Origin: Planctomycetota bacterium
GTDB lineage: Bacteria > Planctomycetota > Phycisphaerae > Phycisphaerales > Phycisphaeraceae
Direction of reading: 5' to 3'
Assembly (NCBI GenBank): GCA_016350165.1
Contig: CP066225.1
Coordinates: forward strand, 1,922,001 to 1,986,000
DNA: 64,000 nucleotides
The notes under the pieces: model-generated
Seen by the model: only the letters and a program-made list of their open reading frames with translations
What the model was told of the DNA's origin: nothing
Databases searched by the model: none
Translations under genes and position numbers: made by a program
Part shown: piece after piece, positions 1-64,000 of the stretch
Layout of the letters: every line of letters begins with the position of its first letter
How positions within the stretch are numbered: position 1 is the first letter of the stretch

Positions 1-63
1 CCTTGTATAACACAAACGCGCATAAATAGTTATATTATTGCTTCTACCACGGAGCTTAGAATA

Positions 64-1053
64 TTGCGTCGAAGTCGTAAACCAATCGTTATTGCATCTC
101 GCCGATCTCTGCTTGCTAGAACTCAAGCCGAAATGGTCGGCCGTGCTCTCGGCAAACTTCATCCTAACGTTGAAGTCCAATATCGCTGGATTGAATCCGA
201 GGGCGATATCCATCAAAACCAATCTCTTGCAGATATCGGCGGAAAAGGCCTCTTCACCAGAACTATTGAGTCCGTTCTACTCAAAGGTGAAGCTGATATC
301 GCCGTTCACTCACTAAAAGACCTTCCCGCTCGTGATACCCCAGGTCTCATGATCGCAGCAGTCCCTAAACGCACCGTCGTCAACGACTGCCTCATCACTC
401 GCGATAAACTCACCTCTCTCGATCAACTACCTCAAGGCGCAATCCTTGGCACCTCATCACCTCGGCGCGCATCACAAGTACTCCGAGCTCGCCCTGACCT
501 CAAAATCGATCTCATCAGAGGTAACGTCGAAACGCGCATCAATAAAGTACTCGTACCACAACCAAACATGCCGCAATACGACGCCACACTCCTCGCAGCC
601 GCAGGCCTTCGTCGTCTCAAAAAACTCGAACTCGCAGAACTCACCATCCCAACCGACACTATCCTCCCAGCAGCATGCCAAGCCGCACTCGCAATCCAGT
701 GCCGCTCCGATGACCACGTCACACTCACGCGTTGCCTCCCGCTCAACAACCCCGCTTCATCCACAGCCGTTCACGCTGAACGCGAAATCCTCGCTGCCCT
801 CGAAGCGGACTGCCACTCAGCCATCGCTGTTCTCGCAGAACCTGTCGAGCAAGGCGAAGAACTCACCAAACGCGTCGGCGACCAAACCTATCGCCTTCGC
901 ATCCGCATCATGTCGCCCGAAGGCAATAAATGCCTCGAAATCGACGAAACCTCAAAAACCAAAGAACTGCGTCGCCTTATCAAGGCAACCGTCAAAAACC
1001 TCAAAGAGCAAGGCGCCTCCGACCTGCTCCATGCTCAAACAATCAACGCATAA
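64..1053 (+). CDS. hemC: Hydroxymethylbilane synthase (porphobilinogen deaminase)
   Basis: Cytoplasmic enzyme of tetrapyrrole (haem) synthesis that polymerises four porphobilinogens into hydroxymethylbilane on a dipyrromethane cofactor. The 329-residue product is of normal family length. It opens with the IASRRSLLARTQAEMV substrate-site segment, followed by GGKGLFTRTIE, the DIAVHSLKDLPA active-site segment and GTSSPRRASQ. The cofactor cysteine lies in EADCHSAIAV in the C-terminal third; most family members have GGC at this place. The start is a TTG with a GGAG at 51-54, nine bases upstream. A strong terminator follows, so this is the end of its transcription unit. Its upstream neighbour lies outside the window. 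Confidence 0.95.
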   Translation: MRRSRKPIVIASRRSLLARTQAEMVGRALGKLHPNVEVQYRWIESEGDIHQNQSLADIGGKGLFTRTIESVLLKGEADIAVHSLKDLPARDTPGLMIAAVPKRTVVNDCLITRDKLTSLDQLPQGAILGTSSPRRASQVLRARPDLKIDLIRGNVETRINKVLVPQPNMPQYDATLLAAAGLRRLKKLELAELTIPTDTILPAACQAALAIQCRSDDHVTLTRCLPLNNPASSTAVHAEREILAALEADCHSAIAVLAEPVEQGEELTKRVGDQTYRLRIRIMSPEGNKCLEIDETSKTKELRRLIKATVKNLKEQGASDLLHAQTINA

Positions 1054-1072
1054 AATTCAAACCAAAAAATTC

Positions 1073-1107
1073 AAAAAGCACCAGAGTTCACATCTGGTGC
1101 TTTTTTT
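1073..1107 (+). terminator. Rho-independent terminator of hemC
   Basis: A 13-bp perfect stem (arms 1073-1085 and 1093-1105) around a 7-base loop, ending in a run of T. It starts 20 bases after the hemC stop. Confidence 0.9.
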
Positions 1108-1743
1108 ATGCCCATTCAATTCCCCAATAACAACCATTCCACACAACATAGCCAGCTCATTAAACCCATTAGCATCTACTCACTTAAGCCCAAAAAACTC
1201 ACCACGAACACCACCACACTCACCCTTAAACCAAGGTCCTATAAATTTGTTTTAATATTTATCAACACTTTACTAACATAATAAATCAGCATAAAAACAT
1301 ATCCACACTTCAAAAGCATGACACACTCACAAACATCTATTCAATAATTAGATACACACCACACAGCACAAACCTAACCACCATAACTTTCGATTTTACA
1401 TGATGATAAAAGCACTTACCTTTTCGCCGCACACCATCAGTACAATTTCAATCCTACAATCAATCACCTCACATAAACACACGCTGCAACCACCGTTTTA
1501 CTCATGTATTCCACAACCTACTTTCACATTTCATTTTCAATATCGCTTTACGATATCTGATTTTTCTACTGGTTTTGTATTGCATTACTAAAACGATTCC
1601 CCTAAGCTATTCCTGATGTGTTTGACGAGAGTTTGCGGACTGTTGTACTCTCAATTACGCAACACAACGGTTTTGACAATCTAATTTTTCAGTATTGCGT
1701 TTATCTATTCTGATTACGTCTTTTCATTTTACAGGAGTCATCC
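1108..1743. other. Intergenic region upstream of the first prepilin
   Basis: About 640 bases, rich in A and C in the left part and in T near the right end. The only open frame of any size (1400-1591) has no ribosome site and a composition typical of non-coding sequence. The last 130 bases hold TTGACG (1622-1627) and TTGACA (1673-1678), both good -35 matches, so the region probably carries the promoter of the prepilin gene. No other structure seen. Confidence 0.5.
1622..1651 (+). promoter_or_regulatory. Candidate sigma-70-type promoter for the H-Xn-DG prepilin
   Basis: TTGACG at 1622-1627 and TACTCT at 1646-1651 are separated by 18 bases. A second, perfect -35 hexamer (TTGACA, 1673-1678) lies downstream without a clear -10, so which one is used is open. 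Confidence 0.3.
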
Positions 1744-2616
1744 ATGTTGACCCGTATTTTTTTAGATAGCTCTTCGGAGCGCTCCGAAGAGGGGTTTACG
1801 TTAATTGAGCTTTTAGTCGTGATTTCTATTATCGCATTACTTATCGGTATCTTGCTCCCCGCCCTCGGCGCTGCTCGCGACTCAGCCAGACAAATGGCAT
1901 GCCTCAGCAACCTCAAGCAGGTTTCCATCGCGACATACACTTACACAACCACCAACGACGGTTACTTCCCGCCATACAGCGAAACGCTCTACAACAACGC
2001 AAAAACCTCCGGCATCCCATACCTCAGCGGCAACGACAAAAACTCTCTCAGCTGGGCTGGCCTCGTCTCATACCTTCAGGATCTCGATTACAACACCTTC
2101 GGCTGCCCATGCGATGATGAAGTCGCAGGCCTTATCGAAGACTCAGTCGAAGGCCGTATCAACATGGGCTTCGAACCTCGTTGGGCACGTGCGTACGGTG
2201 CAAGCCAACGTACTTCCTACGGCTACAACTACCTCAACATCGGCTGGAGCCGCCGTTACTCAACCGACAAAACCACCAAAAATATGGCTGCTAAACTCGT
2301 CCAACTCAAAAGCCCTTCAGGTACACTCCTCTACGGTGATGCAACCGTTTCCGTCAACGAATCAGCTTCAGGCACAGTTGGACGCGGCTCTCCACTCCTG
2401 CATGATCAGCAAAACAACAAGTTTTCACGCCCATGGGCTCGCCACCGCAACAACGGCATGAGTATCGGCTTCTGCGACGGCCACGTTGAAACATACACCG
2501 TCAATGATCCAGAAGACCCACAAAGCCCATACGAAGATGACTGCCTCGGCATGATGCATGCTTCATCAGGTTGGCTGTGGGATTCAAACGCTGACAACGG
2601 CGTGTGGGAACGCTAA
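1744..2616 (+). CDS. Planctomycete-type prepilin with H-Xn-DG C-terminal motif
   Basis: A 290-residue secreted pseudopilin-like protein. The class III leader is 17 residues long; a prepilin peptidase would cut after Gly17, before [12 protein letters not shown], whose hydrophobic helix runs to about residue 42. The body ends in [15 protein letters not shown], the family's H-Xn-DG motif, here with ten rather than nine residues between His and Asp-Gly. Such proteins are common and multicopy in planctomycetes; their role is not settled. AGGAG at 1733-1737 fixes the start at 1744. A perfect 22-base palindrome lies in the leader codons. A close paralogue lies at 5734. No secretion gene adjoins it; the pilus locus is at 26-41 kb. 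Confidence 0.85.
1770..1791. repeat. 22-base perfect palindrome inside the prepilin leader
   Basis: Two 11-base arms (1770-1780, 1781-1791) meet with no loop, 26 bases after the start codon, and encode Ser-Ser-Glu-Arg-Ser-Glu-Glu. As RNA it could form a hairpin just behind the initiation site. The paralogue at 5734 keeps only an imperfect version around its Ser-Glu-Arg-Ser codons. Confidence 0.7.
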
Positions 2617-2647
2617 ACAAGAATTTAGATAAACCAGATACCCGTAC

Positions 2648-2683
2648 ACCGGCATTCATCGACTCTGATGTATGCCGGTTTTT
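2648..2683 (+). terminator. Rho-independent terminator after the first prepilin
   Basis: Arms 2648-2655 and 2672-2679 pair perfectly. Inside, CATC (2657-2660) pairs with GATG (2667-2670). A T run follows. Confidence 0.85.
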
Positions 2684-2785
2684 ATTTTCCACCCTCAAAT
2701 CCCCTCCAAACTTTAGCCTCGCAACCCCCTCCCCTTCCCAATAAAATCGCACCAGCCTGCAACCCTCATTCAAGCGAGCAAATTC

Positions 2786-4018
2786 ATGCCCACCATCAGC
2801 ACAAAACCCACACCAACCAAACAATCCTCTCCCCCCTCATCATCACAACAACCACGCCTCCTCTCCATCGACGTCCTGCGCGGATTCGACATGCTTTGGA
2901 TCACAGGCCTCAAATATTTTGTCATCTTCACATGCGTTGCTGCTGCCGTCATCCCCGACCGCTCCGCTGCAAGATCGCATTGGCTTCTCCATCAACTCGA
3001 ACACGTCGATTGGATCGGCCTCCAATTCTACGACCTCGTCTTCCCACTCTTCCTTTTCCTCACCGGCATCACCATCCCCCTCTCCATCACTTCAAAACTC
3101 GAGTCAGGCCGTGCAACGAAACGTGATCTAACCATCCGCTGCATACGTCGCGCACTACTCCTTATCATCCTCGGCATGATCCACCAAATCCACGGCCTCC
3201 CCCTTCGTTGGCCTTCCGTCCTCGGCTTCATCGGCGTCTCATATTTCATCGCCGCCATGTTCGCCATCTACACACCACGCAGTATCCAAATCGCATACAT
3301 CCCCACTGCATTACTCTCATACTTCATCGCAATCAAATACATCCCCTTCAACGGCCACCCCGCCGGCACAATAACCGAACAATCAAATTTTGCTTCATAT
3401 ATAGATTCATTCATCATCCCCGCGAAACACACACTCTCCCAAGGTCTCGAAATCCGCAAAGGCATCACACCAACACGACCAGCCTACGATCCTGAAGGAC
3501 CATTCATGGCCATCTCTGGTTCCGCCCTCGCCATGCTCGGCGTCGCCGCTGGTTACATCCTCACCAACATCAAAACAAAACCCATCCACCGCGCTCTATT
3601 CCTCTACGCAACTAGTATCGCATGCCTTCTCATTGCATATACATGGTCAAGCGAAACACTTCTCGGCTCACAACATCTTCCACTCATCAAAAAAATCTGG
3701 ACTCCATCATTCATTCTCGCCGCCGCTGGCTACTGTTTCCTTCTAACCGCAACCTTCTACCTTGTCATCGATGTTGCCAACAATCCAATCATCCGAAAAC
3801 TTTGTTTTCCTCTTCAACTTTACGGCCAAAACGCACTCGCCGTCTACATGATCGGCCCCGCCATCGGTATCTTCGCACTCTGCAAATCCATTTTCTCACC
3901 CATCATCAATCTCTTCCCATCCTCATATCACTCCGCTCTCATCTACGGCCTCATCCTCCTCACACAACTCACATACCTCTATATCTTCTACCGCAAAAAA
4001 ATCTACCTCCGCGTCTAA
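2786..4018 (+). CDS. NagX-like membrane acyltransferase (heparan-alpha-glucosaminide N-acetyltransferase family)
   Basis: A polytopic inner-membrane protein of 410 residues resembling the COG4299/DUF5009 family, which includes human HGSNAT and bacterial NagX. The N-terminal signature LLSIDVLRGFDML is followed by a first loop with HQLEHVDWIGLQFYDLVFP, which carries the His-Asp region used for acetyl transfer in HGSNAT, and PLFLFLTGITIPLS. About ten hydrophobic segments follow. In other bacteria these proteins sit with amino-sugar or glycan use genes; the secreted phosphodiesterase and distant GH95 gene here fit a carbohydrate-processing lifestyle but prove nothing about substrate. It stands alone, convergent with the next gene and sharing its terminator. 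The ribosome site before 2786 is weak. Confidence 0.8.
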   Translation: MPTISTKPTPTKQSSPPSSSQQPRLLSIDVLRGFDMLWITGLKYFVIFTCVAAAVIPDRSAARSHWLLHQLEHVDWIGLQFYDLVFPLFLFLTGITIPLSITSKLESGRATKRDLTIRCIRRALLLIILGMIHQIHGLPLRWPSVLGFIGVSYFIAAMFAIYTPRSIQIAYIPTALLSYFIAIKYIPFNGHPAGTITEQSNFASYIDSFIIPAKHTLSQGLEIRKGITPTRPAYDPEGPFMAISGSALAMLGVAAGYILTNIKTKPIHRALFLYATSIACLLIAYTWSSETLLGSQHLPLIKKIWTPSFILAAAGYCFLLTATFYLVIDVANNPIIRKLCFPLQLYGQNALAVYMIGPAIGIFALCKSIFSPIINLFPSSYHSALIYGLILLTQLTYLYIFYRKKIYLRV

Positions 4019-4046
4019 CTATCCGCTGCACAATCTAATATTAGCA

Positions 4047-4078
4047 AAAAACGCATCGATCAATACCGATGCGTTTTT
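4047..4078. terminator. Bidirectional terminator
   Basis: Twelve-bp perfect stem (4047-4058 with 4067-4078), flanked by A and T runs, between convergent genes ending at 4018 and 4102. Confidence 0.9.
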
Positions 4079-4101
4079 CTTACTATTACACAATCATCTA
4101 T

Positions 4102-5016
4102 CTATTCAACATACTCAAATTCTACCACCACCGGATAATGATCCGAAGGCAACCGTGTCTTCCCACTGCGTTCATCCTTCTGCGAAGTATAGTCAACCAC
4201 CGCACTCACCACCTTCAACCCGCCATCACTAAACACATAATCAATCCGCTTCCCATCCGTCAGTTCCGCAAACCCATTAAACGTCCCTTCATCAGCAGAC
4301 TTCTCATTCAACTCACGATACGCATCAGCAAACTTTTCATTCATCACCTGAATCGGCTTCGACGTCTCAGTAGAATTCATATCACCCATCACCACCACAC
4401 GCTTCTTGCCCCATTCTCCTTTTACCGCCTTCTCAACCCACTGCGTAATCAACTTCGCCGACTCTTCACGTGCCTTCTTACCGCGATGATCCCAATGCGT
4501 ATTAATCACCCACACCGTTTCTTTCGCTTTCACATCCTTCAATTTCACCCAAGTAAACATCCGAGGCAGCGATGAATCCCAACCCTTACTCCCAGGCTTC
4601 GTTGGCTTCTCACTCAACCACACATGCCCCTTCCCAATCAACTTCACACGCTTACGCTTAAAATAAATCCCACACGCCTCACCTTGACTCCGTCCATCAT
4701 CACGACCCGCACCAATATAACCATACCCTTTCAACTTCCCACGCAAATAATTCCACTGCTCACTCAGCGCCTCCTGCACACCCAACACATCCGGGTCCTG
4801 CTTCTTAATCACATCAACAACCAGCCGCTTGCGATACTCCCATTGATTCTCTCGATCACTCTCAGTCGCATACCGAATATTAAAACTCATCACCTTTAGC
4901 CGCACCACTTCCGCCTCCTTCTTCTTCCTTTCAACCACATCAACACTCCATCCCATACCCACCAAACCAAACATCACAACACTCATCACGACCCATCTAA
5001 TCAACGACTGCATCAT
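4102..5016 (-). CDS. Secreted endonuclease/exonuclease/phosphatase family protein
   Basis: A 304-residue member of the EEP fold, metal-dependent phosphodiesterases acting on nucleic acids, phospholipids or phosphoesters. Residues 1-24 form a signal peptide, so the product is exported. All family motifs are present: Asn46 in MSFNIRY, Glu82 in GVQEA, His174 in NTHWDH, Asp212 and Asn214 in GDMNS, IDYVF, and the final SDHYP. The enzyme should therefore be active. The tight spacing (15 bases) to the membrane protein encoded upstream suggests one transcription unit. Substrate cannot be read from the sequence. Confidence 0.85.
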   Translation of the reverse strand: MMQSLIRWVVMSVVMFGLVGMGWSVDVVERKKKEAEVVRLKVMSFNIRYATESDRENQWEYRKRLVVDVIKKQDPDVLGVQEALSEQWNYLRGKLKGYGYIGAGRDDGRSQGEACGIYFKRKRVKLIGKGHVWLSEKPTKPGSKGWDSSLPRMFTWVKLKDVKAKETVWVINTHWDHRGKKAREESAKLITQWVEKAVKGEWGKKRVVVMGDMNSTETSKPIQVMNEKFADAYRELNEKSADEGTFNGFAELTDGKRIDYVFSDGGLKVVSAVVDYTSQKDERSGKTRLPSDHYPVVVEFEYVE

Positions 5017-5031
5017 TGCCTCCCATGCATT

Positions 5032-5520
5032 CTAAATATTCACAACCCATCCATACAGCTGATACGCACCACCTATCATAACCATCCCAATAAAATATCC
5101 ATGTATCACCACACCAAAACCAGCAATACTCAAATTCACCACCCCACGACTTCGTACACCCTTCACACCAGCCACGAACCCCACCCCCACCAAACTAGAC
5201 CACACAATCAGCTCCCAAACACTCAAATGATGCAACCCCATCGGCGTCAACAACATCACCACCACTGCCAACAATAACGACATGTACGACTCCAACTTCA
5301 CCCTCAGCGAGGTCAAATCACGTGCTGTCGCATAACTCCCCAGATCACTCACATCAAACCCCTCACCACATTCCGGACACTGCTCACTCTTTAACCCAAC
5401 CAGCGCATAACCACATGTCTTGCAAAACTTTGCCTCACTATCACACGCCCGTTCAACTCCCAGAATTTCTTGCCGCCTACTCAACATCCACTCATCATAA
5501 CCACACCACACACAATCCAC
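5032..5520 (-). CDS. Zinc-ribbon membrane protein of unknown function
   Basis: A 162-residue protein. Its N-terminal part has the planctomycete-type ribbon FCKTCGYALVG...QCPECGEGFD, two CxxC pairs that should bind one zinc. The C-terminal half has about three hydrophobic segments. The start is uncertain: the first 30 residues hold another CxxC (MDCVWCGYDEW), but later Met codons are possible. It is the likely first gene of a pair with the EEP gene. The same ribbon type recurs in the B proteins of the 49-57 kb array, where it sits between two membrane helices. Function unknown. Confidence 0.6.
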   Translation of the reverse strand: MDCVWCGYDEWMLSRRQEILGVERACDSEAKFCKTCGYALVGLKSEQCPECGEGFDVSDLGSYATARDLTSLRVKLESYMSLLLAVVVMLLTPMGLHHLSVWELIVWSSLVGVGFVAGVKGVRSRGVVNLSIAGFGVVIHGYFIGMVMIGGAYQLYGWVVNI

Positions 5521-5733
5521 ACCATCAAAAAATCACTCACCTCACCCAAGAAACCATTGACCCACGCATTCCCAATTTGTTACTCTAAAGCTGTAGATTA
5601 GTTTTTCATTCACATTTGCAATACTGATTACTCATTTTTTTATTCGCCATTTCGTCAGTATTTCGTTACTACCACAGCAATCGCATCATGTCTGTGGAAT
5701 CTGATTCGTTACATCAATCACCTTTTTCAGACA

Positions 5734-6618
5734 ATGGATCACATCATGGCAACTTTATTTTTTGGTAAAAAATCGGAGCGTTCCGGCCTAGCATTTACGC
5801 TCATCGAACTGCTCGTCGTCATCTCCATCATTGCCCTCCTTATCGGCATCTTACTCCCCGCCCTTGGCGCTGCTCGCGACACCGCTAAACAAATCAACTG
5901 CGTCAGCAATCTCAGACAAGTCTCAATCGCCACATACACGTACGTCACCGAAAACGACGGCTTCTTCCCACCTCTCGGCGAATCACAAGTCAACAACGCC
6001 AAAGTCACCGGCATCCCATACCTCAGCGGCAACGATCGTAACTCACTCTCATGGGCTGGCATGGTCGCATATCACCAGAACCTCTTCTACGACGCCTTCG
6101 GCTGCCCCTGCGATGACGATACCGCTGGACTCATCGAAGACTCAATCCAGTTCCGCATCAACCAAGGCTTCGAGCCGCGCTGGGCCAGAGCATATGGCGC
6201 AAGCCAACGAACATCCTTCGGCTACAACTACAACAACATTGGCATGTCTCGTCGTTACTCCAAAGAAAAAGGTGTAAAAGATAAACCAGCTCGACTCGTT
6301 CAACTCACCAAACCTTCAAGCACCCTGCTCGCATGTGATGCCACAGTCTCATGGAAAGAAGAACAAAACGGCGGCACCGTTGGCAGAGGTTCACCAACCG
6401 TCGAAGACACACAGAAAAATAATCGTTCACGTCCATACTCACGTCACCGCAACAACGGTCTCAGCGTCGGCTTCTCAGATGGCCACGTCGAAGTCTACAC
6501 TGTCAGCGATCCTGAAGACCTCCAAAGCCCTTATGAAGATGAATGCCTCGGCACCATGCACGCCTCTTCCGGTTGGGTTTATGACCCCAACGCAGACAAC
6601 GGTGTATGGGAACGTTAG
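5734..6618 (+). CDS. Planctomycete-type prepilin with H-Xn-DG motif, second copy
   Basis: A 294-residue paralogue of the protein at 1744, alike over almost its whole length (shared segments include [11 protein letters not shown]-type sequence, [15 protein letters not shown] and ADNGVWER). The processing site reads SGLA|FTLIEL: the usual Gly before the cut is Ala20. Ala is the best tolerated substitute in studied prepilins, so slow processing is possible. The C-terminal motif RHRNNGLSVGFSDGH again has ten residues between His and Asp-Gly. No clear ribosome site precedes either candidate start (5734 or 5746). The two copies bracket three unrelated genes, so the duplication is not a simple tandem. 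Confidence 0.85.
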   Translation: MDHIMATLFFGKKSERSGLAFTLIELLVVISIIALLIGILLPALGAARDTAKQINCVSNLRQVSIATYTYVTENDGFFPPLGESQVNNAKVTGIPYLSGNDRNSLSWAGMVAYHQNLFYDAFGCPCDDDTAGLIEDSIQFRINQGFEPRWARAYGASQRTSFGYNYNNIGMSRRYSKEKGVKDKPARLVQLTKPSSTLLACDATVSWKEEQNGGTVGRGSPTVEDTQKNNRSRPYSRHRNNGLSVGFSDGHVEVYTVSDPEDLQSPYEDECLGTMHASSGWVYDPNADNGVWER

Positions 6619-6647
6619 CTAAACAAACTTAATGACTATCCCTTTAC

Positions 6648-6675
6648 AAAAGCCCTGCAATTGCAGGGCTTTTTC
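6648..6675 (+). terminator. Rho-independent terminator after the second prepilin
   Basis: A 26-base perfect palindrome (6648-6660/6661-6673) with GC-rich core and T run. Confidence 0.85.
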
Positions 6676-6776
6676 ATAATTCAAAATTCACTACCTGTCC
6701 ATTGCCCATAATAATTGCCCTATATTTGTAGCTTTTTTCACCACACACCATACTCACTCACTACCACACTCACAAC

Positions 6777-6803
6777 AAAAAAGCTTGCCGTCTCCAGCAA
6801 GCT
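6777..6803 (-). terminator. Terminator of the PEP-CTERM-like gene (minus strand)
   Basis: Arms 6797-6803 and 6782-6788 read on the minus strand, followed by six T. It lies about 60 bases after the stop at 6864. Confidence 0.75.
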
Positions 6804-6863
6804 CTTGCCCCCGCTTTCTCCCCGCCTCTCCCCAACTCCCCCCAAGGGCATTGCCCTGATCGT

Positions 6864-7724
6864 TTATCCAACTCGTTTACTCCGCATCCGCAATAAACCC
6901 AACACCAACAACATCTCCGCAAGCAATATCAGCGTCCCCTCCTCTGGCACAACCCATCCATCAATCGCTTCACCCCCTTCACCATCACCCGCAAGTAAAT
7001 TTCCCGTAGCAACCTGCCCCTCCACCAACACACCCTCATTCACACCACCTGCCCCATGTCCATCCGCGACATGCACCACACCACCCAAGCCTTGTTTCAC
7101 CGCCAATCCCTCTTCATTTTCAACCACACGTAAATCAACATACCCTTCACCAATCCCCACACCACCACCTTCTCGCCTCCCGCTAGAACCTCCATTCGCA
7201 ACATCACCAACCAAAACCATCCTTACAACCGCATCCCTGACCGCAAGCCCATTTCTCTCATCTAATCGTTGAATAGCAGCATCAATCTCATCTCGCGCCG
7301 CACCACCTATCGCCAATAGATTTTCAACATCAATCCCTAACCAACCGTCTTCTTCCTCAACATCCGCCGCCTCCTTACCCGCCTCTTCTTCAACAAACCA
7401 TCCCACCAGACCACGCGCCCAAACTAATACTTCAATCATCACAACACGAGCATGAATCTCTGAATTATCATCAAAAAGATAATCAAAATCACCACTATTA
7501 TCTAAATCAATGATCGCTTCCTCATTATTCAACAACTCATCAATGTCATAATCCACGCCTTCCCCCATCTCACTAAGCCCGTACGTCACCACCGCATCCC
7601 CCTTCAGCAACACTTCTTCCTCAACCTCTTCCACATAACATTCATCAACACGCATCTCTCCCGCCCACAACCAGCCACATCCCCACATAACAACCCCAAC
7701 CAACAACAACACCGCCAACCTCAT
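6864..7724 (-). CDS. Exported acidic protein with a PEP-CTERM-like tail
   Basis: An unrecognised protein of about 286 residues starting at the ATG at 7724; the frame extends to a GTG at 7802, but only the internal start puts the hydrophobic stretch (LAVLLLVGVVMW) at the N-terminus as a signal peptide. The body is acidic and rich in Val, Gly, Glu and Ala. The C-terminus reads VVPEEGTLILLAEML followed by hydrophobic residues and RMRSKR: the PEP-CTERM layout, with the second Pro replaced by Glu. In PEP-CTERM systems such tails direct exosortase-dependent sorting to the envelope; no exosortase is in the window. A good minus-strand terminator supports a real gene. Confidence 0.6.
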   Translation of the reverse strand: MRLAVLLLVGVVMWGCGWLWAGEMRVDECYVEEVEEEVLLKGDAVVTYGLSEMGEGVDYDIDELLNNEEAIIDLDNSGDFDYLFDDNSEIHARVVMIEVLVWARGLVGWFVEEEAGKEAADVEEEDGWLGIDVENLLAIGGAARDEIDAAIQRLDERNGLAVRDAVVRMVLVGDVANGGSSGRREGGGVGIGEGYVDLRVVENEEGLAVKQGLGGVVHVADGHGAGGVNEGVLVEGQVATGNLLAGDGEGGEAIDGWVVPEEGTLILLAEMLLVLGLLRMRSKRVG

Positions 7725-8741
7725 CACCCACAACAAAAACCGATTTGTACCAATAGCACTCGCTACGCTGAATAGCGTCCCGTCAAAATTGAAATGTTTC
7801 ACAATAACTCACTCTCAACTGATAACCCAGTGAGTAAACAAATAGGTCAACGCGATCCAATTCCACATCGCATCAACATCCATTCAGCTTCCTGCGTCTG
7901 TCTCTTCGCTCAAACATTTTGCAGCACGCCCATACACGCTGCATCATTCTATCTATCCATGCCTAAGCGCAAGCACGAAAGCCAACACGACTACATAACA
8001 CCTTCAGAAAACCATGCATCTGAACTTGCTACATCAGTAAATTACAATTCAGAAATCGTCGATCCACTTTAAAATCATTTTTTTCTAACCTGCGCCCACC
8101 CCCATTTTCGACATATCCCTACAACCCCACCTCCCAACCAACTCAAACGCCTGAACCATCTCACCAACCACCAATCCGCTGGAATAGAACAACTCACCTT
8201 TATCATCAACTTATCAACCATCGATGCGCTGTAGTAAAACTAACACGCTCAACCTCAAACCCACTCGTCTTCACCATCCCCCAACACTCACCCCCACGTT
8301 GCACCCCATTTGGTCGCTCATTCCGCAATAGCCAGTTCGGCCTCATAGATGACACAGCAAATTCCAACCGCGCGCACAAAACCGCACACTTCTCAACACA
8401 TATCCCCAAATTTCCGCCCCAAAACTGACCATTTCTTCGCATTTTTGAACCGTTTCTAACCATTCTTACCCCAAAACTGTCCAAAACATGCGATTTTCTC
8501 AATCCCGCGAATGTGCGTGCAGCGGCCGCAACTATTTCATCACCAAACATTTACAGCAATATGTAGATAAATCTTCATTTTTGCGCGCGCGCCTATCCAT
8601 CGATTAGTGCAGCTTTATGCGCGCATTTCGAGCCCATTCCCAACATCTCAAACCATCACTTCTCCCCCTAACTCACCATCGCTAACCCAATTCAAATCTT
8701 TACCACACGACCCCAAATATGCCAAAGGACACAATTATCCC
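7725..8741. other. Intergenic region with degenerate repeats (composite element, copy 1)
   Basis: No convincing gene. It holds CGCT..AGYR-type units at about 7760-7778, 8172-8193 and 8222-8243 (the last two 50 bases apart). Then come, in order, CAGCAAATT (8355), CCGCGCGCACAAA (8368-8380), several degenerate ACCATTTCT-type words (8397-8470), NotI-like GCGGCCGC (8521-8528) and GC-alternating runs (8583-8592, 8617-8624). The same words occur in the same order at 57.16-58.16 kb. Confidence 0.6.
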
Positions 8742-8881
8742 TACAATAGGGCAATTGGATTTTAAGTCCGGAGCCGCCGCACCTGGCAACCTCCCTCCGG
8801 GCCTCAATCCGCGGCCATGCCCGTTCGCATCCGCCGCACAAAATGAACCCGACCCTTACAACACGGGTTCATAACCTAAAC
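8742..8881 (+). ncRNA. Possible structured RNA or leader upstream of tpiA
   Basis: A TACAAT -10-like box (8742-8747) is followed by an unusually GC-rich stretch that can form three hairpins. The first is a long one: GGATT/AATCC (8757-8761/8805-8809) enclosing CCGGAG/CTCCGG. The second is GCGGC/GCCGC enclosing ATGC/GCAT (about 8810-8836). The third is ATGAACCCG/CGGGTTCAT (about 8845-8873). I could not match it to SRP RNA, 6S RNA, tRNA or a known riboswitch class. It may be the 5' leader of tpiA or an independent small RNA. Confidence 0.4.
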
Positions 8882-8919
8882 CATTAAATAACCTTTATTT
8901 ACACAAGGGAGAGCTAGCC

Positions 8920-9690
8920 TTGGCAAGCCGTAAAAAGTACGTAGGTGGTAACTGGAAAATGAACCTCAACAAGGCAGAAGCCGTCTCACTCGCCAAGGAA
9001 TTGGCCGGTTTGGTTGACGACGCTGCTCCTTGTGAAGTCGCTATCTGCCCACCATTTGTTTACCTCGACGCAATCAGCCAAGCACTCTGCGAAGCTGGCA
9101 ACAAAGCCGTCAAGCTCGGTGCTCAGGATTTCTGGACCGAAGGTAACGGTGCATACACAGGCGAAATCAGCCTCGAAATGCTCAAAGATGTTGGCGTAAC
9201 TGTAGTATTGACAGGACATAGCGAACGTCGCCACGTCATCGGCGAAACCGACGTTCTCATCAACGAAAAGAACCTCAAGGCTCTCGAAGCTGGCATGGAA
9301 GTCATCTTCTGTGTTGGCGAAAAGCTCGAACAGCGCGAAGCTGGTCAGACCGACGCAATCAACGCTGCTCAAATGAGTTACGGCCTCGCAGGCGTCACCG
9401 CCGAGCAAATGGCAAACGTCGTCATCGCTTACGAACCAGTCTGGGCCATCGGCACAGGCAAAACTGCAACCCCAGAAGACGCTCAAAAGGCTCACAAAGC
9501 CATCCGCGAGCACCTCACCGCAATGTTCGGCAAGGAAGTTGCTGACGGTGTCCGTATCCAATACGGCGGCTCAATGAAGCCTGATAACGCTGGCGAACTC
9601 ATGGGTCAAAAAGACATCGACGGTGGTCTCATCGGCGGCGCAGCTCTCAAAGCTGACGCATTCATGGGCATCATCAACGCTGCTAAATAA
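8920..9690 (+). CDS. tpiA: Triose-phosphate isomerase
   Basis: Glycolytic and gluconeogenic enzyme interconverting dihydroxyacetone phosphate and glyceraldehyde 3-phosphate in the cytoplasm. The 256-residue product is full length. It has GGNWKMN with Lys13, catalytic His100 in LTGHSERR, catalytic Glu172 in AYEPVWAIGTGKTA (with the mobile loop 6) and the phosphate-binding C-terminal YGGSM and GGLIGGAAL. A strong AGGGAGAG ribosome site (8906-8913) points to the TTG at 8920. It is a single gene between a structured leader and a terminator. Codon use (C at third positions, few rare codons) fits high expression. Confidence 0.97.
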   Translation: MASRKKYVGGNWKMNLNKAEAVSLAKELAGLVDDAAPCEVAICPPFVYLDAISQALCEAGNKAVKLGAQDFWTEGNGAYTGEISLEMLKDVGVTVVLTGHSERRHVIGETDVLINEKNLKALEAGMEVIFCVGEKLEQREAGQTDAINAAQMSYGLAGVTAEQMANVVIAYEPVWAIGTGKTATPEDAQKAHKAIREHLTAMFGKEVADGVRIQYGGSMKPDNAGELMGQKDIDGGLIGGAALKADAFMGIINAAK

Positions 9691-9778
9691 TTGAATCCCA
9701 ATTATTTAAGGTGCACTCGCACCTCAGCGTGAACTGCTCACTCCGCCTGTCGGAATCAGCAGTACCATGCAAAAAATC

Positions 9779-9812
9779 AAAAGCGGCTGGATCTCAGATT
9801 CAGCCGCTTTTT
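9779..9812 (+). terminator. Rho-independent terminator of tpiA
   Basis: AAAAGCGGCTG pairs with CAGCCGCTTTT, with an inner ATCT/AGAT extension, then T. It lies about 90 bases after the stop. Confidence 0.85.
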
Positions 9813-10152
9813 ACATGCGCGAACCGACCTTCAAATCAGATAACCTCACCAATTATCATCCATGCTTATCGCTGGTTGTATGATTGGAGGTACTGAATCC
9901 TGAAGGTGGATGAGTAGAAATTAAAATGTTGGTAGGTCGGGGATAATGGTTGTAGGTGAGTAAAATGTGGGTTTGTGGGCACTAAAATTGGTTAGATTGT
10001 GCGTTGCGCGGTATCATGCTGGACACGCCGCACTGATGTGAGGCTGTTTTGCATTGTTTGTGTGACAATTGTGCACATAATATTGCAGGAATTTGGGGCA
10101 AAGCGGGGAGATGTAACACGCTTAAACACTGTTTAATGTGGAATTTACGAGC
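9813..10152. other. Intergenic region at the strand-composition switch
   Basis: About 340 bases with no gene. Left of about 9.85 kb the + strand is C-rich; right of it, G-rich. An 11-base word TGTGCACATAA (10068-10078) matches the XerC half of dif at nine positions, but no XerD half follows. No DnaA-box cluster was seen. It presumably holds the secG promoter. Confidence 0.45.
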
Positions 10153-10668
10153 ATGATGACACTTGGTGTAGGCTACGGCCTGATTATCTTCTTGATGGCG
10201 TTATTTGTAATAATCGCGGCTTTTATGATGCTGGTCATCCTGATCCAGAAGCCAAAAGGCGGCGGTCTTAGTGGAGCATTCGGCGGCGGCGGCGGTTCTG
10301 AAGGTGCTGCTTTCGGTGCGAAAGCAGGCGATGTGCTGACCATTATCACGATCGCTTCATTTGTAAGCTTTTTGGTACTGGCAATCGTACTGAACCTGAT
10401 TGTGAACAGCACCCACGACGAGCGCGAAAAAGAATTGAATGGCAACCAGACACCTACAGCGGCACAGGTCGAAGACGATCTGGCAAATGAAGCTGTAAAT
10501 CCTGCACAGCCTGCTGATACAGCAACACTTCCGGGTCCAGCTGAAACTGCTGCGGAAGGCGCTGAAGCAAAACCAGAAGTTGAAGCACCTGCCGGTGCGG
10601 TGACTGAAGAAGGCAAAGTTGATGAAACTGTGCCTGCTCCGCTACCACAAGACGAGACGAATCAATAA
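10153..10668 (+). CDS. secG: Preprotein translocase subunit SecG
   Basis: Small inner-membrane subunit of the SecYEG channel. There are two hydrophobic helices (about residues 7-30 and 59-80), joined by the family loop with IQKPKGGGLSGAFGGGGG and AFGAKAGD. Beyond helix 2 is an extended hydrophilic tail of about 90 residues rich in Ala, Pro and Glu, which makes the protein (about 171 residues) longer than typical SecG (about 75-110). An in-frame GTG at 10138 is possible, but the tandem ATG codons at 10153/10156 place the first helix better. A terminator follows. Confidence 0.9.
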   Translation: MMTLGVGYGLIIFLMALFVIIAAFMMLVILIQKPKGGGLSGAFGGGGGSEGAAFGAKAGDVLTIITIASFVSFLVLAIVLNLIVNSTHDEREKELNGNQTPTAAQVEDDLANEAVNPAQPADTATLPGPAETAAEGAEAKPEVEAPAGAVTEEGKVDETVPAPLPQDETNQ

Positions 10669-10723
10669 GTTACGTCTTTGATGGTGGCATGAGGCTGGTT
10701 GTAAAGCATAAAGATATTGAAGG

Positions 10724-10752
10724 GCCGTCGGTGTGAGCTGGCGGCTTTTTTT
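10724..10752 (+). terminator. Rho-independent terminator of secG
   Basis: GCCGTC (10724-10729) pairs with GGCGGC (10740-10745), one G-U pair, then seven T. Confidence 0.75.
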
Positions 10753-10999
10753 ATTGGGACTGAGATTGTAGAGGTTGGGGGATGAGATGCTGGATGAGAT
10801 GGCTGGATGTGAAGATAAACCGGTCGTGTGGGGAAAGATGCGGGGATGTATGTGACGAATGAGGGGAATTGTTATATCGTTACGTGGCAGTGACGATAAA
10901 CTACTGTAAGTCATGCAATTATTTGCATACGACTTAAAAGAAGTAACCAAGAAACCAGAACCAGGGGCACCGGATTACGGTGCTGAATAGGCGATACAA

Positions 11000-11896
11000 A
11001 TGATTCGATCCATGACGGGCTTTGGCGATGCGGCAGGCGAGATTGACGGCGTGCATTATGCACTTGAGCTGCGAAGCTTGAACAATAAGTATTTTAAAGC
11101 TGTGATCCGTATGCCTGAACAGATTGCTGGCCTTGAAGCGGAGCTCGAATCAGCGCTTAGAAAATCAGTGCATCGCGGTTCGTTCACGATGACGATCAAG
11201 ATGCGTATGTCGGATGCGAATGCGGCATCGCGTGTGAATGATGAAGCGATCCTGGCGTACTTAGATCATCTCGAAACGATCAAGAGCAAGATTGATGATA
11301 ATAATTCAGTGCACATTGATTTGACTCAGTTGCTTGCGCTACCGGGCGTTCTGCAGCCTGCGGAAGATGATGAGACGATCATGGCGAAGGCACGTGGCGT
11401 ACTGAAGGATTTGCTGAAGGACGCGATCGTGAAGATGAACCAGATGCGCGTTGTTGAAGGTGAATCACTTGCTGCGGATCTGATGAAACACCGCACGTTT
11501 ATTCTTGAAAGAACAGAACAAGTGAAGCAACGCGCTTCGGTTGTGATTGAAGAATATCACGATCGCTTGCGTTCGCGTGTTGACCAGTTGATGGCAAGAG
11601 CGGAGCTGTCGGTTGGTGAAGGTGATCTGATGAAGGAAGTTGCGGTTTATGCAGACCGTTCTGATATCAGTGAAGAGATTACGCGTACGATTGGCCACTT
11701 GGATCAGTTGGAACAGATCATTGGTCGTGATGATGCGGAGCCTGTGGGTAGAACGCTGGACTTCCTTGCACAGGAATTACTGCGTGAAGCGAATACGATT
11801 GCATCGAAGTCGAATGACGCGACGATTAGCCGCGCGATTGTTGAAGTGAAGAGCGCGATTGACCGTATTAAGGAACAAGTGCAGAACGTCGAGTAG
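11000..11896 (+). CDS. YicC/YloC-family endoribonuclease-like protein
   Basis: A 298-residue member of the YicC/YloC family, recently linked to RNA cleavage and small-RNA turnover in enterobacteria. Family marks: N-terminal MIRSMTGFGDA, ELRSLNNKYFK, and the conserved C-terminal EEITRTIGHLDQLE, GRTLDFLAQELLREANTIASKS and KSAIDRIKEQVQNVE blocks (each read separately here). In many bacteria it precedes gmk and rpoZ; here the next gene is an unrelated phosphotransferase. No strong ribosome site is visible. Its stop codon is part of a REP-like hairpin. Confidence 0.9.
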   Translation: MIRSMTGFGDAAGEIDGVHYALELRSLNNKYFKAVIRMPEQIAGLEAELESALRKSVHRGSFTMTIKMRMSDANAASRVNDEAILAYLDHLETIKSKIDDNNSVHIDLTQLLALPGVLQPAEDDETIMAKARGVLKDLLKDAIVKMNQMRVVEGESLAADLMKHRTFILERTEQVKQRASVVIEEYHDRLRSRVDQLMARAELSVGEGDLMKEVAVYADRSDISEEITRTIGHLDQLEQIIGRDDAEPVGRTLDFLAQELLREANTIASKSNDATISRAIVEVKSAIDRIKEQVQNVE

Positions 11897-11928
11897 CGGA
11901 AACCGGCGGGCTGTTAGCCCGCGGCTAC
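11893..11928. repeat. REP-like GC-rich hairpin at the yicC stop
   Basis: GTAGC (11893-11897) pairs with GCTAC (11924-11928), enclosing GCGGGCT (11906-11912) and AGCCCGC (11916-11922). No T run follows. A similar GC-rich inverted repeat is at 57393-57409, suggesting a dispersed intergenic family. Confidence 0.6.
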
Positions 11929-12016
11929 TGGAGTTGTCGTACTGATATGGGGTGTGTTGCAGTGGTTGATTAGATGTTTTGAAAAGTTGTTTTGAGGTAG
12001 GGGAATAGTTGATAAG

Positions 12017-13252
12017 ATGAGTGATATGTCAGACAGCTTGGCCGGGAAAGCAATGTCTTCAGACGGAGATGAAGGTCGCGAGGATGCGTGGCCTCACATG
12101 CACTTGTCGTCTGCAGAGGATTTGATTGGTGGAGAAGGTAGCGGACGGATTGGACTGTCAAGCGATATCAGTGGTGGGTTTGAAGGATTAGGTGAAGGTA
12201 AAGGCGGGCGGATTCGTTTTGCAGCGGATGAGTTGGCGATTGTGATGTCGCATTTCAATGTAGGAACGATCAGAGCGATTCAAGAATTTCCAAGAGGTTC
12301 GAGAAAAGCACCCAAAGCGCTGATTAGAACTGATGGTGGTTTGTATTTACTAAAACGAAGAGCGCATGGTAAGGATGACCCGTTTAAGGTTGCGTTTTGT
12401 CATGCGTTGCAGTTGCATTTGACGGATAAACAGTTTCCGTTACCACACTTGATTGGAACGCGCGAAGACAATAATTCGATGCTGCAATCGTATGGGAAAG
12501 TGTACGAGCTTTTTGAGTACATTAAAGGGACGGGATATGACGGAAGTCTGGAAGCGACAAGTGAGGGCGGTAAGGTTTTGGGGTTGTATCACCGGTTAAC
12601 GCGTGACTTTGAAACTGAATTTGAACCTGCAAAAGGCGCGTATCATGATTCGGCGATGGTGAAGAGCACGTTTGGGATCATACCGAATACGATGAGTAAG
12701 GTTGAGGTGGATCAGAGTGAAGCGCGCGAAAAATTGGTGTTGGATTTAAATGGGGCGTTGAGGGAAGCGTATCTAAGCGCCGAATCGAAGGCGAAAGAGT
12801 TGGGGATTGATGAGTGGCCGCGGCAAGTGGTGCATTCGGATTGGCACCCGGGTAATTTGCTGTACCGTAATAAGCGCGTTGTTGCAGTGATTGATTATGA
12901 TGCAGCGAGGTTACAGCAACGGGTCATGGATGTTGCGAATGGCGGTTTACAGTTTTCGATTTTAGGTGGAAGTGATAATCCGGATGCTTGGCCTGAGTAT
13001 CTGGATGAATCGCGGTTAAAGCGATTTATGCGTGGTTACGAAAGCGTGCCGAATTGCGTACTTTCAAAGGCGGAGGTTGCGGCGATACCGTGGCTGATGA
13101 TTGAAGCGTTGATTGCGGAGTCAACGATTCCAGTAGCTGCGACGGGGAAGTTTGCGAATATGGATGGCGTTGCGTTTTTACAAATGGTGCAGCGTAAGGT
13201 GAATTGGTTGCGCACAAATGCGGAGCGGCTGGTTGGTCTATTGAGTGAATAG
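12017..13252 (+). CDS. APH-type phosphotransferase (kinase) of unknown substrate
   Basis: A 411-residue protein of the aminoglycoside phosphotransferase/choline kinase fold. The catalytic loop is HSDWHPGNLLY (His-x-Asp-x4-Asn) and the metal-binding motif is VAVIDYDAA. An ATP-site lysine is probably in GGLYLLKRRAHG. The first 70 residues are an extra, low-complexity acidic segment unlike the family. Relatives phosphorylate small alcohols or amino compounds (homoserine, choline, methylthioribose, fructosamine), and the neighbours do not tell which. It is preceded by yicC without a terminator other than a REP-like hairpin. Confidence 0.75.
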   Translation: MSDMSDSLAGKAMSSDGDEGREDAWPHMHLSSAEDLIGGEGSGRIGLSSDISGGFEGLGEGKGGRIRFAADELAIVMSHFNVGTIRAIQEFPRGSRKAPKALIRTDGGLYLLKRRAHGKDDPFKVAFCHALQLHLTDKQFPLPHLIGTREDNNSMLQSYGKVYELFEYIKGTGYDGSLEATSEGGKVLGLYHRLTRDFETEFEPAKGAYHDSAMVKSTFGIIPNTMSKVEVDQSEAREKLVLDLNGALREAYLSAESKAKELGIDEWPRQVVHSDWHPGNLLYRNKRVVAVIDYDAARLQQRVMDVANGGLQFSILGGSDNPDAWPEYLDESRLKRFMRGYESVPNCVLSKAEVAAIPWLMIEALIAESTIPVAATGKFANMDGVAFLQMVQRKVNWLRTNAERLVGLLSE

Positions 13253-13490
13253 ACATATCTTGACGGGGCATGTTGATTATACGGACGTTGCGACTATGAG
13301 AATAAGCTTACGCAGACGGCATAAGCGGTAAAGGTTTACATGCGCGTGAGCAGGGTATGGTAAAAAATCAAAAAGTGCTAAAAAATATGGGATTTTTAAG
13401 GCAAATCATTTGCGTCCGTCAGGGTTATATCATCTTTTACTAACGATCCAGTTAACACTTTTACAGTATCTTGAAATGCTTGGAGGCATG

Positions 13491-13694
13491 ATGAATCCGA
13501 TGATCCGATTGATTGCAGCGACCATTACGATTGTGTTCGTTTTGTATGTAAGTCTTGGGCATGAAGGCGGTTTGATGATGAGTCATGTTCTTGCAGTGAT
13601 GGGTATGCTGATGATTGGATTCGGTTTGACGAAACATGCATATGAAGAGCGTCAGGCTGCAACTGTAGTAGTGAAAGACAAAACGACTGAATAA
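13491..13694 (+). CDS. Small two-helix membrane protein
   Basis: A 67-residue hypothetical protein. GGAGG at 13482-13486 selects the ATG at 13491 (or 13488), although the frame is open upstream to 13410. It has two hydrophobic helices separated by HEGG and a short basic/acidic tail. It is followed by a good terminator, so it is probably a real monocistronic gene. I do not recognise the family. Confidence 0.55.
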   Translation: MNPMIRLIAATITIVFVLYVSLGHEGGLMMSHVLAVMGMLMIGFGLTKHAYEERQAATVVVKDKTTE

Positions 13695-13786
13695 CCTGAT
13701 GAATGCTATTAGTGTGATAGGGCTAATGGCGGGGACACTTTGAGGTAATGGGGACAGGGGAACAGATCTATCTACCATCCAACGCC

Positions 13787-13826
13787 CGGACGGCTGATGC
13801 TAAACATCATCAACCGTCCGATTTTT
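13787..13826 (+). terminator. Rho-independent terminator
   Basis: CGGACGG (13787-13793) pairs with CCGTCCG (13814-13820), with an inner TGATG/CATCA extension, then ATTTTT. Confidence 0.8.
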
Positions 13827-13861
13827 ATGCGCGTAAGGGGTTGAGGCCGACGAATAATTGT

Positions 13862-14401
13862 ATGAAGAAAGAACATATCTCAGGTCGGTTGGTTGCGGTC
13901 ATTGTGGTTGCTGTGGTGTTGGGTGCGAGTGGTTGTGTTCTCAATCCGTTTACGAAGACGAGCAAGCACAATAAGAAGGTACAGGCGAATGTGCAGTTAC
14001 GTAGTGCGAATCATTTGAAGAATGGTTTTCTGAAATACCATTACGAAACAGGTGAATATGCTCAGACGTTTTTAGATTTTGAACGGTACGTGAAGTATCC
14101 GGCAGGGTATGAAAATGTTGAGGTTAGTATAAGGGAAAAAGGCGGACATATTCTTTCATATGAGATGAAGCAGGCGGATGGTAGTTATTCGTTCGTGCAG
14201 TTTTTGGTTGAGACAGGCGAAAAGCCGGTGCCTGAGGAAGTTGCACATGAACGGCCGATGCGTGGCATGATACAGAAACGTGTATTTGAGTTGGATGGGC
14301 ATCGAGTCGGAAGAATGAAAGCGAATAAAGGAGAGCGAAAGACGTCGCGTAATGGGGACACGATTATAGAAAAGCGTAATCATGATGCGTATGTTGATTA
14401 G
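13862..14401 (+). CDS. Small putative lipoprotein
   Basis: About 179 residues from the ATG at 13862; the frame is open from 13748, but that would cross the preceding terminator. The N-terminus has a basic start, a hydrophobic stretch and LGASGC, a plausible lipobox, so the protein should be anchored in the envelope through Cys after signal peptidase II. The body is hydrophilic and basic with no motif I recognise. A strong terminator shared with msrP follows. Confidence 0.65.
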   Translation: MKKEHISGRLVAVIVVAVVLGASGCVLNPFTKTSKHNKKVQANVQLRSANHLKNGFLKYHYETGEYAQTFLDFERYVKYPAGYENVEVSIREKGGHILSYEMKQADGSYSFVQFLVETGEKPVPEEVAHERPMRGMIQKRVFELDGHRVGRMKANKGERKTSRNGDTIIEKRNHDAYVD

Positions 14402-14421
14402 CTTGTAAGTAAAATATAAAG

Positions 14422-14454
14422 AAAAGCACGCTAGATAATGAGCGTGCTTTTTTT
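14422..14454. terminator. Bidirectional terminator
   Basis: AAAAGCACGCT (14422-14432) pairs with AGCGTGCTTTT (14441-14451), between convergent genes. Confidence 0.88.
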
Positions 14455-14475
14455 GTATCTAACCGTGTATTAGCT

Positions 14476-15519
14476 TTATGCGTTATCGTTTTTGTAGAGA
14501 TCGGCAACGTATTTGCCGTATCCACCGTAGAGAAGTGTTGGGCGACGCTTGCCGTTATCAATGAGAACTTCGGTTGCTTGTGACCAACGTGGATGTGGAA
14601 CTTTGGGGTTGATATTTGATAGCCATGAGTATTCGTTGGGTATCATAGAGTTCCAGAAAGTTGGTGGGCGTTCTTTTGTGAGTTCGATTTTCACGAAAGC
14701 TTTGGGGTTTTTGTAGCCGTATTTCCAAGGAATAATCATGCGGAAGGGTGAACCGTTTTGTCGTGGAAGTGGTTGGCCGTAGAGACCAGTGACGAGGAGA
14801 ACAAGCGGGTTCATCGCTTCATCGATGCGCCATGATTCGAAGTATGGCCAAGGATACCAAGGCATGTTGACTTGGCCTGGCATTTGTTTGGGGCGTTCAA
14901 CACATGTGAACTTGACGTATTTTGCGTTCGAAGTCGGTTCGACGGATTCAAGTATTTTATGGAAGGGGACGCCGGTCCAAGGTACATCCATTGCCCATGC
15001 CTCGACACAACGGAAGCGGTAGTTACGTTGTTCGGCTGGGAACTTGAATATGTCGTCGATGTCGAGTTTTGCTGGCTTATTACATTCGCCGGTGATCTCG
15101 ATAGACCATGGATCGGGTTGGAAATCTTGTGCTAGTTTCCAGACTTCTGTTTTATTTGTGGTGAATTCGTAGTAGTTGTTGTATGCCATGGAGATGGGTT
15201 TGGGCGTGAGTGTTGTGACGTTGCCAGGCATTGTGACGAAGTCGGGGTTTTGTTTAGCGGGGAATTTTGATAGAACGAAGTCGGAGGTGAGGCCGGGACG
15301 TTCGATGGTGGGAATTTCTGATTTTGAATAGCGGGCGCGACCCATTTGCGCGTAAGCTGAGGAAGAAGAGAGTGTGAGTGGTGAGGTTGCAGCGAGGGCA
15401 ACGGAGCCGAGACCGAGAGCTTTGATGAATGCGCGACGATTAAAGTATGCTTCAGGAGGTGTGGGGTCGAGTTTTGGGAGGTCGTTCCAGATGAAGTGTT
15501 TGTTTTTGATGTTGGCCAT
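14476..15519 (-). CDS. msrP: Periplasmic protein-methionine-sulfoxide reductase, molybdopterin subunit
   Basis: MsrP (YedY) repairs oxidised methionines in envelope proteins using a molybdenum cofactor. The 347-residue product has a twin-arginine export signal (NRRAFIKALG, residues 27-36, then a hydrophobic stretch ending in AYAQ). The Mo-ligating cysteine is Cys171 in FRCVEAWAMDVPW, and the conserved NGSPFRMIIPWKYGYK cofactor region is present. The start has GGAG six bases upstream. The usual partner, the haem membrane subunit MsrQ, is not adjacent: the next gene on this strand is xylB. Electrons may come from an msrQ elsewhere. Confidence 0.93.
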   Translation of the reverse strand: MANIKNKHFIWNDLPKLDPTPPEAYFNRRAFIKALGLGSVALAATSPLTLSSSSAYAQMGRARYSKSEIPTIERPGLTSDFVLSKFPAKQNPDFVTMPGNVTTLTPKPISMAYNNYYEFTTNKTEVWKLAQDFQPDPWSIEITGECNKPAKLDIDDIFKFPAEQRNYRFRCVEAWAMDVPWTGVPFHKILESVEPTSNAKYVKFTCVERPKQMPGQVNMPWYPWPYFESWRIDEAMNPLVLLVTGLYGQPLPRQNGSPFRMIIPWKYGYKNPKAFVKIELTKERPPTFWNSMIPNEYSWLSNINPKVPHPRWSQATEVLIDNGKRRPTLLYGGYGKYVADLYKNDNA

Positions 15520-15767
15520 GGTCGGCTCCGCTTAGTAGGCGAGTGCTAATCCGTTAGCACAATCTTAGGTGCGCAGATGGTGAGGGCGCAGGGACAGCGG
15601 AAGAATGATTGCTGTTACTAATAAACATCCGCTTTTTGTGCGGATTTATCCATAAACATTTTCGGCAGTGATTGGGGATGAATACCCGTATGGGTGCGCA
15701 AAAACAGCGATCTTTGTTGTAAAAAGAGCGCTGCGTACAGTGGTTGATTAGATTTGCGCGTGAGTGT

Positions 15768-17303
15768 TTATGTGGTGATGAGTTTTGAAATGTTTTTGTA
15801 TTCGGGGGCGAGGGCGGTGTAGAGACGCTGGTATTGAGCGTGCTGCTTCTTGTAGAAGTTGGCGAGCTTGCGTGCTGGTTTGAGAGTTTCGGTTTGTGTG
15901 ATCGCAGCTTTGCAAGCGGCGGTGACGTTGGGGTAGAGACCGATACCGACGGCTGCGAGGAGGGCAACGCCATAGGCGGGACCTTCGTCGGCGTTGACGA
16001 TAGCGGTCTTTGCGTTGTAGATGTCGGCCTGCATTTGACGCCAGAATGGATCTTTAGCGCCACCACCTGTGAGGCGGATTGTTTTAACGGGGATATCCAT
16101 GTTGCGCATGATTTGAAGAATGTCGGTCATGCCGAAGGTTACGCCTTCGAGTAGTGCGCGGGTCATGTGTGCGTGTGTGTGACGGATGGAGAGGCCGATC
16201 CATGCTGCTTTTGCATCGGGGTCTGGGTGTGGGCAACGTTCGCCGGTGAGGTAAGGCTGAAAGAAGAGACCTTCGCATCCGGGTTGGATGTCGGCGGCTT
16301 TTTCGAGGAGTAGTCTGTATGGGTCGGTCTTGAGTTTTTTGGCTTGTTTTATGATGTCTTCTGCGAGGTTGTTGCGGAACCATTGGAGGCATGCGCCGGC
16401 TGAGAGTTCGCAGCCGAAGACGCACCACTTACCATCGACGGCTGAACACATGGTGTGAACACGGCCCGCTGGGTCGAGAGTTGGTGAGTCGGCGTGGGCA
16501 AACATGACACCTGAAGTGCCGATGGATGCGGTGAGGATGCCAGAGGAAGTTACGCCGTTACCGATGGCGGCAGCGGCGTTGTCACCTGCCCCTGCGACGA
16601 CAGGTGTGCCGGGTTGGAGACCGAGTGCTTTTGCGCCTTCGGCTGAGAGTTCGGAAGTGATTTCGTGTGATTCGAATGTGGGAGGAAGGAGAGCTGGGTC
16701 GATGTCGAGCTTTTTGAGTACTGATTGATTGTATTTACGTTTTGCTACATCGAGGAGTAGGTAGCCAGATGCGTCGGCGACGTCGGTTGCGAAAGTGCCG
16801 GTCATGCGGAAGCGAATGTAATCTTTGGGGAGGAGGATTTGTGCGGTCTGGTTGTAGATGCGCGGTTGATTTTTGCGAACCCAGAGAATTTTGGGAGCTG
16901 TGAAACCAGTGAGGGCTGGGTTGCCAACGGCTTTGATGAGTTTTTTGCGTGAGCCAACCAGTGATTCGATCTCAACACATTCGGCGGCAGTGCGTTGATC
17001 GTTCCAAAGGATAGCTGGGCGGAGTGGTTTACCTTGTTTTGAGAGGAAGACGGAGCCATGCATTTGACCGGAGAGGCCGATGGCTTTGACGTCGGCTTTT
17101 TTGAGTTTTGCTTTTCGGAGTACGGCTTTGGTGGCTTTACAAGTTGCGTCCCACCATTCGTCGGGGTTTTGCTCTGAATAGCTGGGCTTGGGTGATTGAA
17201 GTGTGTGTGGTGCGGTTGCGGTTGCGAGGACTTTGCCTTGCGCGTCGCAGATGAGAGTTTTGGTTCCAGAAGTTCCGATGTCGATGCCTAGTAAATATGA
17301 CAT
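15768..17303 (-). CDS. xylB: Xylulokinase
   Basis: FGGY-family sugar kinase that phosphorylates D-xylulose for entry into the pentose phosphate pathway. From the ATG at 17303 the product is about 511 residues, normal for XylB. Motifs: GIDIGTSGTKTLICD (ATP-binding start), GLSGQMHGSVFL, ILWNDQRTAAE, the catalytic GAGDNAAAAIGNG region, and LTGGGAKDPFWRQM near the end. An upstream start at 17390 would place a palindromic operator-like site inside the gene, so 17303 is preferred. No xylose isomerase or transporter is in the window. Confidence 0.92.
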   Translation of the reverse strand: MSYLLGIDIGTSGTKTLICDAQGKVLATATAPHTLQSPKPSYSEQNPDEWWDATCKATKAVLRKAKLKKADVKAIGLSGQMHGSVFLSKQGKPLRPAILWNDQRTAAECVEIESLVGSRKKLIKAVGNPALTGFTAPKILWVRKNQPRIYNQTAQILLPKDYIRFRMTGTFATDVADASGYLLLDVAKRKYNQSVLKKLDIDPALLPPTFESHEITSELSAEGAKALGLQPGTPVVAGAGDNAAAAIGNGVTSSGILTASIGTSGVMFAHADSPTLDPAGRVHTMCSAVDGKWCVFGCELSAGACLQWFRNNLAEDIIKQAKKLKTDPYRLLLEKAADIQPGCEGLFFQPYLTGERCPHPDPDAKAAWIGLSIRHTHAHMTRALLEGVTFGMTDILQIMRNMDIPVKTIRLTGGGAKDPFWRQMQADIYNAKTAIVNADEGPAYGVALLAAVGIGLYPNVTAACKAAITQTETLKPARKLANFYKKQHAQYQRLYTALAPEYKNISKLITT

Positions 17304-17328
17304 AGGGGGCGGCCTTTGTGTGAGGGGA

Positions 17329-17344
17329 AATTTACCGGTAAATT
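17329..17344. promoter_or_regulatory. Perfect 16-base palindrome upstream of xylB, operator candidate
   Basis: AATTTACCGGTAAATT lies 26-41 bases upstream of the xylB start. Its central CG and A/T-rich arms resemble operators of LacI-family sugar regulators. No regulator gene adjoins it. Confidence 0.5.
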
Positions 17345-17494
17345 GGGATTCAAAATAGTTTTGGATAAATGCTACAATGTTGAACTTCAATGGTAAATAT
17401 TGAGAGTAGTAAAAAATAAATATGTTATGAGAATATAATACCTTCCATATGGAAGCGTAACCTCAACCTCACAAGAGCGTTTTAAACATAAAGG

Positions 17495-18142
17495 ATGAGC
17501 CAACTCATGCGATATGAGAAAATGATTTATAAAGATAACGACTCAAGATCCAAGTATGTGGTTGACCGTTATGCAGAGAAGATCAAAGGCAAAGTGCTGG
17601 ATATTGGTTGTTATGATCGGGGCTTGGAAAAAGCATTGCCTGAAGGGGTTGAATATTTAGGGATCGATTTTGTAGGCGAGCCGGATATTAAGGTGAATTT
17701 AGATGAGAAACCTGAATTGCCTTTTGAGGATGGGGAATTTGATGCGGTTGTGTGCACAGAGGTACTTGAACACTTAGATAAGCTTTACAAAGTTTGGGAT
17801 GAAATTGTTCGTGTTGCAAATAAAACGATTGTAATCTCGCTGCCGAACTGTTGGCGTACACTGAGACGACCAATTGAAAAGGGTGAGGGAAACGTTTTGT
17901 ACTATGGATTGCCTGCTGACGAGGCGCCTGACCGTCACCGCTGGTTCTTTAATTGTGCTGATATTGAAGGTTTCTTCGTAGAACGAGCGAAACGCCAGGG
18001 ATTGAAGGTGTTGGATGTTTATGCGGTTGGTAATAGACGTGGCGCATTGAAGGAGAGCGTGAGAAAACTATTGAGTGGCTCGCATGATCGGTATGTGAAT
18101 CGATATGCGAACAGTGTGTGGGTTATCATGGAAAAAGAATAA
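17495..18142 (+). CDS. Class I SAM-dependent methyltransferase
   Basis: A 215-residue protein with the Rossmann methyltransferase core: motif I VLDIGCYDRGLE (with GIDF as the acidic loop) and FDAVVCTEVLEHL as motif II (Methyltransf_11 type). The C-terminal half has a family-specific PNCWRTLRRPIEKG segment. Similar small proteins are often found in glycan or lipid modification loci, but nothing here points to a substrate. Two starts are possible (17495, 17507); AAAGGA at 17490-17495 favours 17507. It is monocistronic with its own terminator. Confidence 0.8.
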   Translation: MSQLMRYEKMIYKDNDSRSKYVVDRYAEKIKGKVLDIGCYDRGLEKALPEGVEYLGIDFVGEPDIKVNLDEKPELPFEDGEFDAVVCTEVLEHLDKLYKVWDEIVRVANKTIVISLPNCWRTLRRPIEKGEGNVLYYGLPADEAPDRHRWFFNCADIEGFFVERAKRQGLKVLDVYAVGNRRGALKESVRKLLSGSHDRYVNRYANSVWVIMEKE

Positions 18143-18170
18143 AACTTTACCAATCAATAAGAAAACGAGT

Positions 18171-18208
18171 AACCCTGCAAATCCAAATGCGAATGCAGGG
18201 TTATTTTT
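18171..18208 (+). terminator. Rho-independent terminator
   Basis: AACCCTGCA (18171-18179) pairs with TGCAGGGTT (18194-18202), then T-rich. Confidence 0.8.
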
Positions 18209-18324
18209 TGATGTAAAGAACAGGCAGGTGAGGACTTTCCCCGTTGTGGTCAGAGGGATGAATAGGCGACTATGATTGAGTGAAGGCAAAGTTACGCAAA
18301 AAATCAAATGATGGAGAGTCACGA

Positions 18325-18867
18325 ATGCCGGTACTTAAGAATCTAAAGATTGCAATGTTTGTCGGTGATGAGTATGAGGATTTGGAATTGCAGTATCCGA
18401 AGTATCGGATGCGTGAGGTTGCTGCGGAGGTTGTGATTGCTGGGATAGAAGAGGGCGTGAAGTATGTCGGAAAGTATGGCTATCCGCAGGTTTCAGATGC
18501 TGCGGTGAAGAATTTAAGTGCGGTTGATTTTGATGGGTTGATTGTGCCGGGGGGATGGATGCCTGACAAATTGAGAAGGTATGAAGAAGTGCTGAAATTT
18601 GTACGTGACTTCGAGAAGCAAGAGAAAATGATTGCGTCGATTTGTCATGGTGCGTGGATTAATATTAGTGCTGATGTTGTAAAGGGGTATAGGTACACGA
18701 GCACGCCGGGGATTAAAGATGATATGACGAATGCTGGTGCCGAGTGGGAGGATGCTGAGGTTGTGGTTGATCGGCATCATATATCATCGAGGCGACCTGA
18801 TGATTTGCCACAATTCTGCAGGGCAATTATTGATTATCTGGTCAAGCAAAAGAAGACAGTGATATAG
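18325..18867 (+). CDS. DJ-1/PfpI-family protein
   Basis: A 180-residue member of the type 1 glutamine-amidotransferase-like DJ-1/PfpI superfamily, which contains peptidases, deglycases and chaperones. The nucleophile-elbow Cys is in ASICHGAW, with YEDLELQYPKYRM and FDGLIVPGG as other family blocks and HHISSRRPDD near the end. GGAGAG at 18313-18318 fixes the start at 18325 rather than the GTG at 18280. It stands alone with a terminator shared with the convergent SGNH gene. The activity cannot be decided from sequence; stress protection is the usual proposal. Confidence 0.85.
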   Translation: MPVLKNLKIAMFVGDEYEDLELQYPKYRMREVAAEVVIAGIEEGVKYVGKYGYPQVSDAAVKNLSAVDFDGLIVPGGWMPDKLRRYEEVLKFVRDFEKQEKMIASICHGAWINISADVVKGYRYTSTPGIKDDMTNAGAEWEDAEVVVDRHHISSRRPDDLPQFCRAIIDYLVKQKKTVI

Positions 18868-18883
18868 TGCTAGCTGAAACAAA

Positions 18884-18923
18884 AAAATAAACCCACGTTT
18901 ATAGGCGTAGGTTTATTTTTTAT
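18884..18923. terminator. Bidirectional terminator
   Basis: AAATAAACC (18885-18893) pairs with GGTTTATTT (18910-18918), with an inner ACG/CGT pairing. It lies between convergent genes and has A and T runs at both ends. Confidence 0.8.
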
Positions 18924-18934
18924 TTTTTGGTCAA

Positions 18935-19621
18935 CTATACATTAGAGAGTTCAGGGACCATGCGGTGTTGGGCTGCGAATTGGCAGGTACCCCATGCTGG
19001 GTCGAAGATGTCGAGTTCAGTGAAGATGAGGTGAGCAAAGGCGGCGTGGCCGTAAACGTTGGGATGAAATGGATCGGACATACGACCGATGTGAGAGTAG
19101 GCTGTTGCGGATTGCCAAAGCTTTGCATGATCGATGAGTGGAAGATTGCGTTCTTGTGCGACTTCACGCATGACTTCCATGTAGCTATTAAAGGAATGCT
19201 CACGATCGAGATTGAAGCCACCGGGGACTACGGGACAAGTGGTTTGGAGGATCGTGTCGGCGCCAAGTGCTTCGTTCTGGTCGACGAGTTTGTGAAGATT
19301 ATTTTTGAATTCCTCGATGGGAACGTTGAGCTCATTTTGTGCGCAATCGTTCATGCCAATCATTAAGAAGATGACATCGGGGATGCGTTTGGCAACGCGG
19401 TGATCATATTCATCGAGAAGATTGCGGGTCGTTTGACCTGAGATGGCGGTGTTGAGGATGATGTCTTGGAATCGCATCATTTCGCCACGGATACGTTCGT
19501 GGAAGTGATCGACGTAGTTACGTTGTTGGCAGGTATGGAAGAGGCCGTGTGTGATTGAGTCGCCGTAGAAAAGCCATGTAATTGGTTTGTCTGATTGAAG
19601 ACGGTCTTTAATGCGCTGCAT
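18935..19621 (-). CDS. SGNH/GDSL-family hydrolase
   Basis: A 228-residue serine esterase-type hydrolase. Block I is LFYGDSITHG (nucleophile Ser), block II has ISGQTTRNLL (Gly), block III is FLMIGMNDCA (Asn) and block V is DPFHPNVYGHAA (Asp and His). All catalytic positions are present. There is no signal peptide, so it is probably cytoplasmic. Relatives remove acyl or acetyl groups from carbohydrates and lipids. It is followed at 75 bases on the same strand by the HAD gene's end, so co-transcription downstream of the HAD gene is possible. Confidence 0.87.
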   Translation of the reverse strand: MQRIKDRLQSDKPITWLFYGDSITHGLFHTCQQRNYVDHFHERIRGEMMRFQDIILNTAISGQTTRNLLDEYDHRVAKRIPDVIFLMIGMNDCAQNELNVPIEEFKNNLHKLVDQNEALGADTILQTTCPVVPGGFNLDREHSFNSYMEVMREVAQERNLPLIDHAKLWQSATAYSHIGRMSDPFHPNVYGHAAFAHLIFTELDIFDPAWGTCQFAAQHRMVPELSNV

Positions 19622-19696
19622 GATGTAATCCTGAAATTAATCTGTACTGCAAGAAACGTCACCACTGAAACAGGGTTGTAGTATAGCGTGTTCTGG

Positions 19697-20413
19697 TTAG
19701 AGGAGATCAGCGAGAGAGTGGATGATGAGGTCGGGTATGATTTCGGAATCGGCGGGGAGCCCTTGCTTGCGCCAATCGAGCCAAATGCCTTTTATACCTA
19801 GTTTTTGAGGGGCATCGACTTCCCATGCGAGATTATCGCCGATCATCCAGGCATCTTTTTCGGTCACACCGAGATCAGCGAGCACGCGTTTAAAGAGTTT
19901 GGGCTCTGGTTTGCCGATACCGATTTCGCCTTCGATGTAGATGCCGTCGAAGTATTGTTCGAGTTCGAATTTTATGACTTTGGCACGTTGTGTGGGGCCC
20001 ATGCCGTTGGTGAGGAGAGCTGTTTTGATGCCTCGGTTTTTAATTTCCTTGAGTGCATCAATTGCGCCGTCTAGAGGTTGCATGACTTCGATGCGGTTGG
20101 CGGTGAAGTCTTGCTGGAGCTCCCTTGCTAGTGGCTCAATGTTTTGAGAACAGTTCATACGGGTGAGCGCTTCGGTGATCATGTCGGCGCGTGCCTGTTC
20201 GAGATTGAGACGACCTATGAGAGAACGTTCAGGATCGGACCAGTACCACTCGCGGACATCATCCATGTGCGTGACGAAATGAGTTGGATCAATATCGATG
20301 CCTTTGGCATGAGCACGCTCGGCAGTTTGCAGCCAATTGCGATCAGCGGAGGGAGTGGTGTCGAGGATGGTGTCATCGAGGTCGATGAGCAAGGCGGGGG
20401 GAAGGTTGATCAT
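19697..20413 (-). CDS. HAD-superfamily hydrolase (YjjG-like)
   Basis: A 238-residue haloacid-dehalogenase-type phosphatase. Motif I is LIDLDDTILDT (nucleophile and acid Asp), motif II TALLTNG, motif III KPEPKLFKR (Lys) and motif IV MIGDNLAWEVDAP. The cap is the alpha-helical subclass I type. The best resemblance is to YjjG-like nucleotidases acting on phosphorylated nucleosides or sugars. It lies between ruvC and the SGNH gene on the same strand, so all three may form one unit. Confidence 0.87.
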   Translation of the reverse strand: MINLPPALLIDLDDTILDTTPSADRNWLQTAERAHAKGIDIDPTHFVTHMDDVREWYWSDPERSLIGRLNLEQARADMITEALTRMNCSQNIEPLARELQQDFTANRIEVMQPLDGAIDALKEIKNRGIKTALLTNGMGPTQRAKVIKFELEQYFDGIYIEGEIGIGKPEPKLFKRVLADLGVTEKDAWMIGDNLAWEVDAPQKLGIKGIWLDWRKQGLPADSEIIPDLIIHSLADLL

Positions 20414-20495
20414 GTAGATAGGGTATGGGGATCGCGCGAAAAAGTTAAGCGAGAGAGGCAGGATATGTGTAAATAATGCTTAAATGTAAACATAT

Positions 20496-21059
20496 TTAGA
20501 GATTTTCGAATGCGCGACGGCGTGCGTGAGTGAGTGCTACGGCGATAGCGTCGGCGACGTCGGGGGGTTCGGGGAGCTGAGGAAGATTGCATTGTGATTG
20601 CACGGCGAGTTGCATTTGTGATTTTGAGGCGTGGCCGTAACCTGTGACGGATTTTTTCACTTCGTTGGCAGCAAGATGGTTGATGGTGAGATTGTGTTGT
20701 TTGGCTGCGAGGAGGATGGTACCACGGGCGTGGCCCATGATGATGGCAGTATTGGGGTGTTTGTAGTGAGCATAGAGTTTTTCGATTGCGAGTTCTTGCG
20801 GTTTGAGTTCGGTGATGAGGGATGTGACATCGTCGTAGAGAGAGACGAGGCGAGACTCGACGGAGTGCTTTGAGGAAAATTTAAAAACGCCTGCTTCGAT
20901 GAGAACTGGTTCGAGTTGGTTGGGGAGAAGATCGACGATGCCGTAACCGGTGATTTGGAGGCCTGGATCGATGCCGAGAATGCGTGTGGATGAGGGCGCG
21001 GAAAGGTCGCTGGAGGGGGTTTTGTGTGAATGAGTGGCATGTGAGGGGGGATTGGTCAT
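20496..21059 (-). CDS. ruvC: Holliday junction endodeoxyribonuclease RuvC
   Basis: Resolves Holliday junctions made in recombinational repair, together with RuvAB. The 187-residue product has the four catalytic acids: Asp31 in ILGIDPGLQITGYG, Glu93 in AIEKLY, and Asp167 and Asp170 in PPDVADAIAVAL. The N-terminal 25 residues are an extra polar, Ser/His-rich extension; a later start is possible, but no other Met precedes the catalytic domain. ruvA and ruvB are not adjacent. It is divergent from gyrase A across 130 bases. Confidence 0.95.
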   Translation of the reverse strand: MTNPPSHATHSHKTPSSDLSAPSSTRILGIDPGLQITGYGIVDLLPNQLEPVLIEAGVFKFSSKHSVESRLVSLYDDVTSLITELKPQELAIEKLYAHYKHPNTAIIMGHARGTILLAAKQHNLTINHLAANEVKKSVTGYGHASKSQMQLAVQSQCNLPQLPEPPDVADAIAVALTHARRRAFENL

Positions 21060-21191
21060 GGGTACAGGATAGCGGATGGGTGTTGAAAAGGTAAGTTTTC
21101 AAGCAGAGAACGCGGATTATGCTTAATATAAAGCGTTGCAGCAATTGCTTGTCATGGGCGAGCTGCGTGATTATGTTGATATGAATAAGAA

Positions 21192-23705
21192 GTGACCTTG
21201 AATCCCAGTGGAAGGGTCGAGGTATCAGGAATTGCCACGGAGGGCCGCAGGTTGGCCAAGCGTAAGTCATCGAGTCGAAAGAAATCAAAAGCAGCTGACG
21301 AAGGGCTGTTGTTTGGGGATATGGCGGGGGAAGCAGGTGGTGCTGGGGATGAACAGATTTCATTGCATGAAGCGGCACAGAAGCGATACCTGAATTATGC
21401 GCTGAGTGTGATTACGTCACGCGCGTTGCCAGATGTGCGCGATGGGATGAAACCGGTGCAGAGACGTATTGGTTTTACGATGTGGCAGCAGAGACTGACG
21501 CATGAGGCGAAGTTCCGCAAGAGTGCGAAGGTGGTGGGTGATGTGATGGGTAATTATCACCCGCACGGTGACTCTAGTATTTATGATGCGTTGGTGAGAA
21601 TGGCGCAGCCGTTTGCGATGCGGTTGCCTTTGGTTGATGGTTCAGGGAACTTTGGTTCGCTAGACGGTGATCCGGCGGCGGCGATGCGTTATACGGAATG
21701 TCGTATGACGGCGGCAGCGGTTGAGATGCTGAATGAGATTGGGCAGAACACAGTTACGTTTAGGCCGAACTATGACGGGACGAAGAGTGAACCTGTGGTT
21801 TTGCCTGCGAAGTTACCGAACTTGTTGCTGAATGGTGCAACGGGTATTGCGGTGGGTATGGCGACGAGCATTCCGCCACATAATTTAAGTGAATTGTGTA
21901 AAGCGCTGGTGCGACTGATTGATGATCCTGAATTAACCTCGGCACAGTTAGCGAGAACTGTGAAAGGGCCAGACTTCCCAACGGGCGGGCAGATCATTAA
22001 TAATCGTGAAGAGCTAAAGAATATTTATGAAACGGGGTCGGGAACAGTCAGAACGAGGGGCACGTGTTCGCCGGGACCGACAACGCGTTCAACGAAGAAG
22101 ATTTACATCACGTCGATACCGTATATGGTTAATAAATCGACGCTGGTTGAGCGGATTGCAGATGTCGTGGTTTCGAGAAAGATGCCGCTGCTGTTGGATG
22201 TTCGCGATGTGTCGGCTGATGACATTCGCATTGAACTTGACCTGAAGAAGGATGCGGATGAGAACAAGGTATTGGCATATCTATATAAGAACACGCCGCT
22301 GCAGTCGAATTTTTCGGTGAATCTGACGTGTTTGGTGCCAACGGATAATCCTGAAGTCTGTGCGCCGGATCGCTTGGATCTCAAGTCGATACTTTGGCAC
22401 TTCCTGCATTTCCGTTTGGAAGTAGTAACACGCCGACTTGAACATGAATTGAATGCGCTAAATAAACGTATTCATATTCTTGAAGGTTTTGTAACGGTCT
22501 TCGATGCACTTGATGAGATTATCAAGATCATTCGTAAATCAGAAGGCAAGGCGGATGCGGCGGCGAAGATTATCAAGCGGTTTAAACTTGATGATGATCA
22601 GACTGATGCGATATTGGAATTGAAGTTGTACCGTTTGGCGCGACTTGAGATTCTGGTGATTCAGGATGAGCTGAAAGCTAAGAAGAAGCGTGCACGTGAG
22701 ATCACGAAATTGCTGAAGGATGAGAGTGCTGTTGGGCGTTGGCAGATCGTACGTGATGAAGTTGAAGCCATTGCAGAACGATTTGGTAAAGGTGACAAGC
22801 GTCGCACGATCATTGCATCAGTTGACGATGAGCCCGAGTTCTCTGAAGAAGACTTTATCGTTGCTGAAGATGCACACGTGTTGATTACGACTGATGGTTG
22901 GGTGAAACGTCAGAAGGAAATCAAAGACCCTGCAAACACGAGATTGCGTGAAGGCGACTCAGTGCTTGCATGTGTTGCAGGTTCAACAAGAAACACGGTT
23001 GTGTTCTTCTCAAACCTTGGAACGGCTTACACGGCACGTGTTTTGGATATACCTGCGACAACTGGTTATGGAGAGCCTATTCAGAAGCTCTTCAAATTGA
23101 AAGACGGCGAGAGGATTATCGCTGCGTTCTCACTTGATCCAAGAGCACTGGGCACAGATAAGAAATACACTGACTTCAAACTAGACGAGAAGACTGGGCT
23201 TGAGTGGCCGAAGCAGCATGCACTTGCAGTTTCATCGGATGGCTATGCCCTACGATTCTCGATTGAGAATTATATTGAGCCGTCAACAAAAGCTGGTCGT
23301 AAGTATGCGAGACCTGCAAAGGGTGCGAGGGTCATAGGCGCATCACTGGTAACGACGAAGCCACGTACAAAATTGAAGTTACTTGAGACTATTCTGGCTG
23401 TATCGGCAAATTGTCGAGCGATGGTCTGTAAAGCTGAAGAAGTGAACTTCCTGTCAGGTCCAGGTAAGGGCGTACAGTTGATTAAGCTCGCAAAAGATGA
23501 TCAGCTCGTCGGATTCAAAGCATCATCGGGTGATCGAGACTTACTGAGAGTCAAGACGAATCGTGGTGCAGAAAAGACTGTTTCGACCGCGAAGTACAAA
23601 ACAACTTCACGTGGCGGTAAGGGTACGGAATTACAAAAACATGGCAAGATTGTTTCTGTTATTCCTGAAGAACCTGCACCACCACTACTGATTGAAGAAG
23701 ACTAA
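21192..23705 (+). CDS. gyrA: DNA gyrase (type IIA topoisomerase) subunit A
   Basis: Breakage-reunion subunit of gyrase; with the B subunit it introduces negative supercoils. Of 837 residues, the first 55 are a lysine-rich then Gly/Ala-rich extension. The core starts at [18 protein letters not shown]. Catalytic Tyr167 lies in [10 protein letters not shown]. The quinolone-determining region [15 protein letters not shown] keeps the Ser and Asp that go with sensitivity. The C-terminal beta-pinwheel ends in SRGGKG, a degenerate, late GyrA-box-like motif. A topoisomerase IV identity is therefore not excluded. The GTG start at 21192 has no strong ribosome site. The B subunit lies 480 bases downstream, separated by a lipoprotein gene. 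Confidence 0.88.
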
Positions 23706-23741
23706 TCAACGACTGCACTAAGTATTGAATTGAGGTTTGTC

Positions 23742-24140
23742 ATGTTTAAACGTTTGTTGCTAGTTGCTTGTTTAACGATTGCTAGCTGTGGCAGCAGCAA
23801 TGAAGGTGAAAGTGAAGAAAAGCAGGCGGGGACACAGGCAGATAAACCTCAAAAAATTACTTTTACAGTTAAAAATAAGACCGGCGCGAAGATTATTGAT
23901 GTCGGAATAAATAGTAGCGATTCAAGAATGAAGCCGATGAGTTATGGCTCAATCGACAAGGATCGATCTGAAACACTAAAGAACGACTACCTGCCATCAC
24001 AGATTGGTTTGCACTGGTCGAAGATGAATAGAGATCGTACTTCAAAAACGATCAAAGTTTCGGACCAATTTGGTAGCGCGTATCAAGGACCGATTAAGCT
24101 CACGATCAAGCCTAATGGCAAAGTTTCGGTGAGTAAGTAA
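23742..24140 (+). CDS. Small lipoprotein between gyrase genes
   Basis: A 132-residue protein with a lipoprotein signal: MFKRLLLVACLTIASC, lipidated at the Cys of the ASC lipobox. A charged, Glu/Lys/Gln-rich linker leads to a C-terminal domain of about 95 residues, predicted beta-rich (FTVKNKTGAKIIDVGI...). GAGG at 23732-23735 sets the start at ATG 23742. It is on the same strand and closely spaced between gyrA and gyrB, so it is likely co-transcribed, which is an unusual place for an envelope protein. I do not recognise the domain. Confidence 0.7.
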   Translation: MFKRLLLVACLTIASCGSSNEGESEEKQAGTQADKPQKITFTVKNKTGAKIIDVGINSSDSRMKPMSYGSIDKDRSETLKNDYLPSQIGLHWSKMNRDRTSKTIKVSDQFGSAYQGPIKLTIKPNGKVSVSK

Positions 24141-24187
24141 ATACAAGCATTCATCAGTAAATATTGCTGACTGAACATTGACAGAGA

Positions 24188-26134
24188 GTGGCACGAAAAG
24201 CAATGGCCAAGAAAAAAACAGCGTCAACTAAATCATATACTGCGAAGGACATTACAGTCCTCGAGGGATTGGATCCGGTACGTAAGAGGCCGGGGATGTA
24301 TATCGGTGGTGTTGGATCTGCTGGTTTGCACCACTTGGTCTGGGAGATTTTAGACAACTCTGTTGATGAAGCGATGAATGGTCACGCAACAGAAATTGCC
24401 TTAACACTGCATAAAGATGGCACATCTATTTCTGTTTCGGACAATGGTCGCGGTATTCCTGTTGATATACACCCAAAGCATAAAAAATCTGCCCTTGAGA
24501 TTATTCTTTCGACACTGCATGCTGGCGGTAAGTTTGAAAATGCAAACTATAAAACATCAGGTGGCTTGCATGGTGTCGGCGCTTCAGTTGTCAATGCACT
24601 TTCAACCAAACTGATCGCGACTGTTAAACGTGATGGTTTAGAGTGGCAACTGAAATTTAAAACGGGCAAAGCTGAAGGCAAGATCAAGAAGCTTGGTAAA
24701 GCACGTGGCTCGGGTACAACGATCTATTTTCACCCAGACCCAACGATCTTCCCTAAAACCAGTTTCAATCCGGATACGATTCGCCAACGCTTGGAAATCG
24801 TTTCTTTTCTTCACAAAAACGTCAAAGTCACATTCCATAACGAGGTCGACAAAAAGACTGAAGTTTTTGAAAACAAGAATGGCATTGCTGACTTCCTGCA
24901 AAAAATTACCAAGGAGCATAATGCAAAACCTTTAAATCATGCTGTCTTTGCATTGGGCAAGGAAGGCATTGAGGGTAAGTGTGAAGTTGTTTTCCATTGG
25001 ACCGAAGCAACGGATGAAGTGATCAGATCATATGTGAACGGCATCCCAACAAGTTCAGGTGGTACGCATGAAAATGGAATGCGTGCGGGTATCACGAAAG
25101 CAGTAAGAAACTTTATTGATACACATAACCTGACTCCACGCGGTGTTAAGTTAACACACGAAGATATACGCGAAGGTATTGTTGGGATTATGTCAGTGTT
25201 TATTGCTGACCCTCAATTCCAAGGACAAACGAAAGACCGTTTAAACAACTCAGAAGTTCAATCGTTTATTGACAATGCGGTTCGCCCTGCTCTTGAGCAT
25301 TGGCTGAATCAAAATCGCACTTCTGCGGAAGGTATTGTGTCACGAATTATTGCGGCAGCAAGAGCACGTGAAGCATCGCGTGCCGCATCTGCTTCGGTGT
25401 CGAGAAAATCTGCCACTACGAATCGTTTAACTTTACCGGGCAAACTTGCAGACTGCTTAACATCGAATCGCAACAATACTGAATTGTTTATTGTTGAAGG
25501 CGATTCGGCGGGCGGCTCTGCAAAACAAGGGCGTGATCGTAATCACCAGGCGATCTTGCCTCTGCGTGGTAAGGTCCTGAATACAGAATCTCTTGGCTTG
25601 GCGAAAGTCATGGCTAATAAAGAAATTTCTGATTTGATTACTGCACTTGGATGCGGCATTGGCAAAGATTTCGATTTAAATAAATTGCGATATGCACGTG
25701 TTATTTTGCTCGCAGATGCGGATTCGGATGGCCATCACATTACGACACTTCTGCTTACGTTCTTCTTTAGACATATGAAGGATTTAATCACTGCAGGCAA
25801 AGTGTATATTGCTGTTCCACCTCTATACCGCGTTGATATTGGCAAGGAAACTTATTGGGCTGCTGACGAGGACCATCGTGTGCAGATCTTGAAAGATCAC
25901 AAGAAGGGTAATGCGAAGGTTGAGATTACTCGCTTTAAAGGTTTGGGCGAGATGATGCCTAAAACACTTTGGCAAACAACACTCAATCCTAAAACACGTA
26001 GTATGCTCCGGGTAGATATCACTGATGGTTTGACAGCTGATCGAATCATGAATGATTTGATGGGCAAAGATCCATCTGCACGATTCTCCTTTATTATGGA
26101 GCATGCAGAGGACGCTGACGACCTTGATGTCTAG
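24188..26134 (+). CDS. gyrB: DNA gyrase (type IIA topoisomerase) subunit B
   Basis: ATPase subunit of gyrase. The 648-residue product has the GHKL ATP site (RKRPGMYIG, EILDNSVDEA with catalytic Glu, VSDNGRGIP, GGLHGVGASVVNALS). It also has the transducer lysine region and the TOPRIM domain (FIVEGDSAGGSAKQGRDR, ILPLRGKVLN, ADADSDGHHI), and ends with RFKGLGEMMP. Length fits the compact GyrB form without the 165-residue enterobacterial insert. It starts at a GTG with GAGA just before it. The last gene of a gyrA-lipoprotein-gyrB run, it is closed by a bidirectional terminator. Confidence 0.92.
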   Translation: MARKAMAKKKTASTKSYTAKDITVLEGLDPVRKRPGMYIGGVGSAGLHHLVWEILDNSVDEAMNGHATEIALTLHKDGTSISVSDNGRGIPVDIHPKHKKSALEIILSTLHAGGKFENANYKTSGGLHGVGASVVNALSTKLIATVKRDGLEWQLKFKTGKAEGKIKKLGKARGSGTTIYFHPDPTIFPKTSFNPDTIRQRLEIVSFLHKNVKVTFHNEVDKKTEVFENKNGIADFLQKITKEHNAKPLNHAVFALGKEGIEGKCEVVFHWTEATDEVIRSYVNGIPTSSGGTHENGMRAGITKAVRNFIDTHNLTPRGVKLTHEDIREGIVGIMSVFIADPQFQGQTKDRLNNSEVQSFIDNAVRPALEHWLNQNRTSAEGIVSRIIAAARAREASRAASASVSRKSATTNRLTLPGKLADCLTSNRNNTELFIVEGDSAGGSAKQGRDRNHQAILPLRGKVLNTESLGLAKVMANKEISDLITALGCGIGKDFDLNKLRYARVILLADADSDGHHITTLLLTFFFRHMKDLITAGKVYIAVPPLYRVDIGKETYWAADEDHRVQILKDHKKGNAKVEITRFKGLGEMMPKTLWQTTLNPKTRSMLRVDITDGLTADRIMNDLMGKDPSARFSFIMEHAEDADDLDV

Positions 26135-26158
26135 AAACGATTGATTTTTATACAAACA

Positions 26159-26190
26159 AAAAGCCTACCATCTATAAATGGTAGGCTTTT
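26159..26190. terminator. Bidirectional terminator between gyrB and pilC
   Basis: A-rich arm AAAGCCTACCAT (26160-26171) pairs with ATGGTAGGCTTT (26178-26189). It serves the convergent gyrase and pilus units. Confidence 0.9.
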
Positions 26191-26191
26191 A

Positions 26192-27415
26192 CTATCCACC
26201 CGAGACTACACGCCCAATTGAGAATACTGGCAAAAGTAATGCGATTGCAACGAAGCCTACTAACCCACCCATCACAATTATCATCGCTGGCTCAATAAAT
26301 TGCGTTGTGGTTTTTACTTGCTCATCAAATTCCAACTCTGTATATTCAGCGATTTTTTCCATTACGGGTCCGAGCTTACCTGATTTTTCACCAGAATAAA
26401 TCATCTGAGATACACTTTTAGGAATCAATGGGCTATCAAACATCGCATCACTTAATTGCGAACCGCGTCTTAACATTTGGTCTACCTGATTCCAAAATCT
26501 TTCGTACAGATTATTAGTTGTCGTTTCCTTTACAATCTCAACCATATCAAGAATTGGCACGCCTGCATTAAGCATCGTCCCCATGGTACGACAGCCCCGC
26601 GTGATATACATTTTATTAAACAGAGGGCCTACAATTGGGATTTTAATTTTCAAATAATCTATCGCAATACGTCCTGATTGAGTTTGCATTGAAACAATCA
26701 GGCCAACAATTATTGAGGTAACTGCTACCCCCCAAATCCACCAATAATTAATTAATGCTCCACTTGCACTCATTAATATTTGTGTTGGAAGAGGTAACGT
26801 TGCCCCCTTGGATTCATATATCCCTGTAAAGCGAGGAAGTACAAAAGCTAATAGAAAAACAGTTACCGCTATCGCAACCGCAATCATAAAGATAGGGTAT
26901 ATGAGAGCGCTTTTAATTTTCTTTGCTGTTTGCGATTCTTTTTGCATATAAACGGAAATACGTTCAAGCATTGAACCTAATGTTCCTGATGCTTCACTCG
27001 CTCGGATAAGACTTACCATTACATCCGGAAAAACTTTGGGATATTCAGACAAAGCTTTACTAAAATCCGATCCACTTTGAACTTTATCTGTGACATTACA
27101 CACAACTTGCTGAAACGTTTGATTAACAATCTGACTTTTCACACAATCCAATGCTTCAGACAATGGCACACCCGTATCAATCATTACCGCCAACTGATGT
27201 GTAAATGTAATAACATCAATTTTTCTTATTTTACCTTTACTCTTTAAATTTTCTGGTTTTTGATTTGAATCTATAGAAAGCTGTTTCTGCAAATCAACAA
27301 TAAATTTGCCTTCCCGATGCAGAACCACACTTGCTTCATCAATAGACAAGGCAGATATTAATCCTGTGTGCAATTTGCCTTTTTGGTCACGAGCTTTGAA
27401 TTTAAACTGGGCCAT
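26192..27415 (-). CDS. pilC: Type IV pilus / type II secretion inner-membrane platform protein
   Basis: PilC/GspF anchors the assembly ATPase and the PilMNO complex in the inner membrane. The 407-residue product has two T2SSF domains, each with a conserved helical region ending near a proline: one before LIYPIFMIAVAIAVTVF (first membrane helix, about 170-195) and the second before the C-terminal helix near 375-395. A third helix lies around 218-240. It is the last gene of the pilus locus, 22 bases after the ATPase gene, and ends at the terminator shared with gyrB. Confidence 0.92.
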   Translation of the reverse strand: MAQFKFKARDQKGKLHTGLISALSIDEASVVLHREGKFIVDLQKQLSIDSNQKPENLKSKGKIRKIDVITFTHQLAVMIDTGVPLSEALDCVKSQIVNQTFQQVVCNVTDKVQSGSDFSKALSEYPKVFPDVMVSLIRASEASGTLGSMLERISVYMQKESQTAKKIKSALIYPIFMIAVAIAVTVFLLAFVLPRFTGIYESKGATLPLPTQILMSASGALINYWWIWGVAVTSIIVGLIVSMQTQSGRIAIDYLKIKIPIVGPLFNKMYITRGCRTMGTMLNAGVPILDMVEIVKETTTNNLYERFWNQVDQMLRRGSQLSDAMFDSPLIPKSVSQMIYSGEKSGKLGPVMEKIAEYTELEFDEQVKTTTQFIEPAMIIVMGGLVGFVAIALLLPVFSIGRVVSGG

Positions 27416-27436
27416 AACAATTACCGTTTAGCTGAA

Positions 27437-29170
27437 TTAAGCAGAAGTCGCTCTGACAATTTCTTCAATCGTTGTTAAACCTGCTTGGATTTTTTCTACA
27501 CCATCATCACGTAGTGTGATAAATGAATTGTTTTCAATTGCTGTATGTTTTAATGTTTGTAGACCTGCATTTTTTGCTATCAAATCTAAAATTTCTTCAT
27601 CTGGTGTAAGTAATCCATAAACACCTAGTCGACCTGCATAGCCACTGTAGCGACATGCACTGCAACCTACTCCATGATACGCATCGATCATCTGATGCTT
27701 ACTTGCTGTTAACAACTCGATCGCATTCAATGATTCGGTTGTATAATCAATCTTTGTTTTACAGTGCGTACAAACTTTGCGAATTAATCTTTGTGCTAAA
27801 ACCCCTCGTATCGTTGCTGCGACCAAGTATGGCTCAATACCGATATCAATCAAACGCGTCACAGCACTCGCAGCATCATTTGTATGTAGAGTTGACATCA
27901 CCAAATGGCCTGTAAGTGCAGCTTGTGTTGAAACACGTGCAGTTTCCTTGTCACGAATTTCACCTACCATAATGATGTCAGGATCCTGACGTAACAAAGA
28001 TCGAAGCGCATTCGCAAAAGTGAAGCCTGCTTTATCATTCACTTGAAATTGATTCATACCTTTGATTGAATACTCTACAGGATCCTCAACTGTAGAAATA
28101 TTAATTTCATCTGAATTAATTTCGTTTAATGACGCATATAAGGTTGTTGATTTACCGCTGCCAGTTGGACCTGTCACTAGAATAATGCCATTAGGTTGAT
28201 TTATGATACGTTCGTAGCGAAACAGCATTTCTTGCGAGAAACCTAGCTGCGATAAATTTTGTTGCGCATTGCTACGATCAATAATACGCATAACAACTTT
28301 TTCGCCTTGTTTACCAGGCATTGTTGATACACGAAGGTCAATTTGTCTTTTGTTGACAATCACGCTGATACTACCGTCTTGCGGAATACGGCGTTCAGAG
28401 ATATCCATTGCTGCCATAATTTTGATACGGCTGACAATCGCAGGCAACATACCTATTGGTGGATTTGCCTTTTCAAACAACCTCCCATCAATGCGATAGC
28501 GCACTCTCAGCTGGTCCTCATCCGGCTCTATATGAATATCACTTGCAACTTCTTTTACTGCACCAAATATGATTCCATTAACTAAGCGTATAACAGGTGA
28601 TTCATTTGCAGTATGCTCAATGTCTGATATTTCTTCTACGCTTTGTTCAGTTAATCGTAAATCAGCTTCCTCAATATCGTCAACCAATTCATCGATTACT
28701 AGAATATCTTTTGCAGATGATTTGGATGTATATGTTCGGCTAATATCTTGAGTAGTTGCAGCTACCACCTGCACTTCACAATTTGTCTTACGTTCAATTT
28801 CTTCTGTAACGAAAACATTTGCTGGCTCACTCATTGCAACAGTAAGCTTCCCATGAATTTTAAATAATGGAAGTACATGCTGTTTACGAATATATTCATC
28901 ATCTAATAATTCAAAAACATTTGGATCGACGATTTGTGAATTTAGTGAAGCGAAAGGCACTCCATAAGCATCTGCTAATGAGGCCATTACTTGCTCTTGC
29001 GTAACATAGCCAAGTTCCACAAGTACTTCGCCAAGTAGCCGACGTTTATCATCATTATTTTGATGTTCCAAGGCACTTTCGATCTGTTCTTGTGTAATCA
29101 AACCACGCTCAAGCAGCAAATCACCAACACGAAGTGTTGATTGTTGTACTGTTTTACAAGCTTGAATCAT
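27437..29170 (-). CDS. pilB: Type IV pilus assembly / type II secretion ATPase
   Basis: Cytoplasmic hexameric motor that drives pilin assembly. About 577 residues: an N-terminal MshEN/T2SSE_N region (repeat-like LLLERGLITQEQIESAL and LVELGYVTQEQVMASL helices, possible c-di-GMP-binding region), then the ATPase. Walker A is GPTGSGKST (about 334-342), the Asp box lies near VEDPVEY, Walker B is DPDIIMVGEIRD, and the His box is MSTLHTNDA. Four cysteines (CTHC...CSAC) form the PilB zinc site. GGGAGG precedes the ATG at 29170, which overlaps the end of the STAS gene by 17 bases. No retraction ATPase (PilT) is in the window. Confidence 0.94.
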   Translation of the reverse strand: MIQACKTVQQSTLRVGDLLLERGLITQEQIESALEHQNNDDKRRLLGEVLVELGYVTQEQVMASLADAYGVPFASLNSQIVDPNVFELLDDEYIRKQHVLPLFKIHGKLTVAMSEPANVFVTEEIERKTNCEVQVVAATTQDISRTYTSKSSAKDILVIDELVDDIEEADLRLTEQSVEEISDIEHTANESPVIRLVNGIIFGAVKEVASDIHIEPDEDQLRVRYRIDGRLFEKANPPIGMLPAIVSRIKIMAAMDISERRIPQDGSISVIVNKRQIDLRVSTMPGKQGEKVVMRIIDRSNAQQNLSQLGFSQEMLFRYERIINQPNGIILVTGPTGSGKSTTLYASLNEINSDEINISTVEDPVEYSIKGMNQFQVNDKAGFTFANALRSLLRQDPDIIMVGEIRDKETARVSTQAALTGHLVMSTLHTNDAASAVTRLIDIGIEPYLVAATIRGVLAQRLIRKVCTHCKTKIDYTTESLNAIELLTASKHQMIDAYHGVGCSACRYSGYAGRLGVYGLLTPDEEILDLIAKNAGLQTLKHTAIENNSFITLRDDGVEKIQAGLTTIEEIVRATSA

Positions 29171-29522
29171 CAAAAACCTCCCCGCAAGACAAACTACCTA
29201 TTGCTACTTGTAGTGACTCGACGCACTCAAAACGGAGCTTCAACCTTGTCATTTCAAATATAGTTATCAACTGTTCTGAGCAATTAATAAATTTCAGCTC
29301 ACCTAAGTGTTCAGCAAGATAATCTTGCAGCCAAACCAACGTCTCTAGACCTACTGAATCAATGTAATGTAAACTATTACAATCAAGCACAATATCTTGT
29401 AGACGTAGTTCTACTTGTTTGATTGTTTCTTGACGAAGATTATCACATACGGATGCGATTAAATCGCCGTTAATAGAAATGATAGCAACGTGGTCCTGGC
29501 TTTCACAGCTCAAACGTATCAT
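29154..29522 (-). CDS. STAS-domain (anti-anti-sigma-type) protein
   Basis: A 122-residue single-domain STAS protein like SpoIIAA/RsbV, which switch partner proteins by serine phosphorylation. The phosphoacceptor region reads YIDSVGLETL with Ser56. The ribosome site GGAGGAGG is excellent. It overlaps the start of pilB, so it is translationally coupled to the motor ATPase. No cognate serine kinase or PP2C phosphatase is seen here. Inference: it may regulate PilB or HD-GYP activity locally rather than a sigma factor. Confidence 0.85.
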   Translation of the reverse strand: MIRLSCESQDHVAIISINGDLIASVCDNLRQETIKQVELRLQDIVLDCNSLHYIDSVGLETLVWLQDYLAEHLGELKFINCSEQLITIFEMTRLKLRFECVESLQVAIGSLSCGEVFDDSSL

Positions 29523-29573
29523 CGTCCTCCTCCCTGGGCCTCCCCAGCTATATGATGATAAAATGCCCTTTCA

Positions 29574-31211
29574 TCAGGATGCTATCTTTTGATGCTCCTG
29601 ATGTTTATTAATTAAATCAAAGAATGGTTTAAAATCTAAATTGACAAAAATATCAGCCAACTCTGGATCAAACTGTTTACCTTTGCATCGAATTATTTCA
29701 TCTAGTACCTGATTTAAATCTAAAGCTCTGCGATACGTACGATTTGAACTCATCGCATCAAATGCATCAGCCAATCCAATAACACGGCCCATAAGCGGAA
29801 TTTGATCACCTGCTAAATTATTGGGATACCCAAGGCCATCCCACCGCTCATGATGACAAAGAACACCAGGTATCAGATCATTCATCTGACGTATATCTTG
29901 CAAAATACGTGCACCAATCTCTGGATGCATTTTTATTTGATCAAATTCACTCGGCGTCAAACGACCTGGTTTACAAAGAACAGATTCTGGCACACCAATC
30001 TTACCTACATCATGGAGCAAGCCAGCAATATATGTACGTTCAACAGTATGTGAATCTAAACCTGCAGCTTCAGCTAAATTTCGGCTCATCAATGCCACAC
30101 GTTCTGAGTGGCCATGGGTATATGAATCTTTTGCATCGATTGCATTAGTCAGCGCATGAAGTGTACCAAAGAACATAGCTTGTGCATCTTCGTATAGCAT
30201 CATATTGCCAAGAAATATTGACATGCTATTTACAAGCGAATCACACAATTTCACATCAATAGTATTGATATGTGTACCTTCTTGCTTTTCTCCACCATAC
30301 AAAATTCCGAGTTGTTTACCTTCAAAGCGAATCGGAACTATCAACAATGTTTTAGCTAATTTATGGATCAGTGGAACATCTAAGATTGCGGTATCTTCAT
30401 AAACAACTGAGTGCTCCTCATCACACATTCGGAGCATTAAGTATTTGCCAATTTCTTGTATGCATTGAATTTTATGATCATATTCGCCGGCTGTAACTAA
30501 CTGACCTGAGAGATCTTCCAACCTCGGATCGTTATCTATTAATTGAATAGCTAGCCATCTAACGCCAAGTACTTGCTGCAACTCACTACATGCATTCTGT
30601 AAAAAATCTGCAGGCTCTTTATTTACTCGCATATTCGCAGACAATTTATAAAGTAGACTAAGCTCTTCATATGATTCGCTCAGTTCTAAACTCATTGACT
30701 GCAATTCATTCAAGCGGCGATCTACTTCTGTAATATCCTCCTGCATCCAAATAAGCATAGTTGCTAAGCGTGCGGCTTCGCCTTTTGCAACAAACATACT
30801 TGGCTCAAGTGTTGCAAGTATATTTCTTGATTCAATTTCATACTCATCTGAAACAGCTTGAATCTCATCACAATGCAGTAAATCTTCACCAATCATAACA
30901 ATGACCAGTGCATGCTCACTAAATCGTTCGCCTACTCGCCGTCTGCGTTTAACCGGAATATTAACAAGCATCAAACCAGGCCATACTTCGTTCACAGTAC
31001 GATCTGATGTTTTTATATCATGCCAATTAGCAACAATGTCTTTTTGGAATCGCGAACTTTTTAGAAGAAAATAAACACCCTCATGAACATTGCCAACTGG
31101 TGTTACAATACCCTCGGACGAGATATCAAACACAGACATGCCCAAGCGATGTACTCGCTGAGCAATCTGAGGCGATAAGCCAAGGTCATATTGTGCGATG
31201 CCAGATATCAA
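29574..31211 (-). CDS. GAF/HD-GYP-domain protein, probable c-di-GMP phosphodiesterase
   Basis: A 545-residue cytoplasmic protein. Residues 1-165 are an N-terminal region I do not recognise; a short coiled coil follows (165-190), then a GAF-like domain (190-345) and an HD-GYP domain (345-540). The metal-binding HD is LLHDVGKIG (His400-Asp401), and HHERWDGLGYP holds the GYP motif. Active members hydrolyse c-di-GMP, which commonly controls type IV pili. The TTG start overlaps the response regulator's stop by four bases, so regulator and effector are coupled, much like a split RpfG. Confidence 0.9.
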   Translation of the reverse strand: MISGIAQYDLGLSPQIAQRVHRLGMSVFDISSEGIVTPVGNVHEGVYFLLKSSRFQKDIVANWHDIKTSDRTVNEVWPGLMLVNIPVKRRRRVGERFSEHALVIVMIGEDLLHCDEIQAVSDEYEIESRNILATLEPSMFVAKGEAARLATMLIWMQEDITEVDRRLNELQSMSLELSESYEELSLLYKLSANMRVNKEPADFLQNACSELQQVLGVRWLAIQLIDNDPRLEDLSGQLVTAGEYDHKIQCIQEIGKYLMLRMCDEEHSVVYEDTAILDVPLIHKLAKTLLIVPIRFEGKQLGILYGGEKQEGTHINTIDVKLCDSLVNSMSIFLGNMMLYEDAQAMFFGTLHALTNAIDAKDSYTHGHSERVALMSRNLAEAAGLDSHTVERTYIAGLLHDVGKIGVPESVLCKPGRLTPSEFDQIKMHPEIGARILQDIRQMNDLIPGVLCHHERWDGLGYPNNLAGDQIPLMGRVIGLADAFDAMSSNRTYRRALDLNQVLDEIIRCKGKQFDPELADIFVNLDFKPFFDLINKHQEHQKIAS

Positions 31212-31615
31212 CTTGCTTTACGAGCCTCCTGTATCGAGGAGCAATGATGAAGCAAATGATCTACTCGACCGAGTATTTCACGCGGACTAAATGGTTTTGT
31301 TATAACCCCAACAATATTTGTTTTGTCTATGTACTCATTAGACAAACTAAAGCCTCTTGCTGTCAGCATAAGAGCTGGCGTGTGTTGTGTTTGCTCATGT
31401 TCTTTGAGCTTCACACACAATTCCATCCCGGTCATATAAGGCATTTGATAATCAGATATAACTAAATCTGGGTTACTATCGATAGCGGTAGCTAGGCCTT
31501 CTTCGCCATCTTCTGCGGTAATCACGGTGTAGCCAGCATTCCGCAACTTCAAAGAAACCACATGTAAAATGTGTGTTTCATCATCAACTACGAGAATGGT
31601 TTTCTTTTCACTCAT
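31208..31615 (-). CDS. Single-domain response regulator
   Basis: A CheY-like receiver of about 135 residues. Acidic pocket DD at 11-12, phosphoacceptor Asp55 in VISDYQMP, Thr85 in LTARG and Lys107 in TKPFS. No output domain. AGGAG five bases upstream supports the ATG at 31615. It lies between the histidine kinase and the HD-GYP gene, whose start it overlaps, and is the obvious link between them. Confidence 0.92.
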   Translation of the reverse strand: MSEKKTILVVDDETHILHVVSLKLRNAGYTVITAEDGEEGLATAIDSNPDLVISDYQMPYMTGMELCVKLKEHEQTQHTPALMLTARGFSLSNEYIDKTNIVGVITKPFSPREILGRVDHLLHHCSSIQEARKAS

Positions 31616-31739
31616 AACCACTCCTGCCTCTTACTACTTATACAGAAAAGTAAAAACCACATTGCTCAAGCAACATGTCATTTAACATTTACATCTACCG
31701 GATATTCTGCAGTCAGACATTTTCTCCGGCTCTCCAATA

Positions 31740-33203
31740 TCAATCTTCGGCAATCGGTAAAGCGAACGTAAATGTACTTCCATGATTGACTTCACTTTCA
31801 ATATTTACTTCGCCATTATGAACCGTTTCGATGACATGCTTAACCAGATTCAGACCAAGTCCTGTACCTTTAGCTAACTTCTTATGGTCAGCAACTCGAT
31901 AGAACTTATCGAATAAATGCGGTACATCCTCTTCTGGTATTCCGACGCCGGTATCATTAACAACTACACGAACCATTTCTGATGAATCATCAACACTCAC
32001 TGAAACACTTACACGACCACCATCCGATGTATATTTAATCGCGTTACTAAGAAGATTTAGAACGCACTGAAGAATCATGTCACGATCAGCATAAACCTGA
32101 AAATAATCAGGCGAAGGTATTTCCACTAACTCAATTTGCTTCGCACGTGCTTGAGGCAGCATGATATTCACAGCTTCTGTAACAATCGACATTAAAGAAG
32201 TATGCTCACGCTGTACTCTAACTACACCGGATTCAATTCGGCTAATATTCAAAATATTATCGATCAACCTTGAAAGACGATTCGTTTCACCTTGAATAAT
32301 ATTGTAAAACTCGAAACGAGTTTTCTCGTCTTCTGCCTCTCCATCAATTAGCATCTCCATATATGCCTTAATGCTAGATAATGGAGTGCGCAGTTCATGT
32401 GAAACATTTGAAACAAAATCACTTTTAGTTTCAGCTATCTCACGTTCACGTGTCACATCACGCAGAATAGTTACTACACCGGAATTAACATTTTGAGATG
32501 CAATATTGCTATTTGCTTGATTGGTTGTGTAAACACTGGAAAGTGTTACATCATAAACTGACTCACTACCACCTTTAACAACCCGCTGTTCTAAACGGCG
32601 TGTATGCTTATGTTGCCCCTCGCGAGTATCCTTGATTAATTTCGCCAAGGAACTGTCATTGATAATCTGATCCACCGGTAATCGCTTAGATTCATCTAAA
32701 TTAAATCTAAATAATTTTGATGCTGCTGAATTTGCCATCGCGATTTCATTAAAACTATCAGTTACAACAACAGCATCGTTAAGTGTATTTAAGATTGAAG
32801 TTAAATGTTTATTTTCAGCATCCGCAATACCTAAACGAATATTTAATTCTTTCTTCTCTAACAGTATTTGATTATGTTGCTGTTGAATCTTCGAAACAGA
32901 TTCAGAAACAACATCAACTAAATGCCCGACGCCAAAGCTACTACGCACATCACTACCTGAATATTCACCACTGGACATCATTTCAACATGAGCAATTGCT
33001 TCGGCTACTTCCATTTCTGATCGGCTGATGATTTGCCATTGCACTATTTGTAGAATTAGAAAGACCACACCACCTGAAACCGCTACAGTAATCCAACCAA
33101 GAAGTGTAAGCCCACTAAAACTAAATACCAACAGCATCAACAGCATGACAAGCAAGCTGCTAACAAATGCATTTAGTAAACTATACCTCTTAAAAGATGA
33201 CAA
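31740..33203 (-). CDS. Membrane PAS-domain sensor histidine kinase
   Basis: A 487-residue inner-membrane kinase. Two N-terminal hydrophobic helices (about 11-32 and 36-56) leave almost no periplasmic loop. Then come a short linker helix, a coiled coil (105-135), a PAS-like domain (135-255), the HisKA domain with FVSNVSHELRTPLSSIKAY (His269), and a HATPase_c domain with N box LLSNAIKYT, VNDTGVGIPEED, the F box and GTGLGLNLVKH. The start is TTG. Likely partner: the receiver encoded 124 bases downstream. The tiny extracytoplasmic loop suggests an intramembrane or cytoplasmic signal. Confidence 0.9.
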   Translation of the reverse strand: MSSFKRYSLLNAFVSSLLVMLLMLLVFSFSGLTLLGWITVAVSGGVVFLILQIVQWQIISRSEMEVAEAIAHVEMMSSGEYSGSDVRSSFGVGHLVDVVSESVSKIQQQHNQILLEKKELNIRLGIADAENKHLTSILNTLNDAVVVTDSFNEIAMANSAASKLFRFNLDESKRLPVDQIINDSSLAKLIKDTREGQHKHTRRLEQRVVKGGSESVYDVTLSSVYTTNQANSNIASQNVNSGVVTILRDVTREREIAETKSDFVSNVSHELRTPLSSIKAYMEMLIDGEAEDEKTRFEFYNIIQGETNRLSRLIDNILNISRIESGVVRVQREHTSLMSIVTEAVNIMLPQARAKQIELVEIPSPDYFQVYADRDMILQCVLNLLSNAIKYTSDGGRVSVSVSVDDSSEMVRVVVNDTGVGIPEEDVPHLFDKFYRVADHKKLAKGTGLGLNLVKHVIETVHNGEVNIESEVNHGSTFTFALPIAED

Positions 33204-33241
33204 ACTTTCATCTCCCCTGAATCGTCCCCATCAATCCTGTT

Positions 33242-34456
33242 TTAGTAATTAGTTGGAACCAATGTCTGCAGTAGCTTTGAAGCCCGATCATCACTTGGTT
33301 CTCGTCGTAACGCTTCCTCATATGCTGCAATTGCGGCTGATGTGCGTCCTGATTTTTGCAGTGATAACCCTCTTAGGATGCAAGGCACCGCATCGTTCGG
33401 AGCAAGTTCCGCAGCTCGATCAAAATTCTTCAACGCATTTTCCAAATGATCTCTTTTCTGCCACACCATTCCAGCCAATAAGTAGCCATCGTGTCGCTCT
33501 GGCTGCATATTGATGACCCTAGTTGCTGCCGTCAATGCGCCACCTAAATCACCTTCTTTCCATGCCATCTCACCCAACTTAATCCAATCTTCTGCAGTTG
33601 CATCAATACTTTTTGTGAGCTTAACATACACACGTCTAGCTTGTGCATGCCTTCCTATTGCAGCTAGCGATTCAGCTTTCAAACGTTTAATATCTGAACG
33701 TTTCGAATACCCATCTTCCTGCTGTAGAACCTCGATAGCATGTATTGCATCAAGATACTTTTTCGCAGCTACCTTTGATACAATCATTTCTTCACGAAGC
33801 TTCAAATTCTCTGGCTCAAGAAGTGACGCTTGCTCAAAATAATCTGATGCTTTCGCATAATTTCGTTTCAAACGATATATGTGCCCCAAAATACTTCTCA
33901 ATCCCGCAACTTGATCGAAATACAACAACTTACCTTCAAGCATTGTTACAGCATCATCTATTTCATCCAGCTGAACCATCATCTCAGCCATAGCTAACAA
34001 GTATGATGGATTATCTTTTTGAGAATTGTACGCATAACGATAACTAACCAGTGCGTCCTCATAATTCTTCCATCGCTGCAAAACTACACCACGATAATAG
34101 TATGCATCTGAGTTTTTATCATTTAGATCAGCTGTATGATTGAACCAATGATATGCTCTCTCTAACTGTCCTTTTTCTAGAGAAATACGGCCCGCCAATA
34201 GGGACAAGCCATCGTTATTCTGATCAATGCGCATTGCTTCATTGACTGTTTTAGCTGCTATTTCGAGATCACCAGTTTCAAATTGCTGTGTTGCCATTTG
34301 CAGCATCATGCCAGATCGCATTTCATGCCATCTATCATTGGCTTCACTAACCCATTTTTTATGTGTTTTGTTATCACCAGCTTTGCAACCGATTGCAAAC
34401 ACACAAAGTCCTAGCACTAAACTAAGAAATATTGTTCGTTGAATTCCGATCTTCAT
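33242..34456 (-). CDS. TPR-repeat lipoprotein of the pilus locus
   Basis: A 404-residue envelope protein. The signal ends in CVFAIGC, a lipobox with Cys24. Most of the rest is tetratricopeptide repeats, for example ALVSYRYAYNSQKDNPSYLLAMAE and ALKNFDRAAELAPNDAVPCILRG (each read in parts). Position between secretin and kinase suggests a pilotin/PilF-like or scaffold role in secretin assembly; that is inference. GGGAG precedes the ATG. Confidence 0.82.
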   Translation of the reverse strand: MKIGIQRTIFLSLVLGLCVFAIGCKAGDNKTHKKWVSEANDRWHEMRSGMMLQMATQQFETGDLEIAAKTVNEAMRIDQNNDGLSLLAGRISLEKGQLERAYHWFNHTADLNDKNSDAYYYRGVVLQRWKNYEDALVSYRYAYNSQKDNPSYLLAMAEMMVQLDEIDDAVTMLEGKLLYFDQVAGLRSILGHIYRLKRNYAKASDYFEQASLLEPENLKLREEMIVSKVAAKKYLDAIHAIEVLQQEDGYSKRSDIKRLKAESLAAIGRHAQARRVYVKLTKSIDATAEDWIKLGEMAWKEGDLGGALTAATRVINMQPERHDGYLLAGMVWQKRDHLENALKNFDRAAELAPNDAVPCILRGLSLQKSGRTSAAIAAYEEALRREPSDDRASKLLQTLVPTNY

Positions 34457-34539
34457 TATTTCTCCCTGCCTTGTTTGAAGATCAATAACTAATTAATGAC
34501 GACTATCCCCGTTAAAGGATAGTCGCGAATCACCTTCAA

Positions 34540-36822
34540 TTATTTAAGCGGACTCTCTTGTGAATCCGTATCGACCTCAACGAGTGCTTCATCTTCAGAA
34601 GATTCCACAGCAACTGGCTTTGGTATCGTGTTCTTCACAAATTCAAATACATTCAATACTTCGTTGTCACCAAATTCATCTTCATTTTCCGCTAAATATG
34701 TATCATATTCTTCAAAAACTGATTCTGACTCATCTGCCATTTGTTCTTCTAGAACAATCAGATCACTTTCGATTTCTGTTTCTTCAATAATATGTTGTTT
34801 TACAACAGGATCCATCTCATTGCCTTCAATTGAACGAAGACTAGCAAGAATTTCATCAACTTCCGAATCTTCAGACACAGCTTCTTCTTCAGTACGTTGA
34901 TCCAAATCCAAACCAATGATGCTAACTCGTTTTGTTTCAGATTCATGACTATCATCAACAAAAGCGATTTCCTCAGAGACAGCTTCTTGATCTAAAGGTT
35001 CTACTGACACATGATCAGAATGCTCTTCTTCGACTACGCTTTCCTCTTGCACTTGTTTTTGAACTTCAGCATTTATCATTGAATCAATTGCTGAATCTAA
35101 AATACTATTTGAACTGTAATAGAATTCAGCACCTGTCAGCTGTTCTTTTAAACGCATTGCCTCGACACTGCTTGGATAAACATACAATGCAGCATCTACC
35201 GCCCACATAGCTTTATCATTTTCGCCACGCGCGAGTTGCTCACGTGCATCACGTAAATAAGCATTACTCATTTTTGCCTGGCTAAACGGTAACAAGCCTT
35301 CACGTGAACCCATAATAGCTTTCTGAGCTCCATCAAGTGCGCTATCACCCATCACTGTTAATTGTTTATCTTTAATAACAGTTGGACGAATCATGAAGAT
35401 CACTTCATCACGGCGAATCGTATCATCTTGACCTTTAAACGCAGCACCGGCAATTGGAATATCACCAAGGCCAGGAATCTGTCGACGATCAATCTGATTA
35501 CTTTCACGGAAGAACCCACCTAAAACAACCGTTTGACCACTCTTGACCATAACATTTGTCGTCATTTGACTTGTAGATTCATTTGGAATCGTTGTACCTG
35601 TCTCATCTGAAACTGAACCTTCACTGATTTTAGGCATCAATTCCATACGAACGAAACCATCGTTTGAAACAAAAGGTCTAACATTCAGCGACGTACCAAC
35701 ATCCAGAAATTCAACCGTTTGAGTTGTGCTCGTTTCCGTTTGAGTCGTTGACAAGTAGCCTAATTTTTCACCAACAAGCAGCTCAGCCTTCTGTCTATTC
35801 AATACCAACAATTGAGGTTTAGCTAAAACTGTCGTGTCAGTTACCTGATCTAAAGCTCGCACAAAGACTGAAAAATCACTGCCAAAGAAACCTAACTTAG
35901 CACCGCCAACACGATTAGTTTGACCAACCTGAGATGTTATGACCTGACCGCTATTCACCGGATTTGCTGTATCACCAGCAATAATTTCATTAATAGCATT
36001 CAACGGATTGGTAAAGTCAGAAATGTTTACATCAGTGAAAATCGCAAAGTCAACACCAAACTCATTGTTTTCATCCAGAGTTGCTTGCAAAATCCATGAT
36101 TCAATCAGAACTTGAGCAGGCCGTACGTCCAATTCATGAACTAGAGACAGGACTTGCTCCATATTGTCTTCGTAATCTCGAATTACAATCGTGCCTGTAT
36201 CTGCAAATGAATCAGCTCCGCCGTCACTAAGTGTCGCTTTATATCCTGTAGCAACAGGACCTACTGTCGTAACAGTACCAGCTTGCGACAACAATGGCTG
36301 TAAGAATGCACTCATATCAGCTGAATTCATGTAGTTCAACTTGACGATTTTGGTCACAACTCTGCGATCCATTTCGTCTAGAACTTTTAGCTCATCCTGT
36401 GTGTATACATAGATAAAGTTACCTTTTTCTCGGTAACCAAACCCGTTACTTTCCAAGATTGCATCCAAAGCTTCATAGAAATCCACACCATACAGGTTCG
36501 CAGATACTTCACCCGAAACATTACGACTTGCAATGATGTTTCGCTTGCTCTGTATACTTAGTAACTGAAGAACTTTTGTAATCTCAATTGGCTTAGTATG
36601 AATGCTAATCTCACCGAACGACCCAACCTCAACAGTTAGATCCTCAGCAGTAGCACTCTGCTCTTTTTGCTCATACAAATCGATTACTTGAGGCTGCGTG
36701 CCCGCATTATCCCCAAAAGTCCCTTGGCTTTGCGCATTTACCAATCCGACCGGACCGGTATAAACCATACCCGCAGAGCATAAAAAAATGCCTAGCCAGA
36801 AGCTGCTTTTCAGCTTACCCAT
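34540..36822 (-). CDS. pilQ: Secretin (PilQ/GspD family) with long acidic C-terminal tail
   Basis: Outer-membrane secretin pore. About 760 residues from the ATG at 36822, chosen because AAGGAG precedes it; the frame is open 20 codons further. Signal peptide to about VNAQS. N-domains with an STN-like part and a KH-like N1 follow. The secretin core has VLIESWILQATLDENNEFGV, VGEKLGYLSTTQT, MTTNVMVKSGQTVVLGGFF and IPGLGDIPIAGAAF. Beyond the core, a TPR-like stretch (YLRDAREQLARGENDKAMWAVDAAL, in parts) is followed by some 180 residues of Glu/Asp/Ser-rich low-complexity tail. That tail is not part of ordinary PilQ or GspD. Confidence 0.9.
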   Translation of the reverse strand: MGKLKSSFWLGIFLCSAGMVYTGPVGLVNAQSQGTFGDNAGTQPQVIDLYEQKEQSATAEDLTVEVGSFGEISIHTKPIEITKVLQLLSIQSKRNIIASRNVSGEVSANLYGVDFYEALDAILESNGFGYREKGNFIYVYTQDELKVLDEMDRRVVTKIVKLNYMNSADMSAFLQPLLSQAGTVTTVGPVATGYKATLSDGGADSFADTGTIVIRDYEDNMEQVLSLVHELDVRPAQVLIESWILQATLDENNEFGVDFAIFTDVNISDFTNPLNAINEIIAGDTANPVNSGQVITSQVGQTNRVGGAKLGFFGSDFSVFVRALDQVTDTTVLAKPQLLVLNRQKAELLVGEKLGYLSTTQTETSTTQTVEFLDVGTSLNVRPFVSNDGFVRMELMPKISEGSVSDETGTTIPNESTSQMTTNVMVKSGQTVVLGGFFRESNQIDRRQIPGLGDIPIAGAAFKGQDDTIRRDEVIFMIRPTVIKDKQLTVMGDSALDGAQKAIMGSREGLLPFSQAKMSNAYLRDAREQLARGENDKAMWAVDAALYVYPSSVEAMRLKEQLTGAEFYYSSNSILDSAIDSMINAEVQKQVQEESVVEEEHSDHVSVEPLDQEAVSEEIAFVDDSHESETKRVSIIGLDLDQRTEEEAVSEDSEVDEILASLRSIEGNEMDPVVKQHIIEETEIESDLIVLEEQMADESESVFEEYDTYLAENEDEFGDNEVLNVFEFVKNTIPKPVAVESSEDEALVEVDTDSQESPLK

Positions 36823-36856
36823 GCTCGACTCCTTCTCTTGCCTCACATTGTGGTGG

Positions 36857-37402
36857 TTACATTCCAAGACGCACGAGTACACCGTCCCTTGCTAAGACCA
36901 CCGTTCTTTCATATACCTTGCGAAGTTCAAATCCTGCAATCTTTTCGCCAGGTACGACAACGATTCCATTTATTACTGCACGTGACTGATCACCAGTCAC
37001 GACACTACTTAGCTCCAATCGCGAAGCTGCAATACGAACCTCTGCGATCCTAATAACTACATCGTCTTCATCTTTGCCCAACTTTCCCTTTTCCCCAATG
37101 TTATCGCTACTTACAGTCCGTCTGTATCGACTGTTATCAAAGTGAAACAGATTCCGGTTAATCCTATTTGGCAAATCAACTTCTACAGTCTTGATTACCT
37201 CATGCTTATCCATCTTTGCATCTTCATGCGATGCGTCCACTTGTAACGCTTCTGACGGTTTTGCAGTTGCTGTATGCGGCACTTCCTTCAATAACAACCT
37301 TCCCCAAAGCAATAACCCCAGTACAGACAAACCACACATACTGATTGTTTTCTTCTTATCTGCCAACATATGTTGCTGAAAATGTAACCAAATTTTCTTC
37401 AT
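36857..37402 (-). CDS. PilP/GspC-like inner-membrane linker protein
   Basis: A protein of about 181 residues with one N-terminal membrane helix (about 22-38), a hydrophilic linker and a C-terminal domain (from about 115) ending in a small beta structure (VINGIVVVPGEKIAGFELRKVYERTVVL, read in parts). This resembles the HR domain of PilP/GspC that contacts the secretin. Position after PilO and before the secretin fits PilP. Its ATG overlaps the PilO stop (TGATG). Sequence similarity alone is weak; context carries the call. Confidence 0.7.
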   Translation of the reverse strand: MKKIWLHFQQHMLADKKKTISMCGLSVLGLLLWGRLLLKEVPHTATAKPSEALQVDASHEDAKMDKHEVIKTVEVDLPNRINRNLFHFDNSRYRRTVSSDNIGEKGKLGKDEDDVVIRIAEVRIAASRLELSSVVTGDQSRAVINGIVVVPGEKIAGFELRKVYERTVVLARDGVLVRLGM

Positions 37403-37947
37403 CACAGTTCATTCCCTGAAGTAAGTTCAGCAAAAAATGTACTCATATCCAACTCCAAACGCAGTTTCTCATCACCATCGCCTTGACCAATCTTTAAACG
37501 ATCAATTCGAATCAATCGACTTCCACCTTCAATATCTTTCAAAACACCATATGCCTCTGGAAAAGCAGCATCAAATTCCATCCTGAGCCCCAAAGCACTG
37601 TACTCAACATACTCTTTCACAGAACGTGTCACGAACTCCTGCTCTTTCAATTCATTTGCGCGTAGTGCCTGTGTTAGTCCTTTCAAAACTTCGGATAATT
37701 CATCACGTGTCGGAACATATCGTTGCGCACCCTTTGATTGTTGACGCAGCTCACTGACTTCGAACTCTTTCTTAGATAAATCCTCCTTCGTACCTCGATA
37801 GAAATCCAATCGTTCCTCCGATTTTGCAATCTCAGCATCTAGTACTTTTGCCTTAGCGCGTTGAGGCAACCAACCAACTCCCACATATAAACTCACCATC
37901 ACAATGATTGCGATTAATGTTTTAAGTTGATCTTTTTCAATTCGCAT
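37402..37947 (-). CDS. pilO: PilO-like pilus assembly protein
   Basis: About 181 residues: one N-terminal membrane helix (TLIAIIVMVSLYVGVGWL), a coiled coil (about 30-75) and a C-terminal ferredoxin-like domain, the PilO/GspM architecture. It pairs with PilN in the inner-membrane alignment complex. The ATG at 37947 has AGGGGG upstream; a TTG two codons earlier is also possible. It overlaps pilN by a few bases. Call rests on architecture and gene order. Confidence 0.8.
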   Translation of the reverse strand: MRIEKDQLKTLIAIIVMVSLYVGVGWLPQRAKAKVLDAEIAKSEERLDFYRGTKEDLSKKEFEVSELRQQSKGAQRYVPTRDELSEVLKGLTQALRANELKEQEFVTRSVKEYVEYSALGLRMEFDAAFPEAYGVLKDIEGGSRLIRIDRLKIGQGDGDEKLRLELDMSTFFAELTSGNEL

Positions 37948-38629
37948 TTGCAACCCCCTCTATTTGTTCATTGAGATACTTACAAGATAGATCAACTTGC
38001 ATGTTCAATTTAAATTTACGACCAACCACCTCCTCATGTTTTATCTCTCGACTGTATCGCATCTCAATAAATTCAAACAAATCACATTCGTCTAATGAAG
38101 CAATCACCTCAGCCACAACCAAATCATCTGGCGCTATGCCTTCAAACTGCATTTCAATACAGTTTTCTTGAATTTCATTCTTCGTTTTCTCAACTATACG
38201 CCGACCTTTTGTTTTCTTAGCTTCTTCTTTCTTCTTTGCCTCTTCTCTTGTCATGGGCTCGGGCCGTTTCGTCACCATTTCAATTTCCAACAACGCAACA
38301 CTACTAGGCAGCAGCTCACTCAACTTCGCGAGTATTTGTGTATGCCTAACTGATTGCGATAACTCTCTTTCTAATTTAATCTGCATTCCGAGATGCAACA
38401 TTTCATTTTCAAGCTTCACTAAGTCGACTTCTTGCTTTACAGCTTGATCTATCGCACGAGTAAGTTGCACCACTTCCATTCGTTTTTCTGATATTTTTTT
38501 TACACCGGAAACCCAACACCCTAGCAATACGAATAAAAGAGCTATTATTAAGATTAATTCACGTATAATTCGACGTCGTCTAATCAAACGCTTCATATAT
38601 GATTCAGGAAGAAAGTTAATCTGATTCAT
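37937..38629 (-). CDS. pilN: PilN-like pilus assembly protein
   Basis: A 230-residue bitopic protein. It begins MNQINFLPESY, the conserved short N-terminus of PilN that inserts into the PilM groove. One membrane helix (about 25-43), a coiled coil and a C-terminal ferredoxin-like domain follow; a Lys/Glu-rich insert (TREEAKKKEEAKKTKGRR) interrupts the latter. The start at 38629 overlaps the pilM stop by four bases and has GAGGGG upstream, so the two are translationally coupled. Confidence 0.88.
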   Translation of the reverse strand: MNQINFLPESYMKRLIRRRRIIRELILIIALLFVLLGCWVSGVKKISEKRMEVVQLTRAIDQAVKQEVDLVKLENEMLHLGMQIKLERELSQSVRHTQILAKLSELLPSSVALLEIEMVTKRPEPMTREEAKKKEEAKKTKGRRIVEKTKNEIQENCIEMQFEGIAPDDLVVAEVIASLDECDLFEFIEMRYSREIKHEEVVGRKFKLNMQVDLSCKYLNEQIEGVANAN

Positions 38630-39723
38630 GCCGCCCCTCTCTTCCATTTAAGCTGTTCACGCCCAAACAAAGCCAAACCACAGCTACCTGACCACACATC
38701 CCCGACTTGAACATCACGCAATTTCCCCAATGCCTCATTTGGGCTCAACCAATCCAAAGACCACTCATTCTGCAACAACAGGCCAGTTTGTTCTTCAATC
38801 AATTCATGCAGCCACTGCTGTCGACTTTCATCGCCAACCAATACCGCACAATGTGGTCGACTACCTCTAAAAGTCACACCGTAATATCGCAAACACAAAC
38901 CTATTTCTCTAGCAAGAATACCACCTTCTTGACGCAAGCTACTCCGTACTTTCATCGCAAGATCATCTCGCACATCATCCTGTCCATACTTCAAACGTAG
39001 TGCTTTTGCCTCATCAAGTCCAACACCCATTTGCCTCGACAATGTCTTATCAAAATCATAACCACAAATATCGATTAGTTTATAAAACAAGACCCTGCCA
39101 TCTCGATGAATCAACACCTGCGAACGATCTTTCCCCAAATCTATGACAACCTGAACCTCATCTGCTTTTCTTTGCATCACAACTTTCGACCATCGATTGA
39201 GTGAGGCACATGACACTTCCAAATTCATTGCCTTCAATCCACTCATATCCAAAGCCTGGATATACTCTTCAACATATCGATGCTTCATTGCGAACAAAGC
39301 AATTTCAAGCCGCTCTTCATCGCCCTGCATTACTTCACCGACATTGTAAAACTGCAAAGAATAAGTATCTTCATTAAAGCCAAATCGCTGCGCAGCTTCC
39401 CACTTAACAGCACCTTTAATTTCATCTGCAGGCATACGTGGTAATCTCAAATGCTTATGCATTACTCTCTCACCACAAACACCAATACTGACATGATTTC
39501 CAACAAACCCACCTGCGTACAAGCCTTCATTAAGCGCCACTGAAAGTGCTTCTGTATAACTACTTTTACCATCAGCGATACCATTCCCATCAATCAATCT
39601 TTCAACTGCACTCCCTAAGTGCGTGCACCCTATACCATGCGATAACTGCAGCATTCTGACATGCTTACCACTAATCTCAATCCCAATAGGATTCCTCTGC
39701 CTCTTGCTGTAGCCTCCCAGCAT
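38626..39723 (-). CDS. pilM: PilM-like pilus assembly ATPase (actin-like)
   Basis: Cytoplasmic actin-fold protein that binds the PilN N-terminus and links to the motor. Of 365 residues, the N-terminal IGIEISGKHVRMLQL is phosphate-1-like and VVIDLGKDRSQVLI is the second phosphate loop; other SHS2/actin features are spread as in PilM. MKGAVKWEA-type family sequence appears as EIKGAVKWEAAQRF. It is the first gene of the coupled pilMNO(P) string. Confidence 0.88.
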   Translation of the reverse strand: MLGGYSKRQRNPIGIEISGKHVRMLQLSHGIGCTHLGSAVERLIDGNGIADGKSSYTEALSVALNEGLYAGGFVGNHVSIGVCGERVMHKHLRLPRMPADEIKGAVKWEAAQRFGFNEDTYSLQFYNVGEVMQGDEERLEIALFAMKHRYVEEYIQALDMSGLKAMNLEVSCASLNRWSKVVMQRKADEVQVVIDLGKDRSQVLIHRDGRVLFYKLIDICGYDFDKTLSRQMGVGLDEAKALRLKYGQDDVRDDLAMKVRSSLRQEGGILAREIGLCLRYYGVTFRGSRPHCAVLVGDESRQQWLHELIEEQTGLLLQNEWSLDWLSPNEALGKLRDVQVGDVWSGSCGLALFGREQLKWKRGAA

Positions 39724-39805
39724 ATTGATCCCTGGACCCTTTCTAATCGCTCTTCTATCCTCTTATTAGACTTCGTTATGCATCAGCAACGAAATCTCCA
39801 AACTT

Positions 39806-40321
39806 CTACGACTCAATCTTTTCAACCGTGACTTTCCCTGTAAAAGCAGCTACTCTAATCTGATACAGTTCTCCGTTATATGCCAATTCAACAAACCCAC
39901 CATCACTTGGCGTACCCAACTCATCAAAGATCACTTCAACTTCACCACCAAAATCAACACGCTTTATATCAACACCTCTAAATCGAACATCATCTTTAAA
40001 ATTTACTACATAATTTCCATCTTCACTCCCCTTCCACGCAACCGTCATCGTCTTGCCAGCTTCATCTATCAATGAATATACATCATTAAATACATCAAAT
40101 TTAACTTTACGTGGTTTCTGTTTTGCTATTGCATCATTCTGCGCATGCAGCATGTCAGCAATCACCATACGTGCTGCTGCCTGCACCCCCATACTTCCAA
40201 CATCCACCATCGTCGGCACAACCACAGCACCCGCGACCGCAATGATCGCCACTACAATCAACACCTCGATCAGTGTATAACCAACACCAGTGCGATCATG
40301 TTTTCGATGCTTGCTTAACAT
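39806..40321 (-). CDS. GspH/FimT-like minor pseudopilin
   Basis: About 171 residues from the ATG at 40321, with GGAAG upstream; the longer frame to 40399 overlaps the previous gene. The prepilin leader ends at Gly before YTLIEVLIVVAIIAV, with the key Glu5 of the mature protein present. The body is beta-rich with YNGELYQIRVAAFTGKVTVE at the end, as in GspH. It should be a minor pilin initiating or capping the filament. Confidence 0.85.
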   Translation of the reverse strand: MLSKHRKHDRTGVGYTLIEVLIVVAIIAVAGAVVVPTMVDVGSMGVQAAARMVIADMLHAQNDAIAKQKPRKVKFDVFNDVYSLIDEAGKTMTVAWKGSEDGNYVVNFKDDVRFRGVDIKRVDFGGEVEVIFDELGTPSDGGFVELAYNGELYQIRVAAFTGKVTVEKIES

Positions 40322-40349
40322 GCTGACTTTCTTCCCTGCCCCTTTTTCT

Positions 40350-40628
40350 TTATTTCTTTTTGAACTCTGGATTACGAATTTGCACGACAACCTTGCCACT
40401 CTTCATCATCTCGCCAATCGCAGATGCTTTCTTATTCAATATCTTTAGTTCATCGATAATCATCTTGCGTTGCGCACCTGAATTTGCGATTCCTTGCGCA
40501 TTCGCTTGCTCAGCAATGCCAACCATCTGTCCACCAGGCGTTGTGTTCCACATCGCCCATAAATTCAGCGTTAATAGAACTGCAATTACACTTAATACCG
40601 AATTTAAATACACTAACGACCGCTTCAT
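40350..40628 (-). CDS. Small membrane protein of the pilus locus
   Basis: A 92-residue protein with one N-terminal membrane helix (VYLNSVLSVIAVLLTLNLWAMW) and a short polar, basic C-terminal region. GAGGAG ten bases upstream fixes the start at 40628. It is 29 bases upstream of the GspH-like gene's start, so it belongs to the locus. I do not recognise the family. It may be an accessory assembly protein. Confidence 0.7.
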   Translation of the reverse strand: MKRSLVYLNSVLSVIAVLLTLNLWAMWNTTPGGQMVGIAEQANAQGIANSGAQRKMIIDELKILNKKASAIGEMMKSGKVVVQIRNPEFKKK

Positions 40629-40783
40629 ATCAGTCTCCTCTGATTCCGTACAAGCAGAATGACTCAATCTTCACATCGGCATTTACCGGCCCTCAATATG
40701 CTCAAGCCGAACAAATCCCATAATTTTCCAACCTTCACATATCACAACCCAAACTAGACCCGATAATCATCACGCTCCCCCAG

Positions 40784-40818
40784 TAAAAAACTGCCTCAGC
40801 TTTCACCAAGACAGTTTT
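40784..40818 (-). terminator. Terminator or attenuator after the major pilin
   Basis: Read on the minus strand, AAAACTG pairs with CAGTTTT around a longer loop, then a T run (the A run at 40785-40790). It would trim most transcripts after the pilin gene and give it higher expression than the rest of the locus. Confidence 0.65.
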
Positions 40819-40841
40819 CATTTCCTTGCTTGCTAAGCCGA

Positions 40842-41309
40842 TTATGGTGTCGCTGGTACAAAGTCGTTGGTTGTATCCAAACCAAGGCTCGTAGCTTCAG
40901 CCGCTGTAATCGCCGGAGGAAGCTGAGCTTTAAACACGCCAGTTGCTTTATCGTATGTCCAGTCAGTACCGATGACTGAGCCATTAGTAAACGGATTCAC
41001 AGGCGGCTTAGGCAAATATGGACCAAATGAAGGTGTTCCTGTCGTTGTACCATCACGATTCGTCTTTCCAGTCAACGCAGCCCAACTTGCTGCTGTCAGT
41101 TCAGGATAGTCACCATTATGCTGCACACGATACAACTCAAGCTGACTACGAACTGTCTGCAATGTTGATTGTGCACTTGACGCCTGAGCTGTTTCACTCG
41201 CCGCTGTAAACTGTGGAATCACGATTGCAGCCAAAATGCCGAGAATCACGACCACGATCAAAATTTCAACCAGCGTAAAACCTTTTTTCATTACCTTACG
41301 TGCCGACAT
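40842..41309 (-). CDS. Major type IV pilin / GspG-like pseudopilin
   Basis: A 155-residue prepilin. Short basic leader MSARKVMKKG cut before FTLVEILIVVVILGILAAIVIPQF, with the typical Glu5. The body has the GspG-like HNGDYPELTA...PYLPKPPVNPFTNGS pattern and no disulphide cysteines. A strong AGGAG site lies seven bases upstream. It is first in the locus and followed by a terminator-like hairpin. Both facts suit the most abundant subunit. Confidence 0.9.
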   Translation of the reverse strand: MSARKVMKKGFTLVEILIVVVILGILAAIVIPQFTAASETAQASSAQSTLQTVRSQLELYRVQHNGDYPELTAASWAALTGKTNRDGTTTGTPSFGPYLPKPPVNPFTNGSVIGTDWTYDKATGVFKAQLPPAITAAEATSLGLDTTNDFVPATP

Positions 41310-41823
41310 AGTTCACTCTCCTGATGATTGGGACCAACCAATGCTGTTATTAATGCTCGCTCCAGCAGGCCAACACGACCCACTACACTCATGAGCTTGC
41401 TCCTGGCTTCCACTCCCCTCCATCCTGGAGAGTGACCATTTACAAGCCCGCTTTATTTACTTTTCGTCTAACTGCTTTCACTACTTAAGCAGCCTTTACT
41501 CATCATTATCAGCCTCAATGTTTTCCTTGATTAACGCTGACAACAATCTCAGTAACCAATATCTCTCCCCACCATGCAAACACACAATCTCATTTTCTCC
41601 CACTTCACTACCTCATCACACTTGCCCACAACACATACCCAATACAACCCCTACATCTAACCAATGATTACCCCGCTTTTGCCCTTATAATCCGCACAAG
41701 TTAACATTCGCAACCATCTTAAAAATCGACAATTAGTACTCACTTAACTGAATCTCACCCATTTTCACTTACTTATCACCCGTCACTTACTGCAATATCA
41801 TAATCTTTAGCCATCTGCGCATT
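41310..41823. other. Intergenic region upstream of the pilus locus
   Basis: About 510 bases without a gene. It must hold the promoter of the pilus locus on the minus strand. I looked for a sigma-54 GG-N10-GC site and found only a near miss with nine bases between. No repeats or RNA structure seen apart from the next terminator. Confidence 0.5.
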
Positions 41824-41853
41824 AAAAAAAGCACGCCAATCAGCATGCTTTCA
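41824..41853 (-). terminator. Terminator of the lepA-NUDIX unit
   Basis: On the minus strand AAAGCATGC pairs with GCGTGCTTT (one G-U pair), followed by a T run. Confidence 0.75.
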
Positions 41854-41879
41854 ATAACAATTTTTATCTAGATCTCTTA

Positions 41880-42338
41880 TTAAAGATTCATCCCCTCGAG
41901 ATACGCAAACACCTCATCAAATAACGCAACACCCTCTCTAAATGTCATCCGCTCTCTCACCCAATCTTCATCCCCCCACTGCGCATCAAGCAGTTCTGCT
42001 TCCTGAATCTCAACCGCCCCGCCCTGACTCGTCACATGCTTTTCATGCACTACCCCAACATAATATGTTACTGTCTTACGGATCAACTTCCCCTTCTTCG
42101 AAATGTACTCATAGTACTCTTCAAAGATCTTTTCCTCATCAATATCGACATCACATATCCCCGTCTCCTCAGCTAACTCGCGTTTAGCCGTTTCGAGCAT
42201 TGTCTCCCCCTCATCCGCATGCCCTTTTGGAAACCCCCAATGCCCTTTGCGGTGCTTCACCAGCAAATATTCACGCCCACCCCTCCCATCTTCATAAATA
42301 GGCACAACACCAAACGAAGCATCCATCTTAACTTCCAT
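41880..42338 (-). CDS. NUDIX hydrolase (diadenosine tetraphosphatase type)
   Basis: A 152-residue NUDIX protein. The full box GX5EX7REUXEEXGU is present as GHADEGETMLETAKRELAEETGI (in parts). The preceding HWGFPKGH is typical of bis(5'-nucleosyl)-tetraphosphatases that break down Ap4A to ATP and AMP. It lies 35 bases after lepA on the same strand and ends at a shared terminator. The substrate call is by family likeness. Confidence 0.87.
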   Translation of the reverse strand: MEVKMDASFGVVPIYEDGRGGREYLLVKHRKGHWGFPKGHADEGETMLETAKRELAEETGICDVDIDEEKIFEEYYEYISKKGKLIRKTVTYYVGVVHEKHVTSQGGAVEIQEAELLDAQWGDEDWVRERMTFREGVALFDEVFAYLEGMNL

Positions 42339-42373
42339 ACAACAACACTCCCATCACCTAACCAACGATTAGA

Positions 42374-44191
42374 CTATTCACCTGTATCCAATACAGCCAT
42401 GAACGCTTCCTGTGGGATATCAACCGTACCCACACGCTTCATGCGTTCCTTACCCTTCTTCTGTTTCTCAAGCAACTTACGCTTACGCGTCACGTCACCA
42501 CCATAACATTTAGCTGTAACATTCTTGCCCACACTCTTAATCGTTTCGCGAGCAATGATCTTTCCACCAATCGCAGCCTGCAGCGGAATCTCAAATAAGT
42601 GACGATCAATCTCCTGCTTCAACCGCTTCAGCAACACACGTCCACGATATTCCGCTTTATCCCTGTGCACAATCACCGATAACGCATCTACCCGCGTACC
42701 ATTCACCAAGATATCCATCTTCACGAGGTTATCTCTTCTAAATCCATTTAGCTGATAGTCCATCGTCCCATACCCACTTGTGATCGACTTCAGCTTGTCA
42801 TAGAAATCATAAATCGTCTCAGCCAAAGGCAGCTCATAATCCAAAATCTGTCTCGTCTCAGACAAATATTGCTGCTTCTTATACTCACCACGACGTTGAT
42901 CACACAACTTCATCAAGTCTCCTATCGACTTGTTAGGCGTAATGATCTCCGCCGTAATCATCGGCTCACGAATCTCTTTAATCAGCGACGGGTCAGGCAA
43001 ATCAGCCGGGTTCGTAATCTCAAACACCGTCCCATCTCTCTGTTCAATCTCATACGTCACCGTCGGCGCCGTCTGTACCAGACTCACATTCCCCTCACGC
43101 TCCAGCCGCTCCTGAATAATATCCATGTGCAGCATACCCAAGAAACCACACCTAAATCCACTACCCAAAGCCTCACTGTTCGTTGGCTGATACGTAAAGC
43201 TCGCATCATTAATATGCAGCTTCGTCACCGCCTCACGCAAATCATCAAACTGCGTTTCACCACTCGGATAAAAATCGCAGAACACCATCGGATGCGGCTC
43301 CTGATAGCCCGGCAACGCGCACTCCGCCGGATCATTATCCAACGTAATCGTGTCACCAATATTCACATCCGCCAGCGTCTTAATACTCGCAACCATATAC
43401 CCCACTTCCCCCGCCAACATCGGCTCCTTCTGCCGTGTCATCTTAGGCTTAAACTTGCCCAACTCACCCACAGCAAAACCGCGTTTCGTCCCCATCATCC
43501 GAATCTTATCGCCAACCTTCAGCTTCCCACCAAACAACCTGAAGTACACCACCACACCACGGTAATCATCGTACTTCGCATCAAAAATCAACGCCCTCGT
43601 CTTCTCATCATCACTCTTCGGCGCTTCATCACCCGACTTCCGAGGCGATGGGTCAGGCAATCTCGCACAGATCGCATCCAGCAACTCCGTGATCCCTGCA
43701 CCAGTCTTCGCACTCGTGAAAATACATTCATCCGCAGGCAATCCCAACACCTGCTCCGTCTCCAACGCGATCTCCTCAGGCCGCGCCCCCGGCAAGTCAA
43801 TCTTATTAATCACCGGAATCATCTCAAGATCCGACTCAATCGCCAAATACGCATTCGCCACCGTCTGCGCCTCAACCCCCTGAGCACTATCCACCACCAA
43901 AATCGCACCTTCACACGCCTGCAACGCCCGACTCACCTCATAGTGAAAGTCCACATGCCCCGGCGTATCAATAAAGTTCAGCATGTAATCCTCACCCTCA
44001 TAGTGATGCATCACACTCACCGAACTCGCCTTAATCGTGATCCCACGCTCCCTTTCCAGATCCATGCTGTCCAGTGTCTGCTCACGCTCCTCGCGCTTAG
44101 TGACAGCCCCCGTACTCGCCAGCAACCTGTCAGCCAGCGTACTTTTACCATGGTCAATATGCGCAATAATGCAGAAGTTCCGAATCTTCAT
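42374..44191 (-). CDS. lepA: Elongation factor 4 (ribosome back-translocase LepA)
   Basis: Translational GTPase that acts on stalled or mistranslocated ribosomes. The 605-residue product has G1 AHIDHGKST, the switch I RERGITIKA, G3 DTPGHVDF, G4 NKIDLP, G5 SAKTG, domains II-III-V and the LepA-specific C-terminal domain with GGKIIARETI, CYGGDVTRKRKLL and KQKKGKERMK. It is a full-length standard member, first in a unit with the NUDIX gene. Confidence 0.97.
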   Translation of the reverse strand: MKIRNFCIIAHIDHGKSTLADRLLASTGAVTKREEREQTLDSMDLERERGITIKASSVSVMHHYEGEDYMLNFIDTPGHVDFHYEVSRALQACEGAILVVDSAQGVEAQTVANAYLAIESDLEMIPVINKIDLPGARPEEIALETEQVLGLPADECIFTSAKTGAGITELLDAICARLPDPSPRKSGDEAPKSDDEKTRALIFDAKYDDYRGVVVYFRLFGGKLKVGDKIRMMGTKRGFAVGELGKFKPKMTRQKEPMLAGEVGYMVASIKTLADVNIGDTITLDNDPAECALPGYQEPHPMVFCDFYPSGETQFDDLREAVTKLHINDASFTYQPTNSEALGSGFRCGFLGMLHMDIIQERLEREGNVSLVQTAPTVTYEIEQRDGTVFEITNPADLPDPSLIKEIREPMITAEIITPNKSIGDLMKLCDQRRGEYKKQQYLSETRQILDYELPLAETIYDFYDKLKSITSGYGTMDYQLNGFRRDNLVKMDILVNGTRVDALSVIVHRDKAEYRGRVLLKRLKQEIDRHLFEIPLQAAIGGKIIARETIKSVGKNVTAKCYGGDVTRKRKLLEKQKKGKERMKRVGTVDIPQEAFMAVLDTGE

Positions 44192-44387
44192 GGACTTATA
44201 ACAACCTATACCAAAGTTAATTCATGGTCTCCCCCCACAAACTTCGTCACAATCCGCCCACCCTCTATATAGACTCATTATTGTAGCATCACTCGCCCCC
44301 ACCTCCCAACCAGCCACTTTTTCATACCCGCCCCCCCAACCCGAGTTACAATCACCCCAAACAACACCCCTCCCCAAAGGCTCAACC

Positions 44388-44567
44388 ATGCCCGACATAC
44401 TCTCCACCATATTCATCCTCCTGATGGTCGTCCTGTTCGCCTTCGCGTTCGCCCCCCTCTTCGACGCTATCCTCATGATCACCTTCAGACTCCTCTTCGC
44501 CGCCCTCCGTCTCCTCGGCCTCAACCTCCTCGCATCACCCCAATCCACAGAAACCCAAAAATCCTGA
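44388..44567 (+). CDS. Very small membrane protein
   Basis: A 59-residue frame starting MPDILSTIFILLMVVLFAF. It has one or two hydrophobic helices and a polar tail (ASPQSTETQKS). AAAGG is seven bases upstream. Third codon positions are mostly C, as in accepted genes nearby, which argues it is translated. It precedes the membrane protein at 44659 on the same strand. Family not recognised. Confidence 0.45.
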   Translation: MPDILSTIFILLMVVLFAFAFAPLFDAILMITFRLLFAALRLLGLNLLASPQSTETQKS

Positions 44568-44658
44568 TTCACCCACCCGTACAGCCACTTTCCCATTCCC
44601 ACAACATACCTCCCAAGCTAAAATCCGCTCATATCGCAATTCCCACATCGGCAAGCAC

Positions 44659-45111
44659 ATGATCAAAATCCTAACCAACCCCATCATCACAGTTCTCATA
44701 TTCTGCTGCATCCCAGTCATCGCCGTACTCATTTACTTTGCGTTCATCTGCACCATCGCGTTCATCTGCGACTGCTTAGGTCTCTTCAAACCACTCACCC
44801 CTGAGGAATTTCAAGCCAAAGTCCAAGCCGCCATTCAACAAGCCCACGACGATATCGCCCACAATCATCTGGAATTGCGTCGTTATGGCACCCCTGCCCC
44901 AGCGTCCAATACCTACAAGCAAATCATCCTCGATCGTTATCAGATCCACACAAATGTCGTCGCCTTCTGCCGTGTCACTGAATTGAAGGCAAATACTTCC
45001 AAAGCCTATAACGCCATCATGCAAGTCGAGATCGCCCGCCGCTTCGGCCCAGACGCACTTAGCCAAGCCCTTGAGGAAGCTGAAGCCATCCACCTCCAAC
45101 AATACAAATAA
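44659..45111 (+). CDS. Membrane protein with one copy of an unnamed repeat domain
   Basis: A 150-residue protein. A long hydrophobic stretch (residues 8-40) anchors a C-terminal domain of about 95 residues (50-148) with the pattern A-x2-DI-x3-H(L)...YKQIILDRY...AYNAIM...FGPDAL...EAEAI. The same pattern occurs twice in the lipoprotein at 59670 and once in that at 60591. It is therefore a family of envelope-anchored domains local to this region. I know of no named family with it, and function is unknown. Confidence 0.7.
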   Translation: MIKILTNPIITVLIFCCIPVIAVLIYFAFICTIAFICDCLGLFKPLTPEEFQAKVQAAIQQAHDDIAHNHLELRRYGTPAPASNTYKQIILDRYQIHTNVVAFCRVTELKANTSKAYNAIMQVEIARRFGPDALSQALEEAEAIHLQQYK

Positions 45112-45151
45112 CTCACATAACCCCAACCCTTTTTTTGGCATAAAACCCTTC

Positions 45152-45165
45152 TCGGATCGCTCCGA
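45152..45165. repeat. Small inverted repeat before the GH95 gene
   Basis: TCGGA (45152-45156) and TCCGA (45161-45165) around TCGC, 46 bases before the start codon. It recalls the core of the prepilin-leader palindrome at 1770. Possibly a small regulatory hairpin. Confidence 0.35.
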
Positions 45166-45210
45166 TTCATTTACAATAAAGCCTCAACCAACCCATTCGA
45201 GGATATAGCC

Positions 45211-47979
45211 GTGTCCAGCATTCGCCATCTCATCCCAGCACTCTCAACCATCATCCTCATCGCCACAACCTTCGCATCCAACCAACCACCCGAACCACCC
45301 CGACCATTTCTTATTCACGACACCGCACCCGCGCCACAATGGGAGCAGGCCTACGTCGTTGGCAACGGGCGTCTCGGCGCCACCTCCCTCGGCTCATTCC
45401 CATCTGAAACCATCATTCTCAACGAAGAAACCGTCTGGGAACGCAAACCCGACACCCCCCTCCCCACCGACGCTCGCGCCATCCTCGAACAGGCTCGCAC
45501 CCTCATCCAAGACGGCTCCCCTCATCTCGCTAACCAGCTCTACACCTCAAAGCTTCAATCCCAAAACGCACGCCCATCCGCTTATCAACTCCTCGCTAAC
45601 CTCAATATTAAACATAACTTACAAGCCACCTCTCCCACCTTCACCTTCTCCAACTGGAAGATCACCGACACGCAGATCAGCGCCAAAAATCCCGCTCGCC
45701 ACACCATCACTCTCTCCGCCCACATCGACATCCCACCCGATCAATACCCCAATCTCATCAACCCCACCATTGTCATCCCTCGCACCAAAGCCTTCCTCGA
45801 CATCGCCCTCAACAAGCAGCACCTCGGCTCATCCTCCAAATGGAACCCCATCACCAACTACCCCACAACCCCGCCAACCTCACCCAACACCCACCTCCTC
45901 AAGCCCGGCCAAAACACCATCTTCATCACCTACAAAAACATCTCCACCGACACCCCGCTCCCCGCGCCAGCCACCCTCACAACAACCCCACCCCTCACCC
46001 GCTCCCTCGATTTCTATCGTGGCATCAACACCACCAACATCGCCCTCCCGCAAGGCCAAATCACCCGCACGCTCATCGCCTCCCACCCCCACAACCTCAT
46101 CGCCCTCAACATCACCAACACCACACCGCAAGGGCTCGATCTCACCCTCGCACTCTCTCGCCCCGCTGGCGCATCAACTTCCACCGATCACAACGACCTG
46201 CTCATCACCGGGCAAGCTGTCCTCACATCCGATTTCAAAACCCCCGCAGGCACAAAATTCCAAGCTCGCCTTCACCCCATCATCAACACATCCAAAACCA
46301 ACCTCACCATCACCCCCGACAACCAGCTCCAAATTCAAGGCGGTTCCTCCCTCACACTCCTCATCACCGCAGCAACCGACTACAACTACAACAACCCGCG
46401 CGCCCCTCTCACCCCCAACTTCAACAAACAAACCCTCAAACCTCTAATCAGCGCTAAGAACCTTTCCTTCAACCAGATCCTCACCGCAGCAACCAACGAC
46501 ACCGCATCCCTCATGTCGCGCTGCAACATCGACCTCGGCTCAACTCCCTCATCACTCACCCAACTCACCACCCCCAAACGTCTCGCGCATCTCAAACAAA
46601 ACCATCTCACCAACATCGACCCCGACTTCATCGAAGACCTCTTCCAGTTCGGCCGCTATCTCTTGATTAGCTCCTCCCGCCCCAACACTCTCCCCGCCAA
46701 CCTTCAAGGCATCTGGAACCCTCATCTTTACCCACGTTGGAACGCCGACTTCCATCTCAACATCAACCTCCAGATGAACTATTGGCCAGCCGAAGTTACC
46801 AACCTCTCATCCCTCCACAAACCACTCCTCGATTTCACAAAACGCCTACTACCACAGGGCAAAACGCTCGCCCAAACCCTCGGCTACGACGGCTTCACCA
46901 CCGGCCACGCCACCGACGCATTCCTCCAATCACGCATCATGACCAAAGCAACATGGTGGGGCGGGTCCCTCACCTCCTCATCGTGGCTCACCGACCATCT
47001 CTTCACTCACTACCAGTTCACCCAAGATAAAACCTTCCTCGCCTCCGCCTTCCCAGTCCTCGAACAAAACGCGCGTTTCTTTCTCACTTGGCTAAAACCA
47101 GATCCAAATACAAACCTCCTCCTCACCGGCCCCGGTGCTTCACCCGAAAACTCTTTCTGGTTCTACGACAAGCAAAACAAGAAACATCAAGTCGGCCTAT
47201 CTCTCGGCTGCACCTACGATCAACAACTCGCTCACCAATCACTCACCAACTATCTCACCGCTGCACGCATCCTTGATATTCAAAACCAATACACTTCAGC
47301 ATCTAATCAAGCATTAGACCAACTCGCACCCACCACCCCCATCGGTCCCGACGGCCGTGTCATGGAATGGCGCAAACCCGAATACATCGAACGTGAATAC
47401 GACCACCGTCATCTCTCTCATCTCTACGCTTTCTTCCCCGGCTCACAATACAACACACTCGAAAACCCAGCCTTCACCAACGCAGCACTCAAATCACTCA
47501 ACACACGCTTCGAACACTCACAAGACCATACCGGCTGGAATCTCGGCTGGATGACCAATCTCTACGCAACCTTGGGCCAATCCGACCGCGCCCTCGAATG
47601 TATTCAACGTCTCTTCAAGATGAAGATCTCACCCAATCTCTTTGATCTTCATCCCCCATTCCAAATCGACGGCAACTTCGGCGCCACCGCCGGCATCGCC
47701 CACCTGCTCATCAAATCCAACGCAAAAACACCTGAAAACAACACCATCATCGAACTCCTCCCCGCTTTACCCAATCAGCTCCACACCGGGTCCGCGCAAG
47801 GCCTCCGCGCCCGTGGCAACTTCACCATCGATCAAATGACTTGGAAAAATTCACACCTCACCTCCCTCACCATCACCTCCCACTCATCTCTCCCCACAAC
47901 CATTCTCGCCAACAACAAAACCTACCCACTCATCTTCACAAATAACCAAACACAAACCCTAACCTTCCCCGCCCCATAA
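45211..47979 (+). CDS. Glycoside hydrolase family 95 alpha-L-fucosidase-like protein
   Basis: A 922-residue exported enzyme removing alpha-1,2-linked L-fucose (or L-galactose) from glycans by inversion. A signal peptide covers about residues 1-23. GH95 marks are YVVGNGRLGATSLG and ILNEETVWERKPD in the N-domain. In the catalytic barrel, PANLQGIWNPHLYPRWNADF and NINLQMNYWPAEV (about 495-530) hold the Asn pair that activates water; VMEWRKPEYIEREYDHRHLSHL and FQIDGNFGATAGI follow. An extra segment of about 110 residues (about 145-255) interrupts the N-terminal domain. The GTG start has GAGGA before it. No transporter or sulfatase adjoins it. Confidence 0.9.
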   Translation: MSSIRHLIPALSTIILIATTFASNQPPEPPRPFLIHDTAPAPQWEQAYVVGNGRLGATSLGSFPSETIILNEETVWERKPDTPLPTDARAILEQARTLIQDGSPHLANQLYTSKLQSQNARPSAYQLLANLNIKHNLQATSPTFTFSNWKITDTQISAKNPARHTITLSAHIDIPPDQYPNLINPTIVIPRTKAFLDIALNKQHLGSSSKWNPITNYPTTPPTSPNTHLLKPGQNTIFITYKNISTDTPLPAPATLTTTPPLTRSLDFYRGINTTNIALPQGQITRTLIASHPHNLIALNITNTTPQGLDLTLALSRPAGASTSTDHNDLLITGQAVLTSDFKTPAGTKFQARLHPIINTSKTNLTITPDNQLQIQGGSSLTLLITAATDYNYNNPRAPLTPNFNKQTLKPLISAKNLSFNQILTAATNDTASLMSRCNIDLGSTPSSLTQLTTPKRLAHLKQNHLTNIDPDFIEDLFQFGRYLLISSSRPNTLPANLQGIWNPHLYPRWNADFHLNINLQMNYWPAEVTNLSSLHKPLLDFTKRLLPQGKTLAQTLGYDGFTTGHATDAFLQSRIMTKATWWGGSLTSSSWLTDHLFTHYQFTQDKTFLASAFPVLEQNARFFLTWLKPDPNTNLLLTGPGASPENSFWFYDKQNKKHQVGLSLGCTYDQQLAHQSLTNYLTAARILDIQNQYTSASNQALDQLAPTTPIGPDGRVMEWRKPEYIEREYDHRHLSHLYAFFPGSQYNTLENPAFTNAALKSLNTRFEHSQDHTGWNLGWMTNLYATLGQSDRALECIQRLFKMKISPNLFDLHPPFQIDGNFGATAGIAHLLIKSNAKTPENNTIIELLPALPNQLHTGSAQGLRARGNFTIDQMTWKNSHLTSLTITSHSSLPTTILANNKTYPLIFTNNQTQTLTFPAP

Positions 47980-48042
47980 CTTTATCCCACATCCAATTTC
48001 CAATAACAAAGACCTCTAAAAACCGATCCTCAACCAAAGCCA

Positions 48043-48246
48043 ATGCACAAGCGTCTCCAGCGTGCACCTACTTTGAGGCTCGTTTTTCACATGATGCTCT
48101 TGCTCTACATCTTCGCGTTCTCAACCTTCCTCCTCGCCTACTTCGGGCAGTACCGATCCTCCATTATCCTCTTCTTCATCTCGCTCATTTACGCAGCCTC
48201 CCTCTTCGCCTACCACGCATCCTCCACCCTCGACATCCAACTCTAA
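48043..48246 (+). CDS. Small two-helix membrane protein upstream of dsbB
   Basis: A 67-residue hypothetical protein with two hydrophobic helices (about 16-33 and 38-57) and C-ending codons like its neighbours. It lies 39 bases before the DsbB-like gene on the same strand, so the two may be co-transcribed. No ribosome site stands out and the family is not recognised. Confidence 0.5.
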   Translation: MHKRLQRAPTLRLVFHMMLLLYIFAFSTFLLAYFGQYRSSIILFFISLIYAASLFAYHASSTLDIQL

Positions 48247-48285
48247 CAACAAGTTAGATAATCAATAACCAGTCATTAACACCAC

Positions 48286-48867
48286 ATGAAAACCTTCACC
48301 TCACGCAACCTCAACCTTCTCTTACTGACGCTCACCGTCATCGTTCTTCTTCTCCCCCTCGTCTTCCAACTCGGCGAAGAGGAACTCCCCTGCCCGCTCT
48401 GTCTTCTTCAACGCTTCGCCCTCCTAGGCGTTGCCCTCGGCCCCATCCTCAACATCCGCTTTCATACTCGCCCACGCCATTACGCCATCTCTCTATTCAG
48501 CGCTTTGTTCGGCATCTCCGTCGCCGCACGACAAGTCCTCCTTCACATCCTCCCCTCCACCCCAACCTTCGGCTCCCCAGTCTTCGGACTACATTTCTAC
48601 ACATGGTCCTTCATCCTCTTCTCCATCATCATCTTTCTCCTCGCCCTCATTTTCTTCTTTGACCGTCACACCAACGCTCACCCCACCAACTCAAAAACCT
48701 CTTCAAAACAAGTACAAAATCGACGTCCCCTAACTTACCCCGCGCACATCCTCATCATCGCAATCCTCACCATCACCCTCACCTACGCTTACGCAACCTA
48801 CCGCATCTGCGGACTCACTCCCTGTCCACCTGCACCAACTGAAAAATTCACAACCCCAATCGAATAA
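48286..48867 (+). CDS. dsbB: DsbB-family disulfide bond formation protein
   Basis: Four-helix inner-membrane protein of 193 residues that passes electrons from periplasmic thiol oxidases to quinone. The first Cys pair is LPCPLCLLQRF (Cys36, Cys39), the quinone-linked pair of DsbB. The second periplasmic loop has GSPVFGLHFYTW without cysteines, as in the non-enterobacterial branch. A further hydrophobic helix and ICGLTPCPPAP (Cys175, Cys180) close the protein. A DsbA partner is not in the window. Confidence 0.82.
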   Translation: MKTFTSRNLNLLLLTLTVIVLLLPLVFQLGEEELPCPLCLLQRFALLGVALGPILNIRFHTRPRHYAISLFSALFGISVAARQVLLHILPSTPTFGSPVFGLHFYTWSFILFSIIIFLLALIFFFDRHTNAHPTNSKTSSKQVQNRRPLTYPAHILIIAILTITLTYAYATYRICGLTPCPPAPTEKFTTPIE

Positions 48868-48991
48868 ATACCACAGCTTGCATAATCATCTCCCGTATGA
48901 AAAGTACATGTTTCGCCAGTAGTTCAATGTCATCACCTACATTTCACGAAACGACCCACTGATCAACGAAGATATACTTTCGCAAAGCGCA

Positions 48992-50014
48992 TTAAATCTC
49001 CAATTCCAACTCAATCACTTCATTCTCCAATACCCCCACAGGCCAATCCTCTCGTTTCGTCTCATGATCAATCCCCACACCATCAAGCACGCCAATTTCC
49101 ATCACCTCAACCTCAGCTTTCAACTCATACGACTTTCCCTTTTTCCATTGCCACTGCTCAGGCAACGTAACACGCCCATAACAAATCAACCCACGATTAT
49201 TCTCCCCCTCACGCACAAACTCAACCTCTTGCCCATCCAGCAATACCCGTCTCACATAGCCTAACCGCTTACTCATCCCATCAGTCTCTAACCCCAACAT
49301 AACACTCATACCCATCGTCTTATCATTCTTATCATAAACGCGCAACGCAACATCCCCATCCAAAATCGCTGCACGCCATTGCAACACCACCTCATCACTC
49401 ATCTTCCCATGCCGATACCCTTCCCAAAGCGTCCGATCAAACTCATACATCAAGTTCCCGATCTTCCGCTGATTGCTCACAAAATTCACCAGCTCAGCAA
49501 TCTCGTCTTCCTTCAATTCATCCGCAATCGAGCGTTTTTGCAACTCACCCCACATCGCCATATTCGCCCATTGCCCAGCCTTATCCAACTCAACCATCAG
49601 TTCCTTAACCGTCATATATTTAGCCTGCGTATACAGATGATCTCCCTTCACTTCAAACTCATACGCAAACCAAAAAGTCATCCCCACCCAACTGAGCAGT
49701 GGCAGCAACATCACCACAATCCCACAAACCACTCCTTTTAGCTCTCGCTTCCTTTCCCACACAACACCACCCTTCACTTTCAAATCTTGACCACACTCGC
49801 ACACCCCTTCATTCGCTTCATCCTTCTCCATCAACTTCACCTCACCACACCCCGCACACTTCACTCGCCCCTTCGCCTTCCTCCCTCTCACCCCATAAAG
49901 CACAAGCCCCACTCCCACCACGATGCAAGGCAGCAAAAACATTAAACCCCACATCCATAACATCTCACCACTCACCTCATAAACCTCAATCATTCCTTCA
50001 ACATACCGCATCAT
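48992..50014 (-). CDS. A1: membrane zinc-ribbon protein, array unit 1
   Basis: One of three paralogues of about 340 residues (A1, A2, A3). Layout: membrane helix (about 18-41), a zinc-ribbon candidate (Cys53, Cys56, Cys72, Cys74), second helix (93-116), a helical region with the array motif YMTVKELMVELD...MWGELQKR, and a beta-rich C-terminal part ending in Glu/Leu repeats. The last pair is CxC rather than CxxC as in A2 and A3. GVVWERKRELKG after the ribbon is shared with A2. Its ATG overlaps the B1 stop by four bases (ATGA). Function unknown. Confidence 0.8.
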   Translation of the reverse strand: MMRYVEGMIEVYEVSGEMLWMWGLMFLLPCIVVGVGLVLYGVRGRKAKGRVKCAGCGEVKLMEKDEANEGVCECGQDLKVKGGVVWERKRELKGVVCGIVVMLLPLLSWVGMTFWFAYEFEVKGDHLYTQAKYMTVKELMVELDKAGQWANMAMWGELQKRSIADELKEDEIAELVNFVSNQRKIGNLMYEFDRTLWEGYRHGKMSDEVVLQWRAAILDGDVALRVYDKNDKTMGMSVMLGLETDGMSKRLGYVRRVLLDGQEVEFVREGENNRGLICYGRVTLPEQWQWKKGKSYELKAEVEVMEIGVLDGVGIDHETKREDWPVGVLENEVIELELEI

Positions 50015-51498
50015 TTCTCCCCCCCTTCTTCACGCCTCACATCCACCACCTCAAAATCTTCCCCCTCACAATACTCAATCACGCCACCCCAAATCTTCCT
50101 CACGTCCTTCCTCTTCTCCACCAACTTACTATTTGCACGCAACGCCACCTTCACCTCACCCCACACCTCACCTTCATTTAAAACCAACCGATACTCGTAC
50201 ATCTTAACATTTCCTTTACGATCATTTAAATCCCAACCCACATATTGATGCCTCGCAATCTGCTCCGCTTTACGCATCTCTCCATCACCAATCCCCACAT
50301 AACAATCCCTGCTCATCTCACCATCCCACCGCACCAGTACGCCCACAGCTTCCTTCCCATCAAACCGCAAACGATTTACCCTCACCACACTCACCGCCCC
50401 CTGCTTCACCGGATCATCCCCCTCATCCATGCTCAGCTCAATCAAAGGCTCATCTTTACCATAAACATAAAACCGCTTCTTCACCTTCTTCACACGCTTC
50501 CCCATCACCGTCACCCAACCCTTCTCGCCCTTCTGCAAATCTTCACTCCTCACCCCTCCATTCGTAGGCCCCATCACCAACTCAACCTCCATCTCATGCC
50601 ATCCCCTCCCAATCTCACCATACAACGTTACCTCACCATATCTTGTTGCACGAATCGGCCTCCAACTCCTCACTTCCTCACCATCCAACCAAACCTTCCT
50701 GTAGTCATACAACACACCATACCCACCCATCTCTCCACGATTCATCATCAAACGCATCGACACCAACCCATCACCTTCACGGTATCGCCGATCCTCCTCC
50801 ACACCAAACACACCCATATCCGCAACCAGATAATCCACCGCCAACTCATCATCAACCCCCTTGTTTTGTAGCATCAAACCCAAAAATCCCTGCGAGCCAT
50901 CACTCCCATAACCCACATCATTCCCATCTGCCAATTGCTTTTCTAACCGCTTCTCACATTGCTCAATCCGATACCGCAACAACTTCTCACACTGCGCTTT
51001 ATCCACCTCACCCCGCTTCGCACGATCGTACAACTTCTCATACACCCACCCACTCCATATAAATTTTTCATCCATCGCATGCCCGACAAGCTCATCCACA
51101 CTCAGCCCGTCGTAGTACCCATCGGTCATATATTTATTATTCCCATCACCCTCACCCACCATCGCCCACAGCATCATTCCCACACCCACAACAATCCACC
51201 AGCCACTAGCAAGTACCGCGCCCATCATCCATCGCCATCTCACTCCACACTCCCCATTCACCACATTCTCTCCATCCATCAACGCCTCACCACACTCAGG
51301 GCACTTCTCAAACTTCCGACCCGCCATCCCGCGCAGATCATAACCACACCCACCACAACTTCTGCCGCAATAAACAAGTTCTCCCCCCTCACCCTTCTTC
51401 CACAACCTTACCTTGCCTCGCCGCGCAAAGCATCCAAGCACCACCGCTGCCACAATCGTTGGCAACCAGAAAAAAAACAATAACAGCCCGGAACCCAT
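50011..51498 (-). CDS. B1: membrane zinc-ribbon protein, array unit 1
   Basis: One of three paralogues of about 500 residues. Layout: helix (4-23), ribbon CGGCGYDLRGM...KCPECG (Cys48, 51, 66, 69), helix (90-113), a helical domain with GLSVDELVGH...VYEKLYDRAKRGEV, then a large beta-rich region. Strongly shared blocks with B2 and B3 include RGWHEMEVELVMG, KKRFYVYGKDEPL, VVRVNRL, EYRLVLNE and the ending GEDFEVVDVRR. The start has GAGGG 8-12 bases upstream. Topology puts the ribbon loop on one side and the large domain on the other side or in the periplasm. Function unknown. Confidence 0.8.
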   Translation of the reverse strand: MGSGLLLFFFWLPTIVAAVVLGCFARRGKVRLWKKGEGGELVYCGRSCGGCGYDLRGMAGRKFEKCPECGEALMDGENVVNGECGVRWRWMMGAVLASGWWIVVGVGMMLWAMVGEGDGNNKYMTDGYYDGLSVDELVGHAMDEKFIWSGWVYEKLYDRAKRGEVDKAQCEKLLRYRIEQCEKRLEKQLADGNDVGYGSDGSQGFLGLMLQNKGVDDELAVDYLVADMGVFGVEEDRRYREGDGLVSMRLMMNRGEMGGYGVLYDYRKVWLDGEEVRSWRPIRATRYGEVTLYGEIGRGWHEMEVELVMGPTNGGVRSEDLQKGEKGWVTVMGKRVKKVKKRFYVYGKDEPLIELSMDEGDDPVKQGAVSVVRVNRLRFDGKEAVGVLVRWDGEMSRDCYVGIGDGEMRKAEQIARHQYVGWDLNDRKGNVKMYEYRLVLNEGEVWGEVKVALRANSKLVEKRKDVRKIWGGVIEYCEGEDFEVVDVRREEGGEK

Positions 51499-51652
51499 AA
51501 CATGCCCTCAGTTATTCATCCCATCATGCAAATATTCACTTCATACACTGCCCACACACCAAATAGACGAACTCACCCCCAAAACCTTTCACACCAACCA
51601 ACCTTTATCCAATTTCAGCAAAATCCCAGAAACAAGACTTCACACATCCACA

Positions 51653-52675
51653 TTAAAACGCTTTCTTCAATTCCAATTCCCTTACCTCTAATACGCGCTT
51701 AGGCAAATCCTCTCGCCTCGTTCTCCCATCAACCCCCGCCCCATCAAGTATCCCCAAATCCACCATCACCACCTTCGCGCTCAGCACATGCTCCTCCTCA
51801 TCATCAAACCTCACCCCCTCAGGCAACAGCACCTTCCCCCGAATAATCACACCCCTATTTTTCTCCTCGACATACTCAAACTTCACCAACTGACCATCCA
51901 GGCGCATCTCCTCTACCCACCCATTACGCTTACTCACCAGCAAATCCTGATGATTCTCCCCCAAATACACATCCACCCCAAGCCAAGACCTTCCCCATTT
52001 TCTAACCTCCAACTGAATATCCTCATCCAGAGCATCCTTCACCAACTTCAACACCACCTCATCACTCATCGCACCACGCCTCGCCATCTCCCACATCGCA
52101 TGATGCACCTCATACCGCTTATTCTCACTCCGCTTTTCTTTAAGCATTGCATCCACTGCCCGCTTAATCATCTCCTCACTTACTTCCCCCTCATCCAACC
52201 GCTCTTCAAGTTCACGCCACACCGCCACATCAAACGCTTGGCCCGGCTCCTCCAACTCTTCAACCATTTCCCTCACGCTCATCAAGCTCAAGTCACGCTT
52301 CATCAAAATATCACCATTCACCACACCCACCACATACACGCACATAAACCCAAACCACGTCAGCAATGGCAATCCCATCACTACCATCCCAGCAACCGCA
52401 GCCCGCCACCAGTACTGCCTCTCCCACACAATACCCCTTCTCTTCGTTAGATCAGCTCCACACCCCACGCACTCAACAACCTCTCCACCTTTCCCATCAA
52501 CGCGCTCGCCACACTTGCTGCAACTCACCTTCCCCGTTCCCTTCCTTCCCAAAACACTCCACAACAACAACCTCCCACCCATCACCACGCAAGGCAGTGC
52601 AAACATCAAACACCACGCCCAAAACAATCCATCCATACCAAATTCTTCAATCATCCCATAAACATACTTCATCAT
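51653..52675 (-). CDS. A2: membrane zinc-ribbon protein, array unit 2
   Basis: Paralogue of A1 and A3, 340 residues. Ribbon Cys52, 55, 69, 72 (CSKC...CVGC) between helices at about 18-42 and 90-112. The linker motif reads LMSVREMVEELEEPG...VWRELEERLDEGEV, the clearest version of the motif shared by all six array genes. The C-terminal part repeats ILDGAGVDGRTRREDLP, close to VLDGVGIDHETKREDWP in A1. It overlaps the B2 stop by four bases. It ends 155 bases before B1 starts. Confidence 0.8.
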   Translation of the reverse strand: MMKYVYGMIEEFGMDGLFWAWCLMFALPCVVMGGRLLLWSVLGRKGTGKVSCSKCGERVDGKGGEVVECVGCGADLTKRRGIVWERQYWWRAAVAGMVVMGLPLLTWFGFMCVYVVGVVNGDILMKRDLSLMSVREMVEELEEPGQAFDVAVWRELEERLDEGEVSEEMIKRAVDAMLKEKRSENKRYEVHHAMWEMARRGAMSDEVVLKLVKDALDEDIQLEVRKWGRSWLGVDVYLGENHQDLLVSKRNGWVEEMRLDGQLVKFEYVEEKNRGVIIRGKVLLPEGVRFDDEEEHVLSAKVVMVDLGILDGAGVDGRTRREDLPKRVLEVRELELKKAF

Positions 52676-54195
52676 TTCTCGACCCCTTCCTCATCCTCAC
52701 CCCTTCGCATATCCACCACTTCAAAATCCTCACCCTCCTTCAAAACCACAACCCCACCCCAAGCTTCAACAAGTATCTTCGCATCCTTATGCATCATCGC
52801 ATTAGGCCGCATCTCAATCACAACCTTCCCCTCACCATCACGCAACCGCTCCACCTCTTCTTCATTCAAAACCAACCGGTACTCCTTCATCCACGTTCCA
52901 GCTCGCTTCGCATTTGCAGACGCTTTCTTCCCACCACTAAAAACATACTGATTCAACAACTCCGCTTTCCGCCCCTCACCTTCATCAACCTTCAAGTAAC
53001 ATTCACTACTCAGAGGATCATCCCACCTCAACATCACACCCAACGCTTCACTCTCCCCAAATTTCAACCGGTTCACACGATACACCTTCACCGTCCCATT
53101 CTTCACCGGATCATCCGCCTCATCCAAATTCAACTTAACCAACGGCTCATCCTTCCCCCAAATGTAATATCGCTTCTTCACCCGCTTCCGCCTCACCCCC
53201 TTCACCTTCGGCCACTCCCCAAACGCCTTCCGACTAAACGTATGACCCACCAAATCATCCACCACACCCATCACAACCTCAACCTCCACATCATGCCATC
53301 CCTGCCCCATCTTTCGACTAAATGACACCACCCCCTCATAACTCCTTCGCTCCTTCACCCAATCTTCCACTTTCTCACCATTCACCCAAACCCTCTCAAA
53401 ATCAAAAAGCACATGATGCCCAAAACTAAACCCCTCATTCATCACAATATTGACATCCATATCCACCCGCCCTTCACGCCGCATCCCCCTATCTGTAATC
53501 CCACTCACCCCCCGCTCAGCCACAATCAAATCCACCAACAATTCATGAGCAATCAAATGCTTCTTAACCAATGTCCTCAAAAACACATCCGACCCATCAT
53601 GCTCCAACCGCATCATCCCGCCCGCCTCCAACTGCTCTTCAAGCATCTCCTCCAAAACTTCAATCCGATGCTTCACCACCACCTCCCCCTCATCAATCGT
53701 TAACTCCCCACGCAACACCCGCTCATTCAATTCTTCATACGCAGCAAGCTTAAAAACAAACTCATCATCCTTCACATGCTCAACCAACTCCGCAACACTA
53801 ATCTCATCGTAATAAGCATCTGTATGATATTTCGTTATTTGCACCCCATACCCAAACCACACACTCCACATACCAAACCCAAAATACAACACCAGCGGCC
53901 ACCCCACCGCCAACACGCCCCCCAACATCCAACTCCACCTCACGCTTTGCATCCCATTAAAAATATTCACCCCATCAACCAAGAACCATCCACACTCCGG
54001 GCATCGCGTGATCCGATCAAACTTCGTCCCTCGCAAGTCATACCCACACCCACCACAATACTGCCCACCAACATCCACCTGTCCCTTCTTTTTCTTCACC
54101 CAAACCAACTTCCCCCGCCGTCCAAAGCGCATAAACACCCCCGCCCCCAACACCACCGGCAACCACATCAATAAAATCACCATCAAGTCACTCAT
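52672..54195 (-). CDS. B2: membrane zinc-ribbon protein, array unit 2
   Basis: Paralogue of B1 and B3, 507 residues from the ATG at 54195 (GAGG upstream; a TTG one codon earlier is also open). Helix, ribbon YCGGCGYDLRGT...RCPECG, helix, then EISVAELVEHVKDDEF...YEELNERVLRGEL and the shared beta-rich region with KKRYYIWGKDEPL, VYRVNRLKFG and GEDFEVVDMRR. It is closer to B1 than to B3 over these blocks, suggesting the duplication order (B3,(B1,B2)). The C-terminal tail is a run of acidic residues. Confidence 0.8.
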   Translation of the reverse strand: MSDLMVILLMWLPVVLGAGVFMRFGRRGKLVWVKKKKGQVDVGGQYCGGCGYDLRGTKFDRITRCPECGWFLVDGVNIFNGMQSVRWSWMLGGVLAVGWPLVLYFGFGMWSVWFGYGVQITKYHTDAYYDEISVAELVEHVKDDEFVFKLAAYEELNERVLRGELTIDEGEVVVKHRIEVLEEMLEEQLEAGGMMRLEHDGSDVFLRTLVKKHLIAHELLVDLIVAERGVSGITDRGMRREGRVDMDVNIVMNEGFSFGHHVLFDFERVWVNGEKVEDWVKERRSYEGVVSFSRKMGQGWHDVEVEVVMGVVDDLVGHTFSRKAFGEWPKVKGVRRKRVKKRYYIWGKDEPLVKLNLDEADDPVKNGTVKVYRVNRLKFGESEALGVMLRWDDPLSSECYLKVDEGEGRKAELLNQYVFSGGKKASANAKRAGTWMKEYRLVLNEEEVERLRDGEGKVVIEMRPNAMMHKDAKILVEAWGGVVVLKEGEDFEVVDMRRGEDEEGVEK

Positions 54196-54299
54196 CAAAA
54201 CCTCGCCTCAACAATACCCATCCACCATATAAGCGTACCGACACCCCAACCCTTTCATCCCCGCCAATCAACAACATGCTACATGAAAAACAAACCACA

Positions 54300-55352
54300 C
54301 TAAAACGTTGTATCAATCATCACTTCCACCTCTTCATCGCTCAGCACCACCTCAGGCCAATCCTCCTCCTTCGTCCGCCAATCTACACCACCACTCTCCA
54401 GTAACCCTATATACGCCAACCTCAACTTCATCTTCACCTCACGATCTTTCTTCTCCGCCAAGTCAGACTCACTCATCTTCAATCGCAACACCCGCCACAT
54501 CTCACCACTCTTTTCCCAATCCATCTCAAACCCAATCGCTTCACCATCCACCTTCACCTCTTTCACTGCCACCAATCGCTCAGCCATCAAAAACCCCCAA
54601 ACCCAAGGCACCCGCATCTTGCAATGAACAACGCCTCCCTCAACTCTCTCAATCTTCAACTCACCCAACTGCCAACGTTTATTATTAAACGCATACGCCT
54701 TCTCCGATAACTTCAACTCCATCTCATCCGTGACCATCCCCTTCTCATGCGCCTCCAAAAACAATATCCCAGCATCATAGTTCGTCGAATACGTATTCAC
54801 TCTCGCATCACAAAACACACCTGCCAACCGTTCTAATTCCTGATTAGACAATCGCCCATTTCTTTGACGCTTGATCAGTTCCAGCCAACCATACGAAGTC
54901 CCATCAACATTCGTATCCGCAAACTCATCAATCAGTTCATAATCACTCATGTGCTTCATATACAAAGCCGGCCGGTGCTGGCGTGTCTGCATCTGATAAT
55001 AAATCACACCCAGCATCACACCCCAACTCGCCAAAGGCATCGCCCCCACTAAAACACCCAACATCACAACCCGCCAACTCCGCATCCGCCCCCACACAAC
55101 CCCCTTCTTCATGCACAAATCATAACCACACCCCTCGCACACATCCCTACCCTCATCCATTCCTCCATCAAGCACCTTCTCACAACCACCACACTTAACC
55201 ACACCACGCCGCCTTCTTCCCCAAAAACCATTCACCACTAACCACATCCCCATCACCCAGCAAGGCAACCCATACAACACCGCCCACATCCAAACCGTCC
55301 CATCCTTCAATCCCCATGCCTCAAACATATCTGCAAAATAATTCATCATCAT
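54300..55352 (-). CDS. A3: membrane zinc-ribbon protein, array unit 3
   Basis: Paralogue of A1 and A2, 350 residues and the most diverged. Ribbon CGGC...CEGCGYDL (Cys54, 57, 72, 75); the second pair keeps the CGYDL of the B-type ribbons, which hints that A and B share an ancestor. Helices at about 20-43 and 93-118. The motif appears as HMSDYELIDEF...GWLELIKRQRNGRL. The C-terminal part has GVDWRTKEEDWPEVVL, aligned with the REDWP block of A1/A2. It overlaps the B3 stop by four bases. Confidence 0.8.
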   Translation of the reverse strand: MMMNYFADMFEAWGLKDGTVWMWAVLYGLPCWVMGMWLVVNGFWGRRRRGVVKCGGCEKVLDGGMDEGRDVCEGCGYDLCMKKGVVWGRMRSWRVVMLGVLVGAMPLASWGVMLGVIYYQMQTRQHRPALYMKHMSDYELIDEFADTNVDGTSYGWLELIKRQRNGRLSNQELERLAGVFCDARVNTYSTNYDAGILFLEAHEKGMVTDEMELKLSEKAYAFNNKRWQLGELKIERVEGGVVHCKMRVPWVWGFLMAERLVAVKEVKVDGEAIGFEMDWEKSGEMWRVLRLKMSESDLAEKKDREVKMKLRLAYIGLLESGGVDWRTKEEDWPEVVLSDEEVEVMIDTTF

Positions 55353-56986
55353 TCACCGCCCTTTCTCAAATCCACCAACTCAAAATCCTTACCCGCCTCA
55401 AAACGCATCACCTTCCCCCATACCCGCTCAACCTCAGGCTTCTCCTCAACCAACCTCGCATTCGGCCGAAGCTCAACCACAACCTTCCCCTCACCACCAT
55501 TCAACCATTCACGATCCTCCCCATCCAAAACAACCCGATACTCCAAAACCTGCCATCCCGGAATATTAAACGACCGTCTTTCCTCAATAACCAAATCACC
55601 ATACCGCGCCCCCTGCCCACCAATCCGCCCCAACTTCTTCTCACGTTCACCCAACACCACAACACAATCATGCCCAAACCACGTCCCATCGCGAGGCACC
55701 TTCCACTTCAACATCACACCCATCGCCTCGTCATTCCCCCCATGATCCGCATGCCAATCCAATCGGTTCACCCGCATCAACTTCAAATTCCCACTTTCAA
55801 TCATCTCATCCGCAGCATCCACACTCACAGGCACCGCCACCTCATCCTTGCCATATACATAAAACCGCTTCTTAATCCGCTCACGCAACCAGTTCCCCTC
55901 ATCCCCGACAATCCGTTTCACCTGCGCATGCTTCCGCAAACTCTCCAGTCCATCCTTCAACTCATACTTAAATCGAAACTTGTTCTGCGGGTCCTTAACC
56001 ACCGGCATAACAAAATCCACTTCCAAATCATGCCACCCCGCCGCCAACTCCTCATCAATCGTCACGTAATAACCACTCCAACTCTTCGACTGCCCGCGTA
56101 TCTCCACAACCTTCCCATCAAGCCTCATCTCCCTTGCATAAAGCGCTGCAATATAATCCGACCCATACCTGCTCACCCCCCACACAAAACGGATATCCCA
56201 CTTATGCCTTCCCTCCCTCATCCGCTCAAATGCCTCCACACGATCAACACCACCCTCACCCGCCATCACATTCACAAATAGATCATCATCCAACATCCCC
56301 GCCTCATTCGCGTGACCCAAAAACATCCTCGCCTTATGCCACATCGACAACTGCCCCTCACGCCAATCCTTAATCATCTCCGCATCCTTCACGCGCAATC
56401 CGCCCTCCCAATCCTCAACCGACTTCTTCATTTTCGCAAGTTCACGCTCCGCAACCCCCTTCACAAACGCTTTATTCAATTCACCCTCACCAAGCCGCCG
56501 CTCAAACTCCTTAAACATAGGACTTCCAACCCGCCAATCGCGATCCTCAATAAACGCAGCATGCCTCTCCCCAAGCTCCTCCAAACTCATCTCCATATAC
56601 GCTTCAGCACTCGGATATCCATAATCCTCACCCTTCACCCACGCAGCCCCGCGCATCCCAACATCAACCACACCAAACCAAACCACCGCAAACCCCGCCA
56701 TCCCAACCCACAACCATTTAACTCCACGCTCACCCTGCAGCACATTCACACCAACAACCAACTTTAACCCACACTCAGGACATGCATTTCCATTCCCCCC
56801 ACCATCTCCCTTCATCCCCTGCAAATCATAACCACACTTCCCACAGTATCGCTTCCCAATCCGCACCTCTCCCCTGCGCTTGCTCTTCTTCCAAATCAGC
56901 TTCCCTCTTAAACCCACCCAACCAAACATCACCGCTGCCAAAACCACAGGCAACCAAAACATCAAAAAGATCCATTGACTATCCAT
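55349..56986 (-). CDS. B3: membrane zinc-ribbon protein, array unit 3
   Basis: Paralogue of B1 and B2, 545 residues, longer through inserts in the middle. Helix (5-24), ribbon YCGKCGYDLQGM...ACPECGLKL (Cys48, 51, 69, 72), helix (92-113), EMSLEELGERH...FKEFERRLGEGEL, then KKRFYVYGKDEV, LMRVNRLDWH, VLEYRVVLDGED, VVELRPNARLVEEKP and GKDFELVDLRK. It is the first gene of the six-gene array. The start shares the leader word GAGGGCATG with B1. The repeat-rich region at 57 kb lies directly upstream. Confidence 0.8.
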   Translation of the reverse strand: MDSQWIFLMFWLPVVLAAVMFGWVGLRGKLIWKKSKRRGEVRIGKRYCGKCGYDLQGMKGDGGGNGNACPECGLKLVVGVNVLQGERGVKWLWVGMAGFAVVWFGVVDVGMRGAAWVKGEDYGYPSAEAYMEMSLEELGERHAAFIEDRDWRVGSPMFKEFERRLGEGELNKAFVKGVAERELAKMKKSVEDWEGGLRVKDAEMIKDWREGQLSMWHKARMFLGHANEAGMLDDDLFVNVMAGEGGVDRVEAFERMREGRHKWDIRFVWGVSRYGSDYIAALYAREMRLDGKVVEIRGQSKSWSGYYVTIDEELAAGWHDLEVDFVMPVVKDPQNKFRFKYELKDGLESLRKHAQVKRIVGDEGNWLRERIKKRFYVYGKDEVAVPVSVDAADEMIESGNLKLMRVNRLDWHADHGGNDEAMGVMLKWKVPRDGTWFGHDCVVVLGEREKKLGRIGGQGARYGDLVIEERRSFNIPGWQVLEYRVVLDGEDREWLNGGEGKVVVELRPNARLVEEKPEVERVWGKVMRFEAGKDFELVDLRKGGE

Positions 56987-57163
56987 CGCATGCCCTCATC
57001 TATATGCCGTCTGCCATTCATCCCTCACCCACATCCATATAGACGTACCCAAACATCATTAATTGCACACCACCCACAACTTCCACAACCAATCACAAAC
57101 AGCACCAAAACAACATCTAAACCTCACACCTCCTCATCACACGATTCTATCTTCGCCATTCAA

Positions 57164-57677
57164 CGACACACTTAAGCAAAACAACAATCACCCCTCATAC
57201 GTCTTACATCGATACGCTACAGCAAAACAACTAAACCCAACCTCTCACACTTCAACCGACGATACGCTCGAGTAAAACAAAAACCAACACCTTCAATCTT
57301 CTTCATCCAACGACACGCTTGAGCGAAACAACAATCACCCTCCGTACAACTTACATCGATACGCTCAAGTGAAACATCTCACCACAACAGCCGGCGAGCC
57401 ACGCTCGCCGTGCCCATCTCCTCAAACCTCCCCACCACACGATTCAATCTCCCAACCAACGACACGCTACAGCGAAGCAACTAAAACCAACCTTTAACAT
57501 TTCAACCGACGATACGCTCGAGTAAAACCAAAACGAACGTCTTCAATCTTCTTCTTCCAACGATACGCTCAAGTGAAACAACACCACAAACACGTACGCA
57601 TTGCCATTCGACGATACGCTACAGTGAAACAACTCAACCTTACTTACCCAACCTACGATACGTTCAGTGTAACAACC
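57164..57677. repeat. Ten degenerate 22-bp repeats spaced about 50 bp apart
   Basis: Units begin at 57164, 57210, 57260, 57311, 57357, 57460, 57510, 57561, 57612 and 57656. Consensus about CGAYACGCTNNAGYRAAACAAC. The core CGCT-NN-AGYG is a small palindrome; several units keep it by compensating G-T pairing. Intervals are 46, 50, 51, 46, 103, 50, 51, 51 and 44. The double interval has a GC-rich hairpin exactly where an eleventh unit would be. Confidence 0.8.
57393..57409. repeat. REP-like hairpin inside the repeat array
   Basis: GGCGAGC (57393-57399) pairs with GCTCGCC (57403-57409) around CAC. It occupies the missing slot of the 50-bp series and resembles the hairpin at 11906-11922. Confidence 0.65.
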
Positions 57678-58197
57678 CACCATGCCCCCAGCCCTCACTC
57701 AAAGCTCACATCCCCTCACGCCGCTACCCCTTCTAAAACCAAATCCTCCGCTCACCACCCCAAAGGCCCATCCGGCCCCCTTGAGGATACAGCAAATTTC
57801 ACTTCCTATACTACGCCGTATGCGCAAACCACATGCCAAACCCAACCCCCTTCCAATCCGCGCGCACAAACACGCAATCAACGAATTTAAAACCTTCAAT
57901 TTCTAACCCATTCCAGACCATTTCTTACTCATTCCGCATCATTTCTAACCATTTCCACCCAATTTCTGACCATTTTCAACACCCAAAAACCACATAAAAA
58001 CCGCATATGCGCGCGCAAACGCGCGCCTTTGTTACATCCATCATTCATAACGCCTTTATTACCAAGCCAACCCCACAAACACTCAGCCAAAAAATCAAAA
58101 AAACATCAAAATCCCACCACAATCATGCGCGCACCAAAAACCAAATCCAATTCATTTCATGCGCGCATACCCTTCCCCAAACACCCCCCGCAACAAC

Positions 58198-59016
58198 TTA
58201 GTCCTCGCGTATCCCCAGCAACAACTCGATCGCCGTATGCCCAACCGTCAAACCAAACATCCCCGTCAACGTCGGCAAACTCCCCATCGATCGCCGCTTC
58301 CGTCCCCGCGTCACATCACCACTCTCTTCAATACTTGCAAGCCGATCCCCCTTCACCTCACCCATCAGTTCATCCGACCACACACACCAATGATCCACAA
58401 CCCCTCGCCCATTCATCGGCTTAAAATACTCTCCACGACTCGTCTTCTCACGCTCACGCTTCCGTAGCTTCTTCCGCATATCCTTCGCTAACCCGCACCG
58501 CCGCGTATCCTTCAGCCGGCTCACCCTTACCTTCGTCGCATCCCACCGCAGCGCTGCCCCCATACTCGATACCAACCGCAACCCACGATCATGACACGCC
58601 CACGCCAAATCCAACTTCGGGCCCAACGAATCAATCGCATCAACAACCACACCGCTCCCATCAAAATCCATACTCACCACATCCCCCAGCACATCATCCG
58701 CCGTCACCTCTTCAAAAAAGCAGTCCATCACCTCAACATCACACGCGCTATTAATATCCAGACACCGCGCCCGCGCAATCTTCGTTTTCTTTTCACCAAT
58801 CGTGCTTTCAAGTGCATACAGCTGCCGGTTCAGATTACTCTCCCCCACCACATCAAAATCCACCAACCGCACGCTTCCCACCCCAGCGCGCACCAGCGTC
58901 TCCGCCGCATAACTACCTACCGCGCCCAAACCGACAACCACCGCAAAACTGCTCTGCAATTTCGCTAACCCCTCATCCCCAATCATCCATCGCATTCTCG
59001 AAAACCGGTCATCCAT
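58198..59016 (-). CDS. tcdA: tRNA threonylcarbamoyladenosine dehydratase
   Basis: E1-like enzyme (TcdA/CsdL/YgdL) that uses ATP to cyclise t6A in tRNA to ct6A. The 272-residue product begins with FSRMRWMIGDEGLAKLQ, followed by the nucleotide-binding VVVGLGAVGSYAAETLVRAG, RLVDFDVVGESNLNRQLYA, the KKTKIARAR lysine region and DAIDSLGPKLDL. The tail segment DTRRCGLAKDMRKKLRKR is typical of this subfamily and separates it from MoeB/ThiF. It is the only gene on its strand between two plus-strand runs. No partner cysteine desulfurase adjoins it. Confidence 0.88.
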   Translation of the reverse strand: MDDRFSRMRWMIGDEGLAKLQSSFAVVVGLGAVGSYAAETLVRAGVGSVRLVDFDVVGESNLNRQLYALESTIGEKKTKIARARCLDINSACDVEVMDCFFEEVTADDVLGDVVSMDFDGSGVVVDAIDSLGPKLDLAWACHDRGLRLVSSMGAALRWDATKVRVSRLKDTRRCGLAKDMRKKLRKREREKTSRGEYFKPMNGRGVVDHWCVWSDELMGEVKGDRLASIEESGDVTRGRKRRSMGSLPTLTGMFGLTVGHTAIELLLGIRED

Positions 59017-59127
59017 CTCGAAACTCCTTGATCACATCACGTAATCCCCCATATCAAATCTCCCTACCTTACCCACCCGCCGCTCCTCCCCCCCTATGAT
59101 CCCCCGACCTTTAATCGGAGACCAGAC

Positions 59128-59589
59128 ATGATACGTAACATTAACCCAGACATCATCCTTCACATCGACCACAACCAAGCCACCATCTACTCCCTCACCT
59201 CGCCCGACAATTACGACACCCAAATCATCACCCCCGACAATCTCCCCCAATACCGCCATCCCTCAAACAACGGCAACCAAAACCACATCCCCACAAGACC
59301 CGCGCAAAAATCCCAAGGCTCAAAAACCCCCAAAGCGCCCATCAACCCCCAATACTTCCAAGATATCACCCACGCCATCGCCCACGCACCACATATCATC
59401 ATCCTCTCCCGTGGCACCGGTAAATCCAACGCTGCCAACCACCTCATCAACCACCTCAAATCCCATAACCCCGAAATCATCCCGCGCATCGTCGCAAACC
59501 GCACCATCGACCACCCAACCACCAACCAACTCGTCGCCAACTCCCGCCAAATCCTCCGTCAACACCAACCCGTCCACCACAATATCTAA
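59128..59589 (+). CDS. Small BaeRF/eRF1-domain-3-like protein
   Basis: A 153-residue protein. After a short beta N-terminus (NPDIILHIDHNQATIYSL) and a polar linker comes a C-terminal domain with IIILSRGTGKSNAANHLINH, then HNPEI and the diagnostic DHPTTNQLVANSR. A very similar DHPT..QLVA..R ending is found in bacterial release-factor-domain (BaeRF) proteins and the short 'translational machinery proteins', related to domain 3 of eRF1/Pelota. The GGQ domain is absent, as in other short members. The role would be ribosome-associated, but that is inference. Confidence 0.6.
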   Translation: MIRNINPDIILHIDHNQATIYSLTSPDNYDTQIITPDNLPQYRHPSNNGNQNHIPTRPAQKSQGSKTPKAPINPQYFQDITHAIAHAPHIIILSRGTGKSNAANHLINHLKSHNPEIIPRIVANRTIDHPTTNQLVANSRQILRQHQPVHHNI

Positions 59590-59669
59590 CCCAAACGCAT
59601 ATTTCCCAGAACCAATCCACTCCCCACACGTCCAACTCATTAACACAACCCCAACCCAAGGACGTTCAC

Positions 59670-60578
59670 ATGAAATTTCCACGACCACTTATCCTGTTCA
59701 CACTCACGTCCCTCACCCTCATCGCATGTTCCGCAGAACCCCAACCAACCACATCCCCAACCACTGAATCATTGAACCAATCACCCCCCATTATCGCATC
59801 AACAGCTACTCAATCCCAAACCTTAAACACAACGAATAAACAAACCGCTGAAAAACAACACTTCATTGATGTCACCAAACCCGATGACTCACGTAGCCCA
59901 TACGTTCCGTTAACCAGTCAACAACAAGCCGACCTCCAAAAACTTGCAACCAAACACGCCCAGCGTGATATCACACACGCCAATCTCCAACTTCACCCCT
60001 TCGGCAAACGCGCCTCCTCCGCACGCATCTACGATCAACTTCTACTCAACCGCTACCACATCCGCAATTCACACGTCGTTTCTCCCACTGAAACCAACAT
60101 CACTTACGCTGCAGCCTACAACAAAGTCATGCGCGATCACATCAAGCATCTCTTCGGCCCAACCGTCTTTAAAGACACACACAAAGAAGCTACCACTCTC
60201 GACCTGATCGCGAAAACTGATCGTATCATTGAAAACAACATTACCCCAATGCCCACCAAAGCCAAACAACTTCTACAACAATTTATAAAAAAGCAAGCAG
60301 AACAAGATCTCACCAAAAATCACTACGAATATCGTCTGATCGGCCAACCGCGTGCGAACGAAGAGCAATTCGAACGCATCATGCGTGATAAATATGATAC
60401 GAAAGTCATTCGCCTTGCAGGTTGCCGTGTGACAAATGCCATACATATCGCAGCTGATGACTACAATGCAATTATGCTGCCCGCTCTAGAAAAAGTGTAC
60501 GGTAAAACATTCCTTAATGATGCGTGGCTACAAGCCGATGCACTTTCAATTCTGGAAAACACGAAACACAGCGAATAA
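59670..60578 (+). CDS. Lipoprotein with two tandem copies of the unnamed repeat domain
   Basis: A 302-residue envelope protein. Lipobox LIAC with Cys20, a Thr/Ser/Gln-rich linker (21-85), then two copies of the domain also seen at 44659 and 60591: residues about 91-180 (AAYNKVM, FGPTVF) and about 202-295 (DDYNAIM, YGKTFL). Each copy starts with a helix of the form A-x2-D(I/L)-x3-(N/H) and centres on (Y/F)-x2-(L/I)-x3-(R/K)Y. The next gene encodes a third lipoprotein-borne copy 12 bases downstream, so they form an operon. No family name known to me. Confidence 0.72.
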   Translation: MKFPRPLILFTLTSLTLIACSAEPQPTTSPTTESLNQSPPIIASTATQSQTLNTTNKQTAEKQHFIDVTKPDDSRSPYVPLTSQQQADLQKLATKHAQRDITHANLQLHPFGKRASSARIYDQLLLNRYHIRNSHVVSPTETNITYAAAYNKVMRDHIKHLFGPTVFKDTHKEATTLDLIAKTDRIIENNITPMPTKAKQLLQQFIKKQAEQDLTKNHYEYRLIGQPRANEEQFERIMRDKYDTKVIRLAGCRVTNAIHIAADDYNAIMLPALEKVYGKTFLNDAWLQADALSILENTKHSE

Positions 60579-60590
60579 ACTAAATTCATC

Positions 60591-61082
60591 ATGGGTAAAC
60601 AATCACAACATCTTTTATGCTTTTTCACAACAGCACTATTCGTGATGCTTCTTTCCGCATGTACACAGTCGGAATCTAAGCAAGAACTCGCTGATCAAGT
60701 GCAAACTGAAACTGAGATAAAGCAACAAGCAATCACTGAAGCAAAAGAAGATTTAGCAAACAACCACCTTGCGCTCCGATCACGTGGTATGCGCTTTTCC
60801 GATCATGATATCTACGTGAAATTAATGAAGGATAAATACAACATACATATCGAACATGAGTATTATTGTTTGTACTCGAACAATGAGGTGCTTTCAGACG
60901 ACACCTATAACGCAGTGATGATGGAAGAAATTCGCAAACAGTATCCTGAAGATATTGTTAAGAAAACCTACGAAGAAGCTCAGGCAATTTATCTTGAAGA
61001 ATCGGGTTGGGTCAAAGCATTAGAAGAATTAGAACAAGAGCAAAGCGACAATCCATTAGACACATCTGGTGATCTTCATTAA
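60591..61082 (+). CDS. Lipoprotein with one copy of the unnamed repeat domain
   Basis: A 163-residue lipoprotein. Lipobox LLSAC with Cys24, a short Gln/Glu linker, the repeat domain at about 46-138 (AKEDLANNHLALR, YVKLMKDKYNIH, DTYNAVM, YPEDIV, YEEAQAIYL), and an acidic tail. DLANNHL is nearly identical to DIAHNHL in the membrane protein at 44659. It lies 12 bases after its two-copy paralogue and 9 bases before a methyltransferase gene, so all three may be co-transcribed. Confidence 0.72.
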   Translation: MGKQSQHLLCFFTTALFVMLLSACTQSESKQELADQVQTETEIKQQAITEAKEDLANNHLALRSRGMRFSDHDIYVKLMKDKYNIHIEHEYYCLYSNNEVLSDDTYNAVMMEEIRKQYPEDIVKKTYEEAQAIYLEESGWVKALEELEQEQSDNPLDTSGDLH

Positions 61083-61091
61083 TCTAGCTAC

Positions 61092-61946
61092 ATGCCCAAA
61101 TATCAACCATTCGACTGGTATCGCACGCCCCTCTACTACGACATGATCTTTGATGAGGGAACACAAGACGAAGCTGATTTTATTGAAGCTGCTGCTGAAT
61201 TGTACTGCGCAACCAATCGGCGTGACCCGCAAAACTTAAAAATCCTCGAACCAGCTTGCGGCTCGTCTCGCCTCATCCTCGAACTCGCCAAACGTGGGCA
61301 CACCTGTACCGGTTTCGATCTTGAGCCGGGGATGATTGATTACTCGAATGAGTTATTGAAAAAGAACAAACTCGATGCACATTTATCTGTACAGGATATG
61401 ACGTCGTTCAAATATCCAAAGTCCAAAAAGTTTGATGTCGCGCACTGTGTTGTATCGACTTTTAAATACTTGATTGAGGAAGAAGATGCACGTACACACC
61501 TGCAATTGGTTGCGGATTCACTTAAGCCCGGCGGGATTTATATTTTGGGTTTACACCTCACACCACCTCGCCAATTAACAAAACTGCGTGAGCGATGGAC
61601 CGCACACCGTGATGGTGTGCATGTGACATGTAATATCCAGTCGTGGCCACCGAATTACCGTAAGCGCACTGAAGCAATTCGTTCGCGATTGATTGTCACA
61701 CCTCTGCCCGGTTCTACTGCGATTGGTGAATCCAATCCAAATCAAAAAGTAAAACCAACCAAAGATTCGCAGTACTACGAATCATCCTGGACATTTAGAA
61801 CATATAACCTAAAACAGCTCAAATCACTGCTCACATCCGTACCTGATTTTGATTTGCTCGCAACTTATGATTTCAATCACGACATCACCTACCCGATCAA
61901 GTTCGGCTCACAACTCGATAACGTGCTGATATTGCAGAAGAAATAA
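61092..61946 (+). CDS. Class I SAM-dependent methyltransferase
   Basis: A 284-residue methyltransferase. Motif I is ILEPACGSSRLILELAKRG, the acidic loop is GFDLEPGMIDY, and the later FDVAHCVVSTFKYL and LKPGGIYILGLHL follow. The N-terminal FDWYRTPLYYDMIFDEGT is characteristic of a bacterial subfamily of unknown substrate. It is placed directly after the two repeat-domain lipoproteins. It converges on the zinc-ribbon tandem genes, and no terminator is evident between. Confidence 0.85.
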   Translation: MPKYQPFDWYRTPLYYDMIFDEGTQDEADFIEAAAELYCATNRRDPQNLKILEPACGSSRLILELAKRGHTCTGFDLEPGMIDYSNELLKKNKLDAHLSVQDMTSFKYPKSKKFDVAHCVVSTFKYLIEEEDARTHLQLVADSLKPGGIYILGLHLTPPRQLTKLRERWTAHRDGVHVTCNIQSWPPNYRKRTEAIRSRLIVTPLPGSTAIGESNPNQKVKPTKDSQYYESSWTFRTYNLKQLKSLLTSVPDFDLLATYDFNHDITYPIKFGSQLDNVLILQKK

Positions 61947-61957
61947 ATATTTTCTGA

Positions 61958-62452
61958 TTACAGGTTTTCAAAAAATCGAATAATGTCCACGAACAATGTG
62001 TATTTATAAATGATAAAAATGAGCGTGGCGATTAATTGAATCGGTAAAGACAACCAAATCAAAACCATTCGCCAACCGCCTCTTGGCTTGCATATAGCCA
62101 ACCCACCTAAAAAGAAAATAAAACCGGCTGGAAAAACAGCACCAGATATAAGAGTGAGCACTGCATAAATACCTGTTGTGATGACGTATCCGGGGTGAAT
62201 GTAACCCACTAATTGCTCTGCGGTATACTTGGTAATTTCATCATAGTGCACTTCTGAATCTAGCCGACTATTGCAGGCTGAACAATGCACATAAGTCCGG
62301 CGCACCTGTTCAAGTGGGATCACATAAAACAAATATTTTTGTGTAACCGCAAACTGAACTTTGGCTTGAACATTCTTCGCTTCACAAACAGGGCAATGTA
62401 TCTTCACCATTTTATTCATTGCGACTATTTTAGATTGTTTCGCACTAACCAT
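61958..62452 (-). CDS. Tandem zinc-ribbon membrane protein 1 (CPVC-x33-CxxC)
   Basis: A 164-residue member of a four-gene tandem family. Two Cys pairs, CPVC (20-23) and CSAC (57-60), with exactly 33 residues between, should bind one zinc. They are followed by YTAEQLVGYI, two or three hydrophobic helices (about 90-122 and 130-150) and the family GGWR before the last helix. The beta-rich stretch between the pairs contains YLFYVIPL. A start at the internal Met12 or Met15 is possible. Function unknown. Confidence 0.75.
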   Translation of the reverse strand: MVSAKQSKIVAMNKMVKIHCPVCEAKNVQAKVQFAVTQKYLFYVIPLEQVRRTYVHCSACNSRLDSEVHYDEITKYTAEQLVGYIHPGYVITTGIYAVLTLISGAVFPAGFIFFLGGLAICKPRGGWRMVLIWLSLPIQLIATLIFIIYKYTLFVDIIRFFENL

Positions 62453-62513
62453 TGACTTCTCGGAGCATATGTAACAGAGCAGAACACTTCACGTTTTATC
62501 ATGACAAATTAAA

Positions 62514-62987
62514 TCAAGCCAGTAGTAATCTGACTGCCCCAGCAATCGTCATTAAAAATGCGAGCCAAATAATAAACATCCGCCAACCACCACGTTTCCA
62601 ATTAAACATGAATGCGAACAATAAAAACGGAATATTTATGAAGACACCAGGCACTGCACCAATAGCTAATAAGCCAATTAAAAACACAAATATCGCGGTT
62701 AGAGCCGAAGTAAAACCACCCGTCAACGGATAAATATTCCCTACAAGTTCATCTGCTGGCAATTGAGTCAATGCGTCGTATTTTAAAGCCGTCATGAGTT
62801 TGCTTTTACATTGTCCACATTTAACATGTGCACGATTAAACTTGCTAAGTGTAATGCAATACAAAATTCTATTTTCGAAATATTCTCTGTATGGCTCGCC
62901 GACAATTTCTCTTGTTTTGCAAACAGGACAGTGAATCAGAATATCATCACCTTGCTCAATATCGATTTTCTTTTGTGTAATAAGCAT
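62514..62987 (-). CDS. Tandem zinc-ribbon membrane protein 2
   Basis: A 157-residue paralogue: CPVC (20-23) and CGQC (57-60) with the same 33-residue interval, LPADELVGNIYP, hydrophobic helices, KRGGWRMFIIWL and a short hydrophobic end. It is 61 bases upstream, on the same strand, of member 1. Shared IHCPVC and ALKYDALT/EVHYDEIT blocks show recent duplication with substantial divergence. Function unknown. Confidence 0.75.
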   Translation of the reverse strand: MLITQKKIDIEQGDDILIHCPVCKTREIVGEPYREYFENRILYCITLSKFNRAHVKCGQCKSKLMTALKYDALTQLPADELVGNIYPLTGGFTSALTAIFVFLIGLLAIGAVPGVFINIPFLLFAFMFNWKRGGWRMFIIWLAFLMTIAGAVRLLLA

Positions 62988-63030
62988 TTTGCCGCCAATT
63001 TCTACAGGGTTTAAAACCTGCTATGACTAA

Positions 63031-63501
63031 CTATAAATTCATCAATGGAATATAGCCAAAGAAGTAAAACATAATCCATGTACTGACTTGAATCGCAAGC
63101 GCGATGTATGTCATTTTTAGCCGCCAGCCTTTTCGCCAATAGCATAAGAGCAATGAGATGCCAATGAAGATTGTTCCAATAAAAAGGACTGGACTAATTA
63201 GTAGTGCAAGTAGCGCAAAGCATGCACTTGAAAATCCATTTGCAGGATAAATATCACCAACTAGTTGGTCGGCTGTATAACGATGCAATTTTTCAAAATG
63301 CACACGTGATTTCAAACAGACTTTACATGCGCCACAATTCATTAATGTCTGGCGTTTATGCCCGATCGAAATAAAAAACATATACGTATCTGTAACTATT
63401 TCCAGACGTGGTTTACATAAGACATTTTCTTTGCGACATACAGGACAGTGAATTTCAATGTCTTCGCCTGTATATGTTTCTGTTTTTGTTCCTAAATACA
63501 T
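63031..63501 (-). CDS. Tandem zinc-ribbon membrane protein 3
   Basis: A 156-residue paralogue: CPVC (19-22) and CGAC (56-59), again 33 residues apart, then RYTADQLVGDIYPANG, two hydrophobic regions, WRKGWRLKMTYIAL and a final hydrophobic end. The N-terminus MYLGTKTETYTGEDIEIHC aligns with that of member 2. It lies 43 bases from the member 2 start. Function unknown. Confidence 0.75.
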   Translation of the reverse strand: MYLGTKTETYTGEDIEIHCPVCRKENVLCKPRLEIVTDTYMFFISIGHKRQTLMNCGACKVCLKSRVHFEKLHRYTADQLVGDIYPANGFSSACFALLALLISPVLFIGTIFIGISLLLCYWRKGWRLKMTYIALAIQVSTWIMFYFFGYIPLMNL

Positions 63502-63595
63502 TTTGCCATCCGGAAATTAATATTCATTTATGTGATCAAGTATGTATACATTACAAATGATCTATGATGTGGGGTTAAAAAAACTTTTAAAGAAA

Positions 63596-64000
63596 CTATG
63601 AATTAGGAGCTGTGATTTGCACACCTATCATCATCATAAAGTAAACAAACTGAATTGCTATAGCAATAAGCGTAACAACACGTTGCCAACCACTTCGGTT
63701 GTAGTTAATCGCGAGTGAAGCAAGAACAGGCAGTAATCCAACTATTGGCAAAAAAGAAAGAGCAAGTGCGAAGATCGCAAGGACGCCGCCAGCAAATCCA
63801 TTTTCACGTATAAGGAAAGGGGCTAACTCATCAGCTGTATAAGCGGGTAGTTCATCGATCGACATTTTCGAGATCATTTTGCCGTTGCATTTGCTACATT
63901 TAACGAAGGGGGTTTGTTTACCGCCTATTGTCACTACAATAAGCCATTTAACTTTTTCTACATAGACGAAAGGATATCCATCGACATTATTTGTTTTACA
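63596..64000 (-). CDS. Tandem zinc-ribbon membrane protein 4 (cut by window end)
   Basis: The frame stays open to the window edge; the GTG at 63932-63934 is internal, not the start. Upstream codons read CKTNNVDGYPFVYVEKV onward. The Cys at the very edge (63998-64000) stands exactly 33 residues before CSKC, as in the other three members, so it is the second Cys of the missing first pair. YTADELAPFL, two hydrophobic regions and RSGWQRVV (Gln for the usual Arg) complete the family pattern. The N-terminal 20 or so residues lie outside. Confidence 0.72.
   Translation of the reverse strand, partial: CKTNNVDGYPFVYVEKVKWLIVVTIGGKQTPFVKCSKCNGKMISKMSIDELPAYTADELAPFLIRENGFAGGVLAIFALALSFLPIVGLLPVLASLAINYNRSGWQRVVTLIAIAIQFVYFMMMIGVQITAPNS

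Follow-up and report, generated by a model that had tools for sequence, protein, structure and literature searches.

A lineage-restricted, tandem-expanding family of paralogous membrane proteins with a predicted zinc ribbon, encoded as B-A gene pairs in Poriferisphaera

Three consecutive gene pairs on one strand of the ZRK32 genome raise the question of whether they encode a system peculiar to this locus or belong to a wider family, and what such proteins might do. Within the window (the whole stretch of DNA analysed, 64,000 nucleotides), the ORF list places six intact frames on the minus strand at 48992-56986, arranged as three B-A pairs whose B and A genes overlap by ATGA at all three junctions. 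The order and strand of the genes and the protein sizes (340, 340 and 350 aa for A; 495, 508 and 545 aa for B) are as the preliminary description gave them. The cluster, which begins with B3 in the direction of transcription, and the stretch ahead of it comprise the following features:

56987..58197, no strand assigned: 1.2-kb stretch ahead of B3, no convincing gene
about 57156-57637: cluster of a genome-wide 23-nt repeat, inside that stretch
55349..56986, minus strand: B3, 545 aa; TM helix, predicted zinc ribbon, TM helix, helical part, two beta domains (ORF, homology, analogy to the B1 model)
56771..56845, minus strand: B3 ribbon, residues 48-72 (CGKCGYDLQG...CPEC; sequence and pattern match)
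54300..55352, minus strand: A3, 350 aa; TM helix, predicted ribbon, TM helix, helical part, one beta domain (ORF, alignment, ATGA overlap with B3, analogy to the A1 model)
55128..55193, minus strand: A3 ribbon, residues 54-75 (sequence)
52672..54198, minus strand: B2, 508 aa (ORF, alignment); TTG is the first codon and ATG the second
53992..54057, minus strand: B2 ribbon, residues 48-69 (sequence and pattern match)
51653..52675, minus strand: A2, 340 aa (ORF, ATGA overlap with B2)
52460..52522, minus strand: A2 ribbon, residues 52-72 (sequence)
50011..51498, minus strand: B1, 495 aa (ORF, AlphaFold2 model with mean pLDDT 78.8)
51292..51357, minus strand: B1 ribbon, residues 48-69 (sequence and pattern match)
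48992..50014, minus strand: A1, 340 aa (ORF, AlphaFold2 model with mean pLDDT 74.3, ATGA overlap with B1)
49793..49858, minus strand: A1 ribbon, residues 53-74, second knuckle C-x-C (sequence)

All six proteins carry the four cysteines of the ribbon in a loop between two hydrophobic helices, with a second knuckle of C-x-C rather than C-x2-C in A1 and extra loop Cys in A3 and B1. The B ribbons are of the type CxxC-YDL...CPEC, and the YDL motif is absent from most A proteins. Zinc binding is predicted from this cysteine pattern. Topology was parsed for 19 of 21 family proteins, the script having placed no helices in A6 and KA2; 4-23 residues precede the first helix, and the ribbon loop holds more K+R than D+E in every protein parsed. 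The loop is therefore most likely cytoplasmic, with the large C-terminal part predicted to lie outside the inner membrane.

Structure prediction of A1 and B1 alone, as had been proposed earlier, gave models with predicted Ig-like domains, the B1 ribbon region being of low confidence (pLDDT 52-70). Residues 229-479 of the B1 model returned 564 Foldseek matches at E ≤ 0.001, mostly Ig proteins (titin, PTP-delta, antibodies and T-cell receptors), with TM-scores on the B1 query of 0.12-0.18 among the best 50 of the 564. In a VIA search the same beta part gave Ig-like matches with Z up to 7.5, all below 8 among the matches listed, and residues 218-340 of A1 reached Z 8.2 against the Ig domains of the FlaG/FlaF stators, with other folds tied within 1; the whole A1 model had no Foldseek match at E ≤ 0.001. 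An Ig-like fold is thus predicted for the beta domains at middling Z, and sharing that fold demonstrates no function. The predicted anatomy is a TM helix, a four-Cys zinc ribbon on a positive loop, a second TM helix, helical hairpins and Ig-like domains, one in A and two in B. The part order first proposed for both proteins is predicted in both; the single beta-rich domain assigned to each applies to A.

The preliminary description regarded A and B as two distinct components, a view that did not survive profile comparison. A aligned with B over nearly all of its length (hhalign probability 99.9, E 1.9e-33, 301 columns); the two share a common ancestor, and B amounts to A with one more beta domain. 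The window trio is monophyletic in the A tree (100/99) and in the B tree (100/100), A5 groups with KA1 (100/99), and B5 groups with KB1 (97/97). Distances among A proteins correlated with those among their B neighbours (Mantel r 0.853, permutation p 5e-5, 10 pairs), also without pairs 2 and K1 (r 0.80, p 1e-4); the A alignment, the trees and the Mantel test used 10 of 11 pairs, omitting the one whose A gene is broken (P. corsica, locus L037). In the combined tree the window B trio stands apart from the other B proteins at an unsupported fork, and support for A as a clade is just 90/86, which leaves a single split between A and B less than firmly shown. The proteins are also long-branched and of skewed composition. 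Duplication of the pair as one unit, as had been supposed for the triplication, is shown by the congruent trees. Shared ancestry, the co-translation-like overlap, duplication as a unit and joint divergence together suggest that cognate A and B most likely pair with each other, in a putative A-B complex.

The pairs are not confined to this locus. ZRK32 holds seven, the three of the window and two at each of two further loci, and in its congener P. corsica three intact pairs were found, with one more in which the A gene is split into two frames. Two loci are orthologous between the Poriferisphaera genomes: L018/L037, which we take by eye to be a secretin/WecA-like locus, and L017/L035, presumably a U32-peptidase-like locus from its gene names. 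Two of the three ZRK32 loci lie in neighbourhoods syntenic across both species, and orthologous loci differ in having one or two pairs. Because full-length, B-A-ordered relatives occur at two other loci and in the congener, the window observation is not due to chance. A pattern search found 47 ribbon copies genome-wide versus 2 in the control; 24 of the 47 have a neighbouring ribbon no more than 3 kb away, where 2000 random draws averaged 2.4 and never exceeded 12. Among the stretches of ZRK32 that were read, 31 TM-ribbon-TM proteins had at least 200 residues past the second helix, or 32 with A2, which the pattern missed and which was added by hand.

The ribbon module occurs in 44 of 51 genomes of the taxonomic family and is expanded in many, with dozens of copies in some (53 in G017). 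A scan of species genomes gave 36 loci, 34 labelled as Planctomycetota and 2 as 'uncultured bacterium', and at 10 of these 36 other-genome loci at least two family frames lie on one strand. Homology extends beyond the ribbon: in another genus, the B profile finds a protein matching over positions 11-500 (E 5.7e-64), and the A profile finds such a match over positions 23-344 (E 1.8e-49). Membership in the family, as defined here, is seen both in two TM helices flanking an N-terminal four-Cys ribbon and in full-length profile homology. Other Phycisphaerae TM-ribbon-TM ectodomain proteins (L038/L099, L075/L100, L076/L101, L039/L103 and L102) keep the same part order along most of B or its full length (HMM E 1e-35 to 1e-63); unlike the window pairs, they are single genes with no same-strand A partner beside them in the stretches read. 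L101 and L103 also contain short opposite-strand frames with ribbon matches. Since full-length B-like proteins occur without an adjoining same-strand A (G035, G014, G064 and G017), A is not obligatory for the family. Given the further pairs in the genome and the congener, the expanded ribbon module and the recurrent tandem arrays elsewhere, we conclude that the locus belongs to a lineage-restricted, tandem-expanding paralogous family rather than to a unique system.

The first statement, that no named system with this layout is known, was borne out in the databases searched. All six fall under the cut-off of every Pfam and NCBIfam model listed at E ≤ 1, none matches a PADLOC profile at E ≤ 1, PHROGs gave only weak matches of unknown function (best E 0.004), and PDB sequences gave nothing below E 0.028, the cytochrome c3 matches among them probably resting on Cys spacing. 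A Pfam scan of 34 members returned five families at E ≤ 0.01, each in one to three members, and the weak DmmA, LysW, DZR and HVO_2753 matches are to zinc ribbons. No description of the family was found in the titles and abstract openings searched. The ribbon module thus lies outside the curated family models searched, which leaves dozens of membrane proteins unnameable by them in each genome rich in copies; a family definition would permit their joint annotation, and the cognate pairs offer a natural setting for testing whether partners stay specific once duplicated.

The window copies share just 27-43% identity, on which ground dose selection, raised in the preliminary description, was rejected. 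The divergent middles noted there are real: identity between the three copies is lowest in the helical middle (B 20-39%, A 20-34%) and almost as low in TM2 (24-42%) and in the first of the beta domains (25-39%), against 49-54% (B) and 37-45% (A) in the ribbon loops and 36-50% in the final beta domain of B. The divergent parts may recognise ligands, as was first supposed.

The 23-nt repeat upstream of B3 was considered as a driver of the arrays and found no support: with 100 listed of 183 repeat places, ribbon loci showed no clear excess near repeats over rotated positions (2 of 30 within 2 kb, rotated mean 1.71; 4 of 30 within 5 kb, mean 3.59, P 0.49; 9 of 30 within 8 kb, mean 5.33, P 0.08). 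That upstream stretch holds one 105-aa frame (57573-57890, plus strand). Promoter scans found 2 signals versus 7.1 expected, fewer than chance, and terminator scans found 6 versus 3.0.

As to role, we tentatively favour a binding or scaffolding function in the envelope, exercised by paired proteins whose ribbon docks on the cytosolic side. Each protein would be a membrane hairpin of two helices with the ribbon on the short loop between them, and A and B would together make up the functional complex. On the outside, the divergent helical/Ig part may bind an envelope or surface component, either glycan or protein, and the better-conserved ribbon may dock to a cytosolic partner or fix the assembly. 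Against this reading, the searches yielded no named homologue, and no neighbour gene was seen to recur across loci and point to a process. The faster divergence of the outer helical and first beta parts, together with a ribbon predicted on the side where regulators are, would also suit a signal transducer that senses a ligand or envelope stress outside and passes this on to a regulator, perhaps by way of zinc or thiol chemistry. We consider this unlikely, as no sigma factor, anti-sigma factor, kinase or regulator was noticed to recur next to the pairs among frames inspected by eye, and no known signalling domain reached cut-off in Pfam or NCBIfam. Similarly improbable is a largely non-adaptive amplification of a duplication-prone family, its copies drifting under weak constraint without a specialised role each. 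The broken P. corsica gene, the unequal pair number at orthologous loci and the small difference between dN (0.53-0.80) and dS (0.80-1.02) among window copies (NG86) speak for it, but dS is probably too low under the base skew here; moreover, six long frames remain intact, each with its four ribbon cysteines, and A and B are still paired after several duplications.

An inverted topology, with the ribbon outside and the large C-terminal part as a cytosolic effector, would fit the adjoining convergent gene, which by eye presumably encodes a DsbB-like periplasmic thiol oxidase. The ribbon loop, net positive in all 19 proteins parsed, makes this arrangement quite doubtful, as do the Ig-like folds, which are usually extracytoplasmic, and the oxidation risk to four free cysteines outside. 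Least probable of all is a role in defence or conflict, with recognition domains that vary: the divergent middles of the tandem paralogues recall such a module, but the PADLOC and PHROGs results give the defence complex suggested earlier no backing, and the synteny of two ZRK32 loci argues against it. A further and rather speculative reading is that the pairs form a diversifying repertoire of recognition receptors, in which cognate heteromers on the hairpin-ribbon module would present distinct helical/Ig surfaces and lineage-specific tandem arrays would yield new specificities, for kin/surface or envelope substrate recognition. Should the ligands of the outer parts prove distinct, bacteria would have here an Ig-like receptor repertoire made by tandem duplication.

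Among named systems, the tandem Ig proteins titin and PTP-delta, which have no ribbon anchor, share with the beta domains of the B1 model a similarity of fold only, at 8-12% identity in the top rows of the VIA matches listed. The FlaF/FlaG archaellum stators, membrane-anchored Ig-like partners with one N-terminal helix and no ribbon, come structurally closest to the A1 beta domain among the matches listed (Z 8.2, rmsd 3.3, 89 aligned), with unrelated Ig-like folds tied; unlike them, the window proteins have two predicted helices flanking a ribbon. Staphylococcal TcaA is introduced as a 454-residue zinc ribbon domain-containing protein (PMC10611510). No TcaA model appeared among the Pfam matches of the six proteins at E ≤ 1. 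TcaA has a cytosolic ribbon, a membrane helix and a large outer part; its ribbon precedes one helix, and the folds outside are other ones. The window proteins resemble it in joining a ribbon, here predicted to be cytosolic, through the membrane to a large outer part, and differ from it in that their ribbon lies between two helices.

The window (G000:C1:1922001-1986000) belongs to a single-contig genome of 5,234,020 bp, taken as Poriferisphaera heterotrophicis ZRK32, a genus placed by NCBI taxonomy in Phycisphaeraceae, Phycisphaerales; the congener used for comparison, taken as P. corsica KS4 (G001), has a genome of 4,291,168 bp. Six open frames on the minus strand agreed exactly with the positions given in the preliminary description, and the four-base ATGA overlap it reported was present in each of the three B-A pairs. 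From the frame coordinates, gaps of 101 bases (A3/B2) and 154 bases (A2/B1) separate the pairs. Features of the window are as follows:

48992-56986, minus strand: six open frames, in the order of transcription B3-A3-B2-A2-B1-A1, forming three B-A pairs
57156-57637: clustered copies of the 23-nt repeat ACGAYACGCTNNAGYGAARCAAC
61958-63934: three tandem small zinc-ribbon membrane proteins and a possible fourth frame (63596-63934)
44000-60000: extreme GC skew (-0.5 to -0.69), irrespective of coding strand, with GC3 skew up to 0.9; the sign of the skew changes near 10 and 26 kb

A and B had been regarded as separate components of a two-gene system, a view that their homology overturned. Profiles built from 10 A and 11 B proteins aligned across 301 columns (probability 99.9, E 1.9e-33), such that B aligns to nearly the whole length of A and exceeds it by 120-195 residues in the ten pairs compared. 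The "system" is therefore an old duplication; most simply, the second beta domain would have disappeared from A or been added to B.

AlphaFold2 models of B1 (11-row alignment, mean pLDDT 78.8) and A1 (10-row alignment, mean pLDDT 74.3) both display, in order, a helix, a short-stranded loop holding the four-Cys zinc ribbon, a second helix, six or seven more helices (approximately residues 118-228 in B1 and 126-218 in A1), and beta domains; confidence in the B1 model is low over the ribbon (pLDDT 52-70). For the beta part of B1, structural matches were mostly immunoglobulin (Ig) proteins: Foldseek gave 564 matches at E ≤ 0.001, but with low whole-chain TM-scores, and VIA reached Z 7.5 (rmsd 3.4, 92 residues). 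Whole A1 had no Foldseek match at E ≤ 0.001; its beta domain (218-340) matched the archaellum stators FlaG and FlaF at Z 8.2, with other Ig-like folds tied within 1. A match of the A1 helical part (residues 124-246) to one Integrator-PP2A complex chain (Z 6.8) is at most a hint that helical hairpins stack into a solenoid. The ribbon loop was net positive in all 19 proteins parsed (21 tried), and the positive-inside rule puts the predicted ribbon in the cytoplasm and the C-terminal part outside.

Trees built separately for A and for B each united the window trio in one clade (A, 100/99; B, 100/100). Orthologous pairing with P. corsica proteins was likewise recovered (A5-KA1, 100/99; B5-KB1, 97/97), as were the groups A6-A7 (100/99) and B6-B7-KB4 (95/98) from other loci. 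In a combined tree, A proteins formed a clade (90/86), and no supported grouping of the window B trio with other B proteins was seen. A and B distances were correlated over ten pairs (r 0.853, p 5e-5, 20,000 permutations) and without pairs 2 and K1 (r 0.80, p 1e-4), although these permutation statistics ignore shared descent, itself the point of the comparison. The closest members of the trio were A1-A2 (39% identity) and B1-B2 (43%). NG86 distances gave dN of 0.53-0.80 and dS of 0.80-1.02, the latter probably too low under a third-position composition of 51-56% G and 3-6% C; nothing is therefore concluded on selection except that divergence is fast.

ZRK32 yielded seven intact pairs; KS4 yielded four, of which three are intact and one is broken. 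Gene names at these loci and at the window flanks were read from the sequences by eye rather than from profile matches. In ZRK32, two pairs adjoin a U32-peptidase-like gene (L017) and two are flanked by secretin-like and WecA-like genes (L018). P. corsica has two pairs at the same U32 locus (L035), a further pair elsewhere (L036), and, at the same secretin locus (L037), one B and an A split in two frames, which reflects decay or sequencing error. The two frames (6067-7200) match A-profile positions 6-144 and 186-341 successively. Between the pairs of L017 lies an oxidoreductase-like gene on the opposite strand (8858-9961), absent from the syntenic L035. At the place equivalent to the window cluster, between DsbB-like and ThiF-like genes, KS4 has a single 627-aa frame, and the B profile had no match in this interval at E ≤ 1e-8, which points to the triplet as a gain in the ZRK32 line or a loss in KS4.

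Other elements of the window also differ between the two genomes. The repeat ACGAYACGCTNNAGYGAARCAAC occurs 183 times in ZRK32 with ≤2 mismatches (0 control matches); with ≤1 mismatch, ZRK32 had 103 copies, KS4 had 5 and a further 14 relatives had none, as would fit an interspersed repeat family expanded in the ZRK32 lineage. The 61958-63934 array has as its KS4 counterpart one such gene (L096 14812-15276), and is thus another tandem expansion of the window that is specific to this lineage, the second after the B-A pairs.

Among 51 genomes of the taxonomic family, the B profile matched in 25 at E ≤ 1e-8; most matches listed span only the N-terminal part, and single B-like proteins of full length were seen in G035, G014, G064 and G017. 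One conserved peptide pattern, run against 84,980 species genomes, hit 158 stretches; 36 of these proved to be relatives, 34 titled as Planctomycetota or groups within (Tepidisphaera checked) and 2 as uncultured bacterium. At many of these 36 loci the match is limited to the anchor; of the 58 frames there that the B profile matched, 19 (in 16 loci) aligned at both the N-terminal and the C-terminal end. Ten loci carry at least two family frames on one strand, with a maximum of five (L113), although overlapping frames at L120 and L128 mean that true gene numbers there may be lower. One 678-aa protein (L044 7456-9492, G031) has two ribbon modules per chain, resembling a fused tandem pair. By eye, the anchor seems joined to HEAT-like repeats in two tandem genes (L043 6482-10012) and to a propeller-like domain elsewhere (L041 6622-8166).

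The ribbon itself recurs as a module. The CxxCxYDL DNA pattern occurs 47 times in ZRK32 (reversed control, 2), 17 times in KS4 and up to 53 times (G017), and is present in 44 of the 51 family genomes. Among 149 genomes sampled over the phylum, conspicuous counts also came from a second family within the order, with 21, 17 and 18 in three of its genomes; another genome from the order scored 0, one own-family genome 2, and the top count outside the order was 7 (control 2), with others ≤3. In ZRK32, 24 of 47 ribbons lie within 3 kb of another (expected, 2.4). Within the parts of ZRK32 that were read, a script identified 31 proteins in which the ribbon sits between two helices and at least 200 residues follow the second helix; A2 was added by hand. 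Among them are arrays of three genes at L082, four at L020 and five at L092; in the last (4869-13354), a small membrane protein lies among the five. The three tandem pairs of the preliminary description stand, and they are one of many arrays in an expanding paralogous family. This family is sizeable and without a name in the libraries searched, and no curated Pfam or NCBIfam model reached its cut-off.

We hold the anatomy and evolution described here with high confidence. The preferred reading of the role, rated at somewhat below even chances, is that a cognate A and B would together make up a unit for binding or scaffolding in the envelope, their ribbons facing inward and their Ig-like domains outward. 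Fast divergence of the helical and first beta parts suggests that these may be the binding surface, and greater conservation of the ribbon suggests that it may serve a common inner partner or assembly. No neighbor gene was seen to recur across different loci. The parts of the A/B proteins are familiar ones, but literature searches found no description of their arrangement. FlaF and FlaG are likewise membrane-anchored Ig-like partners but are not known to have the ribbon anchor. TcaA works on a similar overall plan but is no relative by these searches. Its zinc ribbon is documented in the literature (PMC10611510).
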